Of a stretch of 64,000 nucleotides of DNA, positions 1 to 64,000 are shown in pieces. A model generated the notes under the pieces. That model saw only the letters and a program-made list of their open reading frames with translations, ran no database searches and was not told where the DNA came from. This stretch comes from a virus: the IMG/VR virus record IMGVR_UViG_3300033153_008183, positions 16,918-80,917 of that record; one strand, 5' to 3'. The first letter of the stretch is position 1. Every line of letters starts with the position of its first letter. Position numbers and translations under genes: made by a program.

Positions 1-1
1 T

Positions 2-268
2 TTAGGTTTGAGATTAGCTGTATGGAGCATGGGTAAAACAGCTAATCTATTATGCTTGGATGAGCCAGCAAAGAATCTTGATGTAATTCGCAGTCCTGTA
101 ATGACTACACTATTAAAGGATATCAGTGATCAATTGAAGGTGCAGGTCCTTATGAGCACACATAAAGAAGATCAAATTGATAGTGCTGATAAGGTGTATA
201 AAGTTGTTCAGAAATTTAATAAGAAACTGGGATATAGAATTTCCAGAGTGCATTTGGTGAGAGCTTAA
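2..268 (+). CDS. C-terminal end of an SMC/SbcC-type ABC ATPase (partial)
   Basis: The reading frame is open from the window edge (base 2), so the start lies outside. The visible 88 residues hold the end of an ABC ATPase head: LCLDEPAKNLD fits the Walker B and D-loop, and MSTHKED fits the switch histidine. Phages often carry SbcC/gp46-like recombination nuclease subunits ending this way, so a role in DNA end processing is inferred. RecF- or RecN-like proteins share these motifs and cannot be excluded. It is the only plus-strand gene at this end and converges on the tail-fibre side. Confidence 0.7.
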   Translation, partial: LGLRLAVWSMGKTANLLCLDEPAKNLDVIRSPVMTTLLKDISDQLKVQVLMSTHKEDQIDSADKVYKVVQKFNKKLGYRISRVHLVRA

Positions 269-290
269 AGCAATAAATCCTTATGTTTAA

Positions 291-839
291 TTATAAAGAT
301 TTATTTAAAATTGCTTTCCCTTTTACTAACCATACTATTCCAAATACACTCATCATAATTGTTTCGATTATTATTGTCGAATATCTTATATGTAAAATAT
401 ATGCTCCCGCCCATAGTACCAAACAAAACATAATAATTATTCCGCTTATCTTATATATTTTATTGTTCTTTTTCCCTTGTGTGAATTGGAAATATGACAT
501 ATAAGCGATGGATAAAAAGAATATTACTGCTGCTAATCCATGAATTAAAATGGAATAAGATGAAGGAATTATTGCTACCAGGATAATTGAGCTCCCAGAA
601 ATAGAAGATACAATATTGTCTTTCAGGTCGTATCCTTTGTAAGTTAAAAGAAAGGCTCCGGTAATTGTAAGTATCGCAACCATAATGTCCCTCATTATAG
701 TACGATAATAAGCAGACATCGTTTGTTCTACTTGTCCTGTAACTATAAGAATTACAATTATACATAATGGAGCAAGAAGTATTCCAAGAATACCAATTGC
801 CTTTCTTAATGTTAAGTAGGAGATTATTTTATTATCCAT
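291..839 (-). CDS. Multi-pass membrane protein of unknown function
   Basis: The protein has 182 residues with about six hydrophobic segments that alternate with short charged loops. The SAYYRTIMRDIMVAILTITG and LTYKGYDLKDNI segments resemble a family of uncharacterised bacterial inner-membrane proteins that I know only from general memory. The start ATG overlaps the end of the upstream gene by 8 bases, so it belongs to the tail transcript. A membrane protein at the end of a tail-fibre operon could be a cargo gene, for example superinfection exclusion or host alteration. That role is a guess. Confidence 0.75.
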   Translation of the reverse strand: MDNKIISYLTLRKAIGILGILLAPLCIIVILIVTGQVEQTMSAYYRTIMRDIMVAILTITGAFLLTYKGYDLKDNIVSSISGSSIILVAIIPSSYSILIHGLAAVIFFLSIAYMSYFQFTQGKKNNKIYKISGIIIMFCLVLWAGAYILHIRYSTIIIETIMMSVFGIVWLVKGKAILNKSL

Positions 840-1389
840 TTATATACCCTTCATAAGCTGTTTCTACTTCCTCAATTGTTGTAGCTGACTCTATAGCATC
901 TTTTACTGTCCAACTATCCTCATAAGTTGTTTTAAGAAATGTATTAAATGCAGATATTAACGTTCTAAAAGTAGTAATATCCAATATTGTATAATACACA
1001 TTCTCTTTAGTTCTCCAATCAAGAGGAAATATATCTACTCCATCCATGTGTCTTACATAGTACATCTGCAATCTTACTTGAGAATAACTATCAGCTCTTA
1101 TTGTATGCTGTCCCAATGTAAATCCTGCATCCAACCTTTGAAGTCTTATGTCACTTACCCTTATTTGATAATTTGTTTTTGTAGCCTCAAGAGTTAATAT
1201 CCATTCTTCATTGATAGAATCCCATTCAAAATCATCACCGGGGGAAAGCGGTACTTCTTGTTCTATTTCTTCACCATCTAAAATCCTTTGTTGAACTTCA
1301 GACCAATATTCTTCATCTGTATCAATTACATGATAAGGCATATTATTTACTTCAATTACATATGTTCCGTCTTTTCTTGTATATATCAT
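832..1389 (-). CDS. Tail-fibre accessory/assembly protein (DUF4376-like C-terminus)
   Basis: A 185-residue soluble protein directly downstream of the tail fibre, with an AAGGAGG ribosome site. The last ~60 residues (SWTVKDAIESATTIEEVETA region) look like the DUF4376-type domain found in phage proteins next to tail fibres. The middle holds a WRTKEN...LDITTFRTLI stretch. Position and domain suggest a chaperone or small distal fibre component. The exact role is inferred. Confidence 0.5.
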   Translation of the reverse strand: MIYTRKDGTYVIEVNNMPYHVIDTDEEYWSEVQQRILDGEEIEQEVPLSPGDDFEWDSINEEWILTLEATKTNYQIRVSDIRLQRLDAGFTLGQHTIRADSYSQVRLQMYYVRHMDGVDIFPLDWRTKENVYYTILDITTFRTLISAFNTFLKTTYEDSWTVKDAIESATTIEEVETAYEGYING

Positions 1390-1399
1390 TTATTCCTCC

Positions 1400-2458
1400 T
1401 TATCCTGATATTTTAGTTACAGCAGCTATAAAATTTGTGCTTACTGTTGAATCACCGGAAACCATTATTGTTTCCCCTGCAGTCGCTGTCCCTCCTGTTC
1501 CATAAATAGAACTAGATGTTACAGTAGGATCCTTATCAATAGATAAAATTATCCACTCATACGTCCCTCCTGATGGAAGTTTTATATTATAAGAAGTATT
1601 TGAAGAAATAGACACTCCTACTATAACTGTTTGCCCCACCGTCATTGCAGGCATAGTATATGCTGAGGCTATAAGTACATGAATCACTTTAGTTTGATCA
1701 TAAGCCTCAAAATCACCTAATCCAGTATTTATAGAAGGGCAATTCACTATTCCAAATGTTACTTCATCATTAGTATCCAATCCAAGCATTGTCCTGACTT
1801 GTGAATTAGTAAGTTCTTCTACAACACCATTCGCACCAGATACTCTTCCAAGAAGCCTTTCATCAAGAACTACATTCTGCATTTTTGTATATGTCACAGC
1901 ATCATTCTGTACCATTCCTGTAGCCACTTTTAATGCTCCTATTGTTAATTCGGCACTTCCTGTAACATCTCCAGTGTGATTTGCATTGGTTACTTTTCCA
2001 TTATTAGTAACTACATCTGAATGTTCACTACCATCACGAGTCTTATGTGCAGTATTATCTGCAACTGCTGAAGTAAAATCAGTATTAGGTACCGCACTTA
2101 ATCCTACTTGTGTTTTAGTTACATCATGAGGATCATCAGTTAATCCTCTATGATCAGTATTATTAGATACAGGTGTAGTGAAATCAGTATTAGGTACAGC
2201 ACTTAATCCTACTTCTGATTTTGTTACATCATGAGGATTTCCTTCAACTACACCTCTATGAGTAGTATTTGCTTCTACATCACTATGGCTCGTAATCCAA
2301 CTTGTCAACCAACTCTTAAAATTAGCCCATGTCCATTTTCTATCTATCAAAACTGGAGTAGCTTCGGAAGGGAGTGCAACATAAACTATAGCATCATCCG
2401 GAAGATCAGCCGGAAGCACTACATCATAATCTGTTATTCTTTTAAATCCACCAGCCAT
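1400..2458 (-). CDS. Tail fibre protein with phage collar-type repeats
   Basis: This 352-residue protein carries tandem repeats at about residues 65-140 of the type NPHDVTKSEVGLSAVPNTDF and DPHDVTKTQVGLSAVPNTDF. Such repeats are typical shaft repeats of tail fibres. The N-terminus (GGFKRITDYDVVLPADLPDD) would attach to the baseplate. The C-terminal ~100 residues are beta-rich and would contain the host-binding tip. It follows the gpI-like genes, the usual place for the fibre of P2/Mu-like tails, and has an AGGAG ribosome site before its ATG. Confidence 0.85.
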   Translation of the reverse strand: MAGGFKRITDYDVVLPADLPDDAIVYVALPSEATPVLIDRKWTWANFKSWLTSWITSHSDVEANTTHRGVVEGNPHDVTKSEVGLSAVPNTDFTTPVSNNTDHRGLTDDPHDVTKTQVGLSAVPNTDFTSAVADNTAHKTRDGSEHSDVVTNNGKVTNANHTGDVTGSAELTIGALKVATGMVQNDAVTYTKMQNVVLDERLLGRVSGANGVVEELTNSQVRTMLGLDTNDEVTFGIVNCPSINTGLGDFEAYDQTKVIHVLIASAYTMPAMTVGQTVIVGVSISSNTSYNIKLPSGGTYEWIILSIDKDPTVTSSSIYGTGGTATAGETIMVSGDSTVSTNFIAAVTKISG

Positions 2459-2468
2459 AATTTATCTC

Positions 2469-3008
2469 CTATACATCACTATCGATAAGTGGATAGCTAT
2501 TAGCATCCACAATAAAATCTGTATTTGCATCTACTATATAATTTCCTGAAGGAACTTGCATCAATAATACTCCAAAAACGCCTGCAGGAATAAGTTTTTC
2601 TAATATTTCTTGATTAATATCCCCATCAGTGTCAATTGTAAATCCTGCTGGATATCCATTTGTGTATGTTACATATGTAGCTTCATATAAATTAAATAAT
2701 ACTTTTTTAATCTCAGTAAAAGTTCCTGAAATACTTAAAGAAATTTTTATATTGATACGGTATCTGTAATCATCATCTGTATCACCCTCTCTAGCTTCAT
2801 CCCAAACAGCTCCTATTATGGTCAATTCAGCCCCTGACGCTGTTGATAATACGAATCTGTCCCTTATTTCCAATACAGCAGTCTGAAGAGGTATAGCAGC
2901 TGCTGTCATAGCCTGGAGAAGCTTTTGAAGCTCAGTGCTGTCCTTAAAGTGTTGTACAAGAAGAGAAACAGCTACTGTGGGATAGTCACTGGAAACTATT
3001 TCTGCCAT
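2469..3008 (-). CDS. gpI/DUF2612-like baseplate-fibre connector, copy 1
   Basis: The 179-residue protein resembles DUF2612/P2 gpI-type proteins, which sit at the baseplate edge and connect to tail fibres. It shares a whole-length pattern with its upstream neighbour: MAE...DY...A.SLL..FKDS near the start, then EIRD.F...TA.G.ELTIIG..WD and ATYVTY....PAG. The two genes are therefore tandem paralogues. This copy has an extra C-terminal tail with an IVDANTDFIVDANSYPLID repeat that the other lacks. Confidence 0.75.
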   Translation of the reverse strand: MAEIVSSDYPTVAVSLLVQHFKDSTELQKLLQAMTAAAIPLQTAVLEIRDRFVLSTASGAELTIIGAVWDEAREGDTDDDYRYRINIKISLSISGTFTEIKKVLFNLYEATYVTYTNGYPAGFTIDTDGDINQEILEKLIPAGVFGVLLMQVPSGNYIVDANTDFIVDANSYPLIDSDV

Positions 3009-3021
3009 TTATAAATTCCTC

Positions 3022-3480
3022 TCATAAAATTGTTCCTTGTACCCCAGCAGCTGTTAAACTATCTAAAGCAATTTGTGTAATCACTGCATCTGTTGTTAAA
3101 TCATAACCTGCAGGATAATCTGCAGCATATGTAACATATGTAGCTCCATAAAAATAAAGTAATATTTGTTTTATTTCTGGAATAGTACCTGAGACAGATA
3201 ATCCAACTTTAACTTCTATTTTATCTCTATACTCATCATCAGTTTCGGTTATATCCAATCTCCGGGAAACATCCCAGATTCTGCCTATAATGGTTAATTC
3301 TATTCCTTCAGCAGTAGTTATAATAAACTTATCTCTTATCTCAAAAAAAGTAGTCTGCAGTTCCATATTGGTTGTTGCTATAATATTAAAAATCTTTTTA
3401 AAGTCTTCACTATCTTTAAATCTTTCAATTAAAAGAGAAAGAGCAATTGTAGAATAATCAATACTTTCAAGCTCTGCCAT
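3022..3480 (-). CDS. gpI/DUF2612-like baseplate-fibre connector, copy 2
   Basis: A 152-residue paralogue of the next gene downstream, with the same core (EIRDKF, ELTIIGRIWD, ATYVTYAADYPAGY). Its ATG overlaps the TAA of the gpJ-like gene (TAATG), so the two are translationally coupled. The order gpJ-gpI-fibre matches P2- and Mu-like tails. The protein stops about where the sibling's extra C-terminal repeat begins, so it may be the minimal form. Confidence 0.72.
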   Translation of the reverse strand: MAELESIDYSTIALSLLIERFKDSEDFKKIFNIIATTNMELQTTFFEIRDKFIITTAEGIELTIIGRIWDVSRRLDITETDDEYRDKIEVKVGLSVSGTIPEIKQILLYFYGATYVTYAADYPAGYDLTTDAVITQIALDSLTAAGVQGTIL

Positions 3481-4925
3481 TAAGGTCCCTCAATAACTAT
3501 GACACGAGTTAATATTATTTCTGCATTCTCTCTGTTTAAAATGACAATATCATCTTCAGCGTATGAAGGAGTTCCTTCCGGAGTTGCTGTCTTTGCTATT
3601 TCTATAGTAAGTTCTCCAGAACCAGGAACTGTGTAAACTGGGATAGAAATTCTTTGTCTGATAACATCAGTTCCTTGTTTCAAATAAGTTTCAGCCCAAT
3701 CAACAACTGCAGCTTGTATCTGTTCATCTCCATCAGAGGGGTAAATTTCTTCAGAATTAGGAATTCTTGTGATACGTGCCCACACATAAATAGGAGTAGG
3801 CCGGGTGAAATCAATAGTTACATCAGTGCTGTCAATAGGATCTACAGCTGTTCCTGAATCATTATCACCATATATCTCTATACCTGCAGGAGCATTTTCA
3901 TAAATTGCCTGGGCTATCTCATCCTCATCACCACCTAAAACTACTGTTTCAAATGCTTTTGCAGGAATTCCAGAAGCATCTGTTACTAATGTTCGATTGC
4001 TGAAAACAGAAACTGAACTTACATTTTCTACTTTTTCAACTGCTATCTGTATAGCATTATCTGTACTTTTTCCAGAAATCAATTCTTTTCTGCGTCTGAT
4101 TCTCAAAGCGACATCTGTTTCTATTTCAGATCCGGTTTCTCCTGCAGATGGATTATTCACAGAATCCCATCCTGAAACAGGTGTTACAATCTCAATAAGA
4201 GAATTTGCCGGTGCTGTGATTACTCCTGACGTATTAGATCTAAAATCTCCAGCAGAAGCTAAAATATCCAACGTCCAAAGCACATTATAATCAAATGAAA
4301 AATCAACAATAGCAAAAATCTCTAAAGTACCATTTACCAGAGTTCCTGTGACTCCACTTGGAAGTTCTGCAATCATAGCCGTTATTATCTCATCAACTGT
4401 AGGATCAGCATCTGCAATTACAGAATATACCACACTGTTAATTGTAATAGTGTATTCATCAGATTCGCTGGGTTCATCCGGTGTTAAAATAGCTTTACGA
4501 GCAACTGCTTTTGTAATAATAATCCCATCTACCAAAGCAAAATAAAGATCATCAGCTGGTGAAAAAGAAGCTGATAAAGTAATTCTATTCTCATCAGCAG
4601 CTATAACTGTTCCTTCATCACCATAACAGAGAACATTTTGTGCAAATGTATAACTGGCAGCTTTACGCACCGTACCTGTTTCTGCACTGATCCGGTCAAG
4701 ACTTACTCCTGTAGCTGAATCAGGATCCCTGGATAAATATATCTCTTCTATAATTTCATCCTGGTCCGTCATTATTTTAGAAGTAATGGCTACTAACTGT
4801 CCGAAAGGACCACTCGGATCCAAATCAGCATCATCTCCAAATTGTTCTTTAAAAAGATCTTCAACCTTTATTTTCCATTCTGCTAATGATTCTTTCTGAT
4901 AACCAGAATCAGTAAATGTACCCAT
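3480..4925 (-). CDS. Baseplate J-like wedge protein
   Basis: The 481-residue protein has the classic gpJ/Baseplate_J opening, with KVEDLFKEQFGDDADLDPSG and FGQLVAITSKIMTDQDEIIE in the first 60 residues. It also has ETGTVRKAAS and, centrally, ETDVALRIRRRKEL. Such proteins build the baseplate wedges of contractile tails. It is coupled to the gp25/Mu gp46-like gene upstream (TAATG) and to gpI downstream. Length and architecture are normal. Confidence 0.92.
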   Translation of the reverse strand: MGTFTDSGYQKESLAEWKIKVEDLFKEQFGDDADLDPSGPFGQLVAITSKIMTDQDEIIEEIYLSRDPDSATGVSLDRISAETGTVRKAASYTFAQNVLCYGDEGTVIAADENRITLSASFSPADDLYFALVDGIIITKAVARKAILTPDEPSESDEYTITINSVVYSVIADADPTVDEIITAMIAELPSGVTGTLVNGTLEIFAIVDFSFDYNVLWTLDILASAGDFRSNTSGVITAPANSLIEIVTPVSGWDSVNNPSAGETGSEIETDVALRIRRRKELISGKSTDNAIQIAVEKVENVSSVSVFSNRTLVTDASGIPAKAFETVVLGGDEDEIAQAIYENAPAGIEIYGDNDSGTAVDPIDSTDVTIDFTRPTPIYVWARITRIPNSEEIYPSDGDEQIQAAVVDWAETYLKQGTDVIRQRISIPVYTVPGSGELTIEIAKTATPEGTPSYAEDDIVILNRENAEIILTRVIVIEGP

Positions 4926-5290
4926 TAGGAAACCTCCAAAGCAGTATCTCCGGATACTTCACCCAGTACCGTATCAACTGTAAATTTAATTGCATATGTT
5001 CTGGTAGCTCCTATATACTCTCCTGTATAGGAAATAATAGAATTTACACCTTCTGTTTCTAATAAAGTATTCTTAAAAAAAGAATCTACTAATGATCTGT
5101 CACTTGTTTTTACAAACACTTGAGAAACATAAGGAATTCCTAATGTCTTATCTAAAAAATAGTCACCTTTAATCATAAGAAGATTACTTTCACATAATTG
5201 AGCAAGAGCTCCTATATCTGAAGTCATAGTTAGATTTCTTTTAGTTATTACTATATCATTTGTAATTGGATCAATATATAAATTTGTCAT
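4925..5290 (-). CDS. Baseplate wedge protein, gp25/Mu gp46-like
   Basis: A 121-residue protein starting MTNLYIDPITNDIVITKRNL. It contains the small-wedge signature of a flat TNDI..TKRN beta strand, a central KGDYFLDKTLGIPY and a GEVSGDTALEVS end. This pattern matches wedge initiators encoded just before gpJ in Mu-like and Bcep-like phages. The ATG overlaps the preceding stop (ATGA). Confidence 0.8.
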   Translation of the reverse strand: MTNLYIDPITNDIVITKRNLTMTSDIGALAQLCESNLLMIKGDYFLDKTLGIPYVSQVFVKTSDRSLVDSFFKNTLLETEGVNSIISYTGEYIGATRTYAIKFTVDTVLGEVSGDTALEVS

Positions 5291-5664
5291 TCTGCCCTCA
5301 CTTTAATTTGGCCCGCATCGTTCACTTCTAAACTGCAGGCACATGGCATGGGGGTATAAGGTGAAGCAGTCAAAGTGAAACTTCCAGCACAAACTCCAAT
5401 ATCACCTTTACGCATTACAGCTTTACTATCTGACTTAACTTTTAAAGCAGTAGCTATGACTCCATCACTCGCTCCAGAGACAAAAGTATGTGAAGCTAAT
5501 GTACAACCTGAAGGTGACCACCCTATACTATTCACTGCCACATTAGACCCATTCATCTTAAATTTACCGGGAGTATCTGAGGTACTTCCATCAGGAGTAG
5601 CAGCTCCTGGTATTGTATTGGTAACTTGCAGATTATAATCCACATTAGCTATTTCTGCTCCCAT
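5287..5664 (-). CDS. Putative spike-tip protein (PAAR-like)
   Basis: The 125-residue protein lies between the gpV/Gp138-like spike and the gp25-like wedge. It has glycine-rich turns and a VMRKGDIGVCAGSFTL core followed by YTPMPCACSLEV, so it has three cysteines in the second half plus a histidine in the first. A PAAR-like cone would sit on the spike tip and bind a metal through Cys/His. This assignment rests on position and the GD-G-CAG pattern, so it is tentative. Confidence 0.45.
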   Translation of the reverse strand: MGAEIANVDYNLQVTNTIPGAATPDGSTSDTPGKFKMNGSNVAVNSIGWSPSGCTLASHTFVSGASDGVIATALKVKSDSKAVMRKGDIGVCAGSFTLTASPYTPMPCACSLEVNDAGQIKVRAE

Positions 5665-6203
5665 TATTGTAATACCTCTAAATTAGTCCCATTAATTGAC
5701 ACCTTACTGGAATCCGTTACAATGCTATTACCATTAGTGTCTTCAATTATAACCTCTTTAGCACCATCCAACCTTAAATTTCCATCTTTATCTATGTATA
5801 AGTTTACAGTAGATTCTACTACTTTCGGAGTTAAACCTAAAATAGCAATAGCATCTGTTTCAGAAAATCTATGTTTCCCTTCCGGAGTGACTTGATTACA
5901 ACCATCAGAATCAACCCAGGCTCCTAAAGCAGCCTCAGAGAAAACTAATAAAACACCATCTCCTTTTTGAACTTCCCAGGACATTTTAAAAGCTTGTCCA
6001 GAAGGAAACATAACAGGTACTCCAGGTATAACCGGGAGAGCTACTTCTGTATTTTTTATAGTTATTTTACTTAAAAGAGGAAGAACATCAGCAGTTTGAG
6101 TAGCTTCATCATATTTTTCTATTTTACCAGGGATAGCAGTATGAACATCTTCAAACTTAGAACTTAACCAGATGGTCATAGCTTCTACTAAATCTGTTCT
6201 CAT
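5664..6203 (-). CDS. Baseplate spike protein (Gp138/gpV-like)
   Basis: A 179-residue protein with an OB-fold-like first half (GKIEKYDEATQTADVLPLLS, then PVIPGVPVMFPSG and EVQKGDGVLLVFSE). It then has a GKHRFSETDAIAILG linker and a beta-helical C-terminus with repeating NLYIDKDGNLRLDGAKEVII strands. This is the usual arrangement of the Gp138_N/Phage_base_V spike that pierces the outer membrane. It overlaps the hub gene by 4 bases. Confidence 0.85.
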   Translation of the reverse strand: MRTDLVEAMTIWLSSKFEDVHTAIPGKIEKYDEATQTADVLPLLSKITIKNTEVALPVIPGVPVMFPSGQAFKMSWEVQKGDGVLLVFSEAALGAWVDSDGCNQVTPEGKHRFSETDAIAILGLTPKVVESTVNLYIDKDGNLRLDGAKEVIIEDTNGNSIVTDSSKVSINGTNLEVLQ

Positions 6204-7048
6204 GTTACTCCCTCCCCAGTTGCTATAAATGCTCCTCCATAATTATTACCTGAAAACGATACTTTTTCAAGAATAAAAGTACCTTCAACTGTACTCTCAT
6301 CTAATACTACAACACCATTAGGATTTAATTGAGGATTTAAAAGAGATTTAAAAGATACTCTTAAGGGAAACTCTTCTTCCGGATTACCTGCTTTACTAGA
6401 ATCAGTCAATTTAGCAGTTCCTATTAATCCTGTCTCCGGAGTAAGGTAAACTACTTTAAATCTTGTATCTGCAGTATTCCGTTCAAAAACTACAACAGTA
6501 GTATTGTCAATAAAAAGATCCATGCCATTAACTGCTAAAATATCTTTACATTTGGCAAAAGCTGCTTTAGCAGATCCTGCAAAAGAAAAACCATTAGATA
6601 ACTTTATATTTTTAGCTATTTCAAAACCATAAGTAGTAAGACCTAAAGCTGTAGCTATATCCTTTAAAGGAGTTGTGATTGCTATGTTTCGTTTGTATGA
6701 AAGACTGACCGTGACATATTCTAAATCTCTATTTGCATTCTGAATACTTCCAGCCACAATATCTACTATACGATTAGGACCTTCTTTATAGGTAACACTT
6801 TCAATAATCTGTCCTACATAAATAACTCCAGAACCTTCATCGTCATAACCAGCAGTAACAATAATACTAGCTCCTTTTTTTAAAAACTTTTCCTGAGTGT
6901 CAGAAGCAGGGTTATATATTTTTAATTTTGCAGAATTTGCAGAAAAATCAATAGATCTTTCTATTTGAAAATCAATATTAAGATCTGAAATAAGAATACC
7001 TGTGTGTTCAAATCCTATTTTCACATTTAAAATTCTATTGAAAGCCAT
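6200..7048 (-). CDS. Baseplate hub protein (gp44/gpD-like)
   Basis: I place the start at the ATG at 7048 (MAFNRILNVKIGF), because GGAAGGATTTTA precedes it; this gives 282 residues. The FQIERSIDFSANSAKLKIYN and ASIIVTAGYDDEGSGVIYVG segments are typical of the first beta-barrels of hub proteins. The middle (PLKDIATALGL, AKCKDILAVNGMDLFIDN) continues the pattern. The protein should form the central trimer under the tail tube. It overlaps the plug gene by 14 bases. Confidence 0.85.
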   Translation of the reverse strand: MAFNRILNVKIGFEHTGILISDLNIDFQIERSIDFSANSAKLKIYNPASDTQEKFLKKGASIIVTAGYDDEGSGVIYVGQIIESVTYKEGPNRIVDIVAGSIQNANRDLEYVTVSLSYKRNIAITTPLKDIATALGLTTYGFEIAKNIKLSNGFSFAGSAKAAFAKCKDILAVNGMDLFIDNTTVVVFERNTADTRFKVVYLTPETGLIGTAKLTDSSKAGNPEEEFPLRVSFKSLLNPQLNPNGVVVLDESTVEGTFILEKVSFSGNNYGGAFIATGEGVT

Positions 7049-7388
7049 TAAAATCCTTCCAATTATTGAACTCTTCATTTGAAAGATAAAAAAGACCGTG
7101 ACCTTCCCCCAAACTAGAATAAGTTATTTCAGTAGTTAAGGCTGAATTTTGTAAAAAAATTAAAAACTGACCTGATAAATTAGTTACAAATTGATATAGT
7201 AATGGAAAATTTACAACCATTTTAATACCATTTAAAGTTAATCCTGAAGCTACTTCTTTATATTCATTTAACATCCAATATTGACTCTTAGTATTCCATG
7301 CGAATCTAAGACTGATTTCAACATTATCTAATGTAATTCTTTCTGTGAAATCAGAAGATTGATCTTGAAAAACAGGTATTTCCAACAT
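7035..7388 (-). CDS. Baseplate plug protein (Pam3 gp18-like)
   Basis: This 117-residue protein contains FTERITLDNVEISLRFAWNT and YWMLNEYKE, then ASGLTLNGIKMVVNFPLLYQ. The pattern matches the plug family described in the cyanophage Pam3 baseplate, which closes the tail tube inside the hub. The neighbours (Dit-like before, hub after) are as expected. Confidence 0.8.
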   Translation of the reverse strand: MLEIPVFQDQSSDFTERITLDNVEISLRFAWNTKSQYWMLNEYKEVASGLTLNGIKMVVNFPLLYQFVTNLSGQFLIFLQNSALTTEITYSSLGEGHGLFYLSNEEFNNWKDFNGFQ

Positions 7389-8041
7389 TATCTACCTCCA
7401 TAATGAATAGTAGGAGCTGATTTTTCTGCATAAGTTCTATCTTCATAATAAGAAGGTGTCTCATGTACTGATTGACTTCCAACATCTACTGGAGGAGAAG
7501 CCTGTTGACTTTCCTCAGTTTCTAATTCAGTTATCACAATACTGGCATCTACAGATATTTTTTTAAGTCTTATAATTCTAAATTCAGTAAAAGATACTTC
7601 AAAAGTACCAGCTTCACCTACTCCTACATTTCGAGAAGTACTTATTTTAGTGATAGCAACATCTTCATAAACTTCAAGGTCAGTTACTAAAGTTACAAGT
7701 TCTTTTGATTTCCATAATTGTTTAAAAAGATCATATACATCCTGTACTCTATTTGTTTCTAATTCTCCTATCTTCAAACTATAATTAGAAACAAAAAATG
7801 AAGCTGATCCAGAACGTAACTCTTTTTCTATATGATCTGTGATAGGAGAACCATCTTCTACTGGATGATTAGTAACTTTACTATTAAATGAATGTGATTC
7901 AGATATTTGAAGATCAAATACCAAACTAAATGAATCACTTTTAATAGATTTACTTCGTTTACGGCCCCCAAAAAGCATAGCAGGAATTTTTAAACTTCTT
8001 GTTTGTGATTTTGAATGACGATAAACATTTTCACTTACCAT
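7388..8041 (-). CDS. Dit-like distal tail/baseplate protein
   Basis: A 217-residue protein with a Dit_like N-terminal domain: SDSFSLVFDLQISESHSFNS, NHPVEDGSPITDHI, and VYDLFKQLWKSKELVTLVTD. These are standard for the protein between tape measure and hub in many myoviruses. The C-terminal ~45 residues are low-complexity and rich in Ser, Glu and Thr, probably a flexible tail. The ATG overlaps the next gene's region closely. Confidence 0.82.
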   Translation of the reverse strand: MVSENVYRHSKSQTRSLKIPAMLFGGRKRSKSIKSDSFSLVFDLQISESHSFNSKVTNHPVEDGSPITDHIEKELRSGSASFFVSNYSLKIGELETNRVQDVYDLFKQLWKSKELVTLVTDLEVYEDVAITKISTSRNVGVGEAGTFEVSFTEFRIIRLKKISVDASIVITELETEESQQASPPVDVGSQSVHETPSYYEDRTYAEKSAPTIHYGGR

Positions 8042-8042
8042 A

Positions 8043-10286
8043 CTAAATTCCTGCTTCTATAAGTATTTTTCTAACTTCAATTGCTACTGCTGATCTGGCG
8101 GCAGCTGCAACAGCCCCAGCATTATTAGGATCTACACCTTCAATAGTGACATTGGTATCACCAAATGTAGCATTTGTAGTTGTGGAAGAAGTTGCTCCTC
8201 CTGGAGCCCCCAACATTTCCTCTTTCATACCTTTCTCATAAGCTCCTTCTGCTTTTCCCCAGCTCGAAGGATCTTTTATAGATTCAATTAAATCTATAAT
8301 AAATCTTAAATCTTCTAACCAATTAGCAAAAGGCATTTCTACATTTGTAAGCCATGTGACAAACTCTTGAAATTTTCTTGTTGCAGCATTCATGTCATCT
8401 AAAGATTGATTCATAGGATTTAAAAATACGTCCATCAAAGATTTTCCAACTTGATTTATAATATCTAGTAATCCTTTAAAAACAACTCCTAAAGGAGTTA
8501 AAATTGCCATCACTAATCTTAAAATAAAAGAAAGCGGACTAATTATAATACCTAATGAATTAATGATAGGAGGAAGTATGTCAGCCGCAAATCTCATGAA
8601 ATCTTCAAATACACTTTCGAGACCTGAATTTTTCATGAATCTAACAGTTGCAGCCCCCATTTTAGATTTATATTGTTTTACTGCTCCTGGTAATCCTAAA
8701 AATCCCATACCTGCCATTTCTGCTGCAATATTTCCAGCCTTAGCAATTTCACCTCCAAACTCAGTTACAGCTTCAGCATTACCCGTAATAATAGGAGCCA
8801 AAGCTCTCCAGGGACGTATTCCTAATCCAGCTAAAAATTGTCCTTTAGAGACTTCATCCATATTTTGAAGAGCCATAAAAAGCTCATTTATATTATCTAT
8901 TTTACCAGTTTCATCTACAAAATTACCTATAGCAATCCCACCAGCTTGCATCAATTTAGTAAGTTTTTTAGAAGGATTAGTTAATTCCATTATAGCATTA
9001 CGAACCATAGTACCTGATTCTTCTCCAGCTAAACCATTCTTAGCAAGAACACCCAACCATGAACTTAACTGCTCCACACTTAAACCAGCTAATCTACCTG
9101 CAGGACCAATGTTTGCTAAAGCAGAACCTAACTGTTCTATATTTGTATTTGAATTAGAAGCTGTATATGCTAATGTATTATTAATACGAGCAAGATCTTC
9201 AACTTGTAAAGCATTCGATGACATAATGTTTGTAGATATATCAGCAGCTCTTGCTAAATCCATTTCTCCAGCTGCAGCTAATTGAAGTACTCCAGGAAGA
9301 GCTCCCATAACTTCTTTAACAGTAAGACCAGCCATTCCCAGAAACTTCTGAGCTTTAGCTGCTTCTGTAACAGTAAAAATACTTGCCTCACCTGATTTAA
9401 TAGCTGAGACTGCTAATTGCTCCATCTCTTTATTAGTAGCCATTGTAACACGTTTAACACCCATCATAGATGTTTCAAATGCAATAAATTGTCTGGTTGC
9501 AGATGCAATAGCTTTAATAGATTTGACAACTGCAAAAATAGCTCCTACTACTAAACCTAAAGCAGCAACAGCTCCTATAGCGGTGGCAGGTAGAGCACCC
9601 AAAGCTTTTCCTAAAAATGGAATTTTAGATGTTGCTCCTTGTATGCTTGTTCCGAAACCTTTAAAAAATGAACTAAGCTTGCCCCCTACTTTTTGAAACC
9701 CCCCAACCATAGCTTTTAAAAATTTATTATTTCCAGTCATTACAGTAGTTACTATTTTATTCCAGGTTTTTGTGATCCATAACTTTAATTTCAAAAGACC
9801 AGCTTTTGTTTTGATCCATAATTTAGACAGACCTATCTTCATAGCTGCCCATATTCCAGACATTTGCGTTTTAAAAGAAAGCCACATAGCCTTCCAGCCT
9901 TTTTGCATAACATGCATCCAGGAACGAACGGCACTTCTTAATCTTGTTAAAGTTAATCCCAATTTATTCATTGGGAGCATTACTTTTTGAACTCCTAAAA
10001 ATAATTTATGAAACATTTTTCCCGGAGTAAACTGATCTAAAAGTTTAAATGTGTTTTTAAATCCATTGAGAAACATTCTGGTTCTATTGAAGGTAGTAAG
10101 AAAACCGGACATACTCTGGAACCATTGGTTAGGAATTCCCTTTCTTAATTGATCCTGAAATCTAGTCCAGACATTATCTGTTCCTGTGACTTTTTCCTTT
10201 GCTTCATTTACCTTCTTAGCAAAATCTTTAACTTTAGAAGTATCAGCTTTAAAAGAAAACTTTGATATAAATTCTTCAATGACCAC
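8043..10286 (-). CDS. Tail tape measure protein
   Basis: The 747-residue protein starts at a GTG preceded by AAAGGGGAAG. The first ~210 residues are basic and helical. A hydrophobic stretch of about 45 residues (PATAIGAVAALGLVVGAIFA region) follows, then a TP901-type core (EMDLARAADISTNIMSSNAL, ANIGPAGRLAGLSVEQLSSW, MVRNAIMELTNPSKKL). By the usual rule of about 0.15 nm per residue the tail would be roughly 110 nm. No lysozyme or peptidase domain is visible, so wall penetration must rely on other proteins. Confidence 0.93.
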   Translation of the reverse strand: MVIEEFISKFSFKADTSKVKDFAKKVNEAKEKVTGTDNVWTRFQDQLRKGIPNQWFQSMSGFLTTFNRTRMFLNGFKNTFKLLDQFTPGKMFHKLFLGVQKVMLPMNKLGLTLTRLRSAVRSWMHVMQKGWKAMWLSFKTQMSGIWAAMKIGLSKLWIKTKAGLLKLKLWITKTWNKIVTTVMTGNNKFLKAMVGGFQKVGGKLSSFFKGFGTSIQGATSKIPFLGKALGALPATAIGAVAALGLVVGAIFAVVKSIKAIASATRQFIAFETSMMGVKRVTMATNKEMEQLAVSAIKSGEASIFTVTEAAKAQKFLGMAGLTVKEVMGALPGVLQLAAAGEMDLARAADISTNIMSSNALQVEDLARINNTLAYTASNSNTNIEQLGSALANIGPAGRLAGLSVEQLSSWLGVLAKNGLAGEESGTMVRNAIMELTNPSKKLTKLMQAGGIAIGNFVDETGKIDNINELFMALQNMDEVSKGQFLAGLGIRPWRALAPIITGNAEAVTEFGGEIAKAGNIAAEMAGMGFLGLPGAVKQYKSKMGAATVRFMKNSGLESVFEDFMRFAADILPPIINSLGIIISPLSFILRLVMAILTPLGVVFKGLLDIINQVGKSLMDVFLNPMNQSLDDMNAATRKFQEFVTWLTNVEMPFANWLEDLRFIIDLIESIKDPSSWGKAEGAYEKGMKEEMLGAPGGATSSTTTNATFGDTNVTIEGVDPNNAGAVAAAARSAVAIEVRKILIEAGI

Positions 10287-10298
10287 TATACTTCCCCT

Positions 10299-10969
10299 TT
10301 ACTTACCTGTTTTACTTTGTATTATAGACTGTAATCCATCTTCTGCAGTCTTATAATCCTGCTCCATATCCAATAAAGCATTTGCCTTAAGAACATCATC
10401 TAAAGACCATTCTGTCTCTATTTGATACCTGCTGATTTGAAAACCAGATTCCTTTATAATTCTCCAAACCAGCCATTCAGATTCAAATTCTTCATCAAGT
10501 GTCCCTACATCACCTAATGTTTTTATTCTTCGTTTTCGCTTTCTATTTCCTCGGCTGTAGTAAGGATTCCGCTCATTAGTTCTCCAATATCGCCCTCCAT
10601 GTCCCTTACTAAAGGGAAGCGGTTGTGTCTCATCACATCAAATGCAACTACAAAAATAGCATCCGGATCTAAACCCATGAATGCTGTGTTGAAAGAAGCT
10701 TCTGAATCTATTTGAAATGGAGGTTTTCCTGATGGAATAATTTGTACACATGAAAATAATTGAAGCCAAAGCGTATTCAAATCTTTATCATCTAAGGTAT
10801 TAAGAGCTGGTCCCAAAGCAGCAAATACTTCTGTTTGAGAATCACCACTGAAAGCTGTTCCAATAATTCCAGTCAATTTTTTTAGAACAGCCATTGCTGT
10901 GAGAGGAGAAAGAGTTCCAATATGAAACTCTATTCCCTCTACAGTTATTATTTTTGTTTTTTTAATCAT
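10299..10969 (-). CDS. Tail assembly chaperone, long form by predicted -1 frameshift (G-T type)
   Basis: The short chaperone frame contains CCCTTTA at 10610-10616, read as C CCT TTA, which fits the X XXY YYZ slippery pattern. A shift of -1 there enters a frame that stays open, without its own ATG, to the stop at 10299-10301. It gives about 223 residues. The extension ends in TLGDVGTLDEEFESEWLVWR and a helical tail, a plausible tape-measure-binding domain. Lambda G/GT and many myoviruses use this arrangement. Only the slippage itself is unproven. Confidence 0.7.
10523..10969 (-). CDS. Tail assembly chaperone, short form (G type)
   Basis: The 148-residue protein (MIKKTKIITVEGIEFHIGTL) is encoded between the tail tube and tape measure genes, the fixed position of the G-type chaperone. 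It has KFHIGTLSP-type opening strands followed by helices and ends in an acidic TAEEIESENEE. A repeated GGAAGGAAGGAA ribosome site precedes the ATG. It should coat the tape measure protein before tube assembly together with the frameshifted long form. Confidence 0.78.
   Translation of the reverse strand: MIKKTKIITVEGIEFHIGTLSPLTAMAVLKKLTGIIGTAFSGDSQTEVFAALGPALNTLDDKDLNTLWLQLFSCVQIIPSGKPPFQIDSEASFNTAFMGLDPDAIFVVAFDVMRHNRFPLVRDMEGDIGELMSGILTTAEEIESENEE
10610..10616 (-). promoter_or_regulatory. Predicted -1 ribosomal frameshift site CCCTTTA
   Basis: In the chaperone frame the codons are TTC CCT TTA GTA, so the heptamer is C CCT TTA and both tRNAs can re-pair as CCC TTT. It is the only perfect X XXY YYZ heptamer in the overlap of the two frames. 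The -1 frame is open for more than 300 bases after it. Confidence 0.65.
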
Positions 10970-10998
10970 TTCCTTCCTTCCTTCCTTTAATGATTATT

Positions 10999-11445
10999 TT
11001 AGAGAACTGCTAATCCAAAATCTATAACTCCTGGACCAGTATCTATTACCCATTCTATTGTAGAAGCACTATCTGAACCCTCCCAATCTGGGGTTTTTCG
11101 GATCCAGGCACTCACATAAAAAGCAGCAATTGTACCATTTATATCAGTTATAGTCAGAGGTCCTTTACCTGCACCTGATGCTTTGTCAAGTTGATGCAGT
11201 GCATCTAACGCTCTGTTAGCTAAACTTGTTGCGATTAGTGTTATAGTAACTTCAGAATCATATACATTTTTACTGTATCTTTCTACAGTACCATCAGCCC
11301 CTCTTACTTTTTCATAAAAATCATCGGGAGCTACAACTGTAACAAAACTACCTGGAGCATACCCTGTTATTAGTACTCCGTTAAACGTTATGATAACTTT
11401 TGTTGGATCTATAGTCCTTACATTAGGATCAATCATATCACTCAT
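10999..11445 (-). CDS. Tail tube protein (DUF3277 family)
   Basis: A 148-residue protein with the DUF3277 pattern: PTKVIITFNGVLITGYAPGS, VAPDDFYEKVRGADGTVERY and YDSEVTITLIATSLANRALD. These proteins form the inner tube of contractile tails and are encoded right after the sheath, as here. The ribosome site GAGGAAAGAA precedes the ATG. Confidence 0.9.
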   Translation of the reverse strand: MSDMIDPNVRTIDPTKVIITFNGVLITGYAPGSFVTVVAPDDFYEKVRGADGTVERYSKNVYDSEVTITLIATSLANRALDALHQLDKASGAGKGPLTITDINGTIAAFYVSAWIRKTPDWEGSDSASTIEWVIDTGPGVIDFGLAVL

Positions 11446-11460
11446 TTCTTTCCTCCCTTA

Positions 11461-13293
11461 TTAAATTGATAATGTACCGGTAATAGCAACTTTCTGAATT
11501 GCTCCCTGGTAAGTACTATTAAACGAAACACCATCAAGAAAACGAGCTGCTCTATCAGCAGGATCCGTTTCAACTCTTGTAGGTATCACTATTGTGGTAT
11601 CCTCAGCATTCAATAAATCTACTTCAGCTCTTGTTAAAACACCTTTAAGAGCATTTGTAATTAATTGTATACCTCCATCTGAAAAAGGAACTTTTCTGTT
11701 ATTCAATAAAGTTGTAAATACAGCATTTTGTATTTCAGATTCCAACCAATGTGTTCCTCTGATGATATCAATATACTCTCCCCCAATTACTTTACCATCC
11801 AAAGTAACGGCAACACCTCCAGTACTTACATAAACATTTGCATTATTGTTTTTAGCAAATATTTCCTGTCCAGAACCTATGGAAGAAGCACTGACTGCTG
11901 ACAAAGTTTTAAAAGCCCAAGTCTGACTTGCCGGATCAAAAGGAAGAGCTTCCCCTATCCATGCCATAAATGAAAATTGTACTGAAGAAGCACTTATGCC
12001 GTTTTGATTCTGAGCCACTTCATTATAAACCAGAATTGTATGGTCATAAGACAGTGCTTTTAATACTGTAGCTAAATCAGCTACCCCAGGTTCATTCCCA
12101 AGATCAGTACCCAAAGTAGAAATGCCACCATTAAGATAAGAAGCTCCAGTGATATCAGTTCCGGGTCCTGCAGTTACAGCGGATATTTCAATGCTTGAAG
12201 AATTTCCTGTTGTAGCGCTGGTAAAAACCATTCTACTATCACTGTATTCTACAGTAACATCACTTACACCAGCAGCTGTTATTGCCGCGGTTAAAGCAGT
12301 TGCCACTGCATCCATGTCGGCAGGTAAACTTGCAGCTGTTCCGGGAGTCTCATCTCCTCCGTCAAAATAAGCTTCTCCTGTTAAATCAGTTCCAGTACCA
12401 GCTGTTCCTACTTCAATTAGAATAGCTGAAGTAGCTCCTGTTGAATCACTTGTAAAAATGAATCTTCCAGAATTTGAATCATATTCTACAGTTACAGCTT
12501 CCAAACCAATTTCAGCCTGTACAGCTGTTTGAAGAATAGCAGCTAATCCTGCAAAAGTACTTGCTCCGGAAAAATCTACAAGAAGAACATTAATAGGTGA
12601 TCCTGCATCTAATGTGATATCAAACTCTCCATCAGATACAGCTTCAAAAGCTGCCATCTTACCAGTTACAATACCTGTAACCCAAAGACCAGCAGTTGCA
12701 CCAGCAGACATATTGATACCATCTACTTCAACAGCTGCAGCTCCATCCTTTGAAATCATGAATTCACCATCAGTAAGAGCTTGCCATACTGCCAGAGCTC
12801 CTAATGCACCACTGGTAAAATACCCTTCTTCAAGAGCAACCTGTATTCCAATAATTGCTTTTTCTGCAGAAGTATACCCAAATAATTTCACTACTGTTTC
12901 AGCCCAGGATGCAGCTTCCAAAATATCTGCTTCTGTAGATGATTTAATTGTGAAAGCATACCAATCAGTATAAGCACTCTGAATAGCAGCTAAAGCAGCT
13001 GTCCAATCAGCATCTCCAGCATCTTTCCTTCCTACCATAAAAGTTCCTGGATTTGGATTCTGACTGAAATAAGCTAAAGCAGCTCTATATTCCAAATCAG
13101 TACTAGCCCATCCATCTTCTATCATAGCAGTTACACTTGTATACAACTGGTATCTATCTCCCCCTAGCATAGGGTTATTTAAACTACCAGGGGTAAACGC
13201 AGAAATAATTGCCCCACTTCCAAATCCTACTTGTGTAGGATACCGTGTTTCACGAGTAATATTTACCGCTACAATGTCTCTAACTTCAGACAT
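11461..13293 (-). CDS. Tail sheath protein (DUF3383 family) with internal duplication
   Basis: The 610-residue protein opens MSEVRDIVAVNITRETRYPT and contains ALAYFSQNPNPGTFMVGRKD, the DUF3383 sheath signature. Its C-terminus (FARFLDGVSF-like RAARFLDGVSFNSTYQGAIQ) also fits. It is longer than most family members because residues of about 185-420 hold repeated beta domains: GEFDITLDAG...VTVEYDSNSGRFIFTSDSTG and VTVEYSDSRMVFTSATTG with a shared GTDLTG/GTDITG end. The insert would face outward on the contracted sheath. The main sheath role is secure. Confidence 0.92.
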   Translation of the reverse strand: MSEVRDIVAVNITRETRYPTQVGFGSGAIISAFTPGSLNNPMLGGDRYQLYTSVTAMIEDGWASTDLEYRAALAYFSQNPNPGTFMVGRKDAGDADWTAALAAIQSAYTDWYAFTIKSSTEADILEAASWAETVVKLFGYTSAEKAIIGIQVALEEGYFTSGALGALAVWQALTDGEFMISKDGAAAVEVDGINMSAGATAGLWVTGIVTGKMAAFEAVSDGEFDITLDAGSPINVLLVDFSGASTFAGLAAILQTAVQAEIGLEAVTVEYDSNSGRFIFTSDSTGATSAILIEVGTAGTGTDLTGEAYFDGGDETPGTAASLPADMDAVATALTAAITAAGVSDVTVEYSDSRMVFTSATTGNSSSIEISAVTAGPGTDITGASYLNGGISTLGTDLGNEPGVADLATVLKALSYDHTILVYNEVAQNQNGISASSVQFSFMAWIGEALPFDPASQTWAFKTLSAVSASSIGSGQEIFAKNNNANVYVSTGGVAVTLDGKVIGGEYIDIIRGTHWLESEIQNAVFTTLLNNRKVPFSDGGIQLITNALKGVLTRAEVDLLNAEDTTIVIPTRVETDPADRAARFLDGVSFNSTYQGAIQKVAITGTLSI

Positions 13294-13315
13294 AATAACC
13301 TCCTAAACGTTATTT

Positions 13316-13903
13316 TTATGGAGCCACACTATCATTAGTGATCTCCAAAATTCTAGTTTCACTGCCATCAATATTTTCTATTTCTCCACCTATATTCACA
13401 TCTTCTATCCAATTTAAATTCTCTCTTCTACTATCATAAAAGGAAAAGGTCGGAGATACAATACTTTCTTTATGAACTTTATTATCAATTCGAAAGGGAA
13501 TTGAAGTTATTGCAAGTTCGATATTTGGAAGACTCAAATTTACTTCAGTTAAAAATTCTGAAACGTATATCATTCTTAAAGATGATAATATCGTCATAAG
13601 AAGATTTCCATCCCCATTAACTTGTCTAATTTCAACTTCACCTGCATAAGGAGTATAATACACTAAATAAGAAGGATCTTCTGAAGGAGGTTCTTCTGTA
13701 CTTGGATCGTGTACATCTCCAAATGTAGTAGCCCCTATTTTGCGTAGTATTGTAGGTGTGTATCCTACTACAATATAGGGATCATCAGTCACGGGTAACG
13801 CTGCACTCATATCAGATTGAAAAACTTCAGCTGTGATTCCTTCTGTAGTTAAAATTAAAGAGACTAAATCATAAACATGAACATATAATTCATTTAGTGT
13901 CAT
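13316..13903 (-). CDS. Neck/tail terminator protein (Pam3 gp12-like)
   Basis: The ATG at 13903 (MTLNELYVHVYDL) has a GAGAGGCAG ribosome site and is preferred over the upstream TTG; it gives 195 residues. The protein contains PYIVVGYTPTILRKIG and VEIRQVNGDGNLLMTILSSL, as in neck terminator proteins of contractile-tailed phages. It would cap the tail tube. The position next to the sheath supports this. It overlaps the preceding gene by 4 bases (ATGA type). Confidence 0.7.
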   Translation of the reverse strand: MTLNELYVHVYDLVSLILTTEGITAEVFQSDMSAALPVTDDPYIVVGYTPTILRKIGATTFGDVHDPSTEEPPSEDPSYLVYYTPYAGEVEIRQVNGDGNLLMTILSSLRMIYVSEFLTEVNLSLPNIELAITSIPFRIDNKVHKESIVSPTFSFYDSRRENLNWIEDVNIGGEIENIDGSETRILEITNDSVAP

Positions 13904-14259
13904 ACATCTGCCTCTCGCCAAACCATAACATATCTGTAGTAACTCAGATCAGCAAAAACGCCCTTCTGATCGCTCCAATCAAGTTCTTTGACACATTCAT
14001 ACCAATCACCGTGATAAAGTACGTAGGTGCCCTTGGTAGCCGTATTTGAGGTCGGAATATTAAGTTTCTCTTCTGAAAAAACAAGCATAACTCCAGAAGA
14101 TATAACCCCTTCAGTCTGATCCTGTGTAATCTTACCTTTGTAAGGTTGAACATTTCCCTGGAAAGTTGTGATAGGAGTTGATGTGATTGTTGCTACTCCT
14201 TTTACATATTCCTGAATTATCTCTTTTCTTTTTATTTCAGTTTTATAAAATAGAGCCAT
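13900..14259 (-). CDS. Neck/head-closure protein
   Basis: A 119-residue beta-rich protein (FQGNVQPYKGKITQDQTEGV, YVLYHGDWYECVKELDW). The YHGDWYEC motif is typical of small head-tail connector stopper proteins. TAATG coupling to the gene before and its position between two neck genes support a connector role. I cannot assign a named family with certainty. Confidence 0.55.
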   Translation of the reverse strand: MALFYKTEIKRKEIIQEYVKGVATITSTPITTFQGNVQPYKGKITQDQTEGVISSGVMLVFSEEKLNIPTSNTATKGTYVLYHGDWYECVKELDWSDQKGVFADLSYYRYVMVWREADV

Positions 14260-14735
14260 TACATAACCACCTTGTGAGTGATACTGCTTCTCATTTTGTT
14301 TGTATCAAGCAATGGTGTACTATTTGGAGTCACAGCTCTACCACTGGGACGTACTTTATAACTGGGTTTAAGAGCTGCAAATGTACGTCTAAGAAACTGA
14401 TCTTTTAAATATTGTGTGTATCGTTTTCCTAATAGATTATAAATTTCTTTTCGAGACATATTTCCTTTTAACATTTCACCATAAAGAAATTTCATATACT
14501 GCTTTACTTCAACTTTTCGATCAGCCATAGTAGTTTGAAATACTGGACGAGGTAACATATTACCATTTATAGAACCTGCTTCAAAAACAGCCATTCGCAA
14601 GGCAAGATTTTTATCATAATCATTGCCAGCTCCTTTTGAAAAGAGTCCTATTGCTACATATTCTTTTGACATAGTGTCCATACTTTTGATTATATCTTCT
14701 AATGAAGGTCCTTTCCGAGTAACTTTAATACTCAT
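14259..14735 (-). CDS. Neck/virion morphogenesis protein (HK97 gp10/Mu gpG-like)
   Basis: The 158-residue protein reads AVFEAGSINGNMLPRPVFQT and later YTQYLKDQFLRR, then a C-terminal PLLDTNKMRSSITHKV. The sequence of an asymmetric RPFF-like segment and a final L.DTG.L..SI motif is common to HK97 gp10-like and Mu gpG-like tail completion proteins. A TGATG overlap links it to the DUF4054 gene. Confidence 0.6.
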   Translation of the reverse strand: MSIKVTRKGPSLEDIIKSMDTMSKEYVAIGLFSKGAGNDYDKNLALRMAVFEAGSINGNMLPRPVFQTTMADRKVEVKQYMKFLYGEMLKGNMSRKEIYNLLGKRYTQYLKDQFLRRTFAALKPSYKVRPSGRAVTPNSTPLLDTNKMRSSITHKVVM

Positions 14736-15145
14736 CAGTTACTCCCAAGAGCCATTATAGCTGAGGTTCCTACTGCTCTCATTGAAGTATTAGACATAGA
14801 CATCAACTGTAACAATTGCTGTCCATAAACAGTAGTTGTAAGTAATTTATTACCGGGAGTAGTAGCTCCTCCTGCTAACTGAGGCACACTCTCATAAAAA
14901 GTCTCAGATAAATCCTGCTGCCTTCTACTTGCTGGAGAACCAGATTTCATTGAAGTTCTACCATAAATAGCAGGTTTGGAAAGTGTAAGATTATGGGCTG
15001 CTCTCAGAGCCACAGCTAATTCATATTTAGTACCATAAAAAGAAGAAGATGTTTGTAATCTTGCTAACTCAATATAAGTATCTATATCAACATCATCTCT
15101 GATTCCAGGATATGTTTGAATTATTTGTGAAGCTGAGAGTGCCAT
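14735..15145 (-). CDS. Head-tail adaptor (DUF4054 family)
   Basis: This 136-residue protein has the DUF4054 layout: IDTYIELARLQTSSSFYGTK, then VALRAAHNLTLSKP and a Gly/Ser-rich middle ending LSETFYESVPQLAGGATTPG and TTVYGQQLLQL. Such adaptors bind the portal ring at the capsid vertex. A GAGGTAAATA ribosome site precedes the ATG. Confidence 0.85.
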   Translation of the reverse strand: MALSASQIIQTYPGIRDDVDIDTYIELARLQTSSSFYGTKYELAVALRAAHNLTLSKPAIYGRTSMKSGSPASRRQQDLSETFYESVPQLAGGATTPGNKLLTTTVYGQQLLQLMSMSNTSMRAVGTSAIMALGSN

Positions 15146-15155
15146 TATTTACCTC

Positions 15156-15611
15156 TTATTCCTCTTCTTCATCTTTTCCAGGATTTTTAATCTTTTCAAC
15201 CTGGTCATCAATTACACCCTTGAGGAAGTCATTTCCTTTTTTACGCCATTTACCTAAAAGCTGAAGATTAAAAGTTTCTTTTACAAGAGCTTCCTGTTCC
15301 TCACTTTCAAGTTCTGCAAAAGGGGTTTTAGTTTCTACACTGATAACTTTCTCTTTAGCATCTTTCTTTTCTGTGACATGTTTTTCAACAATGTGACCTT
15401 CTTCAAGATAAAACTTAATTTTCTTGAGTTCTCTCACTTTGTTCCATACTTCATCCGGTATATCATTTATACCAGGAATAAGAGTTACAGTTTTCATTTT
15501 TCGATGAGATGCATTCCTGCCTTTGTTAGGACCCTTCTGTCCTTTAACAGGTTTAGAAGGTAAAGGTAAAGTTAATACTCCGGCATTTGGTTTTCTAAAA
15601 TCAATTATCAT
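15156..15611 (-). CDS. Small structural protein downstream of the capsid gene
   Basis: The ATG at 15611 (MIIDFRKPNAG) follows AAGGAGAATAATT, so the start is there; the protein has 151 residues. It is basic in the first third (KPVKGQKGPNKGRNASHRKM) and acidic at the end, with PGINDIPDEVWNKVRELKKI in the middle. The PGIN-DIPDEVW pattern is common in small phage head proteins of unknown role. I infer a capsid-associated protein. Confidence 0.6.
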   Translation of the reverse strand: MIIDFRKPNAGVLTLPLPSKPVKGQKGPNKGRNASHRKMKTVTLIPGINDIPDEVWNKVRELKKIKFYLEEGHIVEKHVTEKKDAKEKVISVETKTPFAELESEEQEALVKETFNLQLLGKWRKKGNDFLKGVIDDQVEKIKNPGKDEEEE

Positions 15612-15634
15612 AATTATTCTCCTTATTGAAATAA

Positions 15635-15659
15635 GCACTCCCTACAAAGTAAGGAGTGC
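15635..15659 (-). terminator. Hairpin downstream of the capsid gene
   Basis: GCACTCC (15635-15641) and GGAGTGC (15653-15659) form a perfect 7-bp stem with an 11-base loop just after the major capsid gene. The minus-strand flank reads TTATTTC, so the U-tract is weak. It may be a partial terminator or an RNA end that stabilises capsid mRNA. Confidence 0.5.
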
Positions 15660-15667
15660 CAAACCTC

Positions 15668-16588
15668 TTATATATTATCTGCAAAAATTACTGATTGCGG
15701 ATAATAAATTATAACTCCACCATGTTCAGCCCATACAGGGATGACATAAGAAAAAGGAGATTCCTGAAATTCTTTTTCCTGTTTGGTAGGAACCGGGAAC
15801 AACTGTGTGAGGTGATCTACATCACGCACATAAGCAATCATTCTGTCAGAACCACCATCACCTACTCCCTCAAGATCAGGAATAGATAAAACAGTTACAT
15901 CAGGATTATTTCTTTTGAAATACTCCATAATGGTTAAATCAGAAGCAGTTGAAAACTGAATATCTTTAATCAGTTCATACTGCTCTGTGGGAAGAAGAAG
16001 TGTATCAGGTTTCTCAATCTGTTTGGTGTTGATATAAGGAGTCTTAACCATAGCTCGCATATCTGCATAAATTTCAGCAGGATCTTTTGTTGCCCATTCA
16101 GGATCAGCTGGATCAGCTCCATTTGGTGTTACATATTCCTGAATACCAGGATAATCAAGAAATCCCTGAAGATTTCTTTTAGAGTCACCATTCCAAAGAA
16201 TATGATCCACTTTTTCAGCTACTGCTCTAAAAGCAGCATCTGCTCTTCCAGATTTAAGATTAACACCTGCTCTAATGGCTTTTTTGATCTCAAAGATCGT
16301 ATAACCATAAGAAGAAGCAAGTCTCTTAATATGAGCAGAAGTCTCTGTACCAAACATGTCAGCACGAGGAATACTTCCACCGTAGTCTCCGATAAAAGAG
16401 GCTACACCGATTCGTGAGTAACTTCGGTATGTTACTGTTTCAATTCCTTCACCCTTTACATCGGGATCTACAGGAATTAGAGAAGCCCCAAAAAGGAGTT
16501 TATTCTTCTCATTGTATTGGGTCCGTTTTATGACCTCAAGCTGCCGTGTAAAAAAAAGCAGCTGGCTACTATCTAATCTATCAGGCAT
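15668..16588 (-). CDS. Major capsid protein (DUF2184 family)
   Basis: The 306-residue protein fits the DUF2184 HK97-fold capsid family: TRQLEVIKRTQYNEKNKLLF, then ETVTYRSYSRIGVASFIGDY, a SYGYTIFEIKKAIRAG helix, DHILWNGD, LLPTEQYELI and a final EHGGVIIYYPQSVIF. It has a strong TAAGGAG ribosome site. The protease/scaffold and cement genes lie upstream, as in related myoviruses. Confidence 0.93.
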   Translation of the reverse strand: MPDRLDSSQLLFFTRQLEVIKRTQYNEKNKLLFGASLIPVDPDVKGEGIETVTYRSYSRIGVASFIGDYGGSIPRADMFGTETSAHIKRLASSYGYTIFEIKKAIRAGVNLKSGRADAAFRAVAEKVDHILWNGDSKRNLQGFLDYPGIQEYVTPNGADPADPEWATKDPAEIYADMRAMVKTPYINTKQIEKPDTLLLPTEQYELIKDIQFSTASDLTIMEYFKRNNPDVTVLSIPDLEGVGDGGSDRMIAYVRDVDHLTQLFPVPTKQEKEFQESPFSYVIPVWAEHGGVIIYYPQSVIFADNI

Positions 16589-16598
16589 GTTTAGCTCC

Positions 16599-17360
16599 TT
16601 AGCTCACTGCTTTCTTCATATTATCGACACGAATAACCGCAAGATCCTGCACACCATCTGCTATAAAAGCAAAGGCGGCATTGATCAATAAGTTACTTCC
16701 AACTGTTCCGGTAAACTTACCAGCATCTGCACCAGATTTAATTACATAAACAGGAGCATTTACTGTTACGTTTGCAATGTCATCTACAATGACAGCACAA
16801 TATCCATCTACCAAAGTCTCAAGGGCCTGACCCTCTTCATAACCTTCGTCACTAAGAAGAGTTGCTGTAGGCGCTTTCTGAGCCTTAAGAACAGGACCGA
16901 GAACAACCATTTCAGCAGACTGGGAAAGAACAGGAGTACCTACAGGAGGTGTTGCACCTGTTACAACAGTCGAAGCTGAAGTTGTTTCTCCAGGAGTGAT
17001 AATGGTAAATACTCTACCAGTTACCGAAACCTGCCATTCAGAATTAAGAGCCTGAAGAGCTACAACCATAGCGGCCATTGTGGTGTCATGATCAGTAACC
17101 CAAGCTAATTCTTCCATAGCAAGGCCATTAACAGTAAAGTTAATAGTCACAGCATTAGCCTCTGTGAAATCAATGTCATAAGTCATTACAACTTTGTCAA
17201 CATGGATATTCATGGCACTGTCAACATCACCCTTGTACCCAAAAGCACACATACCGAACTTAATCAGTTCACGTGCTATGAACGATTCTGTAAGAGCTCC
17301 TACCTGAGCACCGAACAGATTACCAGCTGAAAGCTGGCTAATATTTCCATACTGAGACAT
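16599..17360 (-). CDS. Capsid cement/decoration protein
   Basis: The ATG at 17360 (MSQYGNISQLSAGNLFGAQ) overlaps the stop of the scaffold gene (TAATG) and follows GAGGGGGGC; the protein has 253 residues. The C-terminal barrel (VNAPVYVIKSGADAGKFTGT, INAAFAFIADGVQDLAVIRV) resembles the cement-protein fold that binds HK97-type capsids. The first half holds a separate beta domain (FTVNGLAMEELAWVTDHDTT), probably exposed on the capsid. The position between scaffold and capsid supports this. Confidence 0.7.
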   Translation of the reverse strand: MSQYGNISQLSAGNLFGAQVGALTESFIARELIKFGMCAFGYKGDVDSAMNIHVDKVVMTYDIDFTEANAVTINFTVNGLAMEELAWVTDHDTTMAAMVVALQALNSEWQVSVTGRVFTIITPGETTSASTVVTGATPPVGTPVLSQSAEMVVLGPVLKAQKAPTATLLSDEGYEEGQALETLVDGYCAVIVDDIANVTVNAPVYVIKSGADAGKFTGTVGSNLLINAAFAFIADGVQDLAVIRVDNMKKAVS

Positions 17361-17947
17361 TATGCCCCCCTCTTTTTCTGACCGGCTTTGACAAGCTGCA
17401 ACCAATTTTCATCATCGGTTTTAACTTCACCTTCGACCAGAGTAAGCTCATCCTCTTTATGATGAGCTCCAGATGTGAGGTTATCTTCCAGAGTGGTATC
17501 TGCTTCATCAAGAGTTGTAACAGCTCCATCAAACATTGCGTTTATGTAAGTGTCGTCCTTCCCTTCCAGATCCATCTTTGGAAAAGCTTTTGCGATAACA
17601 GCTTTTTTCTTAGCCATTACATCCATTTTGTCAGTATCTTCGATACCGGCTTTTGCCACAGCAGTATCCAACTTATTACGATCTTCGAAAAGACCATCAA
17701 GCTGATCTACCTGAATAGCATTTTTCAGCTTTTCTTCTGCAGCATCAAGTTTTGCCTGAAGTGCATCTCTTTCTCCCTCACGGGTACTTAGATCTGCAGT
17801 TGCTGTGTCTAATTTCTTAGTCACATCTTCAAGCTCTACATTACTCTTTTTAAGAGCTTCGTCAATTTTTGAGTAATGAGCGATTACCGGGGCTTCTGCT
17901 TGGTATTCGACATTATCAATCCTGACGATTTTGAAATTTTCGGGCAT
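17360..17947 (-). CDS. Scaffold protein from an internal start
   Basis: Inside the protease frame an ATG at 17947 (MPENFKIVRIDNVEY) is preceded by CAAGGGGGAGAAT, an excellent ribosome site that the protease reading does not need. It begins exactly at the junction of protease and scaffold domains and would give a 195-residue scaffold alone. Lambda Nu3 within C is the classic example of this arrangement. Expression is inferred from the site. Confidence 0.55.
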   Translation of the reverse strand: MPENFKIVRIDNVEYQAEAPVIAHYSKIDEALKKSNVELEDVTKKLDTATADLSTREGERDALQAKLDAAEEKLKNAIQVDQLDGLFEDRNKLDTAVAKAGIEDTDKMDVMAKKKAVIAKAFPKMDLEGKDDTYINAMFDGAVTTLDEADTTLEDNLTSGAHHKEDELTLVEGEVKTDDENWLQLVKAGQKKRGA

Positions 17948-18697
17948 ATTCTCCCCCTTGTTTATATTTACAGGAGGATTAACCCCTGCAGTATCCTTAA
18001 CAACCGGCTTAATAGTATCTGGAGGAGCCTGGTAGCCGTCTACTCTCATAACAGCAGCATCTCCTGCTCTTCCTCTATCAACTATAGCCACATGGTTATA
18101 TCTTATTTTAACTTGTTTTGCATCATAAGGAACCCCATTGTAATTTCCAGATTCCATCATAACATCACAACTGTATCCAGCAGAAAGAGCTCTCTTTCCA
18201 TCCTGCACATCATCTATAGCATCTTTGACTGACACTGTAAGATTACTTGCTACCCGGCCTTTAAACTGATCTACAATGATTTCTTCACCTAAAGAACCTA
18301 CCATAACAACTTTTGCATTATCCGGAGTCACCAATGTCCCAGGATGATCATTTGTTACAACAGCCATTCGTAATGTATTTAAAGAATCAGGATGAAAAAC
18401 CTCTTCAGGACTTCTAAGTTCCCACTGAATAGCTCCATCTTCCATTACATAAGGAAAAACACCAGTAGTAGTGATTACAGCTCTACCTTTAAGAAAACCA
18501 TTGGAATCTTCTTTCATGGTCTGGTATACATTATTTTCTCTGTAACGGTTCATTTCTTCAAAATATTCAGCTTCAGAATTATTAGCCTGTCCAAAATAGC
18601 CAAAATAATCAATTCTACTTTCGGCTTTATCAAATCGTACTACTTTTTTTAACATCTCAAAAATGGGAAGTTCAACCCATCTGAGTTCATTTCTCAT
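17360..18697 (-). CDS. Prohead protease-scaffold fusion (DUF2213-like)
   Basis: The start is the ATG at 18697 (MRNELRWVELPIFEML), after GAAGGGAGGAACTG; 445 residues. Residues 1-230 form the DUF2213-type protease, with VVTNDHPGTLVTPDN carrying the likely catalytic histidine and RALSAGYSCDV the serine region. Residues 250-445 are a coiled-coil, Lys/Glu-rich scaffold (LSTREGERDALQAKLDAAEE). The protein would shape the procapsid and then degrade the scaffold. Confidence 0.85.
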   Translation of the reverse strand: MRNELRWVELPIFEMLKKVVRFDKAESRIDYFGYFGQANNSEAEYFEEMNRYRENNVYQTMKEDSNGFLKGRAVITTTGVFPYVMEDGAIQWELRSPEEVFHPDSLNTLRMAVVTNDHPGTLVTPDNAKVVMVGSLGEEIIVDQFKGRVASNLTVSVKDAIDDVQDGKRALSAGYSCDVMMESGNYNGVPYDAKQVKIRYNHVAIVDRGRAGDAAVMRVDGYQAPPDTIKPVVKDTAGVNPPVNINKGENMPENFKIVRIDNVEYQAEAPVIAHYSKIDEALKKSNVELEDVTKKLDTATADLSTREGERDALQAKLDAAEEKLKNAIQVDQLDGLFEDRNKLDTAVAKAGIEDTDKMDVMAKKKAVIAKAFPKMDLEGKDDTYINAMFDGAVTTLDEADTTLEDNLTSGAHHKEDELTLVEGEVKTDDENWLQLVKAGQKKRGA

Positions 18698-18875
18698 CAG
18701 TTCCTCCCTTCCATCGTTTACCACGTTTAACAAGTCCAGCTCTGGTTAATTCCGCATCCTGGTGTTCTACTTTTATAAGAACTCCATTCTGAAAATCCAA
18801 AATAATTTTTCCATAATTAACATTAGCTGTGTGTTTTTTAATGATTATAATATCTTCTTCTTTTAAAATTGCCAT
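18687..18875 (-). CDS. Small unknown protein before the protease
   Basis: A 62-residue basic protein (MAILKEEDIIIIKKHTANVNY) that overlaps the protease gene by 11 bases. It shows three short beta strands and a charged tail. Its ATG has no good ribosome site of its own, but a 15-codon frame with a very strong site ends 3 bases upstream. Function unknown. Confidence 0.6.
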   Translation of the reverse strand: MAILKEEDIIIIKKHTANVNYGKIILDFQNGVLIKVEHQDAELTRAGLVKRGKRWKGGTDEK

Positions 18876-18878
18876 TGC

Positions 18879-18926
18879 TTAACAATACACCCCCGTAGAG
18901 CATCTGTCAACTATTGATAAATTCAT
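18879..18926 (-). CDS. Possible 15-codon leader peptide
   Basis: ATG at 18926 follows GAGGAGGTGCAATTGT, one of the best ribosome sites in the left arm. The frame (MNLSIVDRCSTGVYC) ends 3 bases before the ATG of the 62-residue gene, which lacks its own site. The arrangement would let ribosomes reinitiate on the next gene. It may instead be chance. Confidence 0.4.
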   Translation of the reverse strand: MNLSIVDRCSTGVYC

Positions 18927-18945
18927 ACAATTGCACCTCCTCACT

Positions 18946-19287
18946 TTATACTGGTAAACAATCATCACAAATCTTAAGACCTCTTCTTTTAACTTCAAAA
19001 CACATAGTCATCCAGGCTATTTCAGTTTCCTTATCAATTATTTGAAATCTCCAAAATCTTTCTGGACTACTTACTTCACTCAATAAATTTTTAGGAACTG
19101 TGATAACAACAGTAGGTGACAAAGCAACTGTAGCCCATTGAGATGGGCTCATTGTGCCTGTAGGAGCATCTTTTTGATTTGAAGGAGCCCAATAATCCAC
19201 ACGAAAATCTACTGCATTCATATCAATATCTTCTGTGTCCGTGTAATTTAAAATCAATTTTTGATTTAAAAATATTGTATTTGCCAT
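18946..19287 (-). CDS. Unknown 113-residue protein of the appendage block
   Basis: It begins MANTIFLNQKLILNYTDTED after an AGGAG ribosome site. The body is beta-rich (WATVALSPTVVITVPKNLLS, RFWRFQIIDKETEIAW). The C-terminus has two cysteines (ICDDC). No family recognised. Its place between the repeat fibre genes and the head protease suggests a virion part. Confidence 0.65.
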   Translation of the reverse strand: MANTIFLNQKLILNYTDTEDIDMNAVDFRVDYWAPSNQKDAPTGTMSPSQWATVALSPTVVITVPKNLLSEVSSPERFWRFQIIDKETEIAWMTMCFEVKRRGLKICDDCLPV

Positions 19288-19297
19288 TTATTTTCTC

Positions 19298-19534
19298 CTA
19301 TTGCATCGTTCCAGCAAAATTTATTTCTGAATATGCAAGTCCACTAAAATCTAATTCTCTAATACTTTTACTTGTAAATAATAACTCTCTAACAGCCAAA
19401 CCTTCAAAATTTAAATCAGTTACTCTCTTACCTGTAAAGTATAAAGGTTCCACCAATGAAAGAAAAATAGGTCCTTCCACTAAACCACGTGTAACTAAAT
19501 ATGCTGTTTTTAAACCGTGTAAAACTAAATTCAA
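19298..19534 (-). CDS. Small repeat-like protein, TTG start
   Basis: The 78-residue frame starts at TTG 19534, coupled as TTGA to the stop of the 697-residue gene, with GAGGGTAGG before it. It carries loosely repeated LNFEGLAV, LLFTSKS, LDFSGLAY and INFAGTM strands of about 12 residues, suggesting a tiny beta-solenoid. Function unknown. Confidence 0.5.
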   Translation of the reverse strand: MNLVLHGLKTAYLVTRGLVEGPIFLSLVEPLYFTGKRVTDLNFEGLAVRELLFTSKSIRELDFSGLAYSEINFAGTMQ

Positions 19535-21624
19535 GTACCTACCCTCTGATCAGGTTCAACGTCACTTGGTACCCCTGCCTTAAATAGATCAAAAGTTTGT
19601 AACGGTGTAGTATGATCTGAACTATCTACCTTAATCAATTGATTAGAAATAACCTGTTCATCAGCCTTTAGTATTTTATTATTATTTTCTACAATTAACT
19701 CCATAGCTGCCTGGTCTGCTAAAGTTGCAAGTAAAGCTAAAGCAGCATCCATTTCAGCTTTTGTAGTGATATTAGCTGTAATTCTTGCTAATAACGTAGT
19801 GATATCTACCTGAGTGGCATCAATCTTCCCATCAGTTGTACCATGAAGTGTTGCTGCTGTCCCTGCTATGTCCGGAATCACGATATTCGCATCATCTGTT
19901 CCCCTCATAACCGTTGGAATTGCATCTACTTTGGTTTCTACACCATCCAATGTTGTTTCTTTTGCTACAGTAGAATCCAAAGCCATTCCTGAAACGTCAG
20001 CCTTAGATGCATTCCTTGAAGCAGTATCCGTAATTACCTCATCTGTCGTATGATCAAATAGGGACGCTTCCAGAGCCAAGGCAGATACATTTGCCTGACT
20101 TGCTGTACGGGAAGCACTATCCGTTGTAACCGTTCCTGTAATAGTTCTGGCTACATTACTCCAAATATCCGCAATAAGAGTACCGAAGCTGGAAAGTGTT
20201 CTGGTTGTTGCTGCCCACACATCGGCTGCAGAATGACTCGAACGGGTTGAAACCGCTACATCTAAATTACTTACATCTGCAATAGGAGCTTGTTCTAAAC
20301 CATTCTGAGTAAATCTTCTAACTCCGGCATCATCCTCTGTAGTCTCCCAAAGATGATCTAATTTACCACCATTAGTTTCCATTTCAGTTCTTATTTCCTC
20401 TACAGTTGGAGAACTCCCTCCTGCTCCAGTCAGCCAAGCATCATCACCACGATCCCTAATAGCTTCATTACTGTCTGTAGATTCTAAAAATCCAGAACCT
20501 TTTAATTCATCAATTGAAGCCTCTAAAGCAAGTGCTGAAACATTAGCTTGACTTGCAGTTCTTGAAGCCGTATCGGTTTCAACAGCCGCAGTCAATATTC
20601 TGGTTGCATATTCCCATACCTGCTGTGCAGTTAATCCGGATCCGGCTACTCCTACATCATTAACGGTTTTGGTTGTAACTGGTTCTACATCGTAAAAGAA
20701 TGAAAAGCTCTCTGCTACATCACCGGCATTGGTCTCTGTGATCAAAGTTCCCAGTAGTTTACCTACATCTACAGAATCACTATCTGGATCAAAATACCCT
20801 GCCGCTAATAATGTTCTTGCAATTACGGTAGCTTCCAAAGCTAAACCACTGACATCAGCTTTGGACGCATTCCTTGAAGCTGTATCTGTGATAACTTCAT
20901 CTGTCGTGTGGTCAAAGAGACTGGCTTCGAGTGCAAGTGCTGAAACATCTGCTTTACTGGCTGTTCTTGAGGCGGTGTCCGTTTCTACTGTACCTGTAAG
21001 GACTCTTGTAGCATATGACCAGATATCAGCTAATAGTGTTCCAAATGACGATAATGTTCTTGTTGTCGCTGTCCATACATCAGCGGCAGAATGAGTACTG
21101 AAACCCGTGGCCTGTGACGCTGTTCTTGATGCAGAATCGGTTGTAACTTCATCACTTGTATGATCGAATAAACTTGCTTCAAGAGCTAATGCTGATACAT
21201 TTGCTTGTGAAGCTGTTCTGGATGCACTATCGGTTTCTACTGCTGCTGTAACACTTGCAACAGCTCCAGATACGCTTGCCACAATCTGATCTGCTGTATC
21301 TAAATCAAAAGCGTGTTGTGCCGAAGCATCTCCATATGTTTCAAACTCTATTGTTATGTCCAACCATGCCTTTGTTGCTGTCTGGTCTATAATTATAATA
21401 ACGCCTCTGGCACATTCCATCTCTGTTGCTGTTAAAGCAATTGAATATGAATTCCCTTCATCAACAAAACCACTACCGGTATTTGCAGGAGTGCCTTCAT
21501 CTTTCATAACAGTAGAATCACCGGATTCATGTGAGGCATCTACTCTAAGATCTACTCCATCCACTTCGTAAAGAGAGAAAACAAAAGTAGTTGCTTCTCC
21601 ATATTTTCTTAGTCTATCAAACAT
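19531..21624 (-). CDS. Repeat-containing appendage/fibre protein (697 residues)
   Basis: The N-terminal ~120 residues form a beta domain (ATTFVFSLYEVDGVDLRVDA, ARGVIIIIDQTATKAWLDIT) that probably anchors to the virion. The rest is built of imperfect repeats of about 40 residues: TDTASRTASQANVSALALEA, SLFDHTTDEVITDTASRNAS and ADVWTATTRTLSSFGTLLAD. These alternate helical and turn segments, as in a long trimeric shaft. The DNA repeats are also visible. It overlaps the 1610-residue gene by 8 bases. No enzyme motif is seen. Confidence 0.65.
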   Translation of the reverse strand: MFDRLRKYGEATTFVFSLYEVDGVDLRVDASHESGDSTVMKDEGTPANTGSGFVDEGNSYSIALTATEMECARGVIIIIDQTATKAWLDITIEFETYGDASAQHAFDLDTADQIVASVSGAVASVTAAVETDSASRTASQANVSALALEASLFDHTSDEVTTDSASRTASQATGFSTHSAADVWTATTRTLSSFGTLLADIWSYATRVLTGTVETDTASRTASKADVSALALEASLFDHTTDEVITDTASRNASKADVSGLALEATVIARTLLAAGYFDPDSDSVDVGKLLGTLITETNAGDVAESFSFFYDVEPVTTKTVNDVGVAGSGLTAQQVWEYATRILTAAVETDTASRTASQANVSALALEASIDELKGSGFLESTDSNEAIRDRGDDAWLTGAGGSSPTVEEIRTEMETNGGKLDHLWETTEDDAGVRRFTQNGLEQAPIADVSNLDVAVSTRSSHSAADVWAATTRTLSSFGTLIADIWSNVARTITGTVTTDSASRTASQANVSALALEASLFDHTTDEVITDTASRNASKADVSGMALDSTVAKETTLDGVETKVDAIPTVMRGTDDANIVIPDIAGTAATLHGTTDGKIDATQVDITTLLARITANITTKAEMDAALALLATLADQAAMELIVENNNKILKADEQVISNQLIKVDSSDHTTPLQTFDLFKAGVPSDVEPDQRVGT

Positions 21625-24600
21625 GAGTTCCCTCCAAACAATGTTCTACTTCTGCCAACGCTTTTATATGTTCAGGATCACTATACCATAATAGCTGTTT
21701 TTGTGCCTGCTTTAATTTCATCACTGTATACGATAATAAGAAACCGGAAATTGTATTGAATAATATCAATAGATTTTCAAAATTAAATACTGCCGAATAT
21801 CCCATGATCCTACGTCTAAGGACTGCTATTGAAGCAGGGGGTTCTCCACCACCACTCCATGCCCATGTACCCCAAAATGTTGCGTTGTCGTTTGTTTGGG
21901 AGTATTCTTCTGAAATCCAATCGTCTGACTTAACATCAGAACACCATTTAAAATCATCTAATATACCATCAAAAGTTTGCACAGCACCATTGGCCGATCC
22001 TGCAACTTGAAATTCTGCATTACCTACTGTAGGAGTAGTTCTTGTTCCTCCTGAATCTTTATTACTGTTTATCCATAAATCAAAATCTGTTCCATTTTTG
22101 CGTAAACATATAAAAGTATTTGTCATAGCTGATACATAATTAGAATAAAAAGACATTGTTCCGTTATTATCTTGGACTCCCATACGTCCATTTCCTTGTA
22201 GAACAAAATTGACATAATTAGAGCCGTTATACTTGGCTATAAGTGTTTGATTACCTAATAGATCATCTGTATTTATCCAACCCATAAAAGTAAAATCATC
22301 ATCAATATCTGGATCAGTCACAACCGAATCTGTTATCAAGTAATCATCTATATCATCGAAGTGTAATCCATTGGCCACTTGAGATGATACTAAATCTCCA
22401 AAAGTCATTGTTCCGGCTGAATCTAAATCTACACTATTTAATGTCCTATCTAACATTTGTGGGGCTGATCCACTAGGATCTTCCTCAAGAGGCCAATATC
22501 CTTCCCAACTAGAATCATAAGCATTATCCGATCCATAAACATGAGTACTTGCATAAGCCTCATTATCAGTAACCGGAGGAAATACCCAAACTATTTGTGT
22601 ACCTGTATCCTGTAAATCAGGCCATAGAAGTCTAAGCCAACCTGTTTCTGCTCCATCATCAAAGTCAATCCAATCTGCCGCAAGTTCTATTCCATCAGAA
22701 GTTGATACCCTGCCCATTGTACCGTCAAAAGTATTAACTGCATCCCACCACGCTTGAGGTAGATTACCTAAATTGATCATACCTGAGAAGTCAACTAAAA
22801 CACTTGCAGGATTAGTCCATGTTGCATATGCTTTTTCACCGTAAGTATCTATGAGGTTTTCATCTACACCAACAGAATACGCTCCTACATTATATGGTTG
22901 ACCGTCCATATCTGTAGTGTAAAGTCCTGAAGATGGGTTATCTGCTCCACCTTCAAAGCAGTTGCCTGTATTTAAAAGTGTGAAGTCTCCGTTTGAAGGA
23001 TCTGTGTATTCGTTATCCCAATCTGAGCCGGATGGGGTAACTGCATTAGTTCCTGTCCCAGCAGCTGAGGCACAACAATCTACATCGTAGCCAGAACCTT
23101 CTACTACACTATATCCATAATCTATAAAAGCTGTGTTTACAACAGGTAATGATGAAGCGGTTCCATGTATGCCATACCTAAATTTATGTGCTATAGAGTT
23201 GTATACTGTAAAATAGTTACCAGACATAGCTGCTGAGCCTATAACTGATGTTGAACCACCGGTTATTACTGTATTTATTACAGTAACCGTATTATCTGAT
23301 AGAATCCCTATTTCTCTATAACTTTCATTACCTGCTTGCTCAAGATAACAACTATCAAACTCCATTCCTGGATGATCAGTTATTGTTATAACTGATTGAG
23401 CAGCGCCATTTGTAGAAGATTTTTGAAATTGTATACCTTTAAACCTAATATAGTCATCAAATATTCTGATTAGATATGCTGTATCCCCTGCTACCAGTCT
23501 ATATCTGCTTGTATCTATGCCTGTTTTAAGAGCCTCATCCCCTGAAGCTGCTTCAATTAAAACATAGTGCGTAATATCAGTAGTCCATCCATCTATAGTA
23601 AATGTTGTCGTATCAGCTGTCCCACTAGATGCCCTGCAATAAACATGATGCCAGTCTCCATCGGTAACAAGATTAGTTTGCTCGGCTGCTTCCCAATCGT
23701 AAAGTGACAACCAAGCTGTTTCCCACGTTAAACCGTCTGGAGTTCCACCTGAATCAGGATCGACATAGCGAAGTAGTTCAAATATTGCTTCATCAACACC
23801 GATTGAATATGCACCACTGAAATAAGGATCTCCTTCCATATCAGTAGTGTAAAGCCCACCACTAGGATCATCTACACCACCATGATATAGATTACCTTTT
23901 ATTGCTCCTGAATTAACTAAAGTGAAATCACCATTATCAGGATCAACGAATTCATTGTCCCAGTTTGAATCTCTTGGAGCTACTGGATTTGTTCCTATTG
24001 CATCATCACTGGCATTATAGTCTGCTGAGTTACCTGTCCCAATATCACTATAATCATCTCCTACATTATTAAATACAGCACAATTAGTGACGGTTACATT
24101 ATTAGAACCAGCTTCAAGTTCTATAGCTTCACTTGTTGCATAACCTTGACCTGTAAAAATACAGTTTGAAACATCTACAGAAGTAGATTCAGTAACAAGC
24201 AAACCATGCCTATGACACTTATTTAATATGGTATTAAATACTGAAACCGTTACATCGGAATCATATATATAAATTCCACGCAAGTAGCCAGCTCCATCTC
24301 CTTCAACTCTACACTCTTCAATTCTTATATCAGAACCTCCAGAAGGAATCCCCGATATATAAATAACATTTAAAAAATTAGTTGCAACATAATTTTCTTT
24401 TATCTGTAATTTTTTAATCCTTACATAGTTATCATTTATTATAATAGTAGTTTCATCCGTAGTTTCTAATCGGTACCTATCAGCTTGCCATCCAACCTTT
24501 AAAGCCTCATCTCCTACAGCTGCTTCTACAACAATGTTATTCGATGGTCCTGTCGTCCACCCATTTATAACAACCGCTGTCGTATCCGCTGTTCCACTCG

Positions 24601-26449
24601 GCGCAGAACACAGGACAGTGTGCCTATCCCCCGAAGCCGTTAAATCTGTTTCCTCTGCCCCTTCCCATGTATTAAGTAAAGGATAAGCTCGATTGACTCC
24701 GGTACTTTCATTAGTTGTTCCAGTTCCACCAGTAGTAGAATCTGTGTTTACATAGCGGATTACATTGTATGCTCCAATAGGTTCAGTGCTTGCTTTTATG
24801 TCATCGAAGTAGAGGTAGTCACCGTTTGCAGGAACTGCTTCCCAATATGTGCCTATTGTTATATCATCTGCTGAGTAAACTGTTAGGTTATTATCCATTT
24901 CAGAAAAAGCAGAATTTCCATCAACCCATAATTCTACCCCTCCATCGGCTCCTGTTCCTGCTTTCCAATGTGCTTCTATACAATGCCATGCTCCTAGACT
25001 AAAATTAGTAGTTGAAGTAGTGCTAGTTATATCTTGTCCTCTTATTTGCCATTGAGTAGGAACACCACTACCTGAAGCACCTCTTCTAATTCGTATATCA
25101 GCTAAAAGGGTTGAACCATCTCTAATTGTTAATAATTGTGTGGTTTGATATTCAGGAAGTGTAAAACCTGAATCTATATAAACATAACCACGAACATAAA
25201 CTTCATCTTGAGATACATCAAAAGCCTTTACTGCATAACAGTCGTTATTAGTTCCATCAAAAGTAACAGAGTATCCATTAGTTCCTCTATGGGTTGCATC
25301 ACTATCTAAGGTGAATACATTGCTTCCTTCATTGGTTATTGAATCAAACTCCCAAGGAGTAGTACCTGCATCTTCACCATTTATAAGGAATAGTTCATCG
25401 TCTAACTCTTCACCTTCTTCAAATGTCCATTCTCCCCAAAAGGTGGCGTTGTCGTTTGTTTGGGAGTATTCTGAAGATATCCAGTCATCTGATAAATGTG
25501 CATTAAATATTTGCACTCCCTGTTCTAATCCTGCAAATAATTTTGTTCCTGCTTCTGATGCTCCTATAAACCAATCCGCTGTTAATATATCATCTAAAGC
25601 CCCATCCCCTGTAAGCTCTCCTGATTTATCCAAATTTATTGATACATTTGTGGCTAATCCATCCCCATATCTAAATGTTACCATTTGCCATGACGAAGCG
25701 TTTATAGTACTTTTACTTAATGAATGGAACCCCCCTTCATCATTATAAGCTACAAATAGATTTGATCCGTTTTGTTCGAACAATACGTGATTTTCATCAT
25801 CCCAACACGATACATATGAGTGTTCTCCTACTACACTATCAGGATTAACCCACATAATTAGTGATAATTCTGTATATCCAGAAGTCCATGCATCCCCTAA
25901 ACTGATATATTGAGTACTACCATTCAGGTCTGTTGCATTTCCTACCTTTCCCACAGTACCCCCAATCGTAGGGCTTCCTGTTGCTGTTCCATCTCGTCCA
26001 TTCGATGTTCTATCTGTACCACCACCAAGAGGATAATAAGCATCCCATGAACTGTCATAAGCATTATCCGATCCATAAGTATCACTTGCACCATACAAAG
26101 CCATATCTGTATTAGGTAGCCAAACCCTTACTAATTGATCACCTGTACTTTCAAGATCACCACTCCATTTAACACGTAACCAACCTGTTTTATTTGTGGT
26201 ATTAAGATCAATGAAGTCAGTTGCTAATTCTGTTCCATCTAATTTTGAAGCCCTTCCATAGCCTCCAGTTGTAGTATCACATAAAGCCCATGCACGAGGT
26301 GATAATCTTGAGAGATCAACCATCAATGTAAAATCAGTTAATGCAGAATCGGGATTAGTTGCAGTTGCTTTACTGCCGGGGATTGTTGGAAGAGTTGCAA
26401 ATAAAGAGATGCTTAATAATAGTAGTAGTCCAACAAATAGTTTTTTCAT
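21617..26449 (-). CDS. Giant signal-peptide protein with DUF2341, LamG-like and beta-helix domains
   Basis: The 1610-residue protein starts with a clear signal peptide (MKKLFVGLLLLLSISLFATL). Then come a DUF2341-like domain and a LamG/concanavalin-like domain (about 35-340), a second jelly-roll (about 350-560), two tandem parallel beta-helix regions (about 565-860 and 865-1130), and a second DUF2341+LamG pair (about 1140-1520). A hydrophobic helix (FNTISGFLLSYTVMKLK) lies near the end. Both LamG units end in nearly identical DNA encoding EEYSQTNDNATFWG or similar. It looks like a surface adhesin or depolymerase-type protein. A signal peptide is unusual for a virion part, so it may instead act on the infected host's surface. 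Confidence 0.75.
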   Translation of the reverse strand: MKKLFVGLLLLLSISLFATLPTIPGSKATATNPDSALTDFTLMVDLSRLSPRAWALCDTTTGGYGRASKLDGTELATDFIDLNTTNKTGWLRVKWSGDLESTGDQLVRVWLPNTDMALYGASDTYGSDNAYDSSWDAYYPLGGGTDRTSNGRDGTATGSPTIGGTVGKVGNATDLNGSTQYISLGDAWTSGYTELSLIMWVNPDSVVGEHSYVSCWDDENHVLFEQNGSNLFVAYNDEGGFHSLSKSTINASSWQMVTFRYGDGLATNVSINLDKSGELTGDGALDDILTADWFIGASEAGTKLFAGLEQGVQIFNAHLSDDWISSEYSQTNDNATFWGEWTFEEGEELDDELFLINGEDAGTTPWEFDSITNEGSNVFTLDSDATHRGTNGYSVTFDGTNNDCYAVKAFDVSQDEVYVRGYVYIDSGFTLPEYQTTQLLTIRDGSTLLADIRIRRGASGSGVPTQWQIRGQDITSTTSTTNFSLGAWHCIEAHWKAGTGADGGVELWVDGNSAFSEMDNNLTVYSADDITIGTYWEAVPANGDYLYFDDIKASTEPIGAYNVIRYVNTDSTTGGTGTTNESTGVNRAYPLLNTWEGAEETDLTASGDRHTVLCSAPSGTADTTAVVINGWTTGPSNNIVVEAAVGDEALKVGWQADRYRLETTDETTIIINDNYVRIKKLQIKENYVATNFLNVIYISGIPSGGSDIRIEECRVEGDGAGYLRGIYIYDSDVTVSVFNTILNKCHRHGLLVTESTSVDVSNCIFTGQGYATSEAIELEAGSNNVTVTNCAVFNNVGDDYSDIGTGNSADYNASDDAIGTNPVAPRDSNWDNEFVDPDNGDFTLVNSGAIKGNLYHGGVDDPSGGLYTTDMEGDPYFSGAYSIGVDEAIFELLRYVDPDSGGTPDGLTWETAWLSLYDWEAAEQTNLVTDGDWHHVYCRASSGTADTTTFTIDGWTTDITHYVLIEAASGDEALKTGIDTSRYRLVAGDTAYLIRIFDDYIRFKGIQFQKSSTNGAAQSVITITDHPGMEFDSCYLEQAGNESYREIGILSDNTVTVINTVITGGSTSVIGSAAMSGNYFTVYNSIAHKFRYGIHGTASSLPVVNTAFIDYGYSVVEGSGYDVDCCASAAGTGTNAVTPSGSDWDNEYTDPSNGDFTLLNTGNCFEGGADNPSSGLYTTDMDGQPYNVGAYSVGVDENLIDTYGEKAYATWTNPASVLVDFSGMINLGNLPQAWWDAVNTFDGTMGRVSTSDGIELAADWIDFDDGAETGWLRLLWPDLQDTGTQIVWVFPPVTDNEAYASTHVYGSDNAYDSSWEGYWPLEEDPSGSAPQMLDRTLNSVDLDSAGTMTFGDLVSSQVANGLHFDDIDDYLITDSVVTDPDIDDDFTFMGWINTDDLLGNQTLIAKYNGSNYVNFVLQGNGRMGVQDNNGTMSFYSNYVSAMTNTFICLRKNGTDFDLWINSNKDSGGTRTTPTVGNAEFQVAGSANGAVQTFDGILDDFKWCSDVKSDDWISEEYSQTNDNATFWGTWAWSGGGEPPASIAVLRRRIMGYSAVFNFENLLILFNTISGFLLSYTVMKLKQAQKQLLWYSDPEHIKALAEVEHCLEGTHV

Positions 26450-26454
26450 TTATA

Positions 26455-26559
26455 TTACATAACTCCTAATTTTAAAGTATTTACAACCACATATGTTACT
26501 GCAATTCCAACAACTATATAGGCAATAATTAAAATAAGAAAAAGTATATCATGTTTCAT
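26455..26559 (-). CDS. Tiny membrane protein, 34 residues
   Basis: The frame (MKHDILFLILIIAYIVVGIA...) has a ribosome site GGTAAGGAGTGAAT and one transmembrane helix. It lies between the giant gene and another tiny membrane gene. Function unknown. Confidence 0.55.
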   Translation of the reverse strand: MKHDILFLILIIAYIVVGIAVTYVVVNTLKLGVM

Positions 26560-26561
26560 AT

Positions 26562-26630
26562 TCACTCCTTACCTATTGCTACAAAGGACAATACTATTAA
26601 AAACAATATTGCCCAAATTATAAAAATCAT
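26562..26630 (-). CDS. Tiny membrane protein, 22 residues
   Basis: MIFIIWAILFLIVLSFVAIG is nearly all one hydrophobic helix, followed by KE. The ATG overlaps the TGA of the 51-residue gene, and AGAGGGACATATAA precedes it. The stop lies 2 bases before the next tiny ATG. Coding is plausible because of this chain of overlaps. Confidence 0.5.
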   Translation of the reverse strand: MIFIIWAILFLIVLSFVAIGKE

Positions 26631-26782
26631 TTATATGTCCCTCTATAAAATAATGTTACAATTGCTTTCCCGGTGAAATACAAATTCTCCATTATCCTTT
26701 GAATAACACTAGATCTACCATACCCTTCTGTGATAAGTAGTTTCCCAACTCCCATTCCTTTTAAAATAATAGGACTTATCAT
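26627..26782 (-). CDS. Small basic protein, 51 residues
   Basis: The frame (MISPIILKGMGVGKLLITEG) starts with an ATGA overlap at the end of the 444-residue gene and ends with a second ATGA overlap. It has a middle GRSSVIQRIMENLYFTGKAI helix and a basic end. No family recognised. The double overlap supports expression. Confidence 0.6.
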   Translation of the reverse strand: MISPIILKGMGVGKLLITEGYGRSSVIQRIMENLYFTGKAIVTLFYRGTYK

Positions 26783-28113
26783 ACACGTACTCTTTTATAA
26801 ACGTTTTCAATAGAAGGATTATCATCCGCATCAAATAAATTAAAACGCATAACCTCAATCCCTCCAGCTTTATAAAATATTTCCTGGAAAGTAGTTCCAT
26901 CTATTATACGATCCCCTCCAGCCTCATCCCATAACAAACCAATTGCTTCACCGAAACTACCAGATAATATGTTATTTGCCAGTAAGCTACTCCATACTGC
27001 TGTACCCATAGTCTCTGATCCTGGGAATACACCCAATTTGATAACACTACAACCTACTTCAGTATTATCTGTGATCGCTGTATCTAATATTCCTGCTAAT
27101 CCTATAGTTCCTAATGTATTAGTAGTATCTAGCAGTGCAAACCCGCCGCCCCCACTATATGCAAAAGTAGCAAGCTTATCTGCATGATTCATTCCTATGG
27201 TTCCATATGCACCAGTGGCTTCTCTTACATTTAATTTTGTAGCTGTACCAGCACTCATATCAAATATACGAGATTCAATCCCATTCATAAATATTCCAGC
27301 TATTCCAACAATATTAACAGTAGCATCTGCTAATAGAGCTACATCACCACCCATTTTTACATCATCATAGTCACCATTTAATCCTGATAAACCATCCAAA
27401 AATGTCACATTCTTACAAACTACTTTACCAACTTGTAGTCCTGTTAATTTTACATTATTAAAATGTGATTTATCACAATTCTCACCAGCAAAATCAATAG
27501 TTTTTAAACCAATACTTGAAAAAGTAAAGTTCTTTAAAGTTCGTTCAAGAGTAATATCAGATAATGCCATTATATCAAATATGTCGTTTGCTTCTGCAAA
27601 ATCTACTCCATCTGCTGTAACATTGAATGGACTACCAGCTGAACCATCTCCACCAGGACCTGCTTTTTCATCAATGAAGACATACTGCTTCATATATCTG
27701 AGTTTATCTAATGTTGCGGATTCTTTACTGGTTAATCCTGATACACCAGTCTCTACACGTTGCAAACCTGCAGAATTACTAGGAACAACGCTTACTCCAT
27801 TTACAACCATAATATCTACAATATTATTATTACTTCCTATAAGATTAACTCTTGTAGCAGAAGTGGAAAACGCTACTGTGTAACCATCAACCACTTTGTC
27901 AAAACCTGCATAGTCCGCACCAGCAAAATCTAATTCTGGATTCTTATGATTTAATATTTGAGGAGCCCATAATCCGTCAATAAAACTTGCTTCAAGTCTA
28001 CGGATTTCGATTAAAAAATTCTGCATGAACAAGTTATATGTAGTTCCCGACACCAGAGTCATATCTGATGTCGGAATAAATACTACTTTCGTAAACCAAT
28101 TAACGGTGTACAT
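26779..28113 (-). CDS. Virion appendage protein with beta-helix-like region (444 residues)
   Basis: The N-terminal ~170 residues (YTVNWFTKVVFIPTSDMTLV, TTYNLFMQNFLIEIRRLEAS, NPELDFAGADYAGFDKVVDG) recall structural proteins of large marine-type phages. Residues of about 190-330 carry short repeated strands (LKTIDFAGENCDKSHFNNVK, VVCKNVTFLDGLSGLNGD) suggesting a beta-solenoid. The C-terminal part ends in GGIEVMRFNLFDADDNP, a motif often seen at the end of such appendages. No enzyme is apparent. Confidence 0.6.
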   Translation of the reverse strand: MYTVNWFTKVVFIPTSDMTLVSGTTYNLFMQNFLIEIRRLEASFIDGLWAPQILNHKNPELDFAGADYAGFDKVVDGYTVAFSTSATRVNLIGSNNNIVDIMVVNGVSVVPSNSAGLQRVETGVSGLTSKESATLDKLRYMKQYVFIDEKAGPGGDGSAGSPFNVTADGVDFAEANDIFDIMALSDITLERTLKNFTFSSIGLKTIDFAGENCDKSHFNNVKLTGLQVGKVVCKNVTFLDGLSGLNGDYDDVKMGGDVALLADATVNIVGIAGIFMNGIESRIFDMSAGTATKLNVREATGAYGTIGMNHADKLATFAYSGGGGFALLDTTNTLGTIGLAGILDTAITDNTEVGCSVIKLGVFPGSETMGTAVWSSLLANNILSGSFGEAIGLLWDEAGGDRIIDGTTFQEIFYKAGGIEVMRFNLFDADDNPSIENVYKRVRV

Positions 28114-28122
28114 GCTGCCACC

Positions 28123-29883
28123 TTATGATTCATCATCTAATACTACTGTAAGTGATAGACCATTTGATCCTATTGTACCAGAAATAGGAACTGGCTTGTC
28201 TGGATTTGCTGGATCACCATGTCTAACCCACCCTATTACATCCATATCTGCAAGGTAAACATAACTGTTGCTTACTGTTTTGGTTGTACCGCCACCTGTT
28301 GCAGAGGCATAAAGTACAGTAACAAATACTGGATCACCTGCTGTATAAGTAGTTGTTAGTCCTCCTGGATGATCAGTCACATCAAGTGTAAATGTAGCTC
28401 CTGTCCAAGAGCTATAATGATACATTTCATAAGTCGTACCACCACCAGTTGTATCCTTAACCAAAAACCAACCATCTTGAGGTCTATCAGAACGTATTGC
28501 TGTTCCCACAACAAAGTCTGGATCACCTACACCATTACCAGCACCAACTGTATTTGTAGTATAATCTGGAGCGTTTAAAGCTCCATCTTTTTCTGTGAGG
28601 AAAACATGAGGATCATCACCAGCTAAGCCTGTTTCAACAGTAACAAGCATAGTTACATTCTGTGGTACAACTGGAGTTTCACCATCAAGAGAAGTTACTG
28701 AATCGCCAAAAGTAAGTTCATTGGCAATAATACCAATACCAAATGCTGCAATCCAATTTGACCCTGTGAATAAACCAAGGTGATTTGGATTAGTTGTTAT
28801 ACTATCTGGTGTTCCAGATACCGTTCCAGTCGCTGCACCATCACCAGTAATTTCAATAGTGTCGTCTGGAAATACACCAGTGTTCAAGTGTAGAATAAGT
28901 CGTGCAGTAGAACCTCCAGCTGTATCGTCAACACCAACTAAATTACCTGTGCCTTCTGTAACTCCTGTTCCCCAAGAAAGAGTTTCATTCTGAACCCATG
29001 TCCCAGCCCCGGAACCAATAACACAATCATAAAGTCTACCAGTCCAAAGATTACCATCAACTCCGTAAAGAGTTTCGGAAGTTCCATCTACAAGTAAAGA
29101 TTTCACAAACTCAGAAAGAGCTTTTTTACCTAAAGCATTATGACTCCACTCACCTAAGAAGACCTTATCTCCATTACCATCAACATCAATAAGCTTATAC
29201 CCTTCCGATGGAGTAATGGCGTAACCTTCAACGGTTGCCTGTAAAGTTGTATTCTGTGGATCGTTCGCTGTAATAATAGCCGCTGAAGCTTCACCTACAC
29301 CAAGAGTTACTTCCCAAACTGCATAAGTATCATACCAGGTACTTGCCTTTATGTTGATTACTTTATTATCAGTATCAACACCCCCCACACGACCTTTTAC
29401 GAGAATTCTCATAAGGGTTTTTGCAGGATTCGTAACATTCTTACCAGTTCCCCAGTGAGAAGTTAGCTCTATGTGATTCTGAATAACCTTCAAAGGTGTT
29501 GCAAGGTTTACTGCACCTTCGACATTTACACCGTAGTATCCATCATCACCATTGTTTTGCTCTACAGAACCACCAAACAAGTACGTAGCAACCTCATCAG
29601 TAATAGTATAATTTACAGTGTAATCTGTAGTGTGATCCAATAGAGTAATAATCGTACCAAGTGCTTCTGAAGTTGAAGGATTAGGTTTTGAAAAGTTTAT
29701 TTCATCGTCACCCGAAATAGCAAAATCCCATGCTATTTTCTGTAATGACCTATGTAACCACCAGACATGGAATGTATCTGTTCCCGATATGTATGTTATT
29801 GCTCCTGTTGCTGCTATTTTAAATTGTGCTAAAAAAGCTGTTACTGCTCCTGCTGCTGCTGCATCTCTGTCATAAACTGCCAT
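28123..29883 (-). CDS. Large virion appendage protein (586 residues)
   Basis: It opens MAVYDRDAAAAGAVTAFLAQ and is beta-rich throughout, with TLMRILVKGRVGGVDTDNKV and WYDTYAVWEVTLGVGEASAA. The last ~45 residues (DMDVIGWVRHGDPANP, then ISGTIGSNGLSLTVVL) match the end of the next protein upstream. That shared end may be a common assembly or attachment module. The start has a strong AGGGAGGATT ribosome site. Function is inferred from context. Confidence 0.6.
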   Translation of the reverse strand: MAVYDRDAAAAGAVTAFLAQFKIAATGAITYISGTDTFHVWWLHRSLQKIAWDFAISGDDEINFSKPNPSTSEALGTIITLLDHTTDYTVNYTITDEVATYLFGGSVEQNNGDDGYYGVNVEGAVNLATPLKVIQNHIELTSHWGTGKNVTNPAKTLMRILVKGRVGGVDTDNKVINIKASTWYDTYAVWEVTLGVGEASAAIITANDPQNTTLQATVEGYAITPSEGYKLIDVDGNGDKVFLGEWSHNALGKKALSEFVKSLLVDGTSETLYGVDGNLWTGRLYDCVIGSGAGTWVQNETLSWGTGVTEGTGNLVGVDDTAGGSTARLILHLNTGVFPDDTIEITGDGAATGTVSGTPDSITTNPNHLGLFTGSNWIAAFGIGIIANELTFGDSVTSLDGETPVVPQNVTMLVTVETGLAGDDPHVFLTEKDGALNAPDYTTNTVGAGNGVGDPDFVVGTAIRSDRPQDGWFLVKDTTGGGTTYEMYHYSSWTGATFTLDVTDHPGGLTTTYTAGDPVFVTVLYASATGGGTTKTVSNSYVYLADMDVIGWVRHGDPANPDKPVPISGTIGSNGLSLTVVLDDES

Positions 29884-29893
29884 ATAATCCTCC

Positions 29894-31456
29894 CTATATT
29901 GGCTCTAACTTAACTGTTAGATTAAATCCATTTGATGTAATTGTACCTGATATATCTTTAGGTGTATAATCTTCACCATTTATATCCCATTGTCTAACCC
30001 ATCCCACAACATCCAAATCCCCTAAAAAATTATAAGCTACACTTAATTCACCATTAGCATCTGTTTCATCATTAACAATTTGTGTTGAATGGTCACTCTT
30101 TTTTAACAGCATTATGTGTGAATACTGAATAGGTAAATCCGTAACAGCATCCAAAATCAAAAAATCTATAGAAACATCATTGCTTATAGTAATAATTCCT
30201 GCCCCTGCTTCATTTTTATGTCCTGCATCCGAACCATTAACCATTGAAGCAATAAGATCGTAAGAAGTATTTGAATATAGATCATAAGTAGATATTCCAT
30301 CTGCACCGGAAAATTTTATATTATCAAATATGAAAGTCTGATCTGCTACGGTTGGTACAATCTCTACACCAGACGTACCCGGAGCAATGATTTTTCCATT
30401 TTTAATTCCATGCCCAGGAATCATTCTAATACCGAAACCATCAGAACTAATTATATTAAAATTCTCAAACTTAATAGTGTCTGGAATAACTTCTGCACAA
30501 GAATCAAAAGTCGGATTTAATACCTCTTTATCTGTAGCTGCTGGTTGAAAAATAACTACCCCACAATCCTGAAAAATACATCCATAAATACCGAACTTAT
30601 CTATATTGGTATTAGACATATCAAACTGTACTTTAACTATACCTCCAGATTTAAAAGCACACCCCTTTATTCCATCTAAACCTGACTTCTCTCCAAAGTA
30701 TATTTCTGTTGTTCCCGTTCCTCCAACACCTTGTATCTTATGATAGCCATCTGCAACAAGATCATTTTCAAACTCTATCCATTTTGTTTTATCCGTGAAC
30801 CATAAATCACCTGTAGCACTGCTAAATAGAAAAGTTCCTTGTAAAAAATAAGTACTTCCAACCTTTCGTATCTGTCCAATTGATCCAGCAATGTCCTGTA
30901 CGAGAAGTTCTTCAAAATCATCTGGAGTACCAGAAGAACCACCGGTAATAACTATACCTCTTGAAGAAGCTGTATCATACCTGAGATCATCCCAAAAAGT
31001 ATTTGCAGCAAGTTTAGATTTCGCAATCCCTTTAAACCCAATACCTACTTTTACAATCGCTGTGATTGTTGGATCAGTACCATTATTTGCTGTGGGAGTA
31101 GAATCGGCATCAATGATAAATCTTTTCCATGCTCCTGAATTATTATCACTCCCTGCTACATACCAATAACCTTGATTACCAGAAGAATCTTCAAGACATA
31201 ATTGATAACCACCATTTGCCTGAATATCCATTGTCGGGCCAGTCAAACACATCAGGGCTGCCAGATAATGCCTACCTGTAAAATCAGCCTGAGTAATTGT
31301 CTTCCATATTAAATTAGTTTCTATATCAGTATCAACACCTATACACCCAGTACCTTCATACTTAAAATCTTCATCAAGGGTACCTACCAAACCGTCCATA
31401 GCATCGGTATCACAATCAAATATTTGTATAGAATTATTGACAACTGCTAAACTCAT
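29894..31456 (-). CDS. Large appendage protein with beta-helix middle (520 residues)
   Basis: Residues 1-170 form a jelly-roll-like domain (GYQLCLEDSSGNQGYWYVAG, NTFWDDLRYD), as in carbohydrate-binding modules. Residues of about 190-410 form a beta-helix with many short strands. A small Ig-like domain follows (DFLILDAVTDLPIQYSHIML), and the end is DLDVVGWVRQWDINGE, then ISGTITSNGFNLTVKL. That end matches the neighbouring 586-residue protein. The ATG is coupled (ATGA) to the SPOUT-like gene. Confidence 0.62.
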   Translation of the reverse strand: MSLAVVNNSIQIFDCDTDAMDGLVGTLDEDFKYEGTGCIGVDTDIETNLIWKTITQADFTGRHYLAALMCLTGPTMDIQANGGYQLCLEDSSGNQGYWYVAGSDNNSGAWKRFIIDADSTPTANNGTDPTITAIVKVGIGFKGIAKSKLAANTFWDDLRYDTASSRGIVITGGSSGTPDDFEELLVQDIAGSIGQIRKVGSTYFLQGTFLFSSATGDLWFTDKTKWIEFENDLVADGYHKIQGVGGTGTTEIYFGEKSGLDGIKGCAFKSGGIVKVQFDMSNTNIDKFGIYGCIFQDCGVVIFQPAATDKEVLNPTFDSCAEVIPDTIKFENFNIISSDGFGIRMIPGHGIKNGKIIAPGTSGVEIVPTVADQTFIFDNIKFSGADGISTYDLYSNTSYDLIASMVNGSDAGHKNEAGAGIITISNDVSIDFLILDAVTDLPIQYSHIMLLKKSDHSTQIVNDETDANGELSVAYNFLGDLDVVGWVRQWDINGEDYTPKDISGTITSNGFNLTVKLEPI

Positions 31457-31902
31457 GTATTATACCTCGCAGCAAGCATAATTCCTAAAACTACATGCGA
31501 CCATAAAGGAATCGAAACTGGAGTATCTATTGTAATTAAATCTGGATCAGTAAATAAACTCATATTTACCTGTGAATAATCAGAACCGATTACATATGTG
31601 ACATTATCTTCGTGATGAATATAATCCCTGATATTTGTAAACTCTTCCTCTGGATAATTATCTGCTTTTTCAAGCACTACAAATGTTTGTCCTGAATGTT
31701 CTGCAAGACACGCCTCAAGAGTAGGATATGTATTAAACTCTATTTCAGCATCAGCCCATCCTATGTCCTCGTTTGTAATTACATCCAAAATATTTAAACC
31801 AAAGGCTTTCATTGTAAGTGTGTAAAATTTCATTACAGTACGAATTCTATCCGGATCATTTATCCATGCTGCGTTATCCCAATGAACTATTACCCCAATC
31901 AT
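31453..31902 (-). CDS. Small SPOUT/SpoU-like fold protein
   Basis: The 149-residue protein shows a TrmH/SpoU-like order of motifs. NDPDRIRTVMKFYTLTMKAF fits dP-N-R-a--afG, VVLE and VTYVIGSDYSQ fit the lvlGsE-G segment, and VSIPLWSHVVLGIMLAARY fits the v-IP---sLNvs-A knot helix. The catalytic-site asparagine of SpoU is not obvious (W-S-H replaces S-L-N). It may therefore be a binding-only or altered knot. A GGAGGTG ribosome site precedes it. This is pattern recognition only. Confidence 0.4.
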   Translation of the reverse strand: MIGVIVHWDNAAWINDPDRIRTVMKFYTLTMKAFGLNILDVITNEDIGWADAEIEFNTYPTLEACLAEHSGQTFVVLEKADNYPEEEFTNIRDYIHHEDNVTYVIGSDYSQVNMSLFTDPDLITIDTPVSIPLWSHVVLGIMLAARYNT

Positions 31903-32327
31903 TTTTCACCTCCAAAATAATAGTCTATTACAATATAAGTTGTTTCAGCAACTATAACTGCAGTTAAACCCATTATAGCATACTTCATAATTTTAATCTG
32001 TAACTGTTGCTTGTCGTAAAAACTCTGCAAAGTCGTCAGAGATACTCCCATATCCTTTGATATATTCTTCTGTTTTCTCACTTCCTGCTGTGATACTGTC
32101 AATGATGTGTTCAAGTTCGAAATTGTCCTCTTCGAGTTCCTTACTGTATCCTTTGCTTTTACTAAGTTCACTCTCAACAGTTGCATTTGATCTAATAAGC
32201 TGGATTCGTTGCCCCTGTAACGTTGCAATAATAGCGTCAGACTTACTTTCTCCTGCGAAGATAAGCCAAACAAGACCGACGATAATGATAATAAGAACAC
32301 CAATAATACCAATTTCTTTGCCCACAT
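31899..32327 (-). CDS. Spanin-like protein A (signal peptide, coiled coil, C-terminal membrane helix)
   Basis: The 142-residue protein starts MWAKKLVLLVFLLSLSSVLF, a signal-peptide-like segment without a lipobox cysteine. A coiled coil follows (VKAKDTVRNSKRTISNLNTS), and a membrane helix at about 115-137 ends it. The ATG has a GAGGTGAATA ribosome site. It overlaps the next listed gene over almost its whole length in another frame. Together with holin and lysin genes upstream it should belong to the lysis cassette, most likely envelope fusion. Confidence 0.6.
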   Translation of the reverse strand: MWAKKLVLLVFLLSLSSVLFGLSSQEKVSLTLLLQRYRGNESSLLDQMQLLRVNLVKAKDTVRNSKRTISNLNTSLTVSQQEVRKQKNISKDMGVSLTTLQSFYDKQQLQIKIMKYAIMGLTAVIVAETTYIVIDYYFGGEK

Positions 32328-32334
32328 TATTCAC
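31993..32334 (-). CDS. Spanin-like protein B (N-terminal anchor, coiled coil)
   Basis: The 113-residue frame starts at GTG 32334, 2 bases after the holin stop (TGAG GTG). It has one N-terminal membrane helix (IGIIGVLIIIIVGLVWLIFA), a periplasmic coiled coil (SELSKSKGYSKELEEDNFEL) and a short end. This is the layout of an inner-membrane spanin such as Rz. It is nested in the other spanin-like gene, a pattern known from Rz/Rz1. The ribosome site (AAGAAG) is modest. Confidence 0.6.
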   Translation of the reverse strand: MNNVGKEIGIIGVLIIIIVGLVWLIFAGESKSDAIIATLQGQRIQLIRSNATVESELSKSKGYSKELEEDNFELEHIIDSITAGSEKTEEYIKGYGSISDDFAEFLRQATVTD

Positions 32335-32335
32335 C

Positions 32336-32569
32336 TCACTTCTTCAAATCCTTTATAAATGTCAAAGCTTCTCTACCAAATACCACAATCAATACAATAA
32401 AAATCCACACATACACTATCCCACTTTCAGGAATATGATCATTCGTGATCATACTGTAAGTGATATACAGTACAATTCCCTTAATTCCCAAAAGTTTAGA
32501 AATTGCATTGACTACCCTTGTCGGGAGATACTTTATAGCATCCCAAAATGTCATATCTTTATAATCCAT
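32336..32569 (-). CDS. Holin-like protein
   Basis: A 77-residue protein with two hydrophobic segments (GIKGIVLYITYSMI and IVYVWIFIVLIVVFG) and a basic end (TFIKDLKK). Its start overlaps the stop of the L,D-transpeptidase gene (TAATG) and its stop is next to the spanin-like starts. Size, topology and neighbours fit a class II holin. Confidence 0.7.
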   Translation of the reverse strand: MDYKDMTFWDAIKYLPTRVVNAISKLLGIKGIVLYITYSMITNDHIPESGIVYVWIFIVLIVVFGREALTFIKDLKK

Positions 32570-33063
32570 TATAATACCTCCAAATACACAGGATCACCAT
32601 GCCGTAACTCTGGTTCTATGATTCGAGCTATAGAAGCCATTTGCTCATCAGTATCCCCACCTCTAATACAACCTAACGTGTGTTTATATTTATGAGTATG
32701 ATGAATATGATATTGTGTGTCTGTTTGAATTTCTCCTGTAGGATGCCAATAATTCCCTTCTCTATCTAAATCCCATATGAATACTTTTCTTTTCATTGTC
32801 GTTTTTATTTTTACATAACCGAACTCTTCTATTTCTTCCGGATCTTTTAACCATTCAATAGCTGTTATTTCAAAAATTCCCGAAGGTGCTTGCCTGGGAT
32901 AATATGGTTTACGATGTCCTTTTTCCGGATATGTATAAACAATCTCATTTTTTTTACGTTTTCCATTTAATTCTTGACGTACTTTACAAGTTGCAGGGTA
33001 TCGTTCTATTTCAACAGTACCATTCATGATTATGATTTCTGACCATGTAAATATGACTCTCAT
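32569..33063 (-). CDS. L,D-transpeptidase-type lysin
   Basis: The start is the ATG at 33063 (TGATG overlap, GGGGG before it); 164 residues. The catalytic motif HIHHTHKYKHTLGCIRGG at about 119-136 fits the YkuD/DUF5675-type pattern of a histidine followed by S/T-x-G-C-x-R. Upstream APSGIFEITAIEWL fits the domain's core strands. It should cut or exchange peptide bonds in peptidoglycan. Its place between XhlA-like, holin and spanin genes points to an endolysin role. No signal peptide is seen, so a holin must release it. Confidence 0.75.
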   Translation of the reverse strand: MRVIFTWSEIIIMNGTVEIERYPATCKVRQELNGKRKKNEIVYTYPEKGHRKPYYPRQAPSGIFEITAIEWLKDPEEIEEFGYVKIKTTMKRKVFIWDLDREGNYWHPTGEIQTDTQYHIHHTHKYKHTLGCIRGGDTDEQMASIARIIEPELRHGDPVYLEVL

Positions 33064-33446
33064 CACATACCCCCTACCTTACCCCAGATAAGAACCATTT
33101 GAACTATCCCATAAATCATAGCAGGTGTCAAAAAACCAATAGCTATAAATAAAACATTTATTTTTGTATTTATAGTTTCTTGTTTACTATCATTTTTATA
33201 CAATTCGGCAATAGAACCTTTATTCCTTTGTACCTCACCATTGATGAGCTCAATTTGAGCCTCTAATTTTTCATCACGTAATAACTGCTCACGTTTCATG
33301 TGTTCAATCTCCAATTTTAAAAGCTCAGTATTACCTTTCATTTGCCCGGTAGTTTCCTGTGACATAAGTTTTAAATCAGAAATTTCTTTTTCTATTTCAT
33401 TAAGTTTATCAAGTATTAGTTTTTCAGTAGTGCTGTCTATTGCCAT
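33063..33446 (-). CDS. XhlA-like coiled-coil membrane protein
   Basis: A 127-residue protein with a long coiled coil (LDKLNEIEKEISDLKLMSQE, LEIEHMKREQLLRDEKLEAQ) and one C-terminal membrane helix (INVLFIAIGFLTPAMIYGIV). This is the shape of haemolysin XhlA-type proteins that assist lysis. A GGGG ribosome site precedes the ATG, and it is the first gene of the lysis cassette. Confidence 0.65.
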   Translation of the reverse strand: MAIDSTTEKLILDKLNEIEKEISDLKLMSQETTGQMKGNTELLKLEIEHMKREQLLRDEKLEAQIELINGEVQRNKGSIAELYKNDSKQETINTKINVLFIAIGFLTPAMIYGIVQMVLIWGKVGGM

Positions 33447-33505
33447 TTGTAACCCCTTTTAAGTCAGTTAAAAAAGAGTATAACTCAGAAATTCACAGGC
33501 GTCAA

Positions 33506-34462
33506 TTATCTACTTAATAACTCTTTATCAGCTGCTTGTACTAAAGACAGGAATATTGGAGAACCTGTGCATCTACAATTATTTGCACGTCCAACGTGTT
33601 CTGGCTCCTCTCTACCCTGAATTTTCCTCCAACTTTTACCACCATTTGTAGAAATTTTGCCATCTGACCATCTTCGCCAAACTCCATTCATCTTATAATG
33701 AGAATACTTAGATTTTGGATAAAGCCCCCTGGGATTACCACGAACTTTCTTATCCCCTTTGGTATACCACTCATAAGCTTCAATACCAGCTTCCTCAGCC
33801 ATAGTTTGTTGTAATCTGGAACTTAAATCTCCTGTAGAATCTCTGGCAATATAATCAGCCTGAGTCGAAGTCAATCTGTCATTTTGAATCTCTATTTTAT
33901 CACTGATAACATCCCAACTATCATCATTAGAAACACCATCTGTGATAATTTTATTTATTTTCTTAGCATGAAGAGTAGAATAATCTCTCAATCGATCAAG
34001 ATTATCAGCAGCCCATTCTGCAACCACTTCCCTTTCAGCTTCTGTTTCAAAAATAGTAACATCTACACCAGTAGCCTGTCTGACAAACTTACTCCATTGG
34101 CTTTTACTTTGTTTTGAAATGGAATCAGCTATATTATTCAAAAAAGTAGAATCAGGAAAAGCAGCTAATCCAATCCGGGTAATTGCTCCTTTGATTTCAA
34201 TTATACCATCCTGGTGTAAGACTGCCTCTGAATCTTGTCTCAGACGCTGTAAATACCACTTCTTAGCCTCTTCCAACATAGGAATGGTCACATATAAGGC
34301 TAAAGCAGATCGGAGAAGCCTGCGGTATCGTATTTCCTGAATGTATGGATACTGCCAATTTAATTTTCTGCCTAATTGAGAAGAACGTTCCCTGGCCTTA
34401 ACACTTAATCTCCCTCTCCGGGAAAAAATATAAGGGTAGAGGTACGATTCTCTAACTTTCAT
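33506..34462 (-). CDS. Head morphogenesis protein (Mu gpF-like)
   Basis: The start at ATG 34462 (MKVRESYLYPYIFSR) shares ATGA with the HNH gene; 318 residues. The C-terminal part holds the Mu gpF-type domain: STQADYIARDSTGDLSSRLQ and then EPEHVGRANNCRCTGSPIF, with the typical C-x-C. It is a minor head protein encoded after the portal, as usual, apart from the inserted endonuclease. Confidence 0.85.
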   Translation of the reverse strand: MKVRESYLYPYIFSRRGRLSVKARERSSQLGRKLNWQYPYIQEIRYRRLLRSALALYVTIPMLEEAKKWYLQRLRQDSEAVLHQDGIIEIKGAITRIGLAAFPDSTFLNNIADSISKQSKSQWSKFVRQATGVDVTIFETEAEREVVAEWAADNLDRLRDYSTLHAKKINKIITDGVSNDDSWDVISDKIEIQNDRLTSTQADYIARDSTGDLSSRLQQTMAEEAGIEAYEWYTKGDKKVRGNPRGLYPKSKYSHYKMNGVWRRWSDGKISTNGGKSWRKIQGREEPEHVGRANNCRCTGSPIFLSLVQAADKELLSR

Positions 34463-35118
34463 GCTTCTTTCCAAGATTTATTATAAACTACATCCTCTAA
34501 TGTTGATAATTTTAAATTATAAATTTTACATAGATCTTTAATTGAATATTTTTTCATAGCGAACAATCTCCTAAGAGATCTCACAGTAAACCAATTTAAT
34601 ACATTATTCCTTCTATTCTGTTGATTCACAGCATTTGTTACCCATCTACAATTATCCGGAGTATAATCTTCATTATTTTTTTCACGATCAATTTGTGCTT
34701 TCTTAAATGGTTTTGGTCCCATGTCTTCATAGAAGTTCTTAAATGAATGTAACCAACGCTCACAAACTTTAATTCCTCTGCCCCCATAATTATGATATTC
34801 TTTGTTATTAGGATTATAGCAACGAGCTTTCATACCAGCCCACACTTTATGTTCTAAAGTATCTGACATACCATGTCTTTCTGCTTTTATAACCATAGGA
34901 TCACCATGTCTTAAAAATCTCAAATAATGAGATTTGCAGAATCCTTTTATCTTAGTTTTGTTTAAACACCCTACTACAGAACACATTACATCAGGTGCTT
35001 TAGCAATATGTTTCACTATTAAAGGATCCCCATTGTTTCTGAACCTATTATAATGTTTACTACAATACCCCAATCCATAATGTTTGATTGTACAACCGTC
35101 TACTTTACACACTCTCAT
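34459..35118 (-). CDS. HNH-type homing endonuclease with duplicated zinc fingers
   Basis: A 219-residue protein. Two N-terminal fingers repeat: C-VDGC--HYGLGYCSKHYNRF--NGDP and CSVVGC...GFCKSHYLRFLRHGDP. Then come KARCYNPNNKEYHNYGGRGI and a late IDREKNNEDYTPDNCRWVTN block, typical of phage HNH nucleases. A short HTH-like tail (MKKYSIKDLCKIYNLKLSTL) closes it. It is a free-standing mobile gene inserted between portal and gpF, overlapping the portal by 14 bases. Confidence 0.85.
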   Translation of the reverse strand: MRVCKVDGCTIKHYGLGYCSKHYNRFRNNGDPLIVKHIAKAPDVMCSVVGCLNKTKIKGFCKSHYLRFLRHGDPMVIKAERHGMSDTLEHKVWAGMKARCYNPNNKEYHNYGGRGIKVCERWLHSFKNFYEDMGPKPFKKAQIDREKNNEDYTPDNCRWVTNAVNQQNRRNNVLNWFTVRSLRRLFAMKKYSIKDLCKIYNLKLSTLEDVVYNKSWKEA

Positions 35119-36475
35119 CTGATTCCTCTTTTTGCTTAATTATCTCTTCCTCTTCTTCAATAGGATATGGTCCTATTGCATTTGGATCAAACACACCATC
35201 TAAAAGTTCAGTTTCAAAACTATACTCACCTGTAAATCTTGAATTTCTAACCTCTTCTGGTAATAGCACCCCTAACTCTAAATATATTTTATCAGTTTTA
35301 GCTTGCTCCCCTCGCATTGAATTTGCTTCCTGCACACTTGGTTCCCAGGGATTATTAAAATCAAAAGACACTTCTTTACCTGTCATATGTTTTAAAAGAG
35401 TAGTAAGAACTCCTTCCATCTGCAGTTCCTGCTGTCCGGTGAGATAGGCATTATAGTTACGTTCATCCATTTCGCCTTTGTTATTTAGGCCGCTTGCTTG
35501 ACGGCCGAACAAACGACTTGCCGGAATATTAGTGACTCCAGAAAGAACCATCATGAACTTATCCCAAAGTTCCGGAACACCAGCTAACTGTGGAGTATTC
35601 CGGAAAAAATCCTCATCACCTTCAGAATCCAGGAATACAGCATTTAGTATTGATTTAGCCTGATTCATAGTCTCCATACGATTTGCCATTATCTCAGCAC
35701 CATTTTCTGACTGAAGAATCTCTCGTAAACCGGCAATTTTATAAATAGCAACAATTATTTCGGTTCCCAGATTACCCATTCCCTGTTCAAATGTGCCGTA
35801 TCTGGATAATTGATTATAAATACTCTGAACTACACCTGTACCCCAATACATATATTCTTCTTCATCTACAGTACCAGTAGAAAACATACTGGTGAATCCC
35901 GGATCAGTTACAACTGGAATAGGATCTCCTTTGATTATCAGACACTGAGTTGCATGTACTTTAAAAGAATTATTCTGATTACCACCTGGTGTCACTTCAA
36001 ACAGGACCGGTTCACCATATCTACTTGGATCCGATTTTCCATCTTCCCATTTTATTACTTTAATTTGACTGGCAGAAAATACCTTCAACTGCCTGATATC
36101 CAGCTTCTCACCATCTTTGTAAGGTTTCTCACGAGGTTTACTTGATACCATCCAGATAACACCACCGCGGAACAGCCTTGCCCAGCTAATAGCAGTATTA
36201 AAAGCAGCCTTTGCTTTTAATTTTTTTAACTGCTTAAGAATATCAGAATCCCCATCATCAGATAATGATATCCAGGCCCTTGTCATATCGTCAGCAGGTG
36301 CTTTTATTAGTTTTTTAACCCATCCATCTCCAGCAAACATACTGGCAAGTTCAAGATCAGAAACAACTTTAAAATCTCCAAATGAAGTATCTTTAGTGAC
36401 ATCCTGCCTTCCACCAAATCCCTTATAGATATTATCCCAACCATCCTGTCGAATTATTTTACTATTTTCAGTCAT
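35105..36475 (-). CDS. Portal protein (DUF1073-like)
   Basis: The 456-residue protein fits the DUF1073/Phage_portal_3 family: SMFAGDGWVKKLIKAPADDM near the start, AISWARLFRGGVIWM, then WGTGVVQSIYNQLSRYGTFE and MMVLSGVTNIPASRLFGRQA. It forms the ring through which DNA enters the capsid. The acidic last 30 residues are common. The neighbours (TerL before, gpF after) agree. Confidence 0.9.
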   Translation of the reverse strand: MTENSKIIRQDGWDNIYKGFGGRQDVTKDTSFGDFKVVSDLELASMFAGDGWVKKLIKAPADDMTRAWISLSDDGDSDILKQLKKLKAKAAFNTAISWARLFRGGVIWMVSSKPREKPYKDGEKLDIRQLKVFSASQIKVIKWEDGKSDPSRYGEPVLFEVTPGGNQNNSFKVHATQCLIIKGDPIPVVTDPGFTSMFSTGTVDEEEYMYWGTGVVQSIYNQLSRYGTFEQGMGNLGTEIIVAIYKIAGLREILQSENGAEIMANRMETMNQAKSILNAVFLDSEGDEDFFRNTPQLAGVPELWDKFMMVLSGVTNIPASRLFGRQASGLNNKGEMDERNYNAYLTGQQELQMEGVLTTLLKHMTGKEVSFDFNNPWEPSVQEANSMRGEQAKTDKIYLELGVLLPEEVRNSRFTGEYSFETELLDGVFDPNAIGPYPIEEEEEIIKQKEESDESV

Positions 36476-36490
36476 ATCAAACTCCCTTTA

Positions 36491-37939
36491 TCACGAGTAC
36501 AGATATCCATATCTGCTTCCCCCGTCTTCCGGATGTAACCATTGTCTTTGTAAACTACTCATAGAGTCTGGTGCATCATTCGGTTCCTGTCCATCCATGT
36601 AATCAATAACCTGTTCCAGATATTCCGGATCAGTAAGAGGAGTCCAATCTATCCTCTCCCAGTATCGTTTACCATAAGTCTGAATCTTCATATCTTTGTT
36701 AGTGACTTCAAAATATTCAGAAACCTGTGGTCTATGGTTTATAATACCATCTTTTGCCAATCTGTCTATAGCTCGTTGCAATTCTTTTTCTCCAAAACCC
36801 TTATCAGCATTACTTTCAATAAAAATTTTTCTAACAAATCTGGCAGAACAATCTTTTACAATTCTAATTGCCACATCTGAAATAGCTGTCGCATCTCCGG
36901 AGGATGCTTTAGAAAAATCGTCATAAAATAATTGACCAAAACCTTGAATCCGTTTATTACTATGCAGTTGCATCACTGTGTAAGCGCCAGTATGCTGTCC
37001 AGCGTATTTTGCATCTACATGAGCATAACTGTTTCGCCAGGGCTCTGCAGGAGCAAAACAAGGATCTTGAAAGATCATATCACTGGCAGCAACGTGCTGG
37101 AGCATATAATTACAATTAAAAAGCACATCTGTAGTATATTTTTTCTTATAAGCAATATCTTCCGGAGTTAAAATACCAACTCTATCAACATCAAACTTCA
37201 TATGAGGAGCTGGAGGTGTAATTGTCCATCCATCTTTTTTATGCCAGGGAGTTCCTTCGTGTATCAATCTGGCACCGGGATCTAATACATTTGTAATTAC
37301 TTCTCTCATGTACTCAATAGTTTCATCACGTTTTGCTTCTGAAACTCGATCATCTAATGTGATAATATCACACAGAACAATTACATCATAATGAGCTCCG
37401 GTTATATTAGTTCCAATTCCATAAGCATCCAGATTTCCTTCTTTAGAATTTGTTGTTTTAAAATTCCAGGTAATACTTGCTTCTTTCTTTCTAATTTCCC
37501 TGGGAGCAATTCCATAAATGGCCTGAAACAAATCTTTCATGACAGCAGACCGCATAAAGGCCCTGACAACCCCAGAAATAGATGCAGCCTCTGTGTAACT
37601 TTTTCTAATGATTGCAATACGTGCATTGGGAAAAGTCAAAAGATGTCTGACAATTCCAATTACAGTAACTGCAGAAGTTTTATAACTTCCTCTGTGTGCC
37701 TGAAGAGCATTTATATTTTGGTGAGTGTCCCACATGGAAGTGATCCATCCACTGTGAAGGGGAAGTAACTTTTCAAACCCTAAACTATGACCTAGTAAAT
37801 GGGGTTGTGAAAAAACAGTTTTCCGGATAAGTCTTTCAACATCAAGACTTATGGTTTTCTTTTTTAAAAATTGTCTGGATTTACCTCCGGGAATTCCCGG
37901 AGGTCTGCCTACTTTTCTTTTTGTCTTTTCTATGATCAC
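36491..37939 (-). CDS. terL: Terminase large subunit
   Basis: The 482-residue protein starts at GTG 37939 with a TAGTG overlap. The N-terminus is basic (KRKVGRPPGIPGGKSR, AT-hook-like). The ATPase has a Walker A variant AHRGSYKTSA (81-90), Walker B near VIVLCDIITLDD (about 186-197) and the coupling segment HEGTPWHK (228-235). The nuclease domain starts with HVDAKYAG, with Asp at 309. It packages DNA into proheads together with TerS. Confidence 0.93.
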   Translation of the reverse strand: MIIEKTKRKVGRPPGIPGGKSRQFLKKKTISLDVERLIRKTVFSQPHLLGHSLGFEKLLPLHSGWITSMWDTHQNINALQAHRGSYKTSAVTVIGIVRHLLTFPNARIAIIRKSYTEAASISGVVRAFMRSAVMKDLFQAIYGIAPREIRKKEASITWNFKTTNSKEGNLDAYGIGTNITGAHYDVIVLCDIITLDDRVSEAKRDETIEYMREVITNVLDPGARLIHEGTPWHKKDGWTITPPAPHMKFDVDRVGILTPEDIAYKKKYTTDVLFNCNYMLQHVAASDMIFQDPCFAPAEPWRNSYAHVDAKYAGQHTGAYTVMQLHSNKRIQGFGQLFYDDFSKASSGDATAISDVAIRIVKDCSARFVRKIFIESNADKGFGEKELQRAIDRLAKDGIINHRPQVSEYFEVTNKDMKIQTYGKRYWERIDWTPLTDPEYLEQVIDYMDGQEPNDAPDSMSSLQRQWLHPEDGGSRYGYLYS

Positions 37940-38910
37940 TAAGAGGATCCATTACTTTCTTCAACAGTCTGCATTTGAGCTCTACGTCCTGCAGCTTCTG
38001 CCATCTGTGCCATCTTTGCAATACCTTCACCCATCTTTGCAAGTCCGGTATCGGAATCTTCATAGAGTTTAATATACTTGGAAAGTTCCCTTCTGGCCTC
38101 ACCACGATTAGCAAGTTTAATTTCATAAGTCACAACATTAGTATTTTTAGGATGCATATTTGTTTTGATACTTTCAACACAACATCTCCACTCCAGAGGA
38201 ATATCATCAAGACTTGTAAATCTTGGACTTCCATTTCCATTGATAAACATTGCCGGATCATAAAAAGCCTGTTTGTAAAGTTGTCCGATAATATCATTTT
38301 TCAAAGTCATACTCATGGAATCAATTTCCCATTCCAGAATACGTTGGATACCCTGCCTGATATTATCTCTCCTCATCCACTGCTGGGCCTGGTATCGTGC
38401 TGCAACTCTATTTGCATCTGTAGCAAACTCTCCACTCTTAAGTCGCACCATAGCCTCTGTTGCATTTCTGTGAAGCATATATAAATAAATAAAAATAATT
38501 TCATTATCTTCAAGTTTCAAATCAACCAGACTTTCTTTTATGAGTTCTGCAGAATGAGCTTCCCCTTCACGTTTACGAACAAGGTCCATTTCAAAATTCA
38601 TATTTAATTTTTCCGGGAGCCGATACCGGTCAAGATATTTATCCGGATCTTTTATCCACCGATAAAAAGTATCACTGGAGATTCCATATTTTTTTATTAT
38701 ATGAATCCGGGGAACTCGCTTTGCATCCTCTTGCAGGATTTTTCGGATCTTATCATATTTTGGAAGTTGCCTTGCCCGGAAAGTTGCAAGAGGCAACCCG
38801 GCTTCTTCAGCATCCTTTGCTTCTTTTAAAATTAAAGCCGCTGTTTCTGCTGCTTCCCCAACAGTCTCTTCAATTATACTTCCATATTCATCTGTTTCAA
38901 ATGCTCTCAT
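37939..38910 (-). CDS. Terminase small subunit
   Basis: The 323-residue protein is directly before and coupled to the large subunit. It has a helix-turn-helix around KKYGISSDTFYRWIKDPDKY (about 73-92), helical middle domains and a C-terminal helical region (LYEDSDTGLAKMGEGIAKMA) likely for contact with TerL. It is longer than most small terminases. The middle part may serve oligomerisation. Confidence 0.8.
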   Translation of the reverse strand: MRAFETDEYGSIIEETVGEAAETAALILKEAKDAEEAGLPLATFRARQLPKYDKIRKILQEDAKRVPRIHIIKKYGISSDTFYRWIKDPDKYLDRYRLPEKLNMNFEMDLVRKREGEAHSAELIKESLVDLKLEDNEIIFIYLYMLHRNATEAMVRLKSGEFATDANRVAARYQAQQWMRRDNIRQGIQRILEWEIDSMSMTLKNDIIGQLYKQAFYDPAMFINGNGSPRFTSLDDIPLEWRCCVESIKTNMHPKNTNVVTYEIKLANRGEARRELSKYIKLYEDSDTGLAKMGEGIAKMAQMAEAAGRRAQMQTVEESNGSS

Positions 38911-38942
38911 GAAAACAAGTATAACTCACAAAACTGGTAATG

Positions 38943-39353
38943 TCAAACAGAATCAAAAGCATCATAAATAATTTTCTTTTTATGCAGCTTCGCTTCTTTT
39001 CTCATATTCGCAGTTCCACTTCCTCCTGGAAACAGAAAAACGTAATCAGTATAAGCAGCCATTTCCCGATTTCGATTATGGCCTGCAATACAGTTATATC
39101 TGCTTCCGTCCCATCTCTCTTTCACAATGCATGGATCCACAGTTAAATCATCCCATAAAGCCGGAAATGGTTTTACTTTTAAATCCAGAATATCTGCACA
39201 GAATTCTCCAAACTCATCAGCCCCAGAAGCTTTCCCGGAAACGATTATTTTTATATTATATTTCCGAACCATTTTCCGCACTAATTTAAAATCGGAAAGG
39301 GAACCATCAAAGTCTCTTCTTCCTGCTATCACGCAACGCTTATTATTTTTCAC
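38943..39353 (-). CDS. SLOG-fold protein (DUF2493/YspA-like)
   Basis: The 136-residue protein starts at GTG 39353 after AAGGAGTTCACTTC. It has the SLOG/YAcAr pattern: CVIAGRRDFDG at the start, VSGKASGADEFGE in the middle, NREMAAYTDYVFLFPGGSGT and NMRKEA. These domains bind nucleotides or nucleotide-derived ligands. A few phages carry them with unknown roles. It precedes the terminase operon. Confidence 0.85.
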   Translation of the reverse strand: MKNNKRCVIAGRRDFDGSLSDFKLVRKMVRKYNIKIIVSGKASGADEFGEFCADILDLKVKPFPALWDDLTVDPCIVKERWDGSRYNCIAGHNRNREMAAYTDYVFLFPGGSGTANMRKEAKLHKKKIIYDAFDSV

Positions 39354-39375
39354 GAAGTGAACTCCTTACATATTT

Positions 39376-39381
39376 ATTATA
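39376..39381 (-). promoter_or_regulatory. Candidate -10 box of a leftward promoter
   Basis: TATAAT on the minus strand, 23 bases before the GTG of the SLOG gene. No good -35 box is at 17 bases, so it would need an activator or phage factor. It would serve the SLOG-terminase operon. Confidence 0.3.
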
Positions 39382-39463
39382 GATTAAATAAATAAAAACG
39401 GTATTACTATTTTTACCGGAAAGAAATTATCTTTTTAATTTTTTACGTTTTTCGAAGAAAACG

Positions 39464-39498
39464 GTAAAGTATCTATAAGTTTACTTATAGTACTTTAC
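39464..39498. promoter_or_regulatory. Long palindrome, probable operator
   Basis: GTAAAGTA-T-CTATAAGT, TT, ACTTATAG-TACTTTAC form a near-perfect dyad of 16-17 bases per arm with one bulged T. It lies in the gap between the SLOG gene and a 111-residue gene. AT-rich and without a U-tract, it looks more like a protein-binding site than a terminator. Confidence 0.45.
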
Positions 39499-39531
39499 TC
39501 TAAGACTATGTTCTTATAGCTCGGCCTTTTC

Positions 39532-39563
39532 GACAATTGTTGATTTATGACAATAGTTGATTT
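39532..39563. repeat. Two 17-bp-phased GACAATWGTTGATTT repeats
   Basis: GACAATTGTTGATTT (39532) and GACAATAGTTGATTT (39549) are direct repeats exactly 17 bases apart. The same 17-base phase of CAATTG occurs again at 40752, 40769 and 40786, so these look like binding sites for one regulator. Confidence 0.5.
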
Positions 39564-39634
39564 TAATAAGTACAAAATAGTGATAAATTTTAAAACCAAC
39601 TATCTGCATATGGGTGCAAAAGTTGAATTACAAT

Positions 39635-39970
39635 TTATTCTGGAATTTCATATGCAGATATGGTAAATCCAGTATCATTCATAAGGAATCCCGGACCTGT
39701 AAACAGTACAGTTCTAAACTCTTTCCGGTTATCTACAACACTCCGGATTACCAGATTAAAAACCTGCAGAACATCTGGTTTTTCCGGCATGTTGTAATGG
39801 GATAAAATATCACATAGAACTTCTTCTTTTTTCCGCAATACAGGTATTTTATTTTTCCCTATTATCTCAACAGTCTCCCCCAGATCCCTGGTTATCCCAA
39901 CTCTGGTAATCTGCTCAATATTATCAATTAAAACATTACCATTTTCCGTATTCATCATCTTTAAAATCAT
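39635..39970 (-). CDS. Unknown 111-residue protein
   Basis: The start ATG at 39970 (MILKMMNTENGNVLI) follows TATGGAGGATTTT. The protein is small and soluble, with VGITRDLGETVEIIGKNKIP and SVVDNRKEFRTVLFTGPGFL. No family recognised. It is the first leftward gene of the control region and could be an early or regulatory protein. Confidence 0.65.
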   Translation of the reverse strand: MILKMMNTENGNVLIDNIEQITRVGITRDLGETVEIIGKNKIPVLRKKEEVLCDILSHYNMPEKPDVLQVFNLVIRSVVDNRKEFRTVLFTGPGFLMNDTGFTISAYEIPE

Positions 39971-39996
39971 AAAATCCTCCATATATCTTAAATACT

Positions 39997-40002
39997 ATTA
40001 TA
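39997..40002 (-). promoter_or_regulatory. Candidate -10 box, leftward
   Basis: TATAAT on the minus strand, 27 bases before the ATG at 39970. The -35 region is poor. It could drive the 111-residue gene. Confidence 0.35.
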
Positions 40003-40090
40003 CACGAATTCCGGGGAAATAAAACTAAAGATTCATATTGCTTGTTAAAAGTCATTTAAACGACAGTACAGGATTATGTTTTATTATTTT

Positions 40091-40215
40091 TAGCACAATA
40101 TCGTCAAAATTATAAAAGTATCAAATCGAATACAATAACAGTACAAGGCAAAAATCCAGTTTACACACATACAATGAAGAATAAACGTAATATTTTAATT
40201 AGCACAATATTGTCA
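40091..40215. repeat. Direct repeat TAGCACAATATYGTCA, two copies
   Basis: Copies at 40091-40106 and 40200-40215 differ in one base and are 109 bases apart. The second has a symmetric ACAATATTGT core. They may be operators. Confidence 0.4.
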
Positions 40216-40691
40216 TACTCTCAAAAACCATATAAATACCCACATTTCTTATAAATTTTTTATAGAAAATAAGGATCAACTTAAATACAGCTCAGATTTA
40301 CATATAAACACTGCAGAAACACTCTAAACTACTCCGTAGAAGTGCTACAGACAACAATAACAGCTGCAGGAGCAATACAGACAGCAGGACCGGAGAAAAG
40401 GTACCAGAAACACAGTAAGGAGTGTATAGAGAGGCAGGAGAAGCATATTAGGACAATAACTATAATAAAAATTTTTATAGTATACATAAGTAACATACTC
40501 TATAGAGAGGTATTATCATATAAAATTTAGAGTTAAAACCCCCACACCCCTATACCAGGTGCCCCTGCCCCCTGCTGCCTTTCTGCCCATACTACAATAG
40601 CAGATATCAACAATAGCCATATTATAACAATTGCTATATTGCTTGTGGGGTTGTCCTTTAATTCAATAGAGAATTTCATTTTGATTTAACT

Positions 40692-40812
40692 CTATGCTAT
40701 ATATAGACTTGTTAGTAACTTGTTGATAATAAACTGTTGATAACTTACATGCAATTGTCACTTAGTTACAATTGTTGAATGATTGCAATTGCATAATCTG
40801 TCTATAGCATAG
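40692..40812. repeat. Iteron-like array between inverted CTATGCTATA arms
   Basis: Arms CTATGCTATATATAGAC (40692) and GTCTATAGCATAG (40800) enclose two TGTTGATAA copies 14 bases apart (40721, 40735) and three CAATTG cores exactly 17 bases apart (40752, 40769, 40786). The arrangement resembles iterons or a cooperative operator. Confidence 0.5.
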
Positions 40813-41248
40813 TTTAAATGGGAAGATGTAAAGAGTATAGTTACCACTTCTTACTACTTAATTACATAGGTTTTATTATTTATATATTACTACTATTTCT
40901 ATTGTTATACTTATTAAGAACTATCTTCAATATTACTATGCTTGTATTCTATTGTACTTATCCTGTTATAGTTTATTCTATTCATTGCTATTATTCACTC
41001 TATTCATTGCTATTATATCTATGATCATTATACCTATGCATATCGGATTAAATTATATCTATATCTCCTTTTGTATCCTATGCAATAACTCTTGTATTCA
41101 TCCGGTTATATTCTTACTTACTATCCTTGCAATTGTATCTATTCTATTATTCACTTATCTATCATTATTTCACTGTTCAAACTGGACAAAATTTCCCTAA
41201 AAACTACTTAATATTTGTACAGTAAAAAAATAATTTATTTTACTATTT

Positions 41249-41282
41249 ATATGTCAAATGACCAATAAATCGTTTGACATAT
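41249..41282. promoter_or_regulatory. Operator dyad ATATGTCAAA / TTTGACATAT
   Basis: Perfect 10-base arms (41249-41258, 41273-41282) with a 14-base spacer. The right arm contains the -35 box of the adjacent promoter, so a bound protein would block RNA polymerase. Confidence 0.55.
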
Positions 41283-41302
41283 GAATCTATTAATATTATA
41301 CT
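41274..41302 (+). promoter_or_regulatory. Strong sigma70-type rightward promoter
   Basis: TTGACA (41274-41279), a 17-base spacer and TATACT (41297-41302). It lies 215 bases before the first rightward gene and overlaps a dyad. Confidence 0.7.
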
Positions 41303-41439
41303 CATATTAGATAGTAAGTAAACAGATAAGTTTTTATTATCTTAAAAAGGCAGTTCTGACAACCTGCAAATATTGACATAAAAAACAGTGAATATCTTAG
41401 TATATATACTGTACCATTCAAATGAAAATGCTTGTGTTT

Positions 41440-41463
41440 ATACCCTTTATTTACAAAGGGTAT
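41440..41463 (+). promoter_or_regulatory. Leader stem-loop, copy 1
   Basis: ATACCCTTT and AAAGGGTAT form a perfect 9-bp stem with a 6-base loop. It is followed by TTGCATGATTATTTTAC and then the ribosome site of the 56-residue gene. A module with the same flanks but another stem precedes the gene at 42269. Confidence 0.6.
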
Positions 41464-41516
41464 TTGCATGATTATTTTACAATCAAAATAAATAGAGTTT
41501 AAAAGGATGTTTAATT

Positions 41517-41687
41517 ATGACCGCAACAGAAAAAATGATAAGTAGATTAGACAATGCAAATAGATATCAGGCTGAAGTAACAAGAAACACAATTACACCA
41601 AAACCCGTAAATTACAGCTTTAATTCAGCAAGTGATTTTAATGTATTTGTTAATAGCAAAAAGTCTTTTTATGGGATAAACAAATAG
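41517..41687 (+). CDS. First rightward gene, 56-residue unknown protein
   Basis: The frame starts MTATEKMISRLDNANRYQAE after AAGGATGTTTAATT and ends at TAG 41687. It is polar, Asn- and Ser-rich and ends SKKSFYGINK. No family recognised. Its leader matches that of the 268-residue gene, which supports expression. Confidence 0.6.
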   Translation: MTATEKMISRLDNANRYQAEVTRNTITPKPVNYSFNSASDFNVFVNSKKSFYGINK

Positions 41688-41746
41688 TCAATAAATAATG
41701 GTGTATGCCGTTATTAAAAATAAATAAGGGAAATAGGTAAAACAAA

Positions 41747-42172
41747 ATGGAGACAACTAAAAAAGCAACATTTACAGTAAATGAATTGAAAGACAGTGTA
41801 AAAAGCAAAATGGAATTTGCCGGATTATATGCAAAGCTAGCAAGTGTAAAAACTGTTGAATACGGTATTAAGTCTATTATCAAAGCTGAAGAATTAGCAA
41901 AACAGACTGTTGAATTTTCAAGAGATAAACTTATTGAATTAAACAAGTTTTTTGAAAGTAGAAATATTAGTAAAATGGATCTTTTGACAATCATAATTGA
42001 AATTATCATCTATGCTGTTAGTATTATGTTGCTTACTAATACCGGATCTATCCTATTCTTAATAATTGCCTTAATAGATGTTTATTGCCTTTCTTACAAT
42101 TTGACCGGTTTATTCATGAATATAGCCTTAAACCGATCAAATAGAAAAACAGTAAAAGTACAAGCTTTATAA
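41747..42172 (+). CDS. Early membrane protein, 141 residues
   Basis: The N-terminal half is helical and charged (FTVNELKDSVKSKMEFAGLY). Two hydrophobic segments follow (LLTIIIEIIIYAVSIMLL, GSILFLIIALIDVYCLSYNL), then a basic end. It may sit in the inner membrane early in infection. Function unknown. Confidence 0.65.
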   Translation: METTKKATFTVNELKDSVKSKMEFAGLYAKLASVKTVEYGIKSIIKAEELAKQTVEFSRDKLIELNKFFESRNISKMDLLTIIIEIIIYAVSIMLLTNTGSILFLIIALIDVYCLSYNLTGLFMNIALNRSNRKTVKVQAL

Positions 42173-42191
42173 TCTTAAAATACTTGTATTT

Positions 42192-42217
42192 ACAGTCTAC
42201 CGTCAAAAGTAGACTGT
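42192..42217 (+). promoter_or_regulatory. Leader stem-loop, copy 2
   Basis: ACAGTCTAC and GTAGACTGT form a perfect 9-bp stem with an 8-base loop. The flanks AAAATACTTGTATTTAC and CTTTATGATTATTTTAC match copy 1, although the stem sequence differs. That is the pattern of a conserved structure. Confidence 0.6.
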
Positions 42218-42268
42218 CTTTATGATTATTTTACTATAATCAAATAAATATTATAAGGATGTTTAAAA

Positions 42269-43075
42269 ATGGAACAAAAAACGATTATGAGTAAAGAACA
42301 AGTAAAGGAGAGCAGGGAAGAAAGAGAATTCCGGCTTGCAAGGGAAGGGAAGAATTCAGCCCGTAATTATGCTGATAGTATGATTATGAGTAAAGAACAG
42401 ACCGGTTTCTGTCCATGTCAATTATGGGTGAATAACCATGAATTCAAGTCTATAAAGTTTACTGATAACATTGTACAGGCTTTTATAGGCAAGAAAAGAA
42501 AGACTATTCTCTATGAAATATGGGGTAAAGGTGGATTTGATAAAGATGAAGTAAACGAAGTATCAACGTCAAGGTTCCCAATGAGCTATGATGATTTTAG
42601 CGAATTCATTTATAGCGAATCTTCCCTTATATTTGTTGAAGCTTTACAATCTTATAATGCCTTGAAAGGTAGAAGTTTTTTATCATGGTACTGGTATAAA
42701 CTATCTGATTTAATGGTACGATTTTGGAGACAAGCCCATAAATTAGGTATGTCTAAAAACAGTCTTCAGGACTATACTGATATTGGACGACAAAATAATG
42801 TTGACAATTCCATGGTTATTTTCAGGGAAAGTCTATCTACTTATGGCCGGAATTTACTTCTTGAACTAGAAACCGGTATTGGTTTCAAGCTTAAAAAATC
42901 GGACGTCAATAAAAACGTTTCTTGTCATATGGGTAAACGAAATTTTTGGGATACCTTTATTAAAGATAAGAAAATTACTTTTAATCAATTTTCTATTGCG
43001 TGGGAAGAAATAAGGGAAGAATTCCAAAATTTGGAATTGAATAATACAGTCTTTACCATAGGCAAAACAGCATAA
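42269..43075 (+). CDS. Early protein with sigma region 2-like segment (268 residues)
   Basis: Residues of about 108-160 (SESSLIFVEALQSYNALKGR followed by FLSWYWYKLSDLMVRFWRQ) resemble sigma70 region 2, where an acidic start leads to EA---Y---KG--F--W--- and a basic helix. A short gene at 53461 has the same pattern. The rest is unfamiliar, so it could be a divergent phage sigma or an RNA polymerase-binding protein. The ribosome site AAGGATG precedes it. Confidence 0.5.
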   Translation: MEQKTIMSKEQVKESREEREFRLAREGKNSARNYADSMIMSKEQTGFCPCQLWVNNHEFKSIKFTDNIVQAFIGKKRKTILYEIWGKGGFDKDEVNEVSTSRFPMSYDDFSEFIYSESSLIFVEALQSYNALKGRSFLSWYWYKLSDLMVRFWRQAHKLGMSKNSLQDYTDIGRQNNVDNSMVIFRESLSTYGRNLLLELETGIGFKLKKSDVNKNVSCHMGKRNFWDTFIKDKKITFNQFSIAWEEIREEFQNLELNNTVFTIGKTA

Positions 43076-43098
43076 AACAAGCTGCACAAGCTTACTTT

Positions 43099-43134
43099 AG
43101 CCGGTTGATACTAATCTATCAATCGGCTTTTTTT
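43099..43134 (+). terminator. Rho-independent terminator after the 268-residue gene
   Basis: AGCCGGTTGATA and TATCAATCGGCT form a 12-bp stem (one G-U) with a 6-base loop, followed by seven T. Confidence 0.85.
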
Positions 43135-43271
43135 GTGTCTATAGGGAAGTGATAAAGCAATGAAAAAATTCAAAATTTGACTTTCCCTGGTGAATAAAAA
43201 TTTTTGAAAAATTCTGTCCAGTCTATACCTGATAATCTATAACAAAAAAACTAATATTCTTATGCAAATAA

Positions 43272-43293
43272 TTCATTTTAAACTGATAGTATA
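43272..43293 (+). promoter_or_regulatory. TTCAT-N10-CTGATAGTATA motif, copy 1
   Basis: TTCATTTTAAACTGATAGTATA. Identical spacing to the copies at 43876, 43956 and 49916. TAGTAT could be the -10 box of a phage-type promoter. Confidence 0.5.
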
Positions 43294-43300
43294 GTAACTA

Positions 43301-43335
43301 AAAAACAATGTTTAATTTATACATTGTTTTATAAC
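43301..43335 (+). terminator. Hairpin just after motif copy 1
   Basis: AAAACAATGT and ACATTGTTTT form a 10-bp stem with a 9-base loop and end in a short T run. It may attenuate a transcript starting at the motif. Confidence 0.4.
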
Positions 43336-43351
43336 ATCCTTTATTTATTTT

Positions 43352-43399
43352 GTGTTACAATCCGGTCAAATTATATCATCGGATTGTAACACGGTTTTT
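43352..43399 (+). terminator. Rho-independent terminator
   Basis: GTGTTACAATCCG and CGGATTGTAACAC form a perfect 13-bp stem with a 15-base loop, followed by GGTTTTTT. Confidence 0.75.
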
Positions 43400-43426
43400 T
43401 GTACAATAAAGGTGATAATCAGTCAA

Positions 43427-43454
43427 TTGTCGATTTGTTTTATTTGTTTATAAT
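43427..43454 (+). promoter_or_regulatory. Candidate promoter TTGTCG-N16-TATAAT
   Basis: The -10 box is perfect and the -35 matches four of six. It points toward the DnaA boxes. Confidence 0.45.
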
Positions 43455-43460
43455 CAAATA

Positions 43461-43489
43461 TTGACAAATAAAAAAAACAGTAAAATAAT
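43461..43489 (+). promoter_or_regulatory. Candidate promoter TTGACA-N17-AATAAT
   Basis: A perfect -35 box, 17-base spacing and five of six in the -10 box. No gene follows for about 650 bases, so a transcript could prime replication. Confidence 0.5.
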
Positions 43490-43600
43490 AGATTATTTTT
43501 AATAAATCAAATAGTAAAAAATTCTGATAGAAAATAACCGTAAAAAACAGTAGAAAATAGCAATGTTTTTATCGTGATTGTTTCACAAGCAAATTTGAAG

Positions 43601-43641
43601 TTATCCACAATGTCAACAGGTTATTAACAAAGTTATCCACA
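43601..43641. other. Candidate replication origin with two DnaA boxes
   Basis: TTATCCACA occurs at 43601-43609 and 43633-43641 in the same orientation, 32 bases apart (about three helical turns). A related TTATTAACA lies between them. The surroundings are very AT-rich and replication genes lie downstream. Confidence 0.6.
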
Positions 43642-43875
43642 AGTGATTACGTACTTTTCAAATTTTCGAATTTTTACATTTTTAAAAAAGTAAGCTCGGA
43701 TTCGCAGGGAAAATTTGAATTTTTTTTGAAAAACAATAGAGAGTTATAACAGTAAAGAATAAAACGGTATTCTCTCATATAATACAACAGTGTATTTTTT
43801 CCAGGATGATGACTGGACTAAAATTTTCACGTACTTTTCCTGGTATGAATAAAATTAAAAAATTTATGCATTTTT

Positions 43876-43897
43876 TTCATATTACACTGATAGTATA
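43876..43897 (+). promoter_or_regulatory. TTCAT-N10-CTGATAGTATA motif, copy 2
   Basis: TTCATATTACACTGATAGTATA. The following bases (ACAAAAAAACAATTTAA) also resemble those after copy 1. Confidence 0.5.
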
Positions 43898-43955
43898 ATG
43901 TACAAAAAAACAATTTAAACTTATAAAAAATAATTAAAAAATATCATGTAAATAA

Positions 43956-43977
43956 TTCATTTTACACTGATAGTATA
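43956..43977 (+). promoter_or_regulatory. TTCAT-N10-CTGATAGTATA motif, copy 3
   Basis: TTCATTTTACACTGATAGTATA, the nearest copy before the 39-residue gene at 44138. Confidence 0.5.
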
Positions 43978-44049
43978 CATGTAATTAAACAAGTAAAAAA
44001 TATATTAAATATTGTAAATCATGCACTTATTGTAAACAATTTGATCCTG

Positions 44050-44087
44050 ACCCCTTCCCCTATATAGGAACATATTAGGGGAGGGGT
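44050..44087 (+). promoter_or_regulatory. GC-rich hairpin in an AT-rich leader
   Basis: ACCCCTTCCCCTA and TTAGGGGAGGGGT pair with one bulged base. No T run follows, so it is a leader structure rather than a terminator. It lies about 110 bases downstream of motif copy 3. Confidence 0.45.
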
Positions 44088-44137
44088 GGTGGTTGTTTTA
44101 CCCGAGAATTTCGATTTGATTTATCCTGGAGGATATT

Positions 44138-44257
44138 ATGAAAAGAAAAGACAGATCAAAAGCCCAGTCTGTAAAAAGACTTCAGAGATCCATACGAAAG
44201 TTTGGTATGACTGATAATAAAGTATCAGCTCTGAAAGATCTCAAACATTCTGTATAA
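44138..44257 (+). CDS. Small basic protein, 39 residues
   Basis: MKRKDRSKAQSVKRLQRSIR starts after CCTGGAGGATATT and ends immediately before the leader of the SSB-like gene. It is strongly basic, so it may bind nucleic acid. Unknown family. Confidence 0.6.
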   Translation: MKRKDRSKAQSVKRLQRSIRKFGMTDNKVSALKDLKHSV

Positions 44258-44265
44258 ATGTTTGG

Positions 44266-44288
44266 ACGGACAGTTTACGACTGTCTGT
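44266..44288 (+). promoter_or_regulatory. Leader stem-loop, copy 3
   Basis: ACGGACAGT and ACTGTCTGT form a 9-bp stem (one G-U) with a 5-base loop, followed by TTGATTATTTATTGGAGG. The same order (9-bp stem, then TGATTATTT) occurs at 41440 and 42192. Confidence 0.55.
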
Positions 44289-44311
44289 TTGATTATTTAT
44301 TGGAGGATCGT

Positions 44312-44590
44312 ATGGAATACGGTGATTTGAACAGCATTTTACTTGAGGGTAAGGTGGTTGAAACCCATGAAAAAGATTTTGTAATCCAGTCTTTCAGGAA
44401 TGCAGAAGATGAGGCTGGTGAAACTATTAAAATTGAAAATCGATTTCAGATTATGACTCCATTCGGTAGAAAGTACACCCTTGAAAAAGGTATGAATGTA
44501 CGTATTGTCGGACGGCTGCAAGGTGAAGAATATGCTGAAAGAATCACTATTATGCCTGATGCAATAGAGATTATGAGGAGTGAACCATGA
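44312..44590 (+). CDS. SSB/OB-fold-like protein, 92 residues
   Basis: The ATG at 44312 (MEYGDLNSILLEGKVVE) is preceded by TTGGAGGATCGT. NSILLEGKVVET, IENRFQIMTPFG and KGMNVRIVGRLQ line up with OB-fold strands of single-stranded DNA-binding proteins, but the usual acidic tail is missing. It could bind single-stranded DNA or be another OB protein. Confidence 0.5.
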   Translation: MEYGDLNSILLEGKVVETHEKDFVIQSFRNAEDEAGETIKIENRFQIMTPFGRKYTLEKGMNVRIVGRLQGEEYAERITIMPDAIEIMRSEP

Positions 44591-44979
44591 AAGGTATAAG
44601 AATCTCCGAATATGAAAAGAGAGAATTTGAAGGATCGGATGCGGATCTTGAAACTTCCCTCTTTGAATATGGATTGATATGGAAGAAATTCAAGAGAGCT
44701 GTGAAAAAGTATCCATGCGTGAAAGGTGAGTATTTTTTTGTTGCTTATGATGGCCCGGAAGATGGTAAGAATGGACGATGGACTACAGGGTGGATTGATC
44801 CTAATAGATATCCCATAGAAGAGGAATTTGACTGGGTTGACTGGACAGAATTTTTAGACTGTCAAGGTCAGACCATGGAAGAATTTAAATCAATGGATTT
44901 TGGTATGCAAGTTTACATGCTGACTAATTATTATGGTGCTGATAATACCATAGGTTCAACAGGATGGTGGGAGACATGA
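44587..44979 (+). CDS. Unknown early protein, 130 residues
   Basis: It overlaps the SSB-like gene by 4 bases. The protein is acidic and aromatic-rich (RWTTGWIDPNRYPIEEEFDW, GMQVYMLTNYYGADNTIGST). No family recognised. Confidence 0.6.
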   Translation: MKGIRISEYEKREFEGSDADLETSLFEYGLIWKKFKRAVKKYPCVKGEYFFVAYDGPEDGKNGRWTTGWIDPNRYPIEEEFDWVDWTEFLDCQGQTMEEFKSMDFGMQVYMLTNYYGADNTIGSTGWWET

Positions 44980-45482
44980 TGATTAAATGTGATATAAAGG
45001 AAGATCGCATGGGCAATATTACTGTCTATCCGGTTGCAAAACGACACAATTATCCTTCCTTGTTTTTCCAGGAAGGATCGCATTATGAATTTTTGGAATC
45101 TCTTTCAAAATATGTTCAAGAAGCTATAAATGAAGGGTACACTGTTAAAATATTATTATCTGATGAATACTTCATGGATAGAGATTTTGAAGATTATCTT
45201 ACAGAAATTCTCCCTCATGGATCTGGTATAGACTGTGACTGGGAATTTTCTGAACAGAAAGATGGTAAATTAGTCTGTAAGAATTCATATCATGCAATGG
45301 ATGAATGGGGTGGTTATATTGGATTCATAGATTTTTCCATACGATTTCACCGGAAAAATCCTACAGATTTTATATTGCAGTTTCATACAAATAAGGCCGG
45401 TTATCGGCAAATTGAAAGAACTGATCTCCGTAGTTATTTGGATGATATATTTTATTATGCATTGGAGAAATTTGAAGCATAG
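44976..45482 (+). CDS. Unknown early protein, 168 residues
   Basis: The start at ATG 44976 shares ATGA with the gene before it; GGGAG lies just upstream. The sequence contains YEFLESLSKYVQEAINEGYT and GIDCDWEFSEQKDGKLVCKN. No family recognised. Confidence 0.6.
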   Translation: MMIKCDIKEDRMGNITVYPVAKRHNYPSLFFQEGSHYEFLESLSKYVQEAINEGYTVKILLSDEYFMDRDFEDYLTEILPHGSGIDCDWEFSEQKDGKLVCKNSYHAMDEWGGYIGFIDFSIRFHRKNPTDFILQFHTNKAGYRQIERTDLRSYLDDIFYYALEKFEA

Positions 45483-45490
45483 GTGGTGTT

Positions 45491-45925
45491 ATGAACAGAA
45501 AACAAGAATTACTTCATGAACTAATGGTCATGGAGAAAGAGAACCCCACAAAGAAGATAACAGCTCCTGGGGACGCTTTCCCCTTGTATGCTGAGTATTG
45601 TGACAAGAAGCAGGAACACTTCATGGTGACTACCCTTAATGGTGCACACGAACTGATTAAGACCCATGTTGTAAGTATTGGACTGGTAAATCGGACTTTG
45701 GTACATCCACGGGAGATTTTCCGTCCAGCGATAGAAGATAATGCAGCAGCCATAATGATTTGTCATAATCATCCAAGCTCTAATTTGGAACCATCTATTG
45801 AAGATAAAGAAATCACAACTCGATTAATAAAAGCTGGTATCATTATAGGAATAGAGATTTTAGATCATCTGATAGTTTCTACAAAAGGATATTACTCATT
45901 TCTTGAAGAAAATTTGTTGCATTAA
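45491..45925 (+). CDS. radC: RadC-like JAB-domain protein
   Basis: A 144-residue protein containing the RadC/JAB core. FMVTTLNGAHELIKTHVVSI and RTLVHPREIFRPAIEDNAAA precede ICHNHPSSNLEPSIEDKEIT, which carries the metal-binding H92, H94 and D105. A C-terminal DHLIVSTKGYYSFLE follows. RadC-type proteins are frequent in phages and islands, where an anti-restriction or DNA-repair role has been suggested. The helix-hairpin-helix of cellular RadC is absent. Confidence 0.88.
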   Translation: MNRKQELLHELMVMEKENPTKKITAPGDAFPLYAEYCDKKQEHFMVTTLNGAHELIKTHVVSIGLVNRTLVHPREIFRPAIEDNAAAIMICHNHPSSNLEPSIEDKEITTRLIKAGIIIGIEILDHLIVSTKGYYSFLEENLLH

Positions 45926-45952
45926 TCATAAAATATGGAAAGGAATGAAATT

Positions 45953-46285
45953 ATGAGTGAAGAAGAATCTGTATGCATTATAGACTTTGCAGGAAATTAT
46001 AATCAATGTGGTGTCTGGTGTGATTATTTTCCAAAGCACAAAACTGTAAAATTTGGTGGTGCATGGTCTGACATACCTAATATGCCGATAGATCATGAAC
46101 CGGAACAAGATGAATGTTATGACTGGATTAAAAAACATAAAGAATTTGATTACAGTCAATTAGATAAACTGACTATAGCAATCATTGTGGAAGATAATCC
46201 GAATGACCGAGATAAAGTCAGTAGATTACTTAAACAAGCATTGAAGGAGAAAATGGATGAGGCAGCAGAAAAAATCCAGGATTAA
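45953..46285 (+). CDS. Unknown acidic protein, 110 residues
   Basis: ATG 45953 (MSEEESVCIIDFAGN) is preferred because GAAAGGA lies 8 bases upstream. The body has GGAWSDIPNMPIDHEPEQDE. No family recognised. Confidence 0.55.
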   Translation: MSEEESVCIIDFAGNYNQCGVWCDYFPKHKTVKFGGAWSDIPNMPIDHEPEQDECYDWIKKHKEFDYSQLDKLTIAIIVEDNPNDRDKVSRLLKQALKEKMDEAAEKIQD

Positions 46286-46415
46286 AGTACTCAGAAAGAA
46301 ACTTGCAGAAATTGAATCGGGGAAGTGGAGAGCTACCGATGAAGATAAAAAGAAATTGAAACAGGCTTTAATTGATGCTGAATTGATTGAACCTGAAAAG
46401 GAGGAGAATTGTTGA
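46257..46415 (+). CDS. Small basic coiled protein, 52 residues
   Basis: The frame (MRQQKKSRIKVLRKKLAEIE) overlaps the end of the gene before it by 29 bases and has AAGGAG 8 bases upstream. It is helical and charged. Unknown. Confidence 0.55.
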   Translation: MRQQKKSRIKVLRKKLAEIESGKWRATDEDKKKLKQALIDAELIEPEKEENC

Positions 46416-46459
46416 AATAGAGAATAGTTATATTACCGGTTTTGAATAGTGATTGGGGG

Positions 46460-46522
46460 ATGGTGGGTTATTCATCATGGAATTTCAATCATCAAGACCG
46501 GCTGTGTAAATATTACTCTTGA
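46460..46522 (+). CDS. Possible 20-residue peptide
   Basis: ATG 46460 follows GATTGGGGG and the frame (MVGYSSWNFNHQDRL...) ends near the ribosome site of the next gene. Too short to be sure. Confidence 0.2.
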   Translation: MVGYSSWNFNHQDRLCKYYS

Positions 46523-46534
46523 AAGGAGTGAATT

Positions 46535-46738
46535 ATGACTGTAGAAGAAATCAAAAAAGCTGTAGATGAGGGAAAAACAGTTTATTGGAGTAGTGAAATA
46601 TATCCAGTAATTAAAGATAGAATAGGACAGTATCTTATCAATTGTACAATATCTACTATGTGCATTGGATTAACATGGTTGGATGGTGTTACTTTAAATG
46701 GTACTGAAGATGAATTCTTTATTGCTTTGGAAAATTAA
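46535..46738 (+). CDS. Conserved-looking small phage protein, 67 residues
   Basis: GAAAGGAGTGAATT precedes the ATG. The pattern VDEGKTVYWSSEIYPVIKD and IGLTWLDGVTLNGTEDEFFI is one I associate with small phage proteins of unknown role. Confidence 0.6.
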   Translation: MTVEEIKKAVDEGKTVYWSSEIYPVIKDRIGQYLINCTISTMCIGLTWLDGVTLNGTEDEFFIALEN

Positions 46739-46748
46739 AGGAGTTCAT

Positions 46749-47129
46749 ATGAGTGATATAAGTTTAGATGATTGTAGTCTGGAAAATTTAAAAGAGATAT
46801 TGAGTTCAAAAATGAGAGAACTTAAAGCATCTCAGGATTATATTAATGGGATCACAGGTTTTGCTAATGAGGCTCATATCACTGTTATTCTTGAACGTGT
46901 TAAAAGACAGACAAAAGAATGTGAAGAAATTGTGCGTCACATAGAAAATAGAATGACTATTGAAAAACAGATACTAATTGGAAGTATTCAGAAAATAACA
47001 AAATCTATGGGTAAAAGATTGTCTCATGAAATATTGAAAACAAAATCCATAGAATCGTTGCGGTTATTTCAAATGGATCTTCTTGAGAATTATGATAAAA
47101 AGGTAAAGGAGATTATTCATGAAAATTGA
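46749..47129 (+). CDS. Helical unknown protein, 126 residues
   Basis: The ATG at 46749 (MSDISLDDCSLENLK) has GGAG upstream. The protein is almost wholly helical and charged with no recognisable domain. Confidence 0.6.
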   Translation: MSDISLDDCSLENLKEILSSKMRELKASQDYINGITGFANEAHITVILERVKRQTKECEEIVRHIENRMTIEKQILIGSIQKITKSMGKRLSHEILKTKSIESLRLFQMDLLENYDKKVKEIIHEN

Positions 47130-47355
47130 AGTAAAATTTAATGTTGGTGATACTTTTGTTTGGAAAGACAATAGGGAAGCAAAAAATCGCAAAGTAAAAA
47201 AAATTATTATTAATGATAAAGGCATTTTTTACGAGACATTTACACCTCATGGAAATTATTATATTCAACATGAAGAGAATGTTTGTTTTTTCACCAGAGA
47301 AGAATGCAATCTGGCAATCATAGAAGAAATTGCAGGAGAAACCAGAAAGGAGTGA
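47119..47355 (+). CDS. Unknown protein, 78 residues
   Basis: It overlaps the previous gene by 11 bases and has AAGGAG before the ATG. VGDTFVWKDNREAKNRKVKK suggests a small beta-barrel. No family. Confidence 0.55.
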   Translation: MKIEVKFNVGDTFVWKDNREAKNRKVKKIIINDKGIFYETFTPHGNYYIQHEENVCFFTREECNLAIIEEIAGETRKE

Positions 47356-47359
47356 ATCT

Positions 47360-48223
47360 ATGGTAGTTGAATTAGAATATAGAATTGAACAGGATGAAGA
47401 TTCAGGGATGCATCCCAGAACAGATTGTGATAATCTGGGTACCATGTACTGCTGGCATTCCCGATATAACTTAGGGGATGAACAACCTAGTGAAAGTCCG
47501 GTTGATTTTAGAATGGGATTGATATCTGATTTAATACCAGAATCTTACTATGATGACTGGGGAAATATTTCAGATGGTAATCTTGAAAAGATTGAAGCCT
47601 TATTTGAAAAACATTACATATCACTTCCCCTGTATCTGTATGACCATTCAGGAATAACTATGAGCACTGGTAGTTTCGGTTGTCCATGGGATTCTGGTCA
47701 AGTGGGATTTATTGCAGTTTCTAAAGAAGATGTTCGGAAAGAATATGATTGGAAACAACTGACAAAAAAACGTATCCAGCAAATTGAAGAATATCTCCGT
47801 AATGAGGTTAAAACATATGATCAGTATTTGACTGGTGATGTCTGGGGGTATGTGATTGAAAATGAGGAATATGACATTTTTGAATCATGCTGGGGATTTT
47901 ATGGACATGATTATTGTGAGACTGAAGCAAAATCCATGTTGGAGTGCGAACAGAAAGCACTCAATGAAAAATTGAAAATAGTTTCAAGAGATTTACCTGA
48001 TGCAGAATATTGTTACAGTGTCAAAGGTGATGAACTCTTGAATGATTTTTTAATGGAACATTGGCCTAATGAATGCAGGGAATTGGATGAGATCCTGGAA
48101 CGTGGGAAAAATGCATCTGATCTTTTCTTAGAAGAAGAAACGGATAGATACTATGAATTAAAAGAATTTTTAACAACTTCTATGAAGGGAAGTATCAGCC
48201 GATATTTTAATCCAAGGAGGTAG
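47360..48223 (+). CDS. Conserved phage protein, 287 residues
   Basis: ATG 47360 follows AAAGGAGTGAATCT. The opening YRIEQDEDSGMHPRTDCDNL and the later GSFGCPWDSGQVGFIAVSKE with a YDQYLTGDVWGYVI segment are familiar from many phage early regions, but the function is unknown. The C-terminus is helical and acidic. Confidence 0.7.
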   Translation: MVVELEYRIEQDEDSGMHPRTDCDNLGTMYCWHSRYNLGDEQPSESPVDFRMGLISDLIPESYYDDWGNISDGNLEKIEALFEKHYISLPLYLYDHSGITMSTGSFGCPWDSGQVGFIAVSKEDVRKEYDWKQLTKKRIQQIEEYLRNEVKTYDQYLTGDVWGYVIENEEYDIFESCWGFYGHDYCETEAKSMLECEQKALNEKLKIVSRDLPDAEYCYSVKGDELLNDFLMEHWPNECRELDEILERGKNASDLFLEEETDRYYELKEFLTTSMKGSISRYFNPRR

Positions 48224-48227
48224 ATTT

Positions 48228-48692
48228 ATGTCAGTGATGATGTTGAGTGAAAAATCTATTAAGAATATTTCTATATTTTTAATTGAAACATTTAATCCTG
48301 AAAGAATCACACAAAGATCACATTTCCAGTTATGGAATGCTGAAGATGATTATCCTGAACTTTACAAGTTTATGAAAGGTTGTAGAGTCTCAGATGAACA
48401 AGGGAATATCCCTTGGCTGCTTTATGATATGAATGAAACTGCTTATGTGGAAAGATACAAAGATGAAAAAAAAGATTCTATTCTTTTTTCAGATTTGAAA
48501 CGTATTCCTACACAATGGTTTTTTGATTTTGCAAATGTAACAGATATACAAATGCACAAAACATTTAGCTGTTATCTGTATCAGATTGAAAGAGAATCAG
48601 CTTTCATAAAAGAATTGGAAAAACTCAATGCTGAATTTGGGAATTGGATTACTGGACAATCAAAAGAATGGAATGAAGCAAAGTGGGAGTAA
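48228..48692 (+). CDS. Unknown early protein, 154 residues
   Basis: A strong AAGGAGGTAGATTT precedes the ATG. Sequence features: HFQLWNAEDDYPELYKFMKG and RIPTQWFFDFANVTDIQMHK. No family recognised. Confidence 0.6.
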   Translation: MSVMMLSEKSIKNISIFLIETFNPERITQRSHFQLWNAEDDYPELYKFMKGCRVSDEQGNIPWLLYDMNETAYVERYKDEKKDSILFSDLKRIPTQWFFDFANVTDIQMHKTFSCYLYQIERESAFIKELEKLNAEFGNWITGQSKEWNEAKWE

Positions 48693-48695
48693 GTT

Positions 48696-48860
48696 ATGAA
48701 TAAAAAAGAAGCTTATGATTATTGCATTAAACATAATAAAATTAAAAAGTTTTTAACTATGCCAAAAAAGTTACAGGAGGAATATTTATATTCTGGCAAA
48801 TTAGAATCTAATCCCTTGTATGTTACTAAGGCTGGTTATGTTTATGCAATTATCAGATAA
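48696..48860 (+). CDS. Small unknown protein, 54 residues
   Basis: MNKKEAYDYCIKHNKIKKFL begins 3 bases after the stop before it. It is basic, with KLESNPLYVTKAGYVYAIIR at the end. Too small to classify. Confidence 0.5.
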   Translation: MNKKEAYDYCIKHNKIKKFLTMPKKLQEEYLYSGKLESNPLYVTKAGYVYAIIR

Positions 48861-48873
48861 TGAGGAGTAAAGA

Positions 48874-49722
48874 ATGGAAAGATTAAAAGAATTACATGAA
48901 GTAGCTTATCAGGCTTATTCCGGAACATCGTTTGATCCGGAGAAAAGACGGGATCAGATTCTCAAAGAATTGGAACAGGAACTTGAAGAAGATCTGATTT
49001 CCCTGGGTGAAAAAGCTGGGAATTATGAAAGTAAGTATATTGATCACGTCCGTGATTGGCTGGGTAAAAAAAGCCGGTGCATGAGTGTAATGATCACAGG
49101 CCCTGCAAACTTCCCTACCAGACGAAATCAGAAAGCAAATAATGCAGAGGATAAATCATGGCAGGATTTCAGACAATGGAGACTGAGATTCTCTAAAGCT
49201 GTAAACCGTGTGCATAATTTGTCACCTGAAGATGACATGGATGCAGCAATCAAAAAAGTTGATAAACTTATGACCAGTCAAATGATCATGAAATCTGCTA
49301 ATAAAATAATCAGACAGAAGAATAAGACTGATGAAGAGAAAATCCAGGAAATGATTGAAGCTGGATTGTCTGAAAAATTAGCAAGGGGATGTATGGTGCC
49401 AGATTGTTATGGTGGTCTGGGATTTCAATCTTTCAGTCTGACAAACAACAATGCCAAAATCAAAGCTGCAAAAGATAAGATCATAACCATGAGAAGAAGG
49501 ATAGAGGTCAAGAATATCTTTGAAGCAATCCCTTTTGATGGTGGTGTGATTGATATTGAAAATGATAGAGTGACAATTACCCATGATGAAAAACCGGATA
49601 GGGATGTGATCAATCGAATTAAATCCAGAGGTTTTCATTGGTCAAGAAATTATGGTTGCTGGAGTCGAAAGCATACAGCAAATGCGTTATATGATGCAAA
49701 GGAACTAATGGGAATATCATAG
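48874..49722 (+). CDS. Mobile-element-type protein, 282 residues
   Basis: ITGPANFPTRRNQKANNAED (about 74-93) and the C-terminal KSRGFHWSRNYGCWSRKHTA are motifs I know from uncharacterised proteins of phages and integrative elements. The final domain (IENDRVTITHDEKPDRDVIN followed by that motif) recurs fused to many enzymes. The role is unknown, perhaps DNA-associated. Confidence 0.65.
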   Translation: MERLKELHEVAYQAYSGTSFDPEKRRDQILKELEQELEEDLISLGEKAGNYESKYIDHVRDWLGKKSRCMSVMITGPANFPTRRNQKANNAEDKSWQDFRQWRLRFSKAVNRVHNLSPEDDMDAAIKKVDKLMTSQMIMKSANKIIRQKNKTDEEKIQEMIEAGLSEKLARGCMVPDCYGGLGFQSFSLTNNNAKIKAAKDKIITMRRRIEVKNIFEAIPFDGGVIDIENDRVTITHDEKPDRDVINRIKSRGFHWSRNYGCWSRKHTANALYDAKELMGIS

Positions 49723-49731
49723 GAGGATATT

Positions 49732-49911
49732 ATGTCATTATTCAGAGAAGATTTATCAGAAAAAGAAGTTGTTGAAATGAAGCAATGGAGCCGTGAACAC
49801 CCTGAATTTCTTGATTCTTATCAGGAAAAAATTGGAGTGTGGCATCCTTTTGTAATAGCTGAATATAATCAGATGGCAATGGAAAGAAATAGATCATTAA
49901 ATCTTATGTAG
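49732..49911 (+). CDS. Small unknown protein, 59 residues
   Basis: MSLFREDLSEKEVVEMKQWS follows AGGAGGATATT. It is helical, with a Trp-rich middle (EKIGVWHPFVIAEYNQMAME). Unknown. Confidence 0.55.
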   Translation: MSLFREDLSEKEVVEMKQWSREHPEFLDSYQEKIGVWHPFVIAEYNQMAMERNRSLNLM

Positions 49912-49915
49912 ATTT

Positions 49916-49936
49916 TTCATTACCTGCTGATAGTAT
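49916..49936 (+). promoter_or_regulatory. TTCAT-N10-CTGATAGTAT motif, copy 4
   Basis: TTCATTACCTGCTGATAGTAT, with the same spacing as the three copies near the origin, 35 bases before the next gene. It would start a second early transcript covering the PAPS-reductase and methyltransferase genes. Confidence 0.5.
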
Positions 49937-49970
49937 TAGTATAAGTAAATAAATCATAAAGGTTGTAAGT

Positions 49971-50201
49971 ATGGTAAAGGTTAAAGTCACAGAAAATACA
50001 GGTGTTACGGATTTGAAGATTTCTAAAAATACAAAATTTACTGTGATGCCTACTTACCAGATGGGAAGATTACCTTCAAATCACAAAAGTAAAAAAACAG
50101 CTGAATCCAGAATCAGAAAATTGATAAATGACAAAATTGATTTCATTATTTTTGATTCACATTTGAATATTGTTACTTTAAAGGATTTTCTTTATGACTA
50201 G
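49971..50201 (+). CDS. Small unknown basic protein, 76 residues
   Basis: MVKVKVTENTGVTDLKISKN, with KSKKTAESRIRKLINDKIDF near the middle. First gene after motif copy 4. Unknown. Confidence 0.55.
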   Translation: MVKVKVTENTGVTDLKISKNTKFTVMPTYQMGRLPSNHKSKKTAESRIRKLINDKIDFIIFDSHLNIVTLKDFLYD

Positions 50202-51069
50202 AGAGTTATTACAGGCTAGACAAGCTATGCCCCTGGAATTGAAAGAAAGATTGTCTTTAATAAGAATAAGTGAATATTACTATCATTTTGGTGGTAAGAT
50301 TTATGTCTCTTTTTCAGGTGGTAAAGATTCTACTGTTTTACTTCATCTTATTAGAAGTAAATTTCCGGATGTCGAAGCAGTCTTCATTGATACCGGATTA
50401 GAGTTTCCAGAAATAAGATCATTTGTAAAAATTATAAACAATGTCACATGGGTAAAACCTAAAATGACATTCAGGGAAGTCCTGGAAAAATATGGATATC
50501 CAGTGATTTCAAAAGAGGTTGCTCAGAAACTCCATGAAATTAGAACTACTAAATCTGAAAAATTAAGAAATAAAAGATTGTATGGTGATGAAAAAGGAAA
50601 TGGGATGATGGCTAAAAAATGGAGACCCATGATAGATGCTCCCTTTAAAATATCACATAACTGTTGTAATATTTTGAAAAAATATCCTGTAAAATCTTTT
50701 GAAAAGAAATCTGGAAAAGTTCCTATTGTAGGAACAATGGTAGAAGAATCCACATTAAGAAGTACAGTGTACCTTAAGAGAGGTTGTAATTCTTTTGAGG
50801 GAAACCGTCCCATGTCAACTCCGATTGCATTTTGGAGAGAGAAAGATATCTGGGAATATATTAAAAAATATGATTTAAAGTATTCCAGTATTTATGAGAT
50901 GGGATATCCTCGAACTGGTTGTGCCTTTTGTATGTTCGGAGTTCATCTTGAAAAAGATGAAAACAGATTTCAGAGAATGAAAAAAACACATCCTAAACTC
51001 TATGATTATTGTATTAATAATTTGGGAGTAGGAAAAGTTTTAGATTTTATGGAGGTAGATTACATATGA
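50194..51069 (+). CDS. PAPS-reductase-type ATP pyrophosphatase
   Basis: The 291-residue protein has the PP-loop YVSFSGGKDSTVLLHLIRSK (37-56), EAVFIDTGLEFPEIRSFV and WVKPKMTFREVLEKYGYPVI. Later come TMVEESTLR and a C-terminal GYPRTGCAFCMFG with C-x-x-C. Family members activate substrates with ATP. Phage versions are often linked to nucleic-acid modification, and a DndC-like role is possible. The methyltransferase-like gene follows by ATGA-type overlap. Confidence 0.82.
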   Translation: MTRELLQARQAMPLELKERLSLIRISEYYYHFGGKIYVSFSGGKDSTVLLHLIRSKFPDVEAVFIDTGLEFPEIRSFVKIINNVTWVKPKMTFREVLEKYGYPVISKEVAQKLHEIRTTKSEKLRNKRLYGDEKGNGMMAKKWRPMIDAPFKISHNCCNILKKYPVKSFEKKSGKVPIVGTMVEESTLRSTVYLKRGCNSFEGNRPMSTPIAFWREKDIWEYIKKYDLKYSSIYEMGYPRTGCAFCMFGVHLEKDENRFQRMKKTHPKLYDYCINNLGVGKVLDFMEVDYI

Positions 51070-51704
51070 AAATCTTGATTGCATGTGAATTTTCAGGAAT
51101 TGTAAGAGATGCCTTTATAGCAAAAGGTCATGATGCAATCAGTTGTGATTTATTGCCATCTGACAGACCTGGACCACATTATCAAGGTGATGTTTTTGAC
51201 ATTATTAATGTAGGATTCGATATGATGATCGGTTTTCCTCCATGTACATATCTGACCGTGACAGGCAACAAATGGTTTTATCATCCTGATGATAAGGAAT
51301 TGCCTGTGGAGCAAAGGAGACCCCATCCACGGTTCCCTGCCAGACAATTACACAGGCAGCAAGCTATTGAATTCTTTATGAAATTAGCAGATGCTGATAT
51401 ACCTAAAATCTGCATTGAAAATCCAGTAGGGATTATGTCTACTAGGTGGAGAAAACCGGATCAGATCATTCAACCTTATCAATTTGGACATCCTGAACCA
51501 AAGAAAACTTGTCTTTGGTTGAAAGGATTACCTTTACTGGCTTCTACAAAAATAGTTGAACCTGAGTACATGATCACTAAAAGTGGAAAACGAGTGCCTA
51601 AGTGGTTTTTTGCACCGAGTAACACACCTGAAAGAGCTAAATTACGCAATACTACCTTTACTGGAATTGCAAATGCAATGAGTTCCCAATGGAGCAATCT
51701 ATGA
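51066..51704 (+). CDS. Cytosine-5 methyltransferase-like protein
   Basis: A 212-residue protein with MKILIACEFSGIVRDAF as SAM-binding motif I, FPPCTYLT (PPC at 58-60) and the ENP motif in CIENPVGIMSTRW (118-120). TCLWLKGLPLL and NTTFTGIANAMSSQW complete the typical phage C5-methylase-like family. It lacks a separate target-recognition domain, so activity or specificity may differ. Confidence 0.8.
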   Translation: MKILIACEFSGIVRDAFIAKGHDAISCDLLPSDRPGPHYQGDVFDIINVGFDMMIGFPPCTYLTVTGNKWFYHPDDKELPVEQRRPHPRFPARQLHRQQAIEFFMKLADADIPKICIENPVGIMSTRWRKPDQIIQPYQFGHPEPKKTCLWLKGLPLLASTKIVEPEYMITKSGKRVPKWFFAPSNTPERAKLRNTTFTGIANAMSSQWSNL

Positions 51705-52072
51705 AAACTGAAACAAAAATCAGATTAACAGTACAGGAAATTGTAGATCTTTATACTGTTTACAAAAATTATACTGAAATGACAAAACAAATTGATATCT
51801 ATGAACCTTATGATTTTTGGTATGAACTCAAAGAAGAGTTGGAAGATTGCCAAAATCATATAGATGATTGGAATATTTATACTGGAATGGTTTTTGAGTA
51901 CCATTATAAGAAAGATGAACTCATAGAAAGTAAAAAAGCAGAAGAAGCTCTTAAACAAGAAGATCGTTTATTGAAATTTGGAAATTGGTTAGTTGATGGT
52001 GTAGAAGAATTAACTATGGACAAAGAAGAGATTCAGCAAGAACTCTATCTTTTCCTGGAGGATGAAGAATGA
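51701..52072 (+). CDS. Unknown protein, 123 residues
   Basis: ATG 51701 shares ATGA with the methyltransferase stop; GGAG lies upstream. Helical and acidic (YEPYDFWYELKEELEDCQNH). Unknown. Confidence 0.55.
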   Translation: MKTETKIRLTVQEIVDLYTVYKNYTEMTKQIDIYEPYDFWYELKEELEDCQNHIDDWNIYTGMVFEYHYKKDELIESKKAEEALKQEDRLLKFGNWLVDGVEELTMDKEEIQQELYLFLEDEE

Positions 52073-52317
52073 AAATTATTGATAAATCAATTGAAGGTAC
52101 CCTTATAAGAGTTACTGAAGAAGAGCTTTACTTATTAGAAAGAGCTTTAAATACTATGTTGGATGATGCTGAATATAAAGATCCTGATCTTTTATTGCAG
52201 TGTAAGTTTTTACTGACCACTTTGGGTGAAGGAGTTTATTATGGAAAAGCAAGTGAAGATAGACCTCGTAGAAGATATCGTGGAGACTATTCTCAAGGAC
52301 ATGGTTCAAAAACTTGA
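52069..52317 (+). CDS. Unknown protein, 82 residues
   Basis: ATGA overlap with the gene before it and CTGGAGGATGAAGA upstream. The N-terminal part (VTEEELYLLERALNTMLDDA) is helical. The tail RPRRRYRGDYSQGHGSKT is basic. Its last 77 bases overlap the next gene. Confidence 0.5.
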   Translation: MKIIDKSIEGTLIRVTEEELYLLERALNTMLDDAEYKDPDLLLQCKFLLTTLGEGVYYGKASEDRPRRRYRGDYSQGHGSKT

Positions 52318-52471
52318 AGAGAACAGAGTTCCGGAGGGCTGGGATGGTGTTGAGCTGCGGTGGTGGATTAAAGATCGAATTAGTACAGTAATAATGCCTT
52401 TACGTTCTCCCAAAGATAATAGAGCCAGACATAAAGATTACTATAATGATAGATTAATTGGAGGTTTTTAA
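52241..52471 (+). CDS. Unknown protein, 76 residues
   Basis: ATG 52241 follows GGTGAAGGAGTTTATT. VPEGWDGVELRWWIKDRIST is distinctive. Unknown role. Confidence 0.6.
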   Translation: MEKQVKIDLVEDIVETILKDMVQKLEENRVPEGWDGVELRWWIKDRISTVIMPLRSPKDNRARHKDYYNDRLIGGF

Positions 52472-52686
52472 TGGTAAAGATTTATATTGGAATTGAAGAT
52501 GGTGTTATTGGAGCAGTTTATTCTACTTGTAAAGCTGAGGTGGTGGTGGTTGTGGACTTTGATAAACATAATGACGATCCTCTGGCTATATCTGAATTCA
52601 AATCTCAGAAAGTATCTCATAAGCTTATTAAAGGTTTCAGAGATGAAGCTATTAAAGAGTATAAGAATTATGAATTAAACACTTGA
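52471..52686 (+). CDS. Small conserved-looking phage protein, 71 residues
   Basis: TTGGAGGTTTTTA precedes the ATG, which overlaps the stop before it. MVKIYIGIEDGVIGAVYSTC followed by VVVVVDFDKHNDD is a pattern frequent in small phage proteins of unknown role. Confidence 0.55.
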   Translation: MVKIYIGIEDGVIGAVYSTCKAEVVVVVDFDKHNDDPLAISEFKSQKVSHKLIKGFRDEAIKEYKNYELNT

Positions 52687-52710
52687 AGAGGTCAAATCTC
52701 TTCAGGTGTT
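52678..52710 (+). terminator. Stem-loop at the end of the 71-residue gene
   Basis: AACACTTGAAGAG and CTCTTCAGGTGTT pair over 13 bp (one G-U) with a 7-base loop. No U-tract follows, so termination is uncertain. Confidence 0.45.
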
Positions 52711-52728
52711 GTTGAGGGAGCTGTTCGT

Positions 52729-52854
52729 ATGAACTTAGCTTACCTCAAAACTTTCGTGCTGGTAGTACGGGTACTCGCACATCACACGAGTAAAGTTTAT
52801 TACAATGCAGGAGCCCGTACCTCACTTTTTATAGGAGAGTCTAATGCACAGTAA
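52729..52854 (+). CDS. Possible 41-residue protein over a structured RNA
   Basis: GAGGGAGCTGTTCGT precedes ATG 52729 and the frame (MNLAYLKTFVLVVRVLAHHT) overlaps the next start. The same bases also form paired stems (GTACGGG/CCCGTAC and TACTCG/CGAGTA), so they may be untranslated leader instead. Confidence 0.3.
   Translation: MNLAYLKTFVLVVRVLAHHTSKVYYNAGARTSLFIGESNAQ
52765..52820 (+). ncRNA. Nested stems before the 67-residue gene
   Basis: GTACGGG (52765-52771) pairs with CCCGTAC (52814-52820), and TACTCG pairs with CGAGTA inside. It may be a leader structure controlling the gene at 52844. Confidence 0.35.
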
Positions 52855-53047
52855 AAAACGAATAGAAAAAGCTCTTGAAATAATTATTGAATGTGGTCAA
52901 ATTGATGGTGCTCATCATAAAACGTGGGTAATTGATCAAATAGTAAGACTACTCACAGATGATGAATATGATGCGTGGATTAAGAATTACTGCAAAGGTG
53001 AAGATGGTCTTGATACTTACTCCTGGGATGTAGGAATTGTTCCATGA
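52844..53047 (+). CDS. Conserved-looking small phage protein, 67 residues
   Basis: ATAGGAGAGTCTA precedes the ATG. GQIDGAHHKTWVIDQIVRLL and GEDGLDTYSWDVGIVP match a small phage protein type I have seen often without known function. Confidence 0.65.
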   Translation: MHSKKRIEKALEIIIECGQIDGAHHKTWVIDQIVRLLTDDEYDAWIKNYCKGEDGLDTYSWDVGIVP

Positions 53048-53304
53048 CTAAAAGGCTTACAGTCTTATGGGGCCCTTCCCTGGCTGAATTAAATGAAGGA
53101 AAAGATTATATCTACCTCAAAAAAGCAAAAGCTCATATTGAGAGATTGAAAAAATCAACAGAGCCTAATCATCAGGCTTATAGATTAGTAAGAACAGAAG
53201 GTACTGGGGATTTTGCCCCTTCAAAGGAAATGATATATGCAGAATCAGAATCTGAACGTAGGCTTGAAAAAAGACTTTTTAATAGAAGTATTAACAAAGC
53301 ATAA
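53044..53304 (+). CDS. Unknown protein, 86 residues
   Basis: ATGA overlap. LTVLWGPSLAELNEGKDYIY, then a basic helix and charged tail. Unknown. Confidence 0.5.
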   Translation: MTKRLTVLWGPSLAELNEGKDYIYLKKAKAHIERLKKSTEPNHQAYRLVRTEGTGDFAPSKEMIYAESESERRLEKRLFNRSINKA

Positions 53305-53464
53305 CATACCTTTTGTCACAGGTAAAAAAGACATTCATATCCCTATGATAAGCAGAATACTGTTTATAAATCTTGAGGATGATACAGTTTCAACAGATTC
53401 TAATACTTGGTTTTTGATAGCTGCTGAAATAGGAATCTCAGTATTAGCTAAAGGAGTTACATGA
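53237..53464 (+). CDS. Unknown protein, 75 residues
   Basis: AAAGGAAATGATAT precedes the ATG; it overlaps the gene before by 68 bases and the next by 4. HNIPFVTGKKDIHIPMISRI suggests a small alpha/beta protein. Confidence 0.5.
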   Translation: MQNQNLNVGLKKDFLIEVLTKHNIPFVTGKKDIHIPMISRILFINLEDDTVSTDSNTWFLIAAEIGISVLAKGVT

Positions 53465-53952
53465 TGCCTGCAACTGTAGAGCAATGGAATCCTCTGATCA
53501 GAAGTAAAGCTTCAAAAGTGTATAGAAGCTTTCAAGGGACAGTAGAGTATGAAGATTGTTTGCAGCAGGGTTACGAGATATTCTGTGAAGCGCTTCACTC
53601 TTTTGATCCAGACAGAGGAACTTCCTTTGGTACATGGTTGTACTGGCAGTTAAAGCGATTACAGAAAGAAATAGCTGGATCACAATTGATACCAGGAAGT
53701 AATGAAGCTCTTGAATATCTTATAAATCCTGCTGAACTATGGGAATCTGCTGTATACTTATCAAAGGATGCACGGTTTCTATTGAAGTTGTTACTGGAAA
53801 GACAACTACACAGGCAGACTTCAGGCCCCGGAAGAATACTTCCTGGAGAGAAAACAGTAAGGAATTATATGAAAACTCATTATGGATGGTCTAAAAGTCA
53901 TTCAATTACTGTTTGGGATGAATTAAAATGCTGGTTTCAAGCTTTAAAATAA
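53461..53952 (+). CDS. Sigma factor-like protein, 163 residues
   Basis: Residues of about 27-75 (VEYEDCLQQGYEIFCEALHS, FDPDRGTSFGTWLYWQLKRL) follow the sigma70 region 2 pattern: an acidic core-binding helix, then D--RG--F-TW-YW-. The C-terminal half may contain a helix-turn-helix (RILPGEKTVRNYMKTHYGWS). It may redirect host RNA polymerase to later genes. Its AAGGAG ribosome site is good. Confidence 0.6.
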   Translation: MMPATVEQWNPLIRSKASKVYRSFQGTVEYEDCLQQGYEIFCEALHSFDPDRGTSFGTWLYWQLKRLQKEIAGSQLIPGSNEALEYLINPAELWESAVYLSKDARFLLKLLLERQLHRQTSGPGRILPGEKTVRNYMKTHYGWSKSHSITVWDELKCWFQALK

Positions 53953-53966
53953 TGTATTGTCAAAGA

Positions 53967-54034
53967 TGGGTGATAGCACACGGAGTGCAGGCTTCAATCC
54001 GAAGCAAGGCAGGGGTTCATCTCCCCTTCATCCA
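53967..54034 (+). tRNA. tRNA-like cloverleaf (anticodon unclear)
   Basis: TGGGTGA pairs with TCATCCA (7 bp, one G-U). GCAC-ACGGA-GTGC gives a D-arm with GG, GCTTC-AATCC-GAAGC a middle arm, and AGGGG-TTCATCT-CCCCT a T-arm. At 68 bases it is short, the middle loop has 5 instead of 7 bases, and position 58 is not A. It may be a degenerate tRNA or a mimic. Confidence 0.4.
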
Positions 54035-54085
54035 ATACCGGAAAGTACACAGTAGTGGAAAAATCTGGTAAGTAGTATGAACGAA

Positions 54086-54131
54086 TGAGAGGGGAATCAT
54101 CTGTAAACCTTGATCTTCCCCTCTCAACTTT
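54086..54131 (+). terminator. Rho-independent terminator
   Basis: TGAGAGGGGAA and TTCCCCTCTCA form an 11-bp stem with a 19-base loop, followed by ACTTTTT. It ends the transcript of the sigma-like gene and the tRNA-like element. Confidence 0.8.
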
Positions 54132-54227
54132 TTAAACAAATAAACAATATTCAACAGTTAAATTGCTGGACAAAGTAGTGAAAGGTGTGTACATTTAATT
54201 ATCAAGTCTAACCAGCTTGTGTACATA

Positions 54228-54332
54228 CGATTACTTAGCCAACAGATAAAGAGCTGTTGAGCACTTTTAAACTGAATACTAAGTAATCGGTTCAGTAAGG
54301 GTTGGTCCCCTGGAAGTGTTCAGCAGCTCTTT
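54228..54332 (+). ncRNA. Interleaved-stem (pseudoknot-type) RNA element
   Basis: Stem A is CGATTACTTAG (54228-54238) with CTAAGTAATCG (54279-54289), 11 perfect pairs. Stem B is AAAGAGCTGTTGAGCACTT (54248-54266) with AAGTGTTCAGCAGCTCTTT (54314-54332), 19 pairs of which two are G-U. The order A-B-A'-B' forms an H-type pseudoknot or two competing folds. It follows a terminator and precedes the primase. Confidence 0.6.
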
Positions 54333-54582
54333 CTTAACTGGAGAGAGCTCACAAACATTCTTACACTGAACTGCTTTCTATAATGTTGTCGGGTGATAAC
54401 TGTAACTGGCAGGACAAGGAAGTATTCAGCTACTGTGAGGGGTATTTAAAGCAACAGGTTGAAAATGGAAGAATCCTGATACCAAAATGAGATCCATCAC
54501 CCAATGGCTCCGCAAGGAATTATTTAAGGTGTATCTCTCTTACTTAGGAGAAGTGCACCCAAATTCACCACAAGGAATTATT

Positions 54583-55470
54583 ATGAAATGGGATACAGTA
54601 CGTTTCTGTCAAGATTATCGCATTAGATATACTGTTAGCAGACGCTGGCACCAGACCGACTGTCCATGGTGCGGAAATAATTCATTGAAGGCCGGTTTCA
54701 GTCTTGGAGGTGGTACTTTCAGCTGTTTTGTCTGTTCTTCTCACCCAGTCTCACAAACTGTAGCAAGAATGTTACTCTGTTCTGAAGCAGAAGCTATTGA
54801 AATTATACAAAATTACCAGGGAAGTTACTCTACTGCTAATATACTCACAGATGAGCAAGTTTCAGCGTCTATTGTGGATCTTCCTGGACGTAAGAAAATG
54901 CGTAAAAAACATAGACTATATCTGGAAGGGCGTGGATTTGATCCTGATGAGCTTACAAAGGAATGGAGCTTACGTTTCACCGGACCAGCTGCTGAGTATG
55001 GTTGGGAGTGGAGAATTATATTTCCTATCTTTCATAAGAATGAACTGGTGTCGTATCAAGGTAGAGATGTCACAAACAATGAAGGTGTGATTAGATATCG
55101 GGGTGCTCGTATTGAAGATAGTAAAATTCACTATAAGAAGCTATTGTACGGCATTGAGAAATGTAGAAACAATACAGTCGTTGTAGTTGAAGGCATTTTT
55201 GACATGTTCAATTTTGGGCCGGGAGCAGTGACTGCCTTCGGTACAAGTCTAACTCTATCCCAGGTCAGATTATTAGCTGAATTAGAAAGGGTGGTCTTCC
55301 TTTTTGATCCTGATGATCCTCTGGCATGGAAGAAAGCAAAGAAATATGTTCTGGAGTTAAGAACATTAGGTGTAAAAGCAGAAAGAATAAGGTATGATGG
55401 TGGAGATCCTGGTAGTTTATCCAGAGATGAAGTTCGTTATTTACGTAAATACATAGGTTTTGGAGGATAA
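54583..55470 (+). CDS. DNA primase with zinc finger and TOPRIM domain
   Basis: I choose ATG 54583 (MKWDTVRFCQDYRIR) because AAGGAATTATT precedes it; an ATG at 54487 would add 32 residues. The 295-residue protein has a zinc finger with CPWCG at 27-31 and CFVC at 48-51. TOPRIM follows with VVVVEGIFDMFNF (about 199-211) and FLFDPDDPLAW (about 239). It would make primers for the DnaB-type helicase encoded downstream. Confidence 0.85.
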   Translation: MKWDTVRFCQDYRIRYTVSRRWHQTDCPWCGNNSLKAGFSLGGGTFSCFVCSSHPVSQTVARMLLCSEAEAIEIIQNYQGSYSTANILTDEQVSASIVDLPGRKKMRKKHRLYLEGRGFDPDELTKEWSLRFTGPAAEYGWEWRIIFPIFHKNELVSYQGRDVTNNEGVIRYRGARIEDSKIHYKKLLYGIEKCRNNTVVVVEGIFDMFNFGPGAVTAFGTSLTLSQVRLLAELERVVFLFDPDDPLAWKKAKKYVLELRTLGVKAERIRYDGGDPGSLSRDEVRYLRKYIGFGG

Positions 55471-55471
55471 T

Positions 55472-55612
55472 ATGCAAATTATATGTGCTAATTGTGCTTA
55501 TCTTGAAAAATGTGCTTTACCTAAAGATAAGGTTTGTCCCGCTTTTATTTTTAAAAGAAGAGTAGATGACAAACCTGTTATTGTAAGAACAAATAGAGTT
55601 AGAAAGGATTAA
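55472..55612 (+). CDS. Small cysteine-rich protein, 46 residues
   Basis: MQIICANCAYLEKCALPKDK begins 2 bases after the primase stop with a GGAGG site. Cysteines at 5, 8, 14 and 22 suggest a zinc ribbon. Unknown. Confidence 0.6.
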   Translation: MQIICANCAYLEKCALPKDKVCPAFIFKRRVDDKPVIVRTNRVRKD

Positions 55613-55640
55613 TAATCCAGTAGGGGATTTTTAAATTGGA

Positions 55641-55663
55641 GCAATAGGCATTGCTTTTATTTT
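55641..55663 (+). terminator. Terminator after the primase operon
   Basis: GCAAT-AGGC-ATTGC, then TTTTATTTT. The stem is short (5 bp). Confidence 0.5.
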
Positions 55664-55679
55664 GATAATGGTAAACAGA

Positions 55680-55746
55680 GTGTAAAAGATTCGCTGTTGC
55701 CATCTTTGCACTTGCACTCAGGGGGCCTGCTACCCCTGTTTTATTT
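55680..55746 (+). promoter_or_regulatory. Two-hairpin leader of the secreted protein gene
   Basis: A first hairpin pairs GTGTAAAAGAT with ATCTTTGCAC (one bulge). A second pairs CAGGGG with CCCCTG and is followed by TTTTATTT. The second is a terminator 6 bases before the AAAAGGAGC ribosome site, so transcription must read through it or be attenuated. Confidence 0.5.
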
Positions 55747-55763
55747 ATAAAAAGGAGCTAATG

Positions 55764-56225
55764 ATGAAAAAGAAAATTTTAATTATTTTATTCACTTGTA
55801 TTTTAATAGGAATTTTAACAGCTGAAGGTTTAGATAAATGGGGAACTACTATACATAATCAAGTGCCAAATGCTTATGCTGTAATTAAAGAAGCTGCTAT
55901 TGCTAAATGGGAAGGTAATCACACAATGATTTTATTTGAAATAAATCAGCAATCAAAAGCAGCAATAGCTTCTGTGAACACAATAATTGCATTTATTAAA
56001 ACAACTTCTGGTAATACTACAGCTGTAATAGGGTCTAAAGAATTCAATATTTTTAAAGCTGCTGTAGATAAATGGTCTTTTCCAGGTAAATCACATCAGA
56101 ACATGTTAATTCTGGATGATTGGATGTATGGTGGAGATATTTTTCCTGTGTATGCAATGTATGTGAATTGGACAATGGTAGAGTTTGAGTATGTGAATCA
56201 AACAAAAGCTTTAAATAGTTATTGA
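55764..56225 (+). CDS. Secreted orphan protein (cargo gene candidate)
   Basis: ATG 55764, or the adjacent ATG 55761, follows AAAAAGGAGC. The protein has about 153 residues and starts with a signal peptide (MKKKILIILFTCILIGILTA). The mature part (DKWGTTIHNQVPNAYAVIKE, KEFNIFKAAVDKWSFPGKSH) has no cysteine or known motif. Terminators lie on both sides, so it is a self-contained unit between replication genes. Confidence 0.6.
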   Translation: MKKKILIILFTCILIGILTAEGLDKWGTTIHNQVPNAYAVIKEAAIAKWEGNHTMILFEINQQSKAAIASVNTIIAFIKTTSGNTTAVIGSKEFNIFKAAVDKWSFPGKSHQNMLILDDWMYGGDIFPVYAMYVNWTMVEFEYVNQTKALNSY

Positions 56226-56300
56226 TTTATTTAATACTTGATGTTTCAACTCGTCTGTGTTATATTTGAAGAATAAGCAAAATAAGCTTATACCATAGAG

Positions 56301-56322
56301 TACCTTTACCGAACCAAAGGTA
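56301..56322 (+). ncRNA. Hairpin with loop ACCGAACC
   Basis: TACCTTT and AAAGGTA form a 7-bp stem. Its loop CCGAACC is complementary to GGTTCGG inside each of the two downstream repeats. Confidence 0.5.
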
Positions 56323-56324
56323 TT

Positions 56325-56448
56325 AGAAAAATAAGAGCGTTGTGTTAAGTGGGGGGTGTAAAAACCCGGTTCGGCCCACTTAACAGAGAAAAATAAGAGC
56401 GTTGTGTTAAGTGGGGGGTGTAAAAACCCGGTTCGGCCCACTTAACAG
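56325..56448 (+). repeat. Tandem 62-bp hairpin repeat, two copies
   Basis: Units 56325-56386 and 56387-56448 are identical over 62 bases. Each folds TGTTAAGTGGG with CCCACTTAACA (11 bp) around GTGTAAAAACCCGGTTCGG. Confidence 0.85.
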
Positions 56449-56459
56449 AACGCTTTTTT
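56398..56459 (+). terminator. Extended terminator at the second repeat
   Basis: AGCGTT-G-TGTTAAGTGGG pairs with CCCACTTAACA-G-AACGCT and is followed by TTTTTT. It gives a 17-bp stem with one G-G mismatch. Confidence 0.8.
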
Positions 56460-56475
56460 ATGTCCTGGGGGCAAT

Positions 56476-56748
56476 ATGAGTAGAGAAGATGTTATAATTT
56501 CACAGAGAGTTCAACCATTTGTGTCTATTGATCATAAGGTTCTTGAAGAATGCCGGAAAAGAGGTCCAGCTACTCCAAACATGCTTCTTACTTATTTTGT
56601 CCTGCAGGAGATGGATTCTAAAAATGAATGGTTTGATGATGTAACTGCAGAACTTAAGCTGGCTGAACTATCAGGTTTAGATCACCCTACTGTATCAAAG
56701 ATACTTAATGAGTTTGACTTAATGGGGGTCTTCAATGAAGAAGGTTAA
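56476..56748 (+). CDS. Small winged-helix protein, 90 residues
   Basis: Residues of about 55-85 (LKLAELSGLDHPTVSKILNE followed by FDLMGVF) form a helix-turn-helix with wing, as in MarR/replication initiator domains. CTGGGGGCAAT precedes the ATG. It overlaps the next, larger protein by 14 bases, and the two probably act together in origin recognition or regulation. Confidence 0.65.
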   Translation: MSREDVIISQRVQPFVSIDHKVLEECRKRGPATPNMLLTYFVLQEMDSKNEWFDDVTAELKLAELSGLDHPTVSKILNEFDLMGVFNEEG

Positions 56749-58273
56749 AAGAGATCCAAAGAAACAACCTTTTGCCTGGCAGGAAAAACACATTTTAAGA
56801 TTGATACAAAAAACATTCGAAGGAACTGAGTTATCCCGGTATTTATTATTGTATCAGACACTCACACACCTCTACAGCGACTTTAATGGTACCCCTATCA
56901 AATACTTCACAAAAGTTATTCACACGTACTCAGGGCTCTCCATGAGATTTATCCCTGAAGGCATTAGAACATTTCAGGAATTCGGAATTGTAAAGATAAC
57001 CGGATTAAAAGAAGACCATACTTTTATCACTAAAGTATTAACATTTACCCCTGAGAATATACCGGAAAGTACAGAATCATTTCTTAATGCCGAAACCAAC
57101 AATTGTAACAAATCAACAATTGTTAAAAAGGCTGCACTTATAGAACATAGTCTAAGAAAAGAATCAGTAGATTCTTTACCATCTTCTTCGAAGAACGGGA
57201 AAAAACCAAAAAGAAAAGTTTCTTCCTCGGTAAGAATGGATAAAGCTCCCGATGATATAGCTACAAACTTTCTGACCGGCTCTTCGAGAAAATCTCAGCT
57301 TTTTGATAAAGTAGTATCTGTTGCGAAAGAAGTTAATGCTCAATGTAAACATCCCGCTTTTTCAATTCCACAATCCCCGGATACTAAATATTTGAAGACC
57401 CTAGCAAAACAAATTAAATTATTGCAGGCCGGAAAATTTATTTCCAACCATACCTGGATGCCATTTTTTGATAGGGAAAAGTTTCCCGGTGATGATTTAA
57501 AGGGAGCTTCTGATGAAGAAGTTTGGGAAATGATTGAATTTTCTATAACAAAATATATTCGGGTTAGAGAGAATGGTAAATATTTATTTTATGGAAATCG
57601 AAATGCAATAATAAACATATCTGAGTTTATGTATATTTCTTATCAGGCTTTGAGACCTCCTGAACCTGGAGTAAGAACTCCGGATGGTTACAGTTGGTTT
57701 TGGCAGTATCTTCTACCATTGAGAAAATCTTCTCAATCTACAATAGAATTTGATGCCAGGATTAAAGAACTTTATAAAAAATCAAGTACCGTATTAGGAA
57801 AAGAAATCTATAATGATTATGAGACTCTAGCACTTTCTGAGAAAATTAGATTTTGTAAAAGTCTTATTGCTATGGGAAAATATTACCAGAGTAACCAGAA
57901 AGTACTTCTTAAAAATAATGCAGAAGCTGTTCTGGTAATTCCTAATTTGAAAAAGTTATTTAAGTTTTATGCGAAGTGGATTAAACGGTCTGGCTTTAAA
58001 CATGTCCCCGGGGTATATCCGGGAGAAGATGGACGCTGGATTGATTTTGTTAATTGGTTGAAGAAAGATTATGGAGTGGATCTTGAAGCTATCCATAAAT
58101 CTAAACCAAAGAAAAAGAAAGAAACATATGTGGAGCCGGAAATGTCTGAAGAAGAAGCTTATGAAAGATCGATACTCGGAGTTCTTTACGATGTTTTAGA
58201 TCCGGATGAAAGATTACATAAACTTAAGTTGTGGTTTAGAGCACAACACCAGGAAAAAATGGAGAGTATTTAA
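56735..58273 (+). CDS. Replication initiator-like protein, 512 residues
   Basis: The N-terminal ~130 residues (LLLYQTLTHLYSDFNGTPIK, IRTFQEFGIVKITGLKEDHT) look like a second winged helix, as in phage replication proteins. A Ser/Lys-rich linker (about 150-185) follows, then helical domains (about 190-480). The acidic end resembles DnaD-type or helicase-loader partners. Function is inferred from domain style and from primase and helicase neighbours. Confidence 0.55.
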   Translation: MKKVKRDPKKQPFAWQEKHILRLIQKTFEGTELSRYLLLYQTLTHLYSDFNGTPIKYFTKVIHTYSGLSMRFIPEGIRTFQEFGIVKITGLKEDHTFITKVLTFTPENIPESTESFLNAETNNCNKSTIVKKAALIEHSLRKESVDSLPSSSKNGKKPKRKVSSSVRMDKAPDDIATNFLTGSSRKSQLFDKVVSVAKEVNAQCKHPAFSIPQSPDTKYLKTLAKQIKLLQAGKFISNHTWMPFFDREKFPGDDLKGASDEEVWEMIEFSITKYIRVRENGKYLFYGNRNAIINISEFMYISYQALRPPEPGVRTPDGYSWFWQYLLPLRKSSQSTIEFDARIKELYKKSSTVLGKEIYNDYETLALSEKIRFCKSLIAMGKYYQSNQKVLLKNNAEAVLVIPNLKKLFKFYAKWIKRSGFKHVPGVYPGEDGRWIDFVNWLKKDYGVDLEAIHKSKPKKKKETYVEPEMSEEEAYERSILGVLYDVLDPDERLHKLKLWFRAQHQEKMESI

Positions 58274-58431
58274 TGGGTAAATTATCAGAAGAAGTAAAAG
58301 CAGCAAGAGCTAAAGAAAGAGCTGAGAAAAGAGCAGCTAAACAGAAAAGAGAAAGAAAAATTAAGTCTACTATTAAAGTTCAAAAATTAAAAAGAAAATT
58401 AAGATTAAGATTAAGAAGAAGGAAAAAATAG
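58273..58431 (+). CDS. Very basic small protein, 52 residues
   Basis: MGKLSEEVKAARAKERAEKR... begins in a TAATG overlap and ends with LRLRLRRRKK. It is a helix rich in Lys/Arg and may bind nucleic acid. Confidence 0.5.
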   Translation: MGKLSEEVKAARAKERAEKRAAKQKRERKIKSTIKVQKLKRKLRLRLRRRKK

Positions 58432-58538
58432 TGTTTAATATAATTGGTATTACACTCACAGTGGTTGTTGTTATTTTAAGTTTAATTTCAAATGAAGAAC
58501 ATTACAAAAAGGAAAAAAAAGAAAAACATGAGAGTTGA
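58431..58538 (+). CDS. Tiny membrane protein, 35 residues
   Basis: GTG 58431 overlaps the TAG of the previous gene. MFNIIGITLTVVVVILSLIS is a single membrane helix, followed by a charged tail. Its end overlaps the helicase start. Confidence 0.45.
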   Translation: MFNIIGITLTVVVVILSLISNEEHYKKEKKEKHES

Positions 58539-60141
58539 TGTTACTGATACTCATTTGGAGATCCGATTTAAATACCATCCTCGAATGATAGAAAAAATTA
58601 AAAAGATTAAAGGTCTTTGGTTTAATGGAAACAAAGGTGACAAACACTGGCGTGGTCCCATTAAACCTTCTATCATTATGACTTTGGATGAATTGGGTTT
58701 TGAAATTTATGGTTACGGTGAAGATCCTCCGGAAACCAGAGTAAAAGCTTTTTATGAAAATCCTCCCTGGAAAGATATCAAAGTAAACAATACAAATGAT
58801 CTTTGGCCTTTTCAAATTGAAACATTACAATTTCTTTATTGGAAAAAAGGAAGGGGGCTTGTGGGACATTCTCCAGGATTAGGCAAAACAAGAATTGGTA
58901 TGGCATGGGTCAGAGAAGATCCTGTAGAACATGGTCCAGCTCTTATTGTTTGTCCTGTCAGTGTTAAATACCAATGGGAAACTTTCTGGGAGAATTGGAT
59001 TGGATCTCCTGTCACAGTTTTGGAAACTACAGTTCCATATAAAATTCCAAAAGATATAACAGTTGTTATTAACTGGGATATTTTAAAGAACTGGTATAAA
59101 TATTTATTGAGTCGTAATTTTAAAACTCTGATTGGAGATGAAAGTCAAGCTCTTGGCAGTTTGTATACTGCCAGGACTATTGCTTTTAGAACTCTCAGTA
59201 AAGAAATATCTAATGTGATCCCCATGTCCGGAAGTCCTATCCGGTCTAAGCGAAGTCAGATATTTCCAACACTTAATATTTTAGATCCTGAAACTTATGA
59301 ATCTCCCACAGCATTTGAAAAAAGATATTGTGAAACAATGCCTACTGAATTTGGAAGTATTGAAGTTGCCTGCGATAAACACACATCTGAATTATATGAA
59401 ATTATGACTCAAGTAATGTTTAGAAAAGAGAAGAGAGATGTTATGAGAGATCTCCCTCCTCTTCTCCCCATCACAGTAGTTCCCATGCCTGTTTCAGAAA
59501 TTGATTATTTTGAAATGGAAGATGAAGCTATTGCAGAAATGGAAGCAGCTCAAAATAAATCTGAAATAGATATTGCATTGGAGAAATTATTCTGGTCCGT
59601 ATTTAATCTGAAAAAAGATATGGTTGTAGACTGGATAAAAGATTTCCTGGAATCAGATAGGAAGTTAATAGTTTTCTGTTACCACAGAGATGTAATTAAA
59701 TATCTTCGAAAACAATTTCCCCGGATTTCTGTACACATTGATGGAAGTGTATCTGCTGTCCAGCGTGTAAAAGTTAAACAGGATTTTCTAGGTAAACGTC
59801 AATTACTAATTATGCAAATATTATCTGCAGTAGGAACAGATGGGCTGCAGACAGTGTGTTCAGATATAGCGGCAGTAGAACTTCCCTGGGCCTTTACAGA
59901 CATGGATCAGGGAATTGGTAGATTGGATCGTCCCGGACAAACGGAACCTGTGAATGTCAGCTATTTACTTTCTCCAGGAACTACAGATGATTATATTCAC
60001 AGAACTTTAAAACGATCTGAAAAAACTTTTAGAGATATGATTGAAGGTAAATCTACTAAAGAATTTAATGCTCGTGGTAATTTTTTGAAATTATTAAAAA
60101 AGAAACATGAAGCCAGGAGGGAATTGAGAAATGTTAAATAA
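58528..60141 (+). CDS. SNF2-type helicase/translocase
   Basis: I choose ATG 58528 (MRVDVTDTHLEIRFKY); 537 residues. A HARP-like N-terminal part (FNGNKGDKHWRGPIKPSIIM) is followed by motif Q/I (WPFQIETLQFLY, SPGLGKTR), motif II DESQ in LIGDESQALGS, motif III MSGSPIRSK, and motifs V-VI (SAVGTDGLQ, QGIGRLDRPGQTEPV). DESQ replaces the more usual DEAH or DESH. It likely remodels replication forks as SMARCAL1-like proteins do. Confidence 0.85.
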   Translation: MRVDVTDTHLEIRFKYHPRMIEKIKKIKGLWFNGNKGDKHWRGPIKPSIIMTLDELGFEIYGYGEDPPETRVKAFYENPPWKDIKVNNTNDLWPFQIETLQFLYWKKGRGLVGHSPGLGKTRIGMAWVREDPVEHGPALIVCPVSVKYQWETFWENWIGSPVTVLETTVPYKIPKDITVVINWDILKNWYKYLLSRNFKTLIGDESQALGSLYTARTIAFRTLSKEISNVIPMSGSPIRSKRSQIFPTLNILDPETYESPTAFEKRYCETMPTEFGSIEVACDKHTSELYEIMTQVMFRKEKRDVMRDLPPLLPITVVPMPVSEIDYFEMEDEAIAEMEAAQNKSEIDIALEKLFWSVFNLKKDMVVDWIKDFLESDRKLIVFCYHRDVIKYLRKQFPRISVHIDGSVSAVQRVKVKQDFLGKRQLLIMQILSAVGTDGLQTVCSDIAAVELPWAFTDMDQGIGRLDRPGQTEPVNVSYLLSPGTTDDYIHRTLKRSEKTFRDMIEGKSTKEFNARGNFLKLLKKKHEARRELRNVK

Positions 60142-60610
60142 AATAAAAGAAGAATTTGAGAAATGGTACTTAGAGGAAATGCCAAAAGTAAGGCAAGGAT
60201 TAAGACAGGAAAATGATCCTGTTAAGGATCTTGCATGGGCTATATGGCAATCTCGTGATAAAGAAATAACAGAGCTTAAAAATGAACTTACAGATAGAAA
60301 ACAAGAATGTATTGGATACCAAGGCGAAATGATAAAACTAACATTACAAGATGCGCAGGCCCCTATTTTAAATACATTAGATAGAGATAACATTGCAAAA
60401 ACATATTACCAAAAAGGAAAAGAATCCCGTGATGAAGAAATAAAGAAACTAAGAGAGGGTTTAACAAAAATAAATACACTAATAAAAATGGCTGATATGA
60501 AAGCTATTGTAACAAATCATATAACAAAAAAACAGATGCTTGAACTACTTCTTAAAGTTGATAAGATTGTTTCGGAAACCTTAAGGAGATTAAATAAATG
60601 CCTGAAATAA
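60131..60610 (+). CDS. Coiled-coil unknown protein, 159 residues
   Basis: AGGAGGGAATTGAGAA precedes the ATG. Helical throughout (ITELKNELTDRKQECIGYQG), with LRQENDPVKDLAWAIWQSRD near the start. The WAIWQSR segment recurs in phage ead/Ea22-like proteins. Unknown role. Confidence 0.55.
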   Translation: MLNKIKEEFEKWYLEEMPKVRQGLRQENDPVKDLAWAIWQSRDKEITELKNELTDRKQECIGYQGEMIKLTLQDAQAPILNTLDRDNIAKTYYQKGKESRDEEIKKLREGLTKINTLIKMADMKAIVTNHITKKQMLELLLKVDKIVSETLRRLNKCLK

Positions 60611-60822
60611 GAACAGTAGTATTGCAAGATGGTGAAGAGATATACACCGAAGCCGAGCTAAAAGAAGCAGTTGACCAGGCTTGTGGGGAATACGTAAATA
60701 CTAAACTCTATCAAGAAGGTTATAGAGCAGGAGTAAAGGCAGAAAGAGAGGCTTGTACAATTGAAGCAGATAATTGGGATACATGTGCAAGCGAAGCCAT
60801 AAGAAAAAGAGGTAAAGAATGA
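60598..60822 (+). CDS. Unknown protein, 74 residues
   Basis: AAGGAGATTAAATAA precedes the ATG. AELKEAVDQACGEYVNTKLY and a C-terminal ADNWDTCASEAIRKRGKE resemble small phage Ea22-type accessory proteins. Confidence 0.5.
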   Translation: MPEIRTVVLQDGEEIYTEAELKEAVDQACGEYVNTKLYQEGYRAGVKAEREACTIEADNWDTCASEAIRKRGKE

Positions 60823-61007
60823 GAGATAAATGTGATTGGGAACCACAGGGGAATGGTCATTTTTTAACATCATGTGGGGAATTGTATTTCGATAGAAAGT
60901 TTAGTCCAACAAGAGATAAGGTGTGTAGATTATGTGGTAAGCCTTTTACAGAAGCTACTTATATAAACAAAAGTGAAAATATACCTAATGCCAAAGGCAT
61001 AATATAA
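60819..61007 (+). CDS. Small zinc-finger-like protein, 62 residues
   Basis: ATGA overlap and GAGGTAAAGA upstream. Cysteines at 5, 19 and CRLC at 36-39 suggest metal binding. Unknown. Confidence 0.5.
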   Translation: MRDKCDWEPQGNGHFLTSCGELYFDRKFSPTRDKVCRLCGKPFTEATYINKSENIPNAKGII

Positions 61008-61020
61008 AAAGAGGTAAAGA

Positions 61021-61353
61021 ATGAATATAGACTTTATAAAATGGTTAGTAGATTATGCCGAAGGGTTTTCTTTAAAAAGAATAAATGAAGAAGATGGTGT
61101 TGATTATATAGGTTTTACAGTGCCTTTTTATTTAGTTTTAAATGCGTGGGTATTTGATCCGTTACTTCTCCAGAGGGCAGTAATCGGCATAAATAAAGAT
61201 GAAGAAAGTAATTACGATATAACTATGTATCCTGATAGTCTCGAAATTGGAGCATATCATGATGGCTCAAAAGACAAAACTTATGAAGATGTTGATGATT
61301 ATGAAAAAGGTATTGAACAAGCCCTTAAATACATATGGGAGCAAGAGAAATGA
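61021..61353 (+). CDS. Unknown protein, 110 residues
   Basis: AAGAGGTAAAGA precedes the ATG. MNIDFIKWLVDYAEGFSLKR and a C-terminal DYEKGIEQALKYIWEQEK. A small accessory protein of unknown role. Confidence 0.55.
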   Translation: MNIDFIKWLVDYAEGFSLKRINEEDGVDYIGFTVPFYLVLNAWVFDPLLLQRAVIGINKDEESNYDITMYPDSLEIGAYHDGSKDKTYEDVDDYEKGIEQALKYIWEQEK

Positions 61354-61544
61354 ATATAATTGAAGGTATACAATCAGAATGCAGTAGATGTAGAGAGCTA
61401 AAAAAAGAATATGACTTAATCCCTATGGGCGGTTTTGGAGCTTCATTTATTCAAGCGGCTATAGATGAAGGTGAAAATTCTATTGCATCCGGTGATGTTG
61501 TTAGGATGTTGTCTGCATACAAAGAATTAGAATCTTGTGAATAA
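61350..61544 (+). CDS. Small accessory protein, 64 residues
   Basis: ATG 61350 shares ATGA with the gene before. CSRCRELKK, then GGFGASFIQAAIDEGENSIA and GDVVRMLSAYKELE. The last pattern is common in small phage proteins. Confidence 0.55.
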   Translation: MNIIEGIQSECSRCRELKKEYDLIPMGGFGASFIQAAIDEGENSIASGDVVRMLSAYKELESCE

Positions 61545-61556
61545 GGATGTAGAAAA

Positions 61557-61820
61557 ATGAATATTAAACCTATAGAAAGTTTTCATTTAATGGATGGTCA
61601 TGAAAATGGTGTAGAGGCTTGTGAAGTTGAAGAAGTCAGAGAGCTTGAAGCTAACTACAAAGAAGTCCTTGAAACTTTTATATTTGATATCCAATGGCAA
61701 ATAACAGAGAAAATAACTGAACTAAAGATTGATATAGAATCTGCGACATTTTTATATGAAGATCAAATCGGCATAATAGAAAAGGCAACAGGCCTTTCAT
61801 GGCAGGAGCTTATAAAATGA
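61557..61820 (+). CDS. Unknown protein, 87 residues
   Basis: AAGGATGTAGAAAA precedes the ATG. Acidic and helical; no family. Confidence 0.5.
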   Translation: MNIKPIESFHLMDGHENGVEACEVEEVRELEANYKEVLETFIFDIQWQITEKITELKIDIESATFLYEDQIGIIEKATGLSWQELIK

Positions 61821-61833
61821 AACAGGAAGTGAA

Positions 61834-62076
61834 ATGAAAATTAAAAGGATACTTATTCCTTGTCCAGTAGATCCTTATTGTAGAAATTGGGACCAGCATA
61901 ATGAATATTGTCCTGAAGGTGGCTGCAGGGAATCAGGATATAGAACTATTACAAAAGCTGATGTTTCTTTTTATACAAATAAAAGAATTATGGAAAGTGA
62001 ACTTAGAATACTTCAAACAAAAGAAAGAGAAGATATGAATAAATTTGCTCTGGACACGGTGGATTATAATGAGTAG
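61834..62076 (+). CDS. Cysteine-rich small protein, 80 residues
   Basis: CPVDPYCRNWDQHNEYCPEG and GGCRES give four cysteines and a histidine in the first 32 residues, a probable zinc site. The rest is helical. Unknown. Confidence 0.5.
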   Translation: MKIKRILIPCPVDPYCRNWDQHNEYCPEGGCRESGYRTITKADVSFYTNKRIMESELRILQTKEREDMNKFALDTVDYNE

Positions 62077-62103
62077 AAAAAGAATTAGAGAAGGAGTGAA
62101 TGA

Positions 62104-62307
62104 ATGAAAACGTATTGCAATGAATGTAAACATGTTATTCAGCAAGGTACTGTTAAAGGTGGAGGCTGGCTATGTGAAGACACAGGTATTAAAGACACGT
62201 TAGGTATTAAAACTTATCGTTTTTGTCTCAAAGTTAATGATGATTTTAAATGCAGTCGATTTAAACCTAAGTGGTGGATTAAATTATTAAGAAGGAGAAA
62301 AAAATGA
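62104..62307 (+). CDS. Cysteine-rich small protein, 67 residues
   Basis: GAAGGAGTGAATGA precedes the ATG. CNECKH, WLCEDTG, FCLK and KCSRFKPK give five to six metal-binding candidates, a pattern frequent in phage accessory proteins. The end is basic. Confidence 0.55.
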   Translation: MKTYCNECKHVIQQGTVKGGGWLCEDTGIKDTLGIKTYRFCLKVNDDFKCSRFKPKWWIKLLRRRKK

Positions 62308-62714
62308 ATGAGTATAAATATATTTTTGCTTATTGTTTATTACCATATTGGTGTGAAAAATGTAATCAATATGAATGGATTTGGAATTCTGGAGATACTG
62401 ATCTTCTCGAAGATGTGAGATGTGTTAAATGCTCTGAAAATATGAAACTTGTATTAGAAAAGTTTCCAGCTCCTAGAATCCCAGAACTCACTCCATTAGG
62501 AATTAGATGGTTTGTAACTGAATCAAAAGAACTTTACACCAAAAGAATTAAGCAGCAAATAATTGATATGGAAGATAATTTATTCCAGGACACTACAAGA
62601 AAAATTGTAGAGAGATCTCTTATAGAAGCTTACACCCCAGATAAAGTTTATTTAGTGGATCCCCTTACACTTAATTTTGAGGAACAGATAGAAATTTTAT
62701 TAAATACTGATTAA
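62304..62714 (+). CDS. Zinc-ribbon-containing unknown protein, 136 residues
   Basis: ATGA overlap with the gene before and AAGGAGAAAAAA upstream. WCEKCNQ and VRCVKCSEN are two CxxC knuckles at about 16-19 and 40-43. The rest is helical with no known domain. It precedes the replicative helicase. Confidence 0.6.
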   Translation: MNEYKYIFAYCLLPYWCEKCNQYEWIWNSGDTDLLEDVRCVKCSENMKLVLEKFPAPRIPELTPLGIRWFVTESKELYTKRIKQQIIDMEDNLFQDTTRKIVERSLIEAYTPDKVYLVDPLTLNFEEQIEILLNTD

Positions 62715-62734
62715 ACAAAAAGGATTGAAGCTTA

Positions 62735-64000
62735 ATGGAAATTGAAAGGGATGATCTGTCTTCATATGATCAGGAAAAAACATTCTTAGGTCAACTTATA
62801 ACTAATACTGAAATATTGAAAAGAGTTTATCCTGTATTGGATCCGGAGTTAATGTCAAATGAATATAGTCGTATTTTAACTCGTTGGATTAAAGACTATT
62901 ATACTGAAACAGAAAAAGCTCCTGGAAAAGATATAGAAAGTATTTATATAAAAAACAGAAGTCTTATCAGAGATAAAGATATCCGGAAGAATGTTTCTAC
63001 TATGCTTAAACGTCTGGCTAAAAACTGGAAAGCCTATAATACTTCTAATCCTACTTATAACGCTAAAGTAATCACTGAACATTTTCGAATGCAAAGTCTT
63101 GCTCGTTTATCTGAGAGAATACAAGAGAGTGTTGACATGGGTGATCTTTCTGAGGCAGAAGCTACAATTGCTGGATATAATAGAATTGAAATAGTAGGGA
63201 GTCAGGCTGTAGATTTATTTAAAGATTCTCATATTGTTTCTAATGCTTTCAATGATCACACAGAAATGTTGTTTCAATTACCTGGAAAACTGGGAGAAGC
63301 TTTGGGACCTTTTAATAGAGGTGAGCTCACAGGTATTGTAGCCCCCACCAAAGGTGGAAAGTCATGGTTTAAATTGTACTGTGGTCAGAGAGCTGCTTTA
63401 AGTGAACTTAAAGTTCTCATATTTAATTTTGAGATAACACAACAGATGTATTTGAGGAGAGCCTGGCAAGGACATCTGGGTTCTCATAGAGAAGGGGGAG
63501 TGATAGAACTTCCTTATCTTGATGGGAATCAGATTAAATATAAAGACAGAGTGTTATCTGCTCCTAACTATAGTAGGAGAGCTATCACAAAAGAACAGAA
63601 AACAATGAAAGCTATGCTCAATGGTGGTGGTATTAAAATTGTCACAGTTTCCAGGGGAAAAGCTACCCTCCCTAAAATGGAACAGGAACTTATAATTCAG
63701 GAGAAAGAAGGATTTATTCCAGACCTGATTATAGTAGATTATGCTGATATTCTCCGAAGTGGCAGGAAATTTAACACAGAACAAAAAGAAGAAAACTTTG
63801 TCTGGGAGTCATTAGCTGGTATGGCTGTGGAAAGAAATGCCCATATAATGACTTCTACTCAAGGTAATAGAAAATCTTTTGATGGACAGAAGTATGGTAT
63901 TGAAGGACTTGGGGGGTTCTATGATAAACTCTCACATGCAGGTAAGATCTTTGGTATAGTAGTAGGAGCTGAAGAAAGAGCCCATGGTCTCTCACGTATC
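62735..64000 (+). CDS. DnaB-type replicative helicase (partial)
   Basis: The frame starts at ATG 62735 (MEIERDDLSSYDQEKTFLGQ) and runs off the window, 422 residues so far. The N-terminal domain is helical. The RecA-like core has GELTGIVAPTKGGKS (Walker A, about 195-209), LIFNFEITQQMYLRRA, and DLIIVDYADIL (Walker B, about 329-339), as in DnaB-type helicases. The APTKGGKS P-loop differs slightly from the usual A-P-x-x-G-K-S/T. Confidence 0.85.
   Translation, partial: MEIERDDLSSYDQEKTFLGQLITNTEILKRVYPVLDPELMSNEYSRILTRWIKDYYTETEKAPGKDIESIYIKNRSLIRDKDIRKNVSTMLKRLAKNWKAYNTSNPTYNAKVITEHFRMQSLARLSERIQESVDMGDLSEAEATIAGYNRIEIVGSQAVDLFKDSHIVSNAFNDHTEMLFQLPGKLGEALGPFNRGELTGIVAPTKGGKSWFKLYCGQRAALSELKVLIFNFEITQQMYLRRAWQGHLGSHREGGVIELPYLDGNQIKYKDRVLSAPNYSRRAITKEQKTMKAMLNGGGIKIVTVSRGKATLPKMEQELIIQEKEGFIPDLIIVDYADILRSGRKFNTEQKEENFVWESLAGMAVERNAHIMTSTQGNRKSFDGQKYGIEGLGGFYDKLSHAGKIFGIVVGAEERAHGLSRI

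Follow-up and report, generated by a model that had tools for sequence, protein, structure and literature searches.

The 64,000-nucleotide stretch of DNA analyzed here (the window) covers bases 16918-80917 of a linear 80,917-base virus record, and its minus strand carries a late-gene array that runs from approximately 38.9 kb down to 0.3 kb. The array comprises small and large terminase genes, a portal gene, a Mu-F-like head gene, a block of lysis-type and accessory genes, and genes for the head maturation protease, the major capsid protein, the sheath of a contractile tail, the tape measure, the baseplate wedge, and tail fibers. An HNH-type homing endonuclease-like gene (34459-35118) separates the portal and Mu-F-like head genes, and is not present at that site in three related loci (L003, L004, and L036). 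The lysis-type module occupies 31899-33446 on the minus strand and includes a transmembrane protein (33063-33446), a YkuD-like gene (32569-33066, a sub-threshold match), and a nested spanin-like pair (31993-32334 and 31899-32327); in both the window (31899-32334) and L036 (4014-4593), the second product of this pair has a signal peptide and a C-terminal membrane helix, but no lipobox. The same block contains three accessory structural-type genes lacking signal peptides (444, 586, and 520 aa; 26779-31456, minus strand), and the gene of principal interest, which encodes a 1610-aa protein that we refer to as P0001 (21617-26449, minus strand).

Two very small hydrophobic open reading frames (ORFs) precede the P0001 gene on the same strand. 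The first, of 22 aa (26562-26630), starts at an ATG served by AGAGGG and is coupled to a second ORF of 34 aa (26455-26559, or to 26565 with two more residues), which encodes a single hydrophobic helix, starts at an ATG served by AAGGAG, and ends 5 nt before the P0001 start. Both have good ribosome sites, and the two may form part of a membrane cassette with P0001. The P0001 stop in turn shares 8 nt with the start of a gene for a 697-aa stalk-type protein without a signal peptide (19531-21624, minus strand), a relative of which adjoins a LamG protein in another phage locus (L007).

The P0001 reading frame is intact over its full length, while the opposite strand across 21617-26449 is riddled with stops, bearing out the 1610-residue protein proposed by the first-pass annotation of this DNA. 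Its start codon is coupled to the preceding small ORF, and the nearest Shine-Dalgarno sequence, an AGGAG located 13 nt upstream of the ATG, has long and poor spacing. Codons 2-41 include no ATG, GTG, or TTG, and the next candidate start is codon 42/43, so a form lacking the N-terminal hydrophobic segment could begin only within the first domain. The possibility of a later internal start bypassing that segment, which the first-pass annotation had raised against its own reading, is thereby ruled out, and dual starts yielding signal-less forms of P0001 are likewise impossible.

The modules of P0001 follow the order signal peptide, D1, LG2, B1, B2, D2, and a C-terminal appendix. D1 (residues 19-350; 25400-26395) consists of a DUF2341-like prefix and a Laminin_G_3 (ConA-like lectin) domain, and is repeated as D2 (residues 1205-1534; 21848-22837), with 34% identity between the two (E 1e-57). 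Pfam detects Laminin_G_3 in two stretches (76.5 bits against a cut-off of 27.6), and with the jelly-roll fold predicted for D2, this places P0001 in the Laminin_G_3/ConA-like lectin superfamily. Similarly, B1 (residues 563-887; 23789-24763) and B2 (residues 893-1197; 22859-23773; also matched by an HMM) are 40% identical (E 8e-68), and a right-handed beta-helix of the pectate-lyase type is established by a Pfam Beta_helix match (29.6 bits against a cut-off of 25.9, with DUF5123 also matched) together with the AlphaFold model of B1, itself a right-handed beta-helix (pLDDT 80.5, pTM 0.86). The Foldseek matches of that model are led by the pectate lyase Pel9A (E 3e-4), followed by other polysaccharide lyases and pectin methylesterases, with phage tailspikes ranking lower; the fold similarity to lyases is weak (TM ~0.4). 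All of these modules are encoded on the minus strand. The order DUF2341-LamG, beta-helix, beta-helix, DUF2341-LamG, described earlier as nearly symmetric, is thus recovered by self-comparison, but with two amendments. An additional jelly roll, LG2 (Laminin_G_2/Polysacc_lyase-like by Pfam, with a weak D-profile match; residues ~351-562; 24764-25399), had been missed and breaks the symmetry, and DUF2341 (PF10102) has no Pfam match in P0001 at E≤0.1 and is matched in only 1 of 12 relatives (E 0.005), so that the prefix of approximately 100 aa can at most be called "DUF2341-like." The D family as a profile also matches an S-layer-protein chain and the pentraxin PTX3. The best Foldseek matches of D2 are clostridial neurotoxin binding domains, which we attribute merely to a shared ConA-like jelly roll (~16% identity) and do not take as evidence of a toxin.

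The first 18 residues of P0001 (26396-26449, minus strand; N-terminus MKKLFVGLLLLLSISLFATLPTIPGS) have the form of a Sec signal peptide, MKKLFVGLLLLLSISLFA/T, with cleavage predicted after Ala18 (SLFA/TLP; the slash marks the predicted cut here and below). Our home-made heuristic resolves an n-region MKK, an h-region LFVGLLLLLSISLF, and a small residue, A18, at position -1, and the 10-residue hydrophobic peak of P0001 ranks third among the 84 non-overlapping ORFs of at least 60 aa in the window. The absence of a lipobox cysteine near the cleavage site sets P0001 apart from lipoproteins of the Llp/Cor/Ltp type. On the combined basis of its form, its rank, and the junction described next, the signal peptide reported by the first-pass annotation is real as far as sequence can tell.

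The position of this signal becomes clear by comparison with the relatives of the D modules. These are proteins of uncultured phages, nearly always free-standing and of approximately 350 aa, that begin MALPxxxYxxATxTNPxSALTDF; none of the 13 with an intact N-terminus has a signal peptide by the same heuristic. In P0001, the signal replaces exactly the initiator Met of this canonical MALP start (SLFA/TLPTIPGSKATATNPDSALTDF, vs. MALPSTGYATATVTNPGSALTDF in the relative L038). A corresponding junction is found at the other end. Residues 1537-1552 (PPASIAVLRRRIMGYS; 21794-21841, minus strand) match the natural C-terminus of free-standing D proteins, such as the RRMMGVS-stop of L041. Three of these proteins (L038, L041, which ends HHRRMMGVS, and L046) stop 24-25 residues past a conserved TFWGTW, and others stop 12-17 residues past it, with a few continuing into further domains; P0001 reaches the equivalent RRRIMGYS 23 residues past TFWGTW and then extends for 58 more residues that include a hydrophobic helix. 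The signal and the appendix therefore both begin or end where a D module naturally does, indicating that both targeting elements were added at natural phage-module boundaries. The free-standing proteins (e.g., L038 7814-8869 and L041 5593-6645, both from IMG/VR) thus share with P0001 the D module and its start and end positions, and those of L038 and L043 sit within structural gene clusters; unlike P0001, they consist of a single module and have neither a signal peptide nor a membrane appendix.

We note that a similar C-terminal peptide, approximately [S/T/G]IP[V/I][L/M/V/F]HH or an RRR-type sequence followed by R..G, occurs on phage proteins of unrelated folds, both LamG and beta-helix (L041 5593-6645, L050 8992-10005, L074 7131-8936, L007 3817-4584, and L046 3804-4883), with the internal copy in the window at 21794-21841. 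A regular expression written post hoc for this peptide matches 5 of 818 ORFs, all of them of display type, and the peptide may be a docking tag.

The appendix itself (residues 1553-1610; 21620-21793, minus strand) comprises a borderline membrane helix at approximately residues 1557-1578 and a K-rich tail. The C-terminal membrane helix of the first-pass annotation is therefore only partly upheld: there is a hydrophobic segment, followed by KLKQAQK, and AlphaFold places a helix at 1557-1589, but the span is borderline (Kyte-Doolittle peak 1.47 at 1559-1577; pLDDT ~60). In the model of D2 plus tail (pLDDT 72), the last 58 residues form two helices of low confidence behind the ConA-like jelly roll. 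ORF comparison revealed no relatives of the appendix in any fetched locus, and hence no similar ORF that could have been fused as a neighboring gene. Separate production of the appendix from an ATG at codon 1549 was also rejected, because the sole upstream AGGA lies 2 nt from that ATG, which is too close.

Signal peptides also occur on phage relatives of the beta-helix modules. By our heuristic, 4 of 32 viral B-module ORFs have one, some of the relatives being fragments: L059 (7559-8671), L065 (7933-10104), L066 (8944-9981), and L074 (7131-8936). In two of these, the predicted mature end coincides with the Met-less start of a signal-free relative, namely GFA/AEVVRYVN in L059 (GFAAEVVRYVN; vs. 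MAEVVRYVD in L050) and VMA/ATITRYVN in L066 (VMAATITRYVNPGSSGGD; vs. MATITRYVN, MATITRYVNPGSDGGD, in L057), so that exact replacement of Met appears to recur in independent phages. An internal ATG that might yield a signal-less form of the L066 protein is present, but has no Shine-Dalgarno sequence, and was discounted. On the B-module tree, the signal state requires five changes, at least four of which are forced by well-supported branches; L059, for example, is sister to the signal-free L057 (support 98/90). In both L059 and L066, three signal-bearing genes follow one another, with the L059 run located between terminase and portal. In L074, a neighboring pair of such genes is found downstream of a probable capsid gene, and the single one in L065 adjoins endolysin- and tail-fiber-like genes. 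Against a background rate of 47 signals in 1420 ORFs (3.3%) for our heuristic, three-gene runs are unlikely to arise by chance. These proteins resemble P0001 in bearing a signal on a B-type module within structural or lysis gene regions, but lack D modules and the C-terminal membrane helix, which among the signal-bearing proteins is present only in P0001.

Groups of signal-bearing genes inside phage structural regions span 7068-10687 in L059, 6755-9981 in L066, and 4792-5559 plus 7131-9556 in L074, and a small "GAEFLxxAxxHW" family is common to L059 and L066 and, in L074, seems to have been fused to the beta-helix. Tandem beta-helix giants with 7 to 12 copies of the B unit are encoded on a 169-kb virus contig (L090 1185-8864) and on a Patescibacteria metagenome-assembled genome (MAG) contig (L117 3-14948).

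We found no homolog of the whole of P0001 in viral_contigs, genome_contigs, or INPHARED, nor any domain-level relatives in INPHARED, but alignments of the individual modules recover many relatives in uncultured phages. The closest relatives of all D and B modules are phage proteins (45% identity for D1, to the free-standing L038 protein, 38% for D2, and 44-46% for B1 and B2), and in a scan with the B alignment, identity over a long stretch peaks at 36% in MAG contigs (genome_contigs), vs. 46% in viral contigs. The codon-usage distance of P0001 (0.119) falls inside the range of the late genes (0.086-0.199), and its GC3 (0.206) is also inside their spread. With phage proteins closest to its modules and phage-typical codon usage, recent capture of a host adhesin, one of the two roles suggested by the first-pass annotation, is unsupported. 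As to how the near-symmetry arose, support for D1/D2 and B1/B2 as sister pairs is weak (72/48 and 57/90, respectively), and D1 and D2 stand apart in a tree that included a cellular row. Each module is also about as similar to phage relatives as to its partner, or more similar, so that the tree establishes neither a simple internal duplication nor a joining of separate phage modules.

Close relatives of the window phage, with terminase and capsid 86-97% identical, show that the block around P0001 is highly variable. L036, which is contiguous from the portal to beyond the capsid gene, lacks the P0001 gene, the gene for its 697-aa neighbor, and all three accessory genes of 26779-31456; in L034, the protease region directly follows the spanin-like gene; and in L003, despite a terminase identity of 96%, the homolog of the 29894-31456 product is a mere 38% identical. 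This absence and divergence indicate that the P0001 gene is an accessory gene in a hypervariable block, as would be expected for a host- or environment-facing protein and not for one involved in core assembly. The gene does lie between head genes, as its earlier assignment to a head-gene operon implied, but that block is variable and also holds lysis-type genes.

The reading that we favor, with moderate confidence, is that P0001 is a Sec-exported and probably membrane-anchored surface protein built of phage display modules. With a signal exactly in front of those modules and a putative anchor exactly behind them, P0001 is probably destined for the envelope of the infected cell and not for the phage particle; the cell coat thus appears to be the better half of the earlier suggestion of a cell coat or a host adhesin, judging from the placement of signal and anchor at exact module ends and the recurrence of signals on B relatives. 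P0001 would join in one chain the paired lectin-like units, the additional jelly roll, and the paired beta-helices of the pectate-lyase type; modules of these kinds are signal-less and presumably virion-borne in other phages, a status that we assume from gene position. Late in infection, the Sec machinery of the host would carry P0001 across the membrane, the signal would be cleaved off after Ala18, and the C-terminal helix and positive tail would hold it in the inner membrane with approximately 1,530 residues outside the cytoplasm. The outer face of that membrane would be the periplasm in a diderm host or the cell surface in a monoderm host, and there the lectin and beta-helix domains could bind the infected cell's envelope or extracellular polysaccharide. 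As to purpose, our guess is that P0001 would most likely shield the dying cell from sister or competing phages, by superinfection exclusion or by masking of receptors, or else aid release through surface polysaccharide. The nested spanin-like pair suggests a diderm host, in which P0001 would face the periplasm and binding of bulky surface polysaccharide would make less sense, and this counts against our favored explanation, as do the borderline membrane helix, its absence from the other signal-bearing relatives, and the poor Shine-Dalgarno spacing. As to the host, terminase relatives in Lactococcus, Enterococcus, and Leptospira phages are just 31-33% identical, capsid and sheath matches are scattered, and the metagenome 3300035698 features in a publication about an Antarctic lake.

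Three other explanations deserve consideration. P0001 could be a virion decoration or spike protein whose modules retain a virion role, either joining particles at or after lysis following export or keeping its hydrophobic N-terminus as an anchor. Its neighbors and most relatives of its modules are indeed structural-type phage genes, and the internal motif PPASIAVLRRRIMG matches the C-termini of display-type phage proteins. Nevertheless, the D relatives manage without any signal, and assembly of tailed-phage heads and tails is cytoplasmic, which means that P0001 would be taken away from the assembly site by its cleavable Sec signal and C-terminal membrane helix; we know of no precedent among tailed phages, and consider such a role unlikely. 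Somewhat less likely still is a secreted polysaccharide-degrading or lysis-aiding factor, in which the beta-helices would release progeny by lyase action on sugars of the envelope or capsule. The predicted resemblance of B1 to Pel9A and other polysaccharide lyases, the similarity of LG2 to Polysacc_lyase, and the location of the gene downstream of lysis-type genes would all fit such a factor, but the fold similarity is low, as noted above, and the Asp-rich DYCASDDGDGTN segment of the family is degraded in B2 (CCASAAGTGTN). It is very improbable that the P0001 gene is cargo captured from a host and coding for an adhesin or cell-surface protein: although the combination of signal, lectin, beta-helix, and membrane anchor resembles cellular surface proteins, and signals are frequent on cellular B relatives, the B modules are 45-46% identical to phage sequences against 36% at best to cellular ones, the codon usage is that of the phage, and both ends match the ends of free-standing phage proteins.

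Proteins that a phage encodes and exports to the host envelope, as we propose for P0001, are known from superinfection exclusion: Llp of phage T5 is an exported lipoprotein that acts on the receptor FhuA from the periplasm (PMC9586334), and Ltp of TP-J34 is an exported phage envelope lipoprotein (PMC3952083). Both differ from P0001 in being lipoproteins, and Llp is small, whereas P0001 is a 1610-aa protein with no lipobox, made up of lectin and beta-helix modules and encoded among late-type genes. A repeat protein exported to the cell surface, CwpV of Clostridioides difficile, likewise blocks phage infection, but it is host-encoded, cell-wall-bound, and unrelated to P0001 (PMC4737114). An adhesive role is shared by Hoc of T4 and pb10 of T5, tailed-phage accessory proteins of the glycan-binding type, which have Ig-like folds and, unlike P0001, are assembled on virions (PMC7602432); the main text of that review of decoration proteins contains neither "signal peptide" nor "periplasm."

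More broadly, and as a tentative proposal, tailed phages may repeatedly have redirected sugar-binding modules of the virion type to Sec export by the host through exact N-terminal signal fusion, giving a late second set of adhesins on the cell envelope, in the present case with an added anchor. If this is true, phage display modules would not be bound to the virion, and the addition of a signal peptide would decide whether a given module serves the particle or the infected cell. P0001 and its counterparts would then constitute a large, non-lipoprotein class of phage-encoded envelope proteins, and LamG and beta-helix genes beside phage head genes would not necessarily encode virion proteins, a caution for the annotation of such genes.
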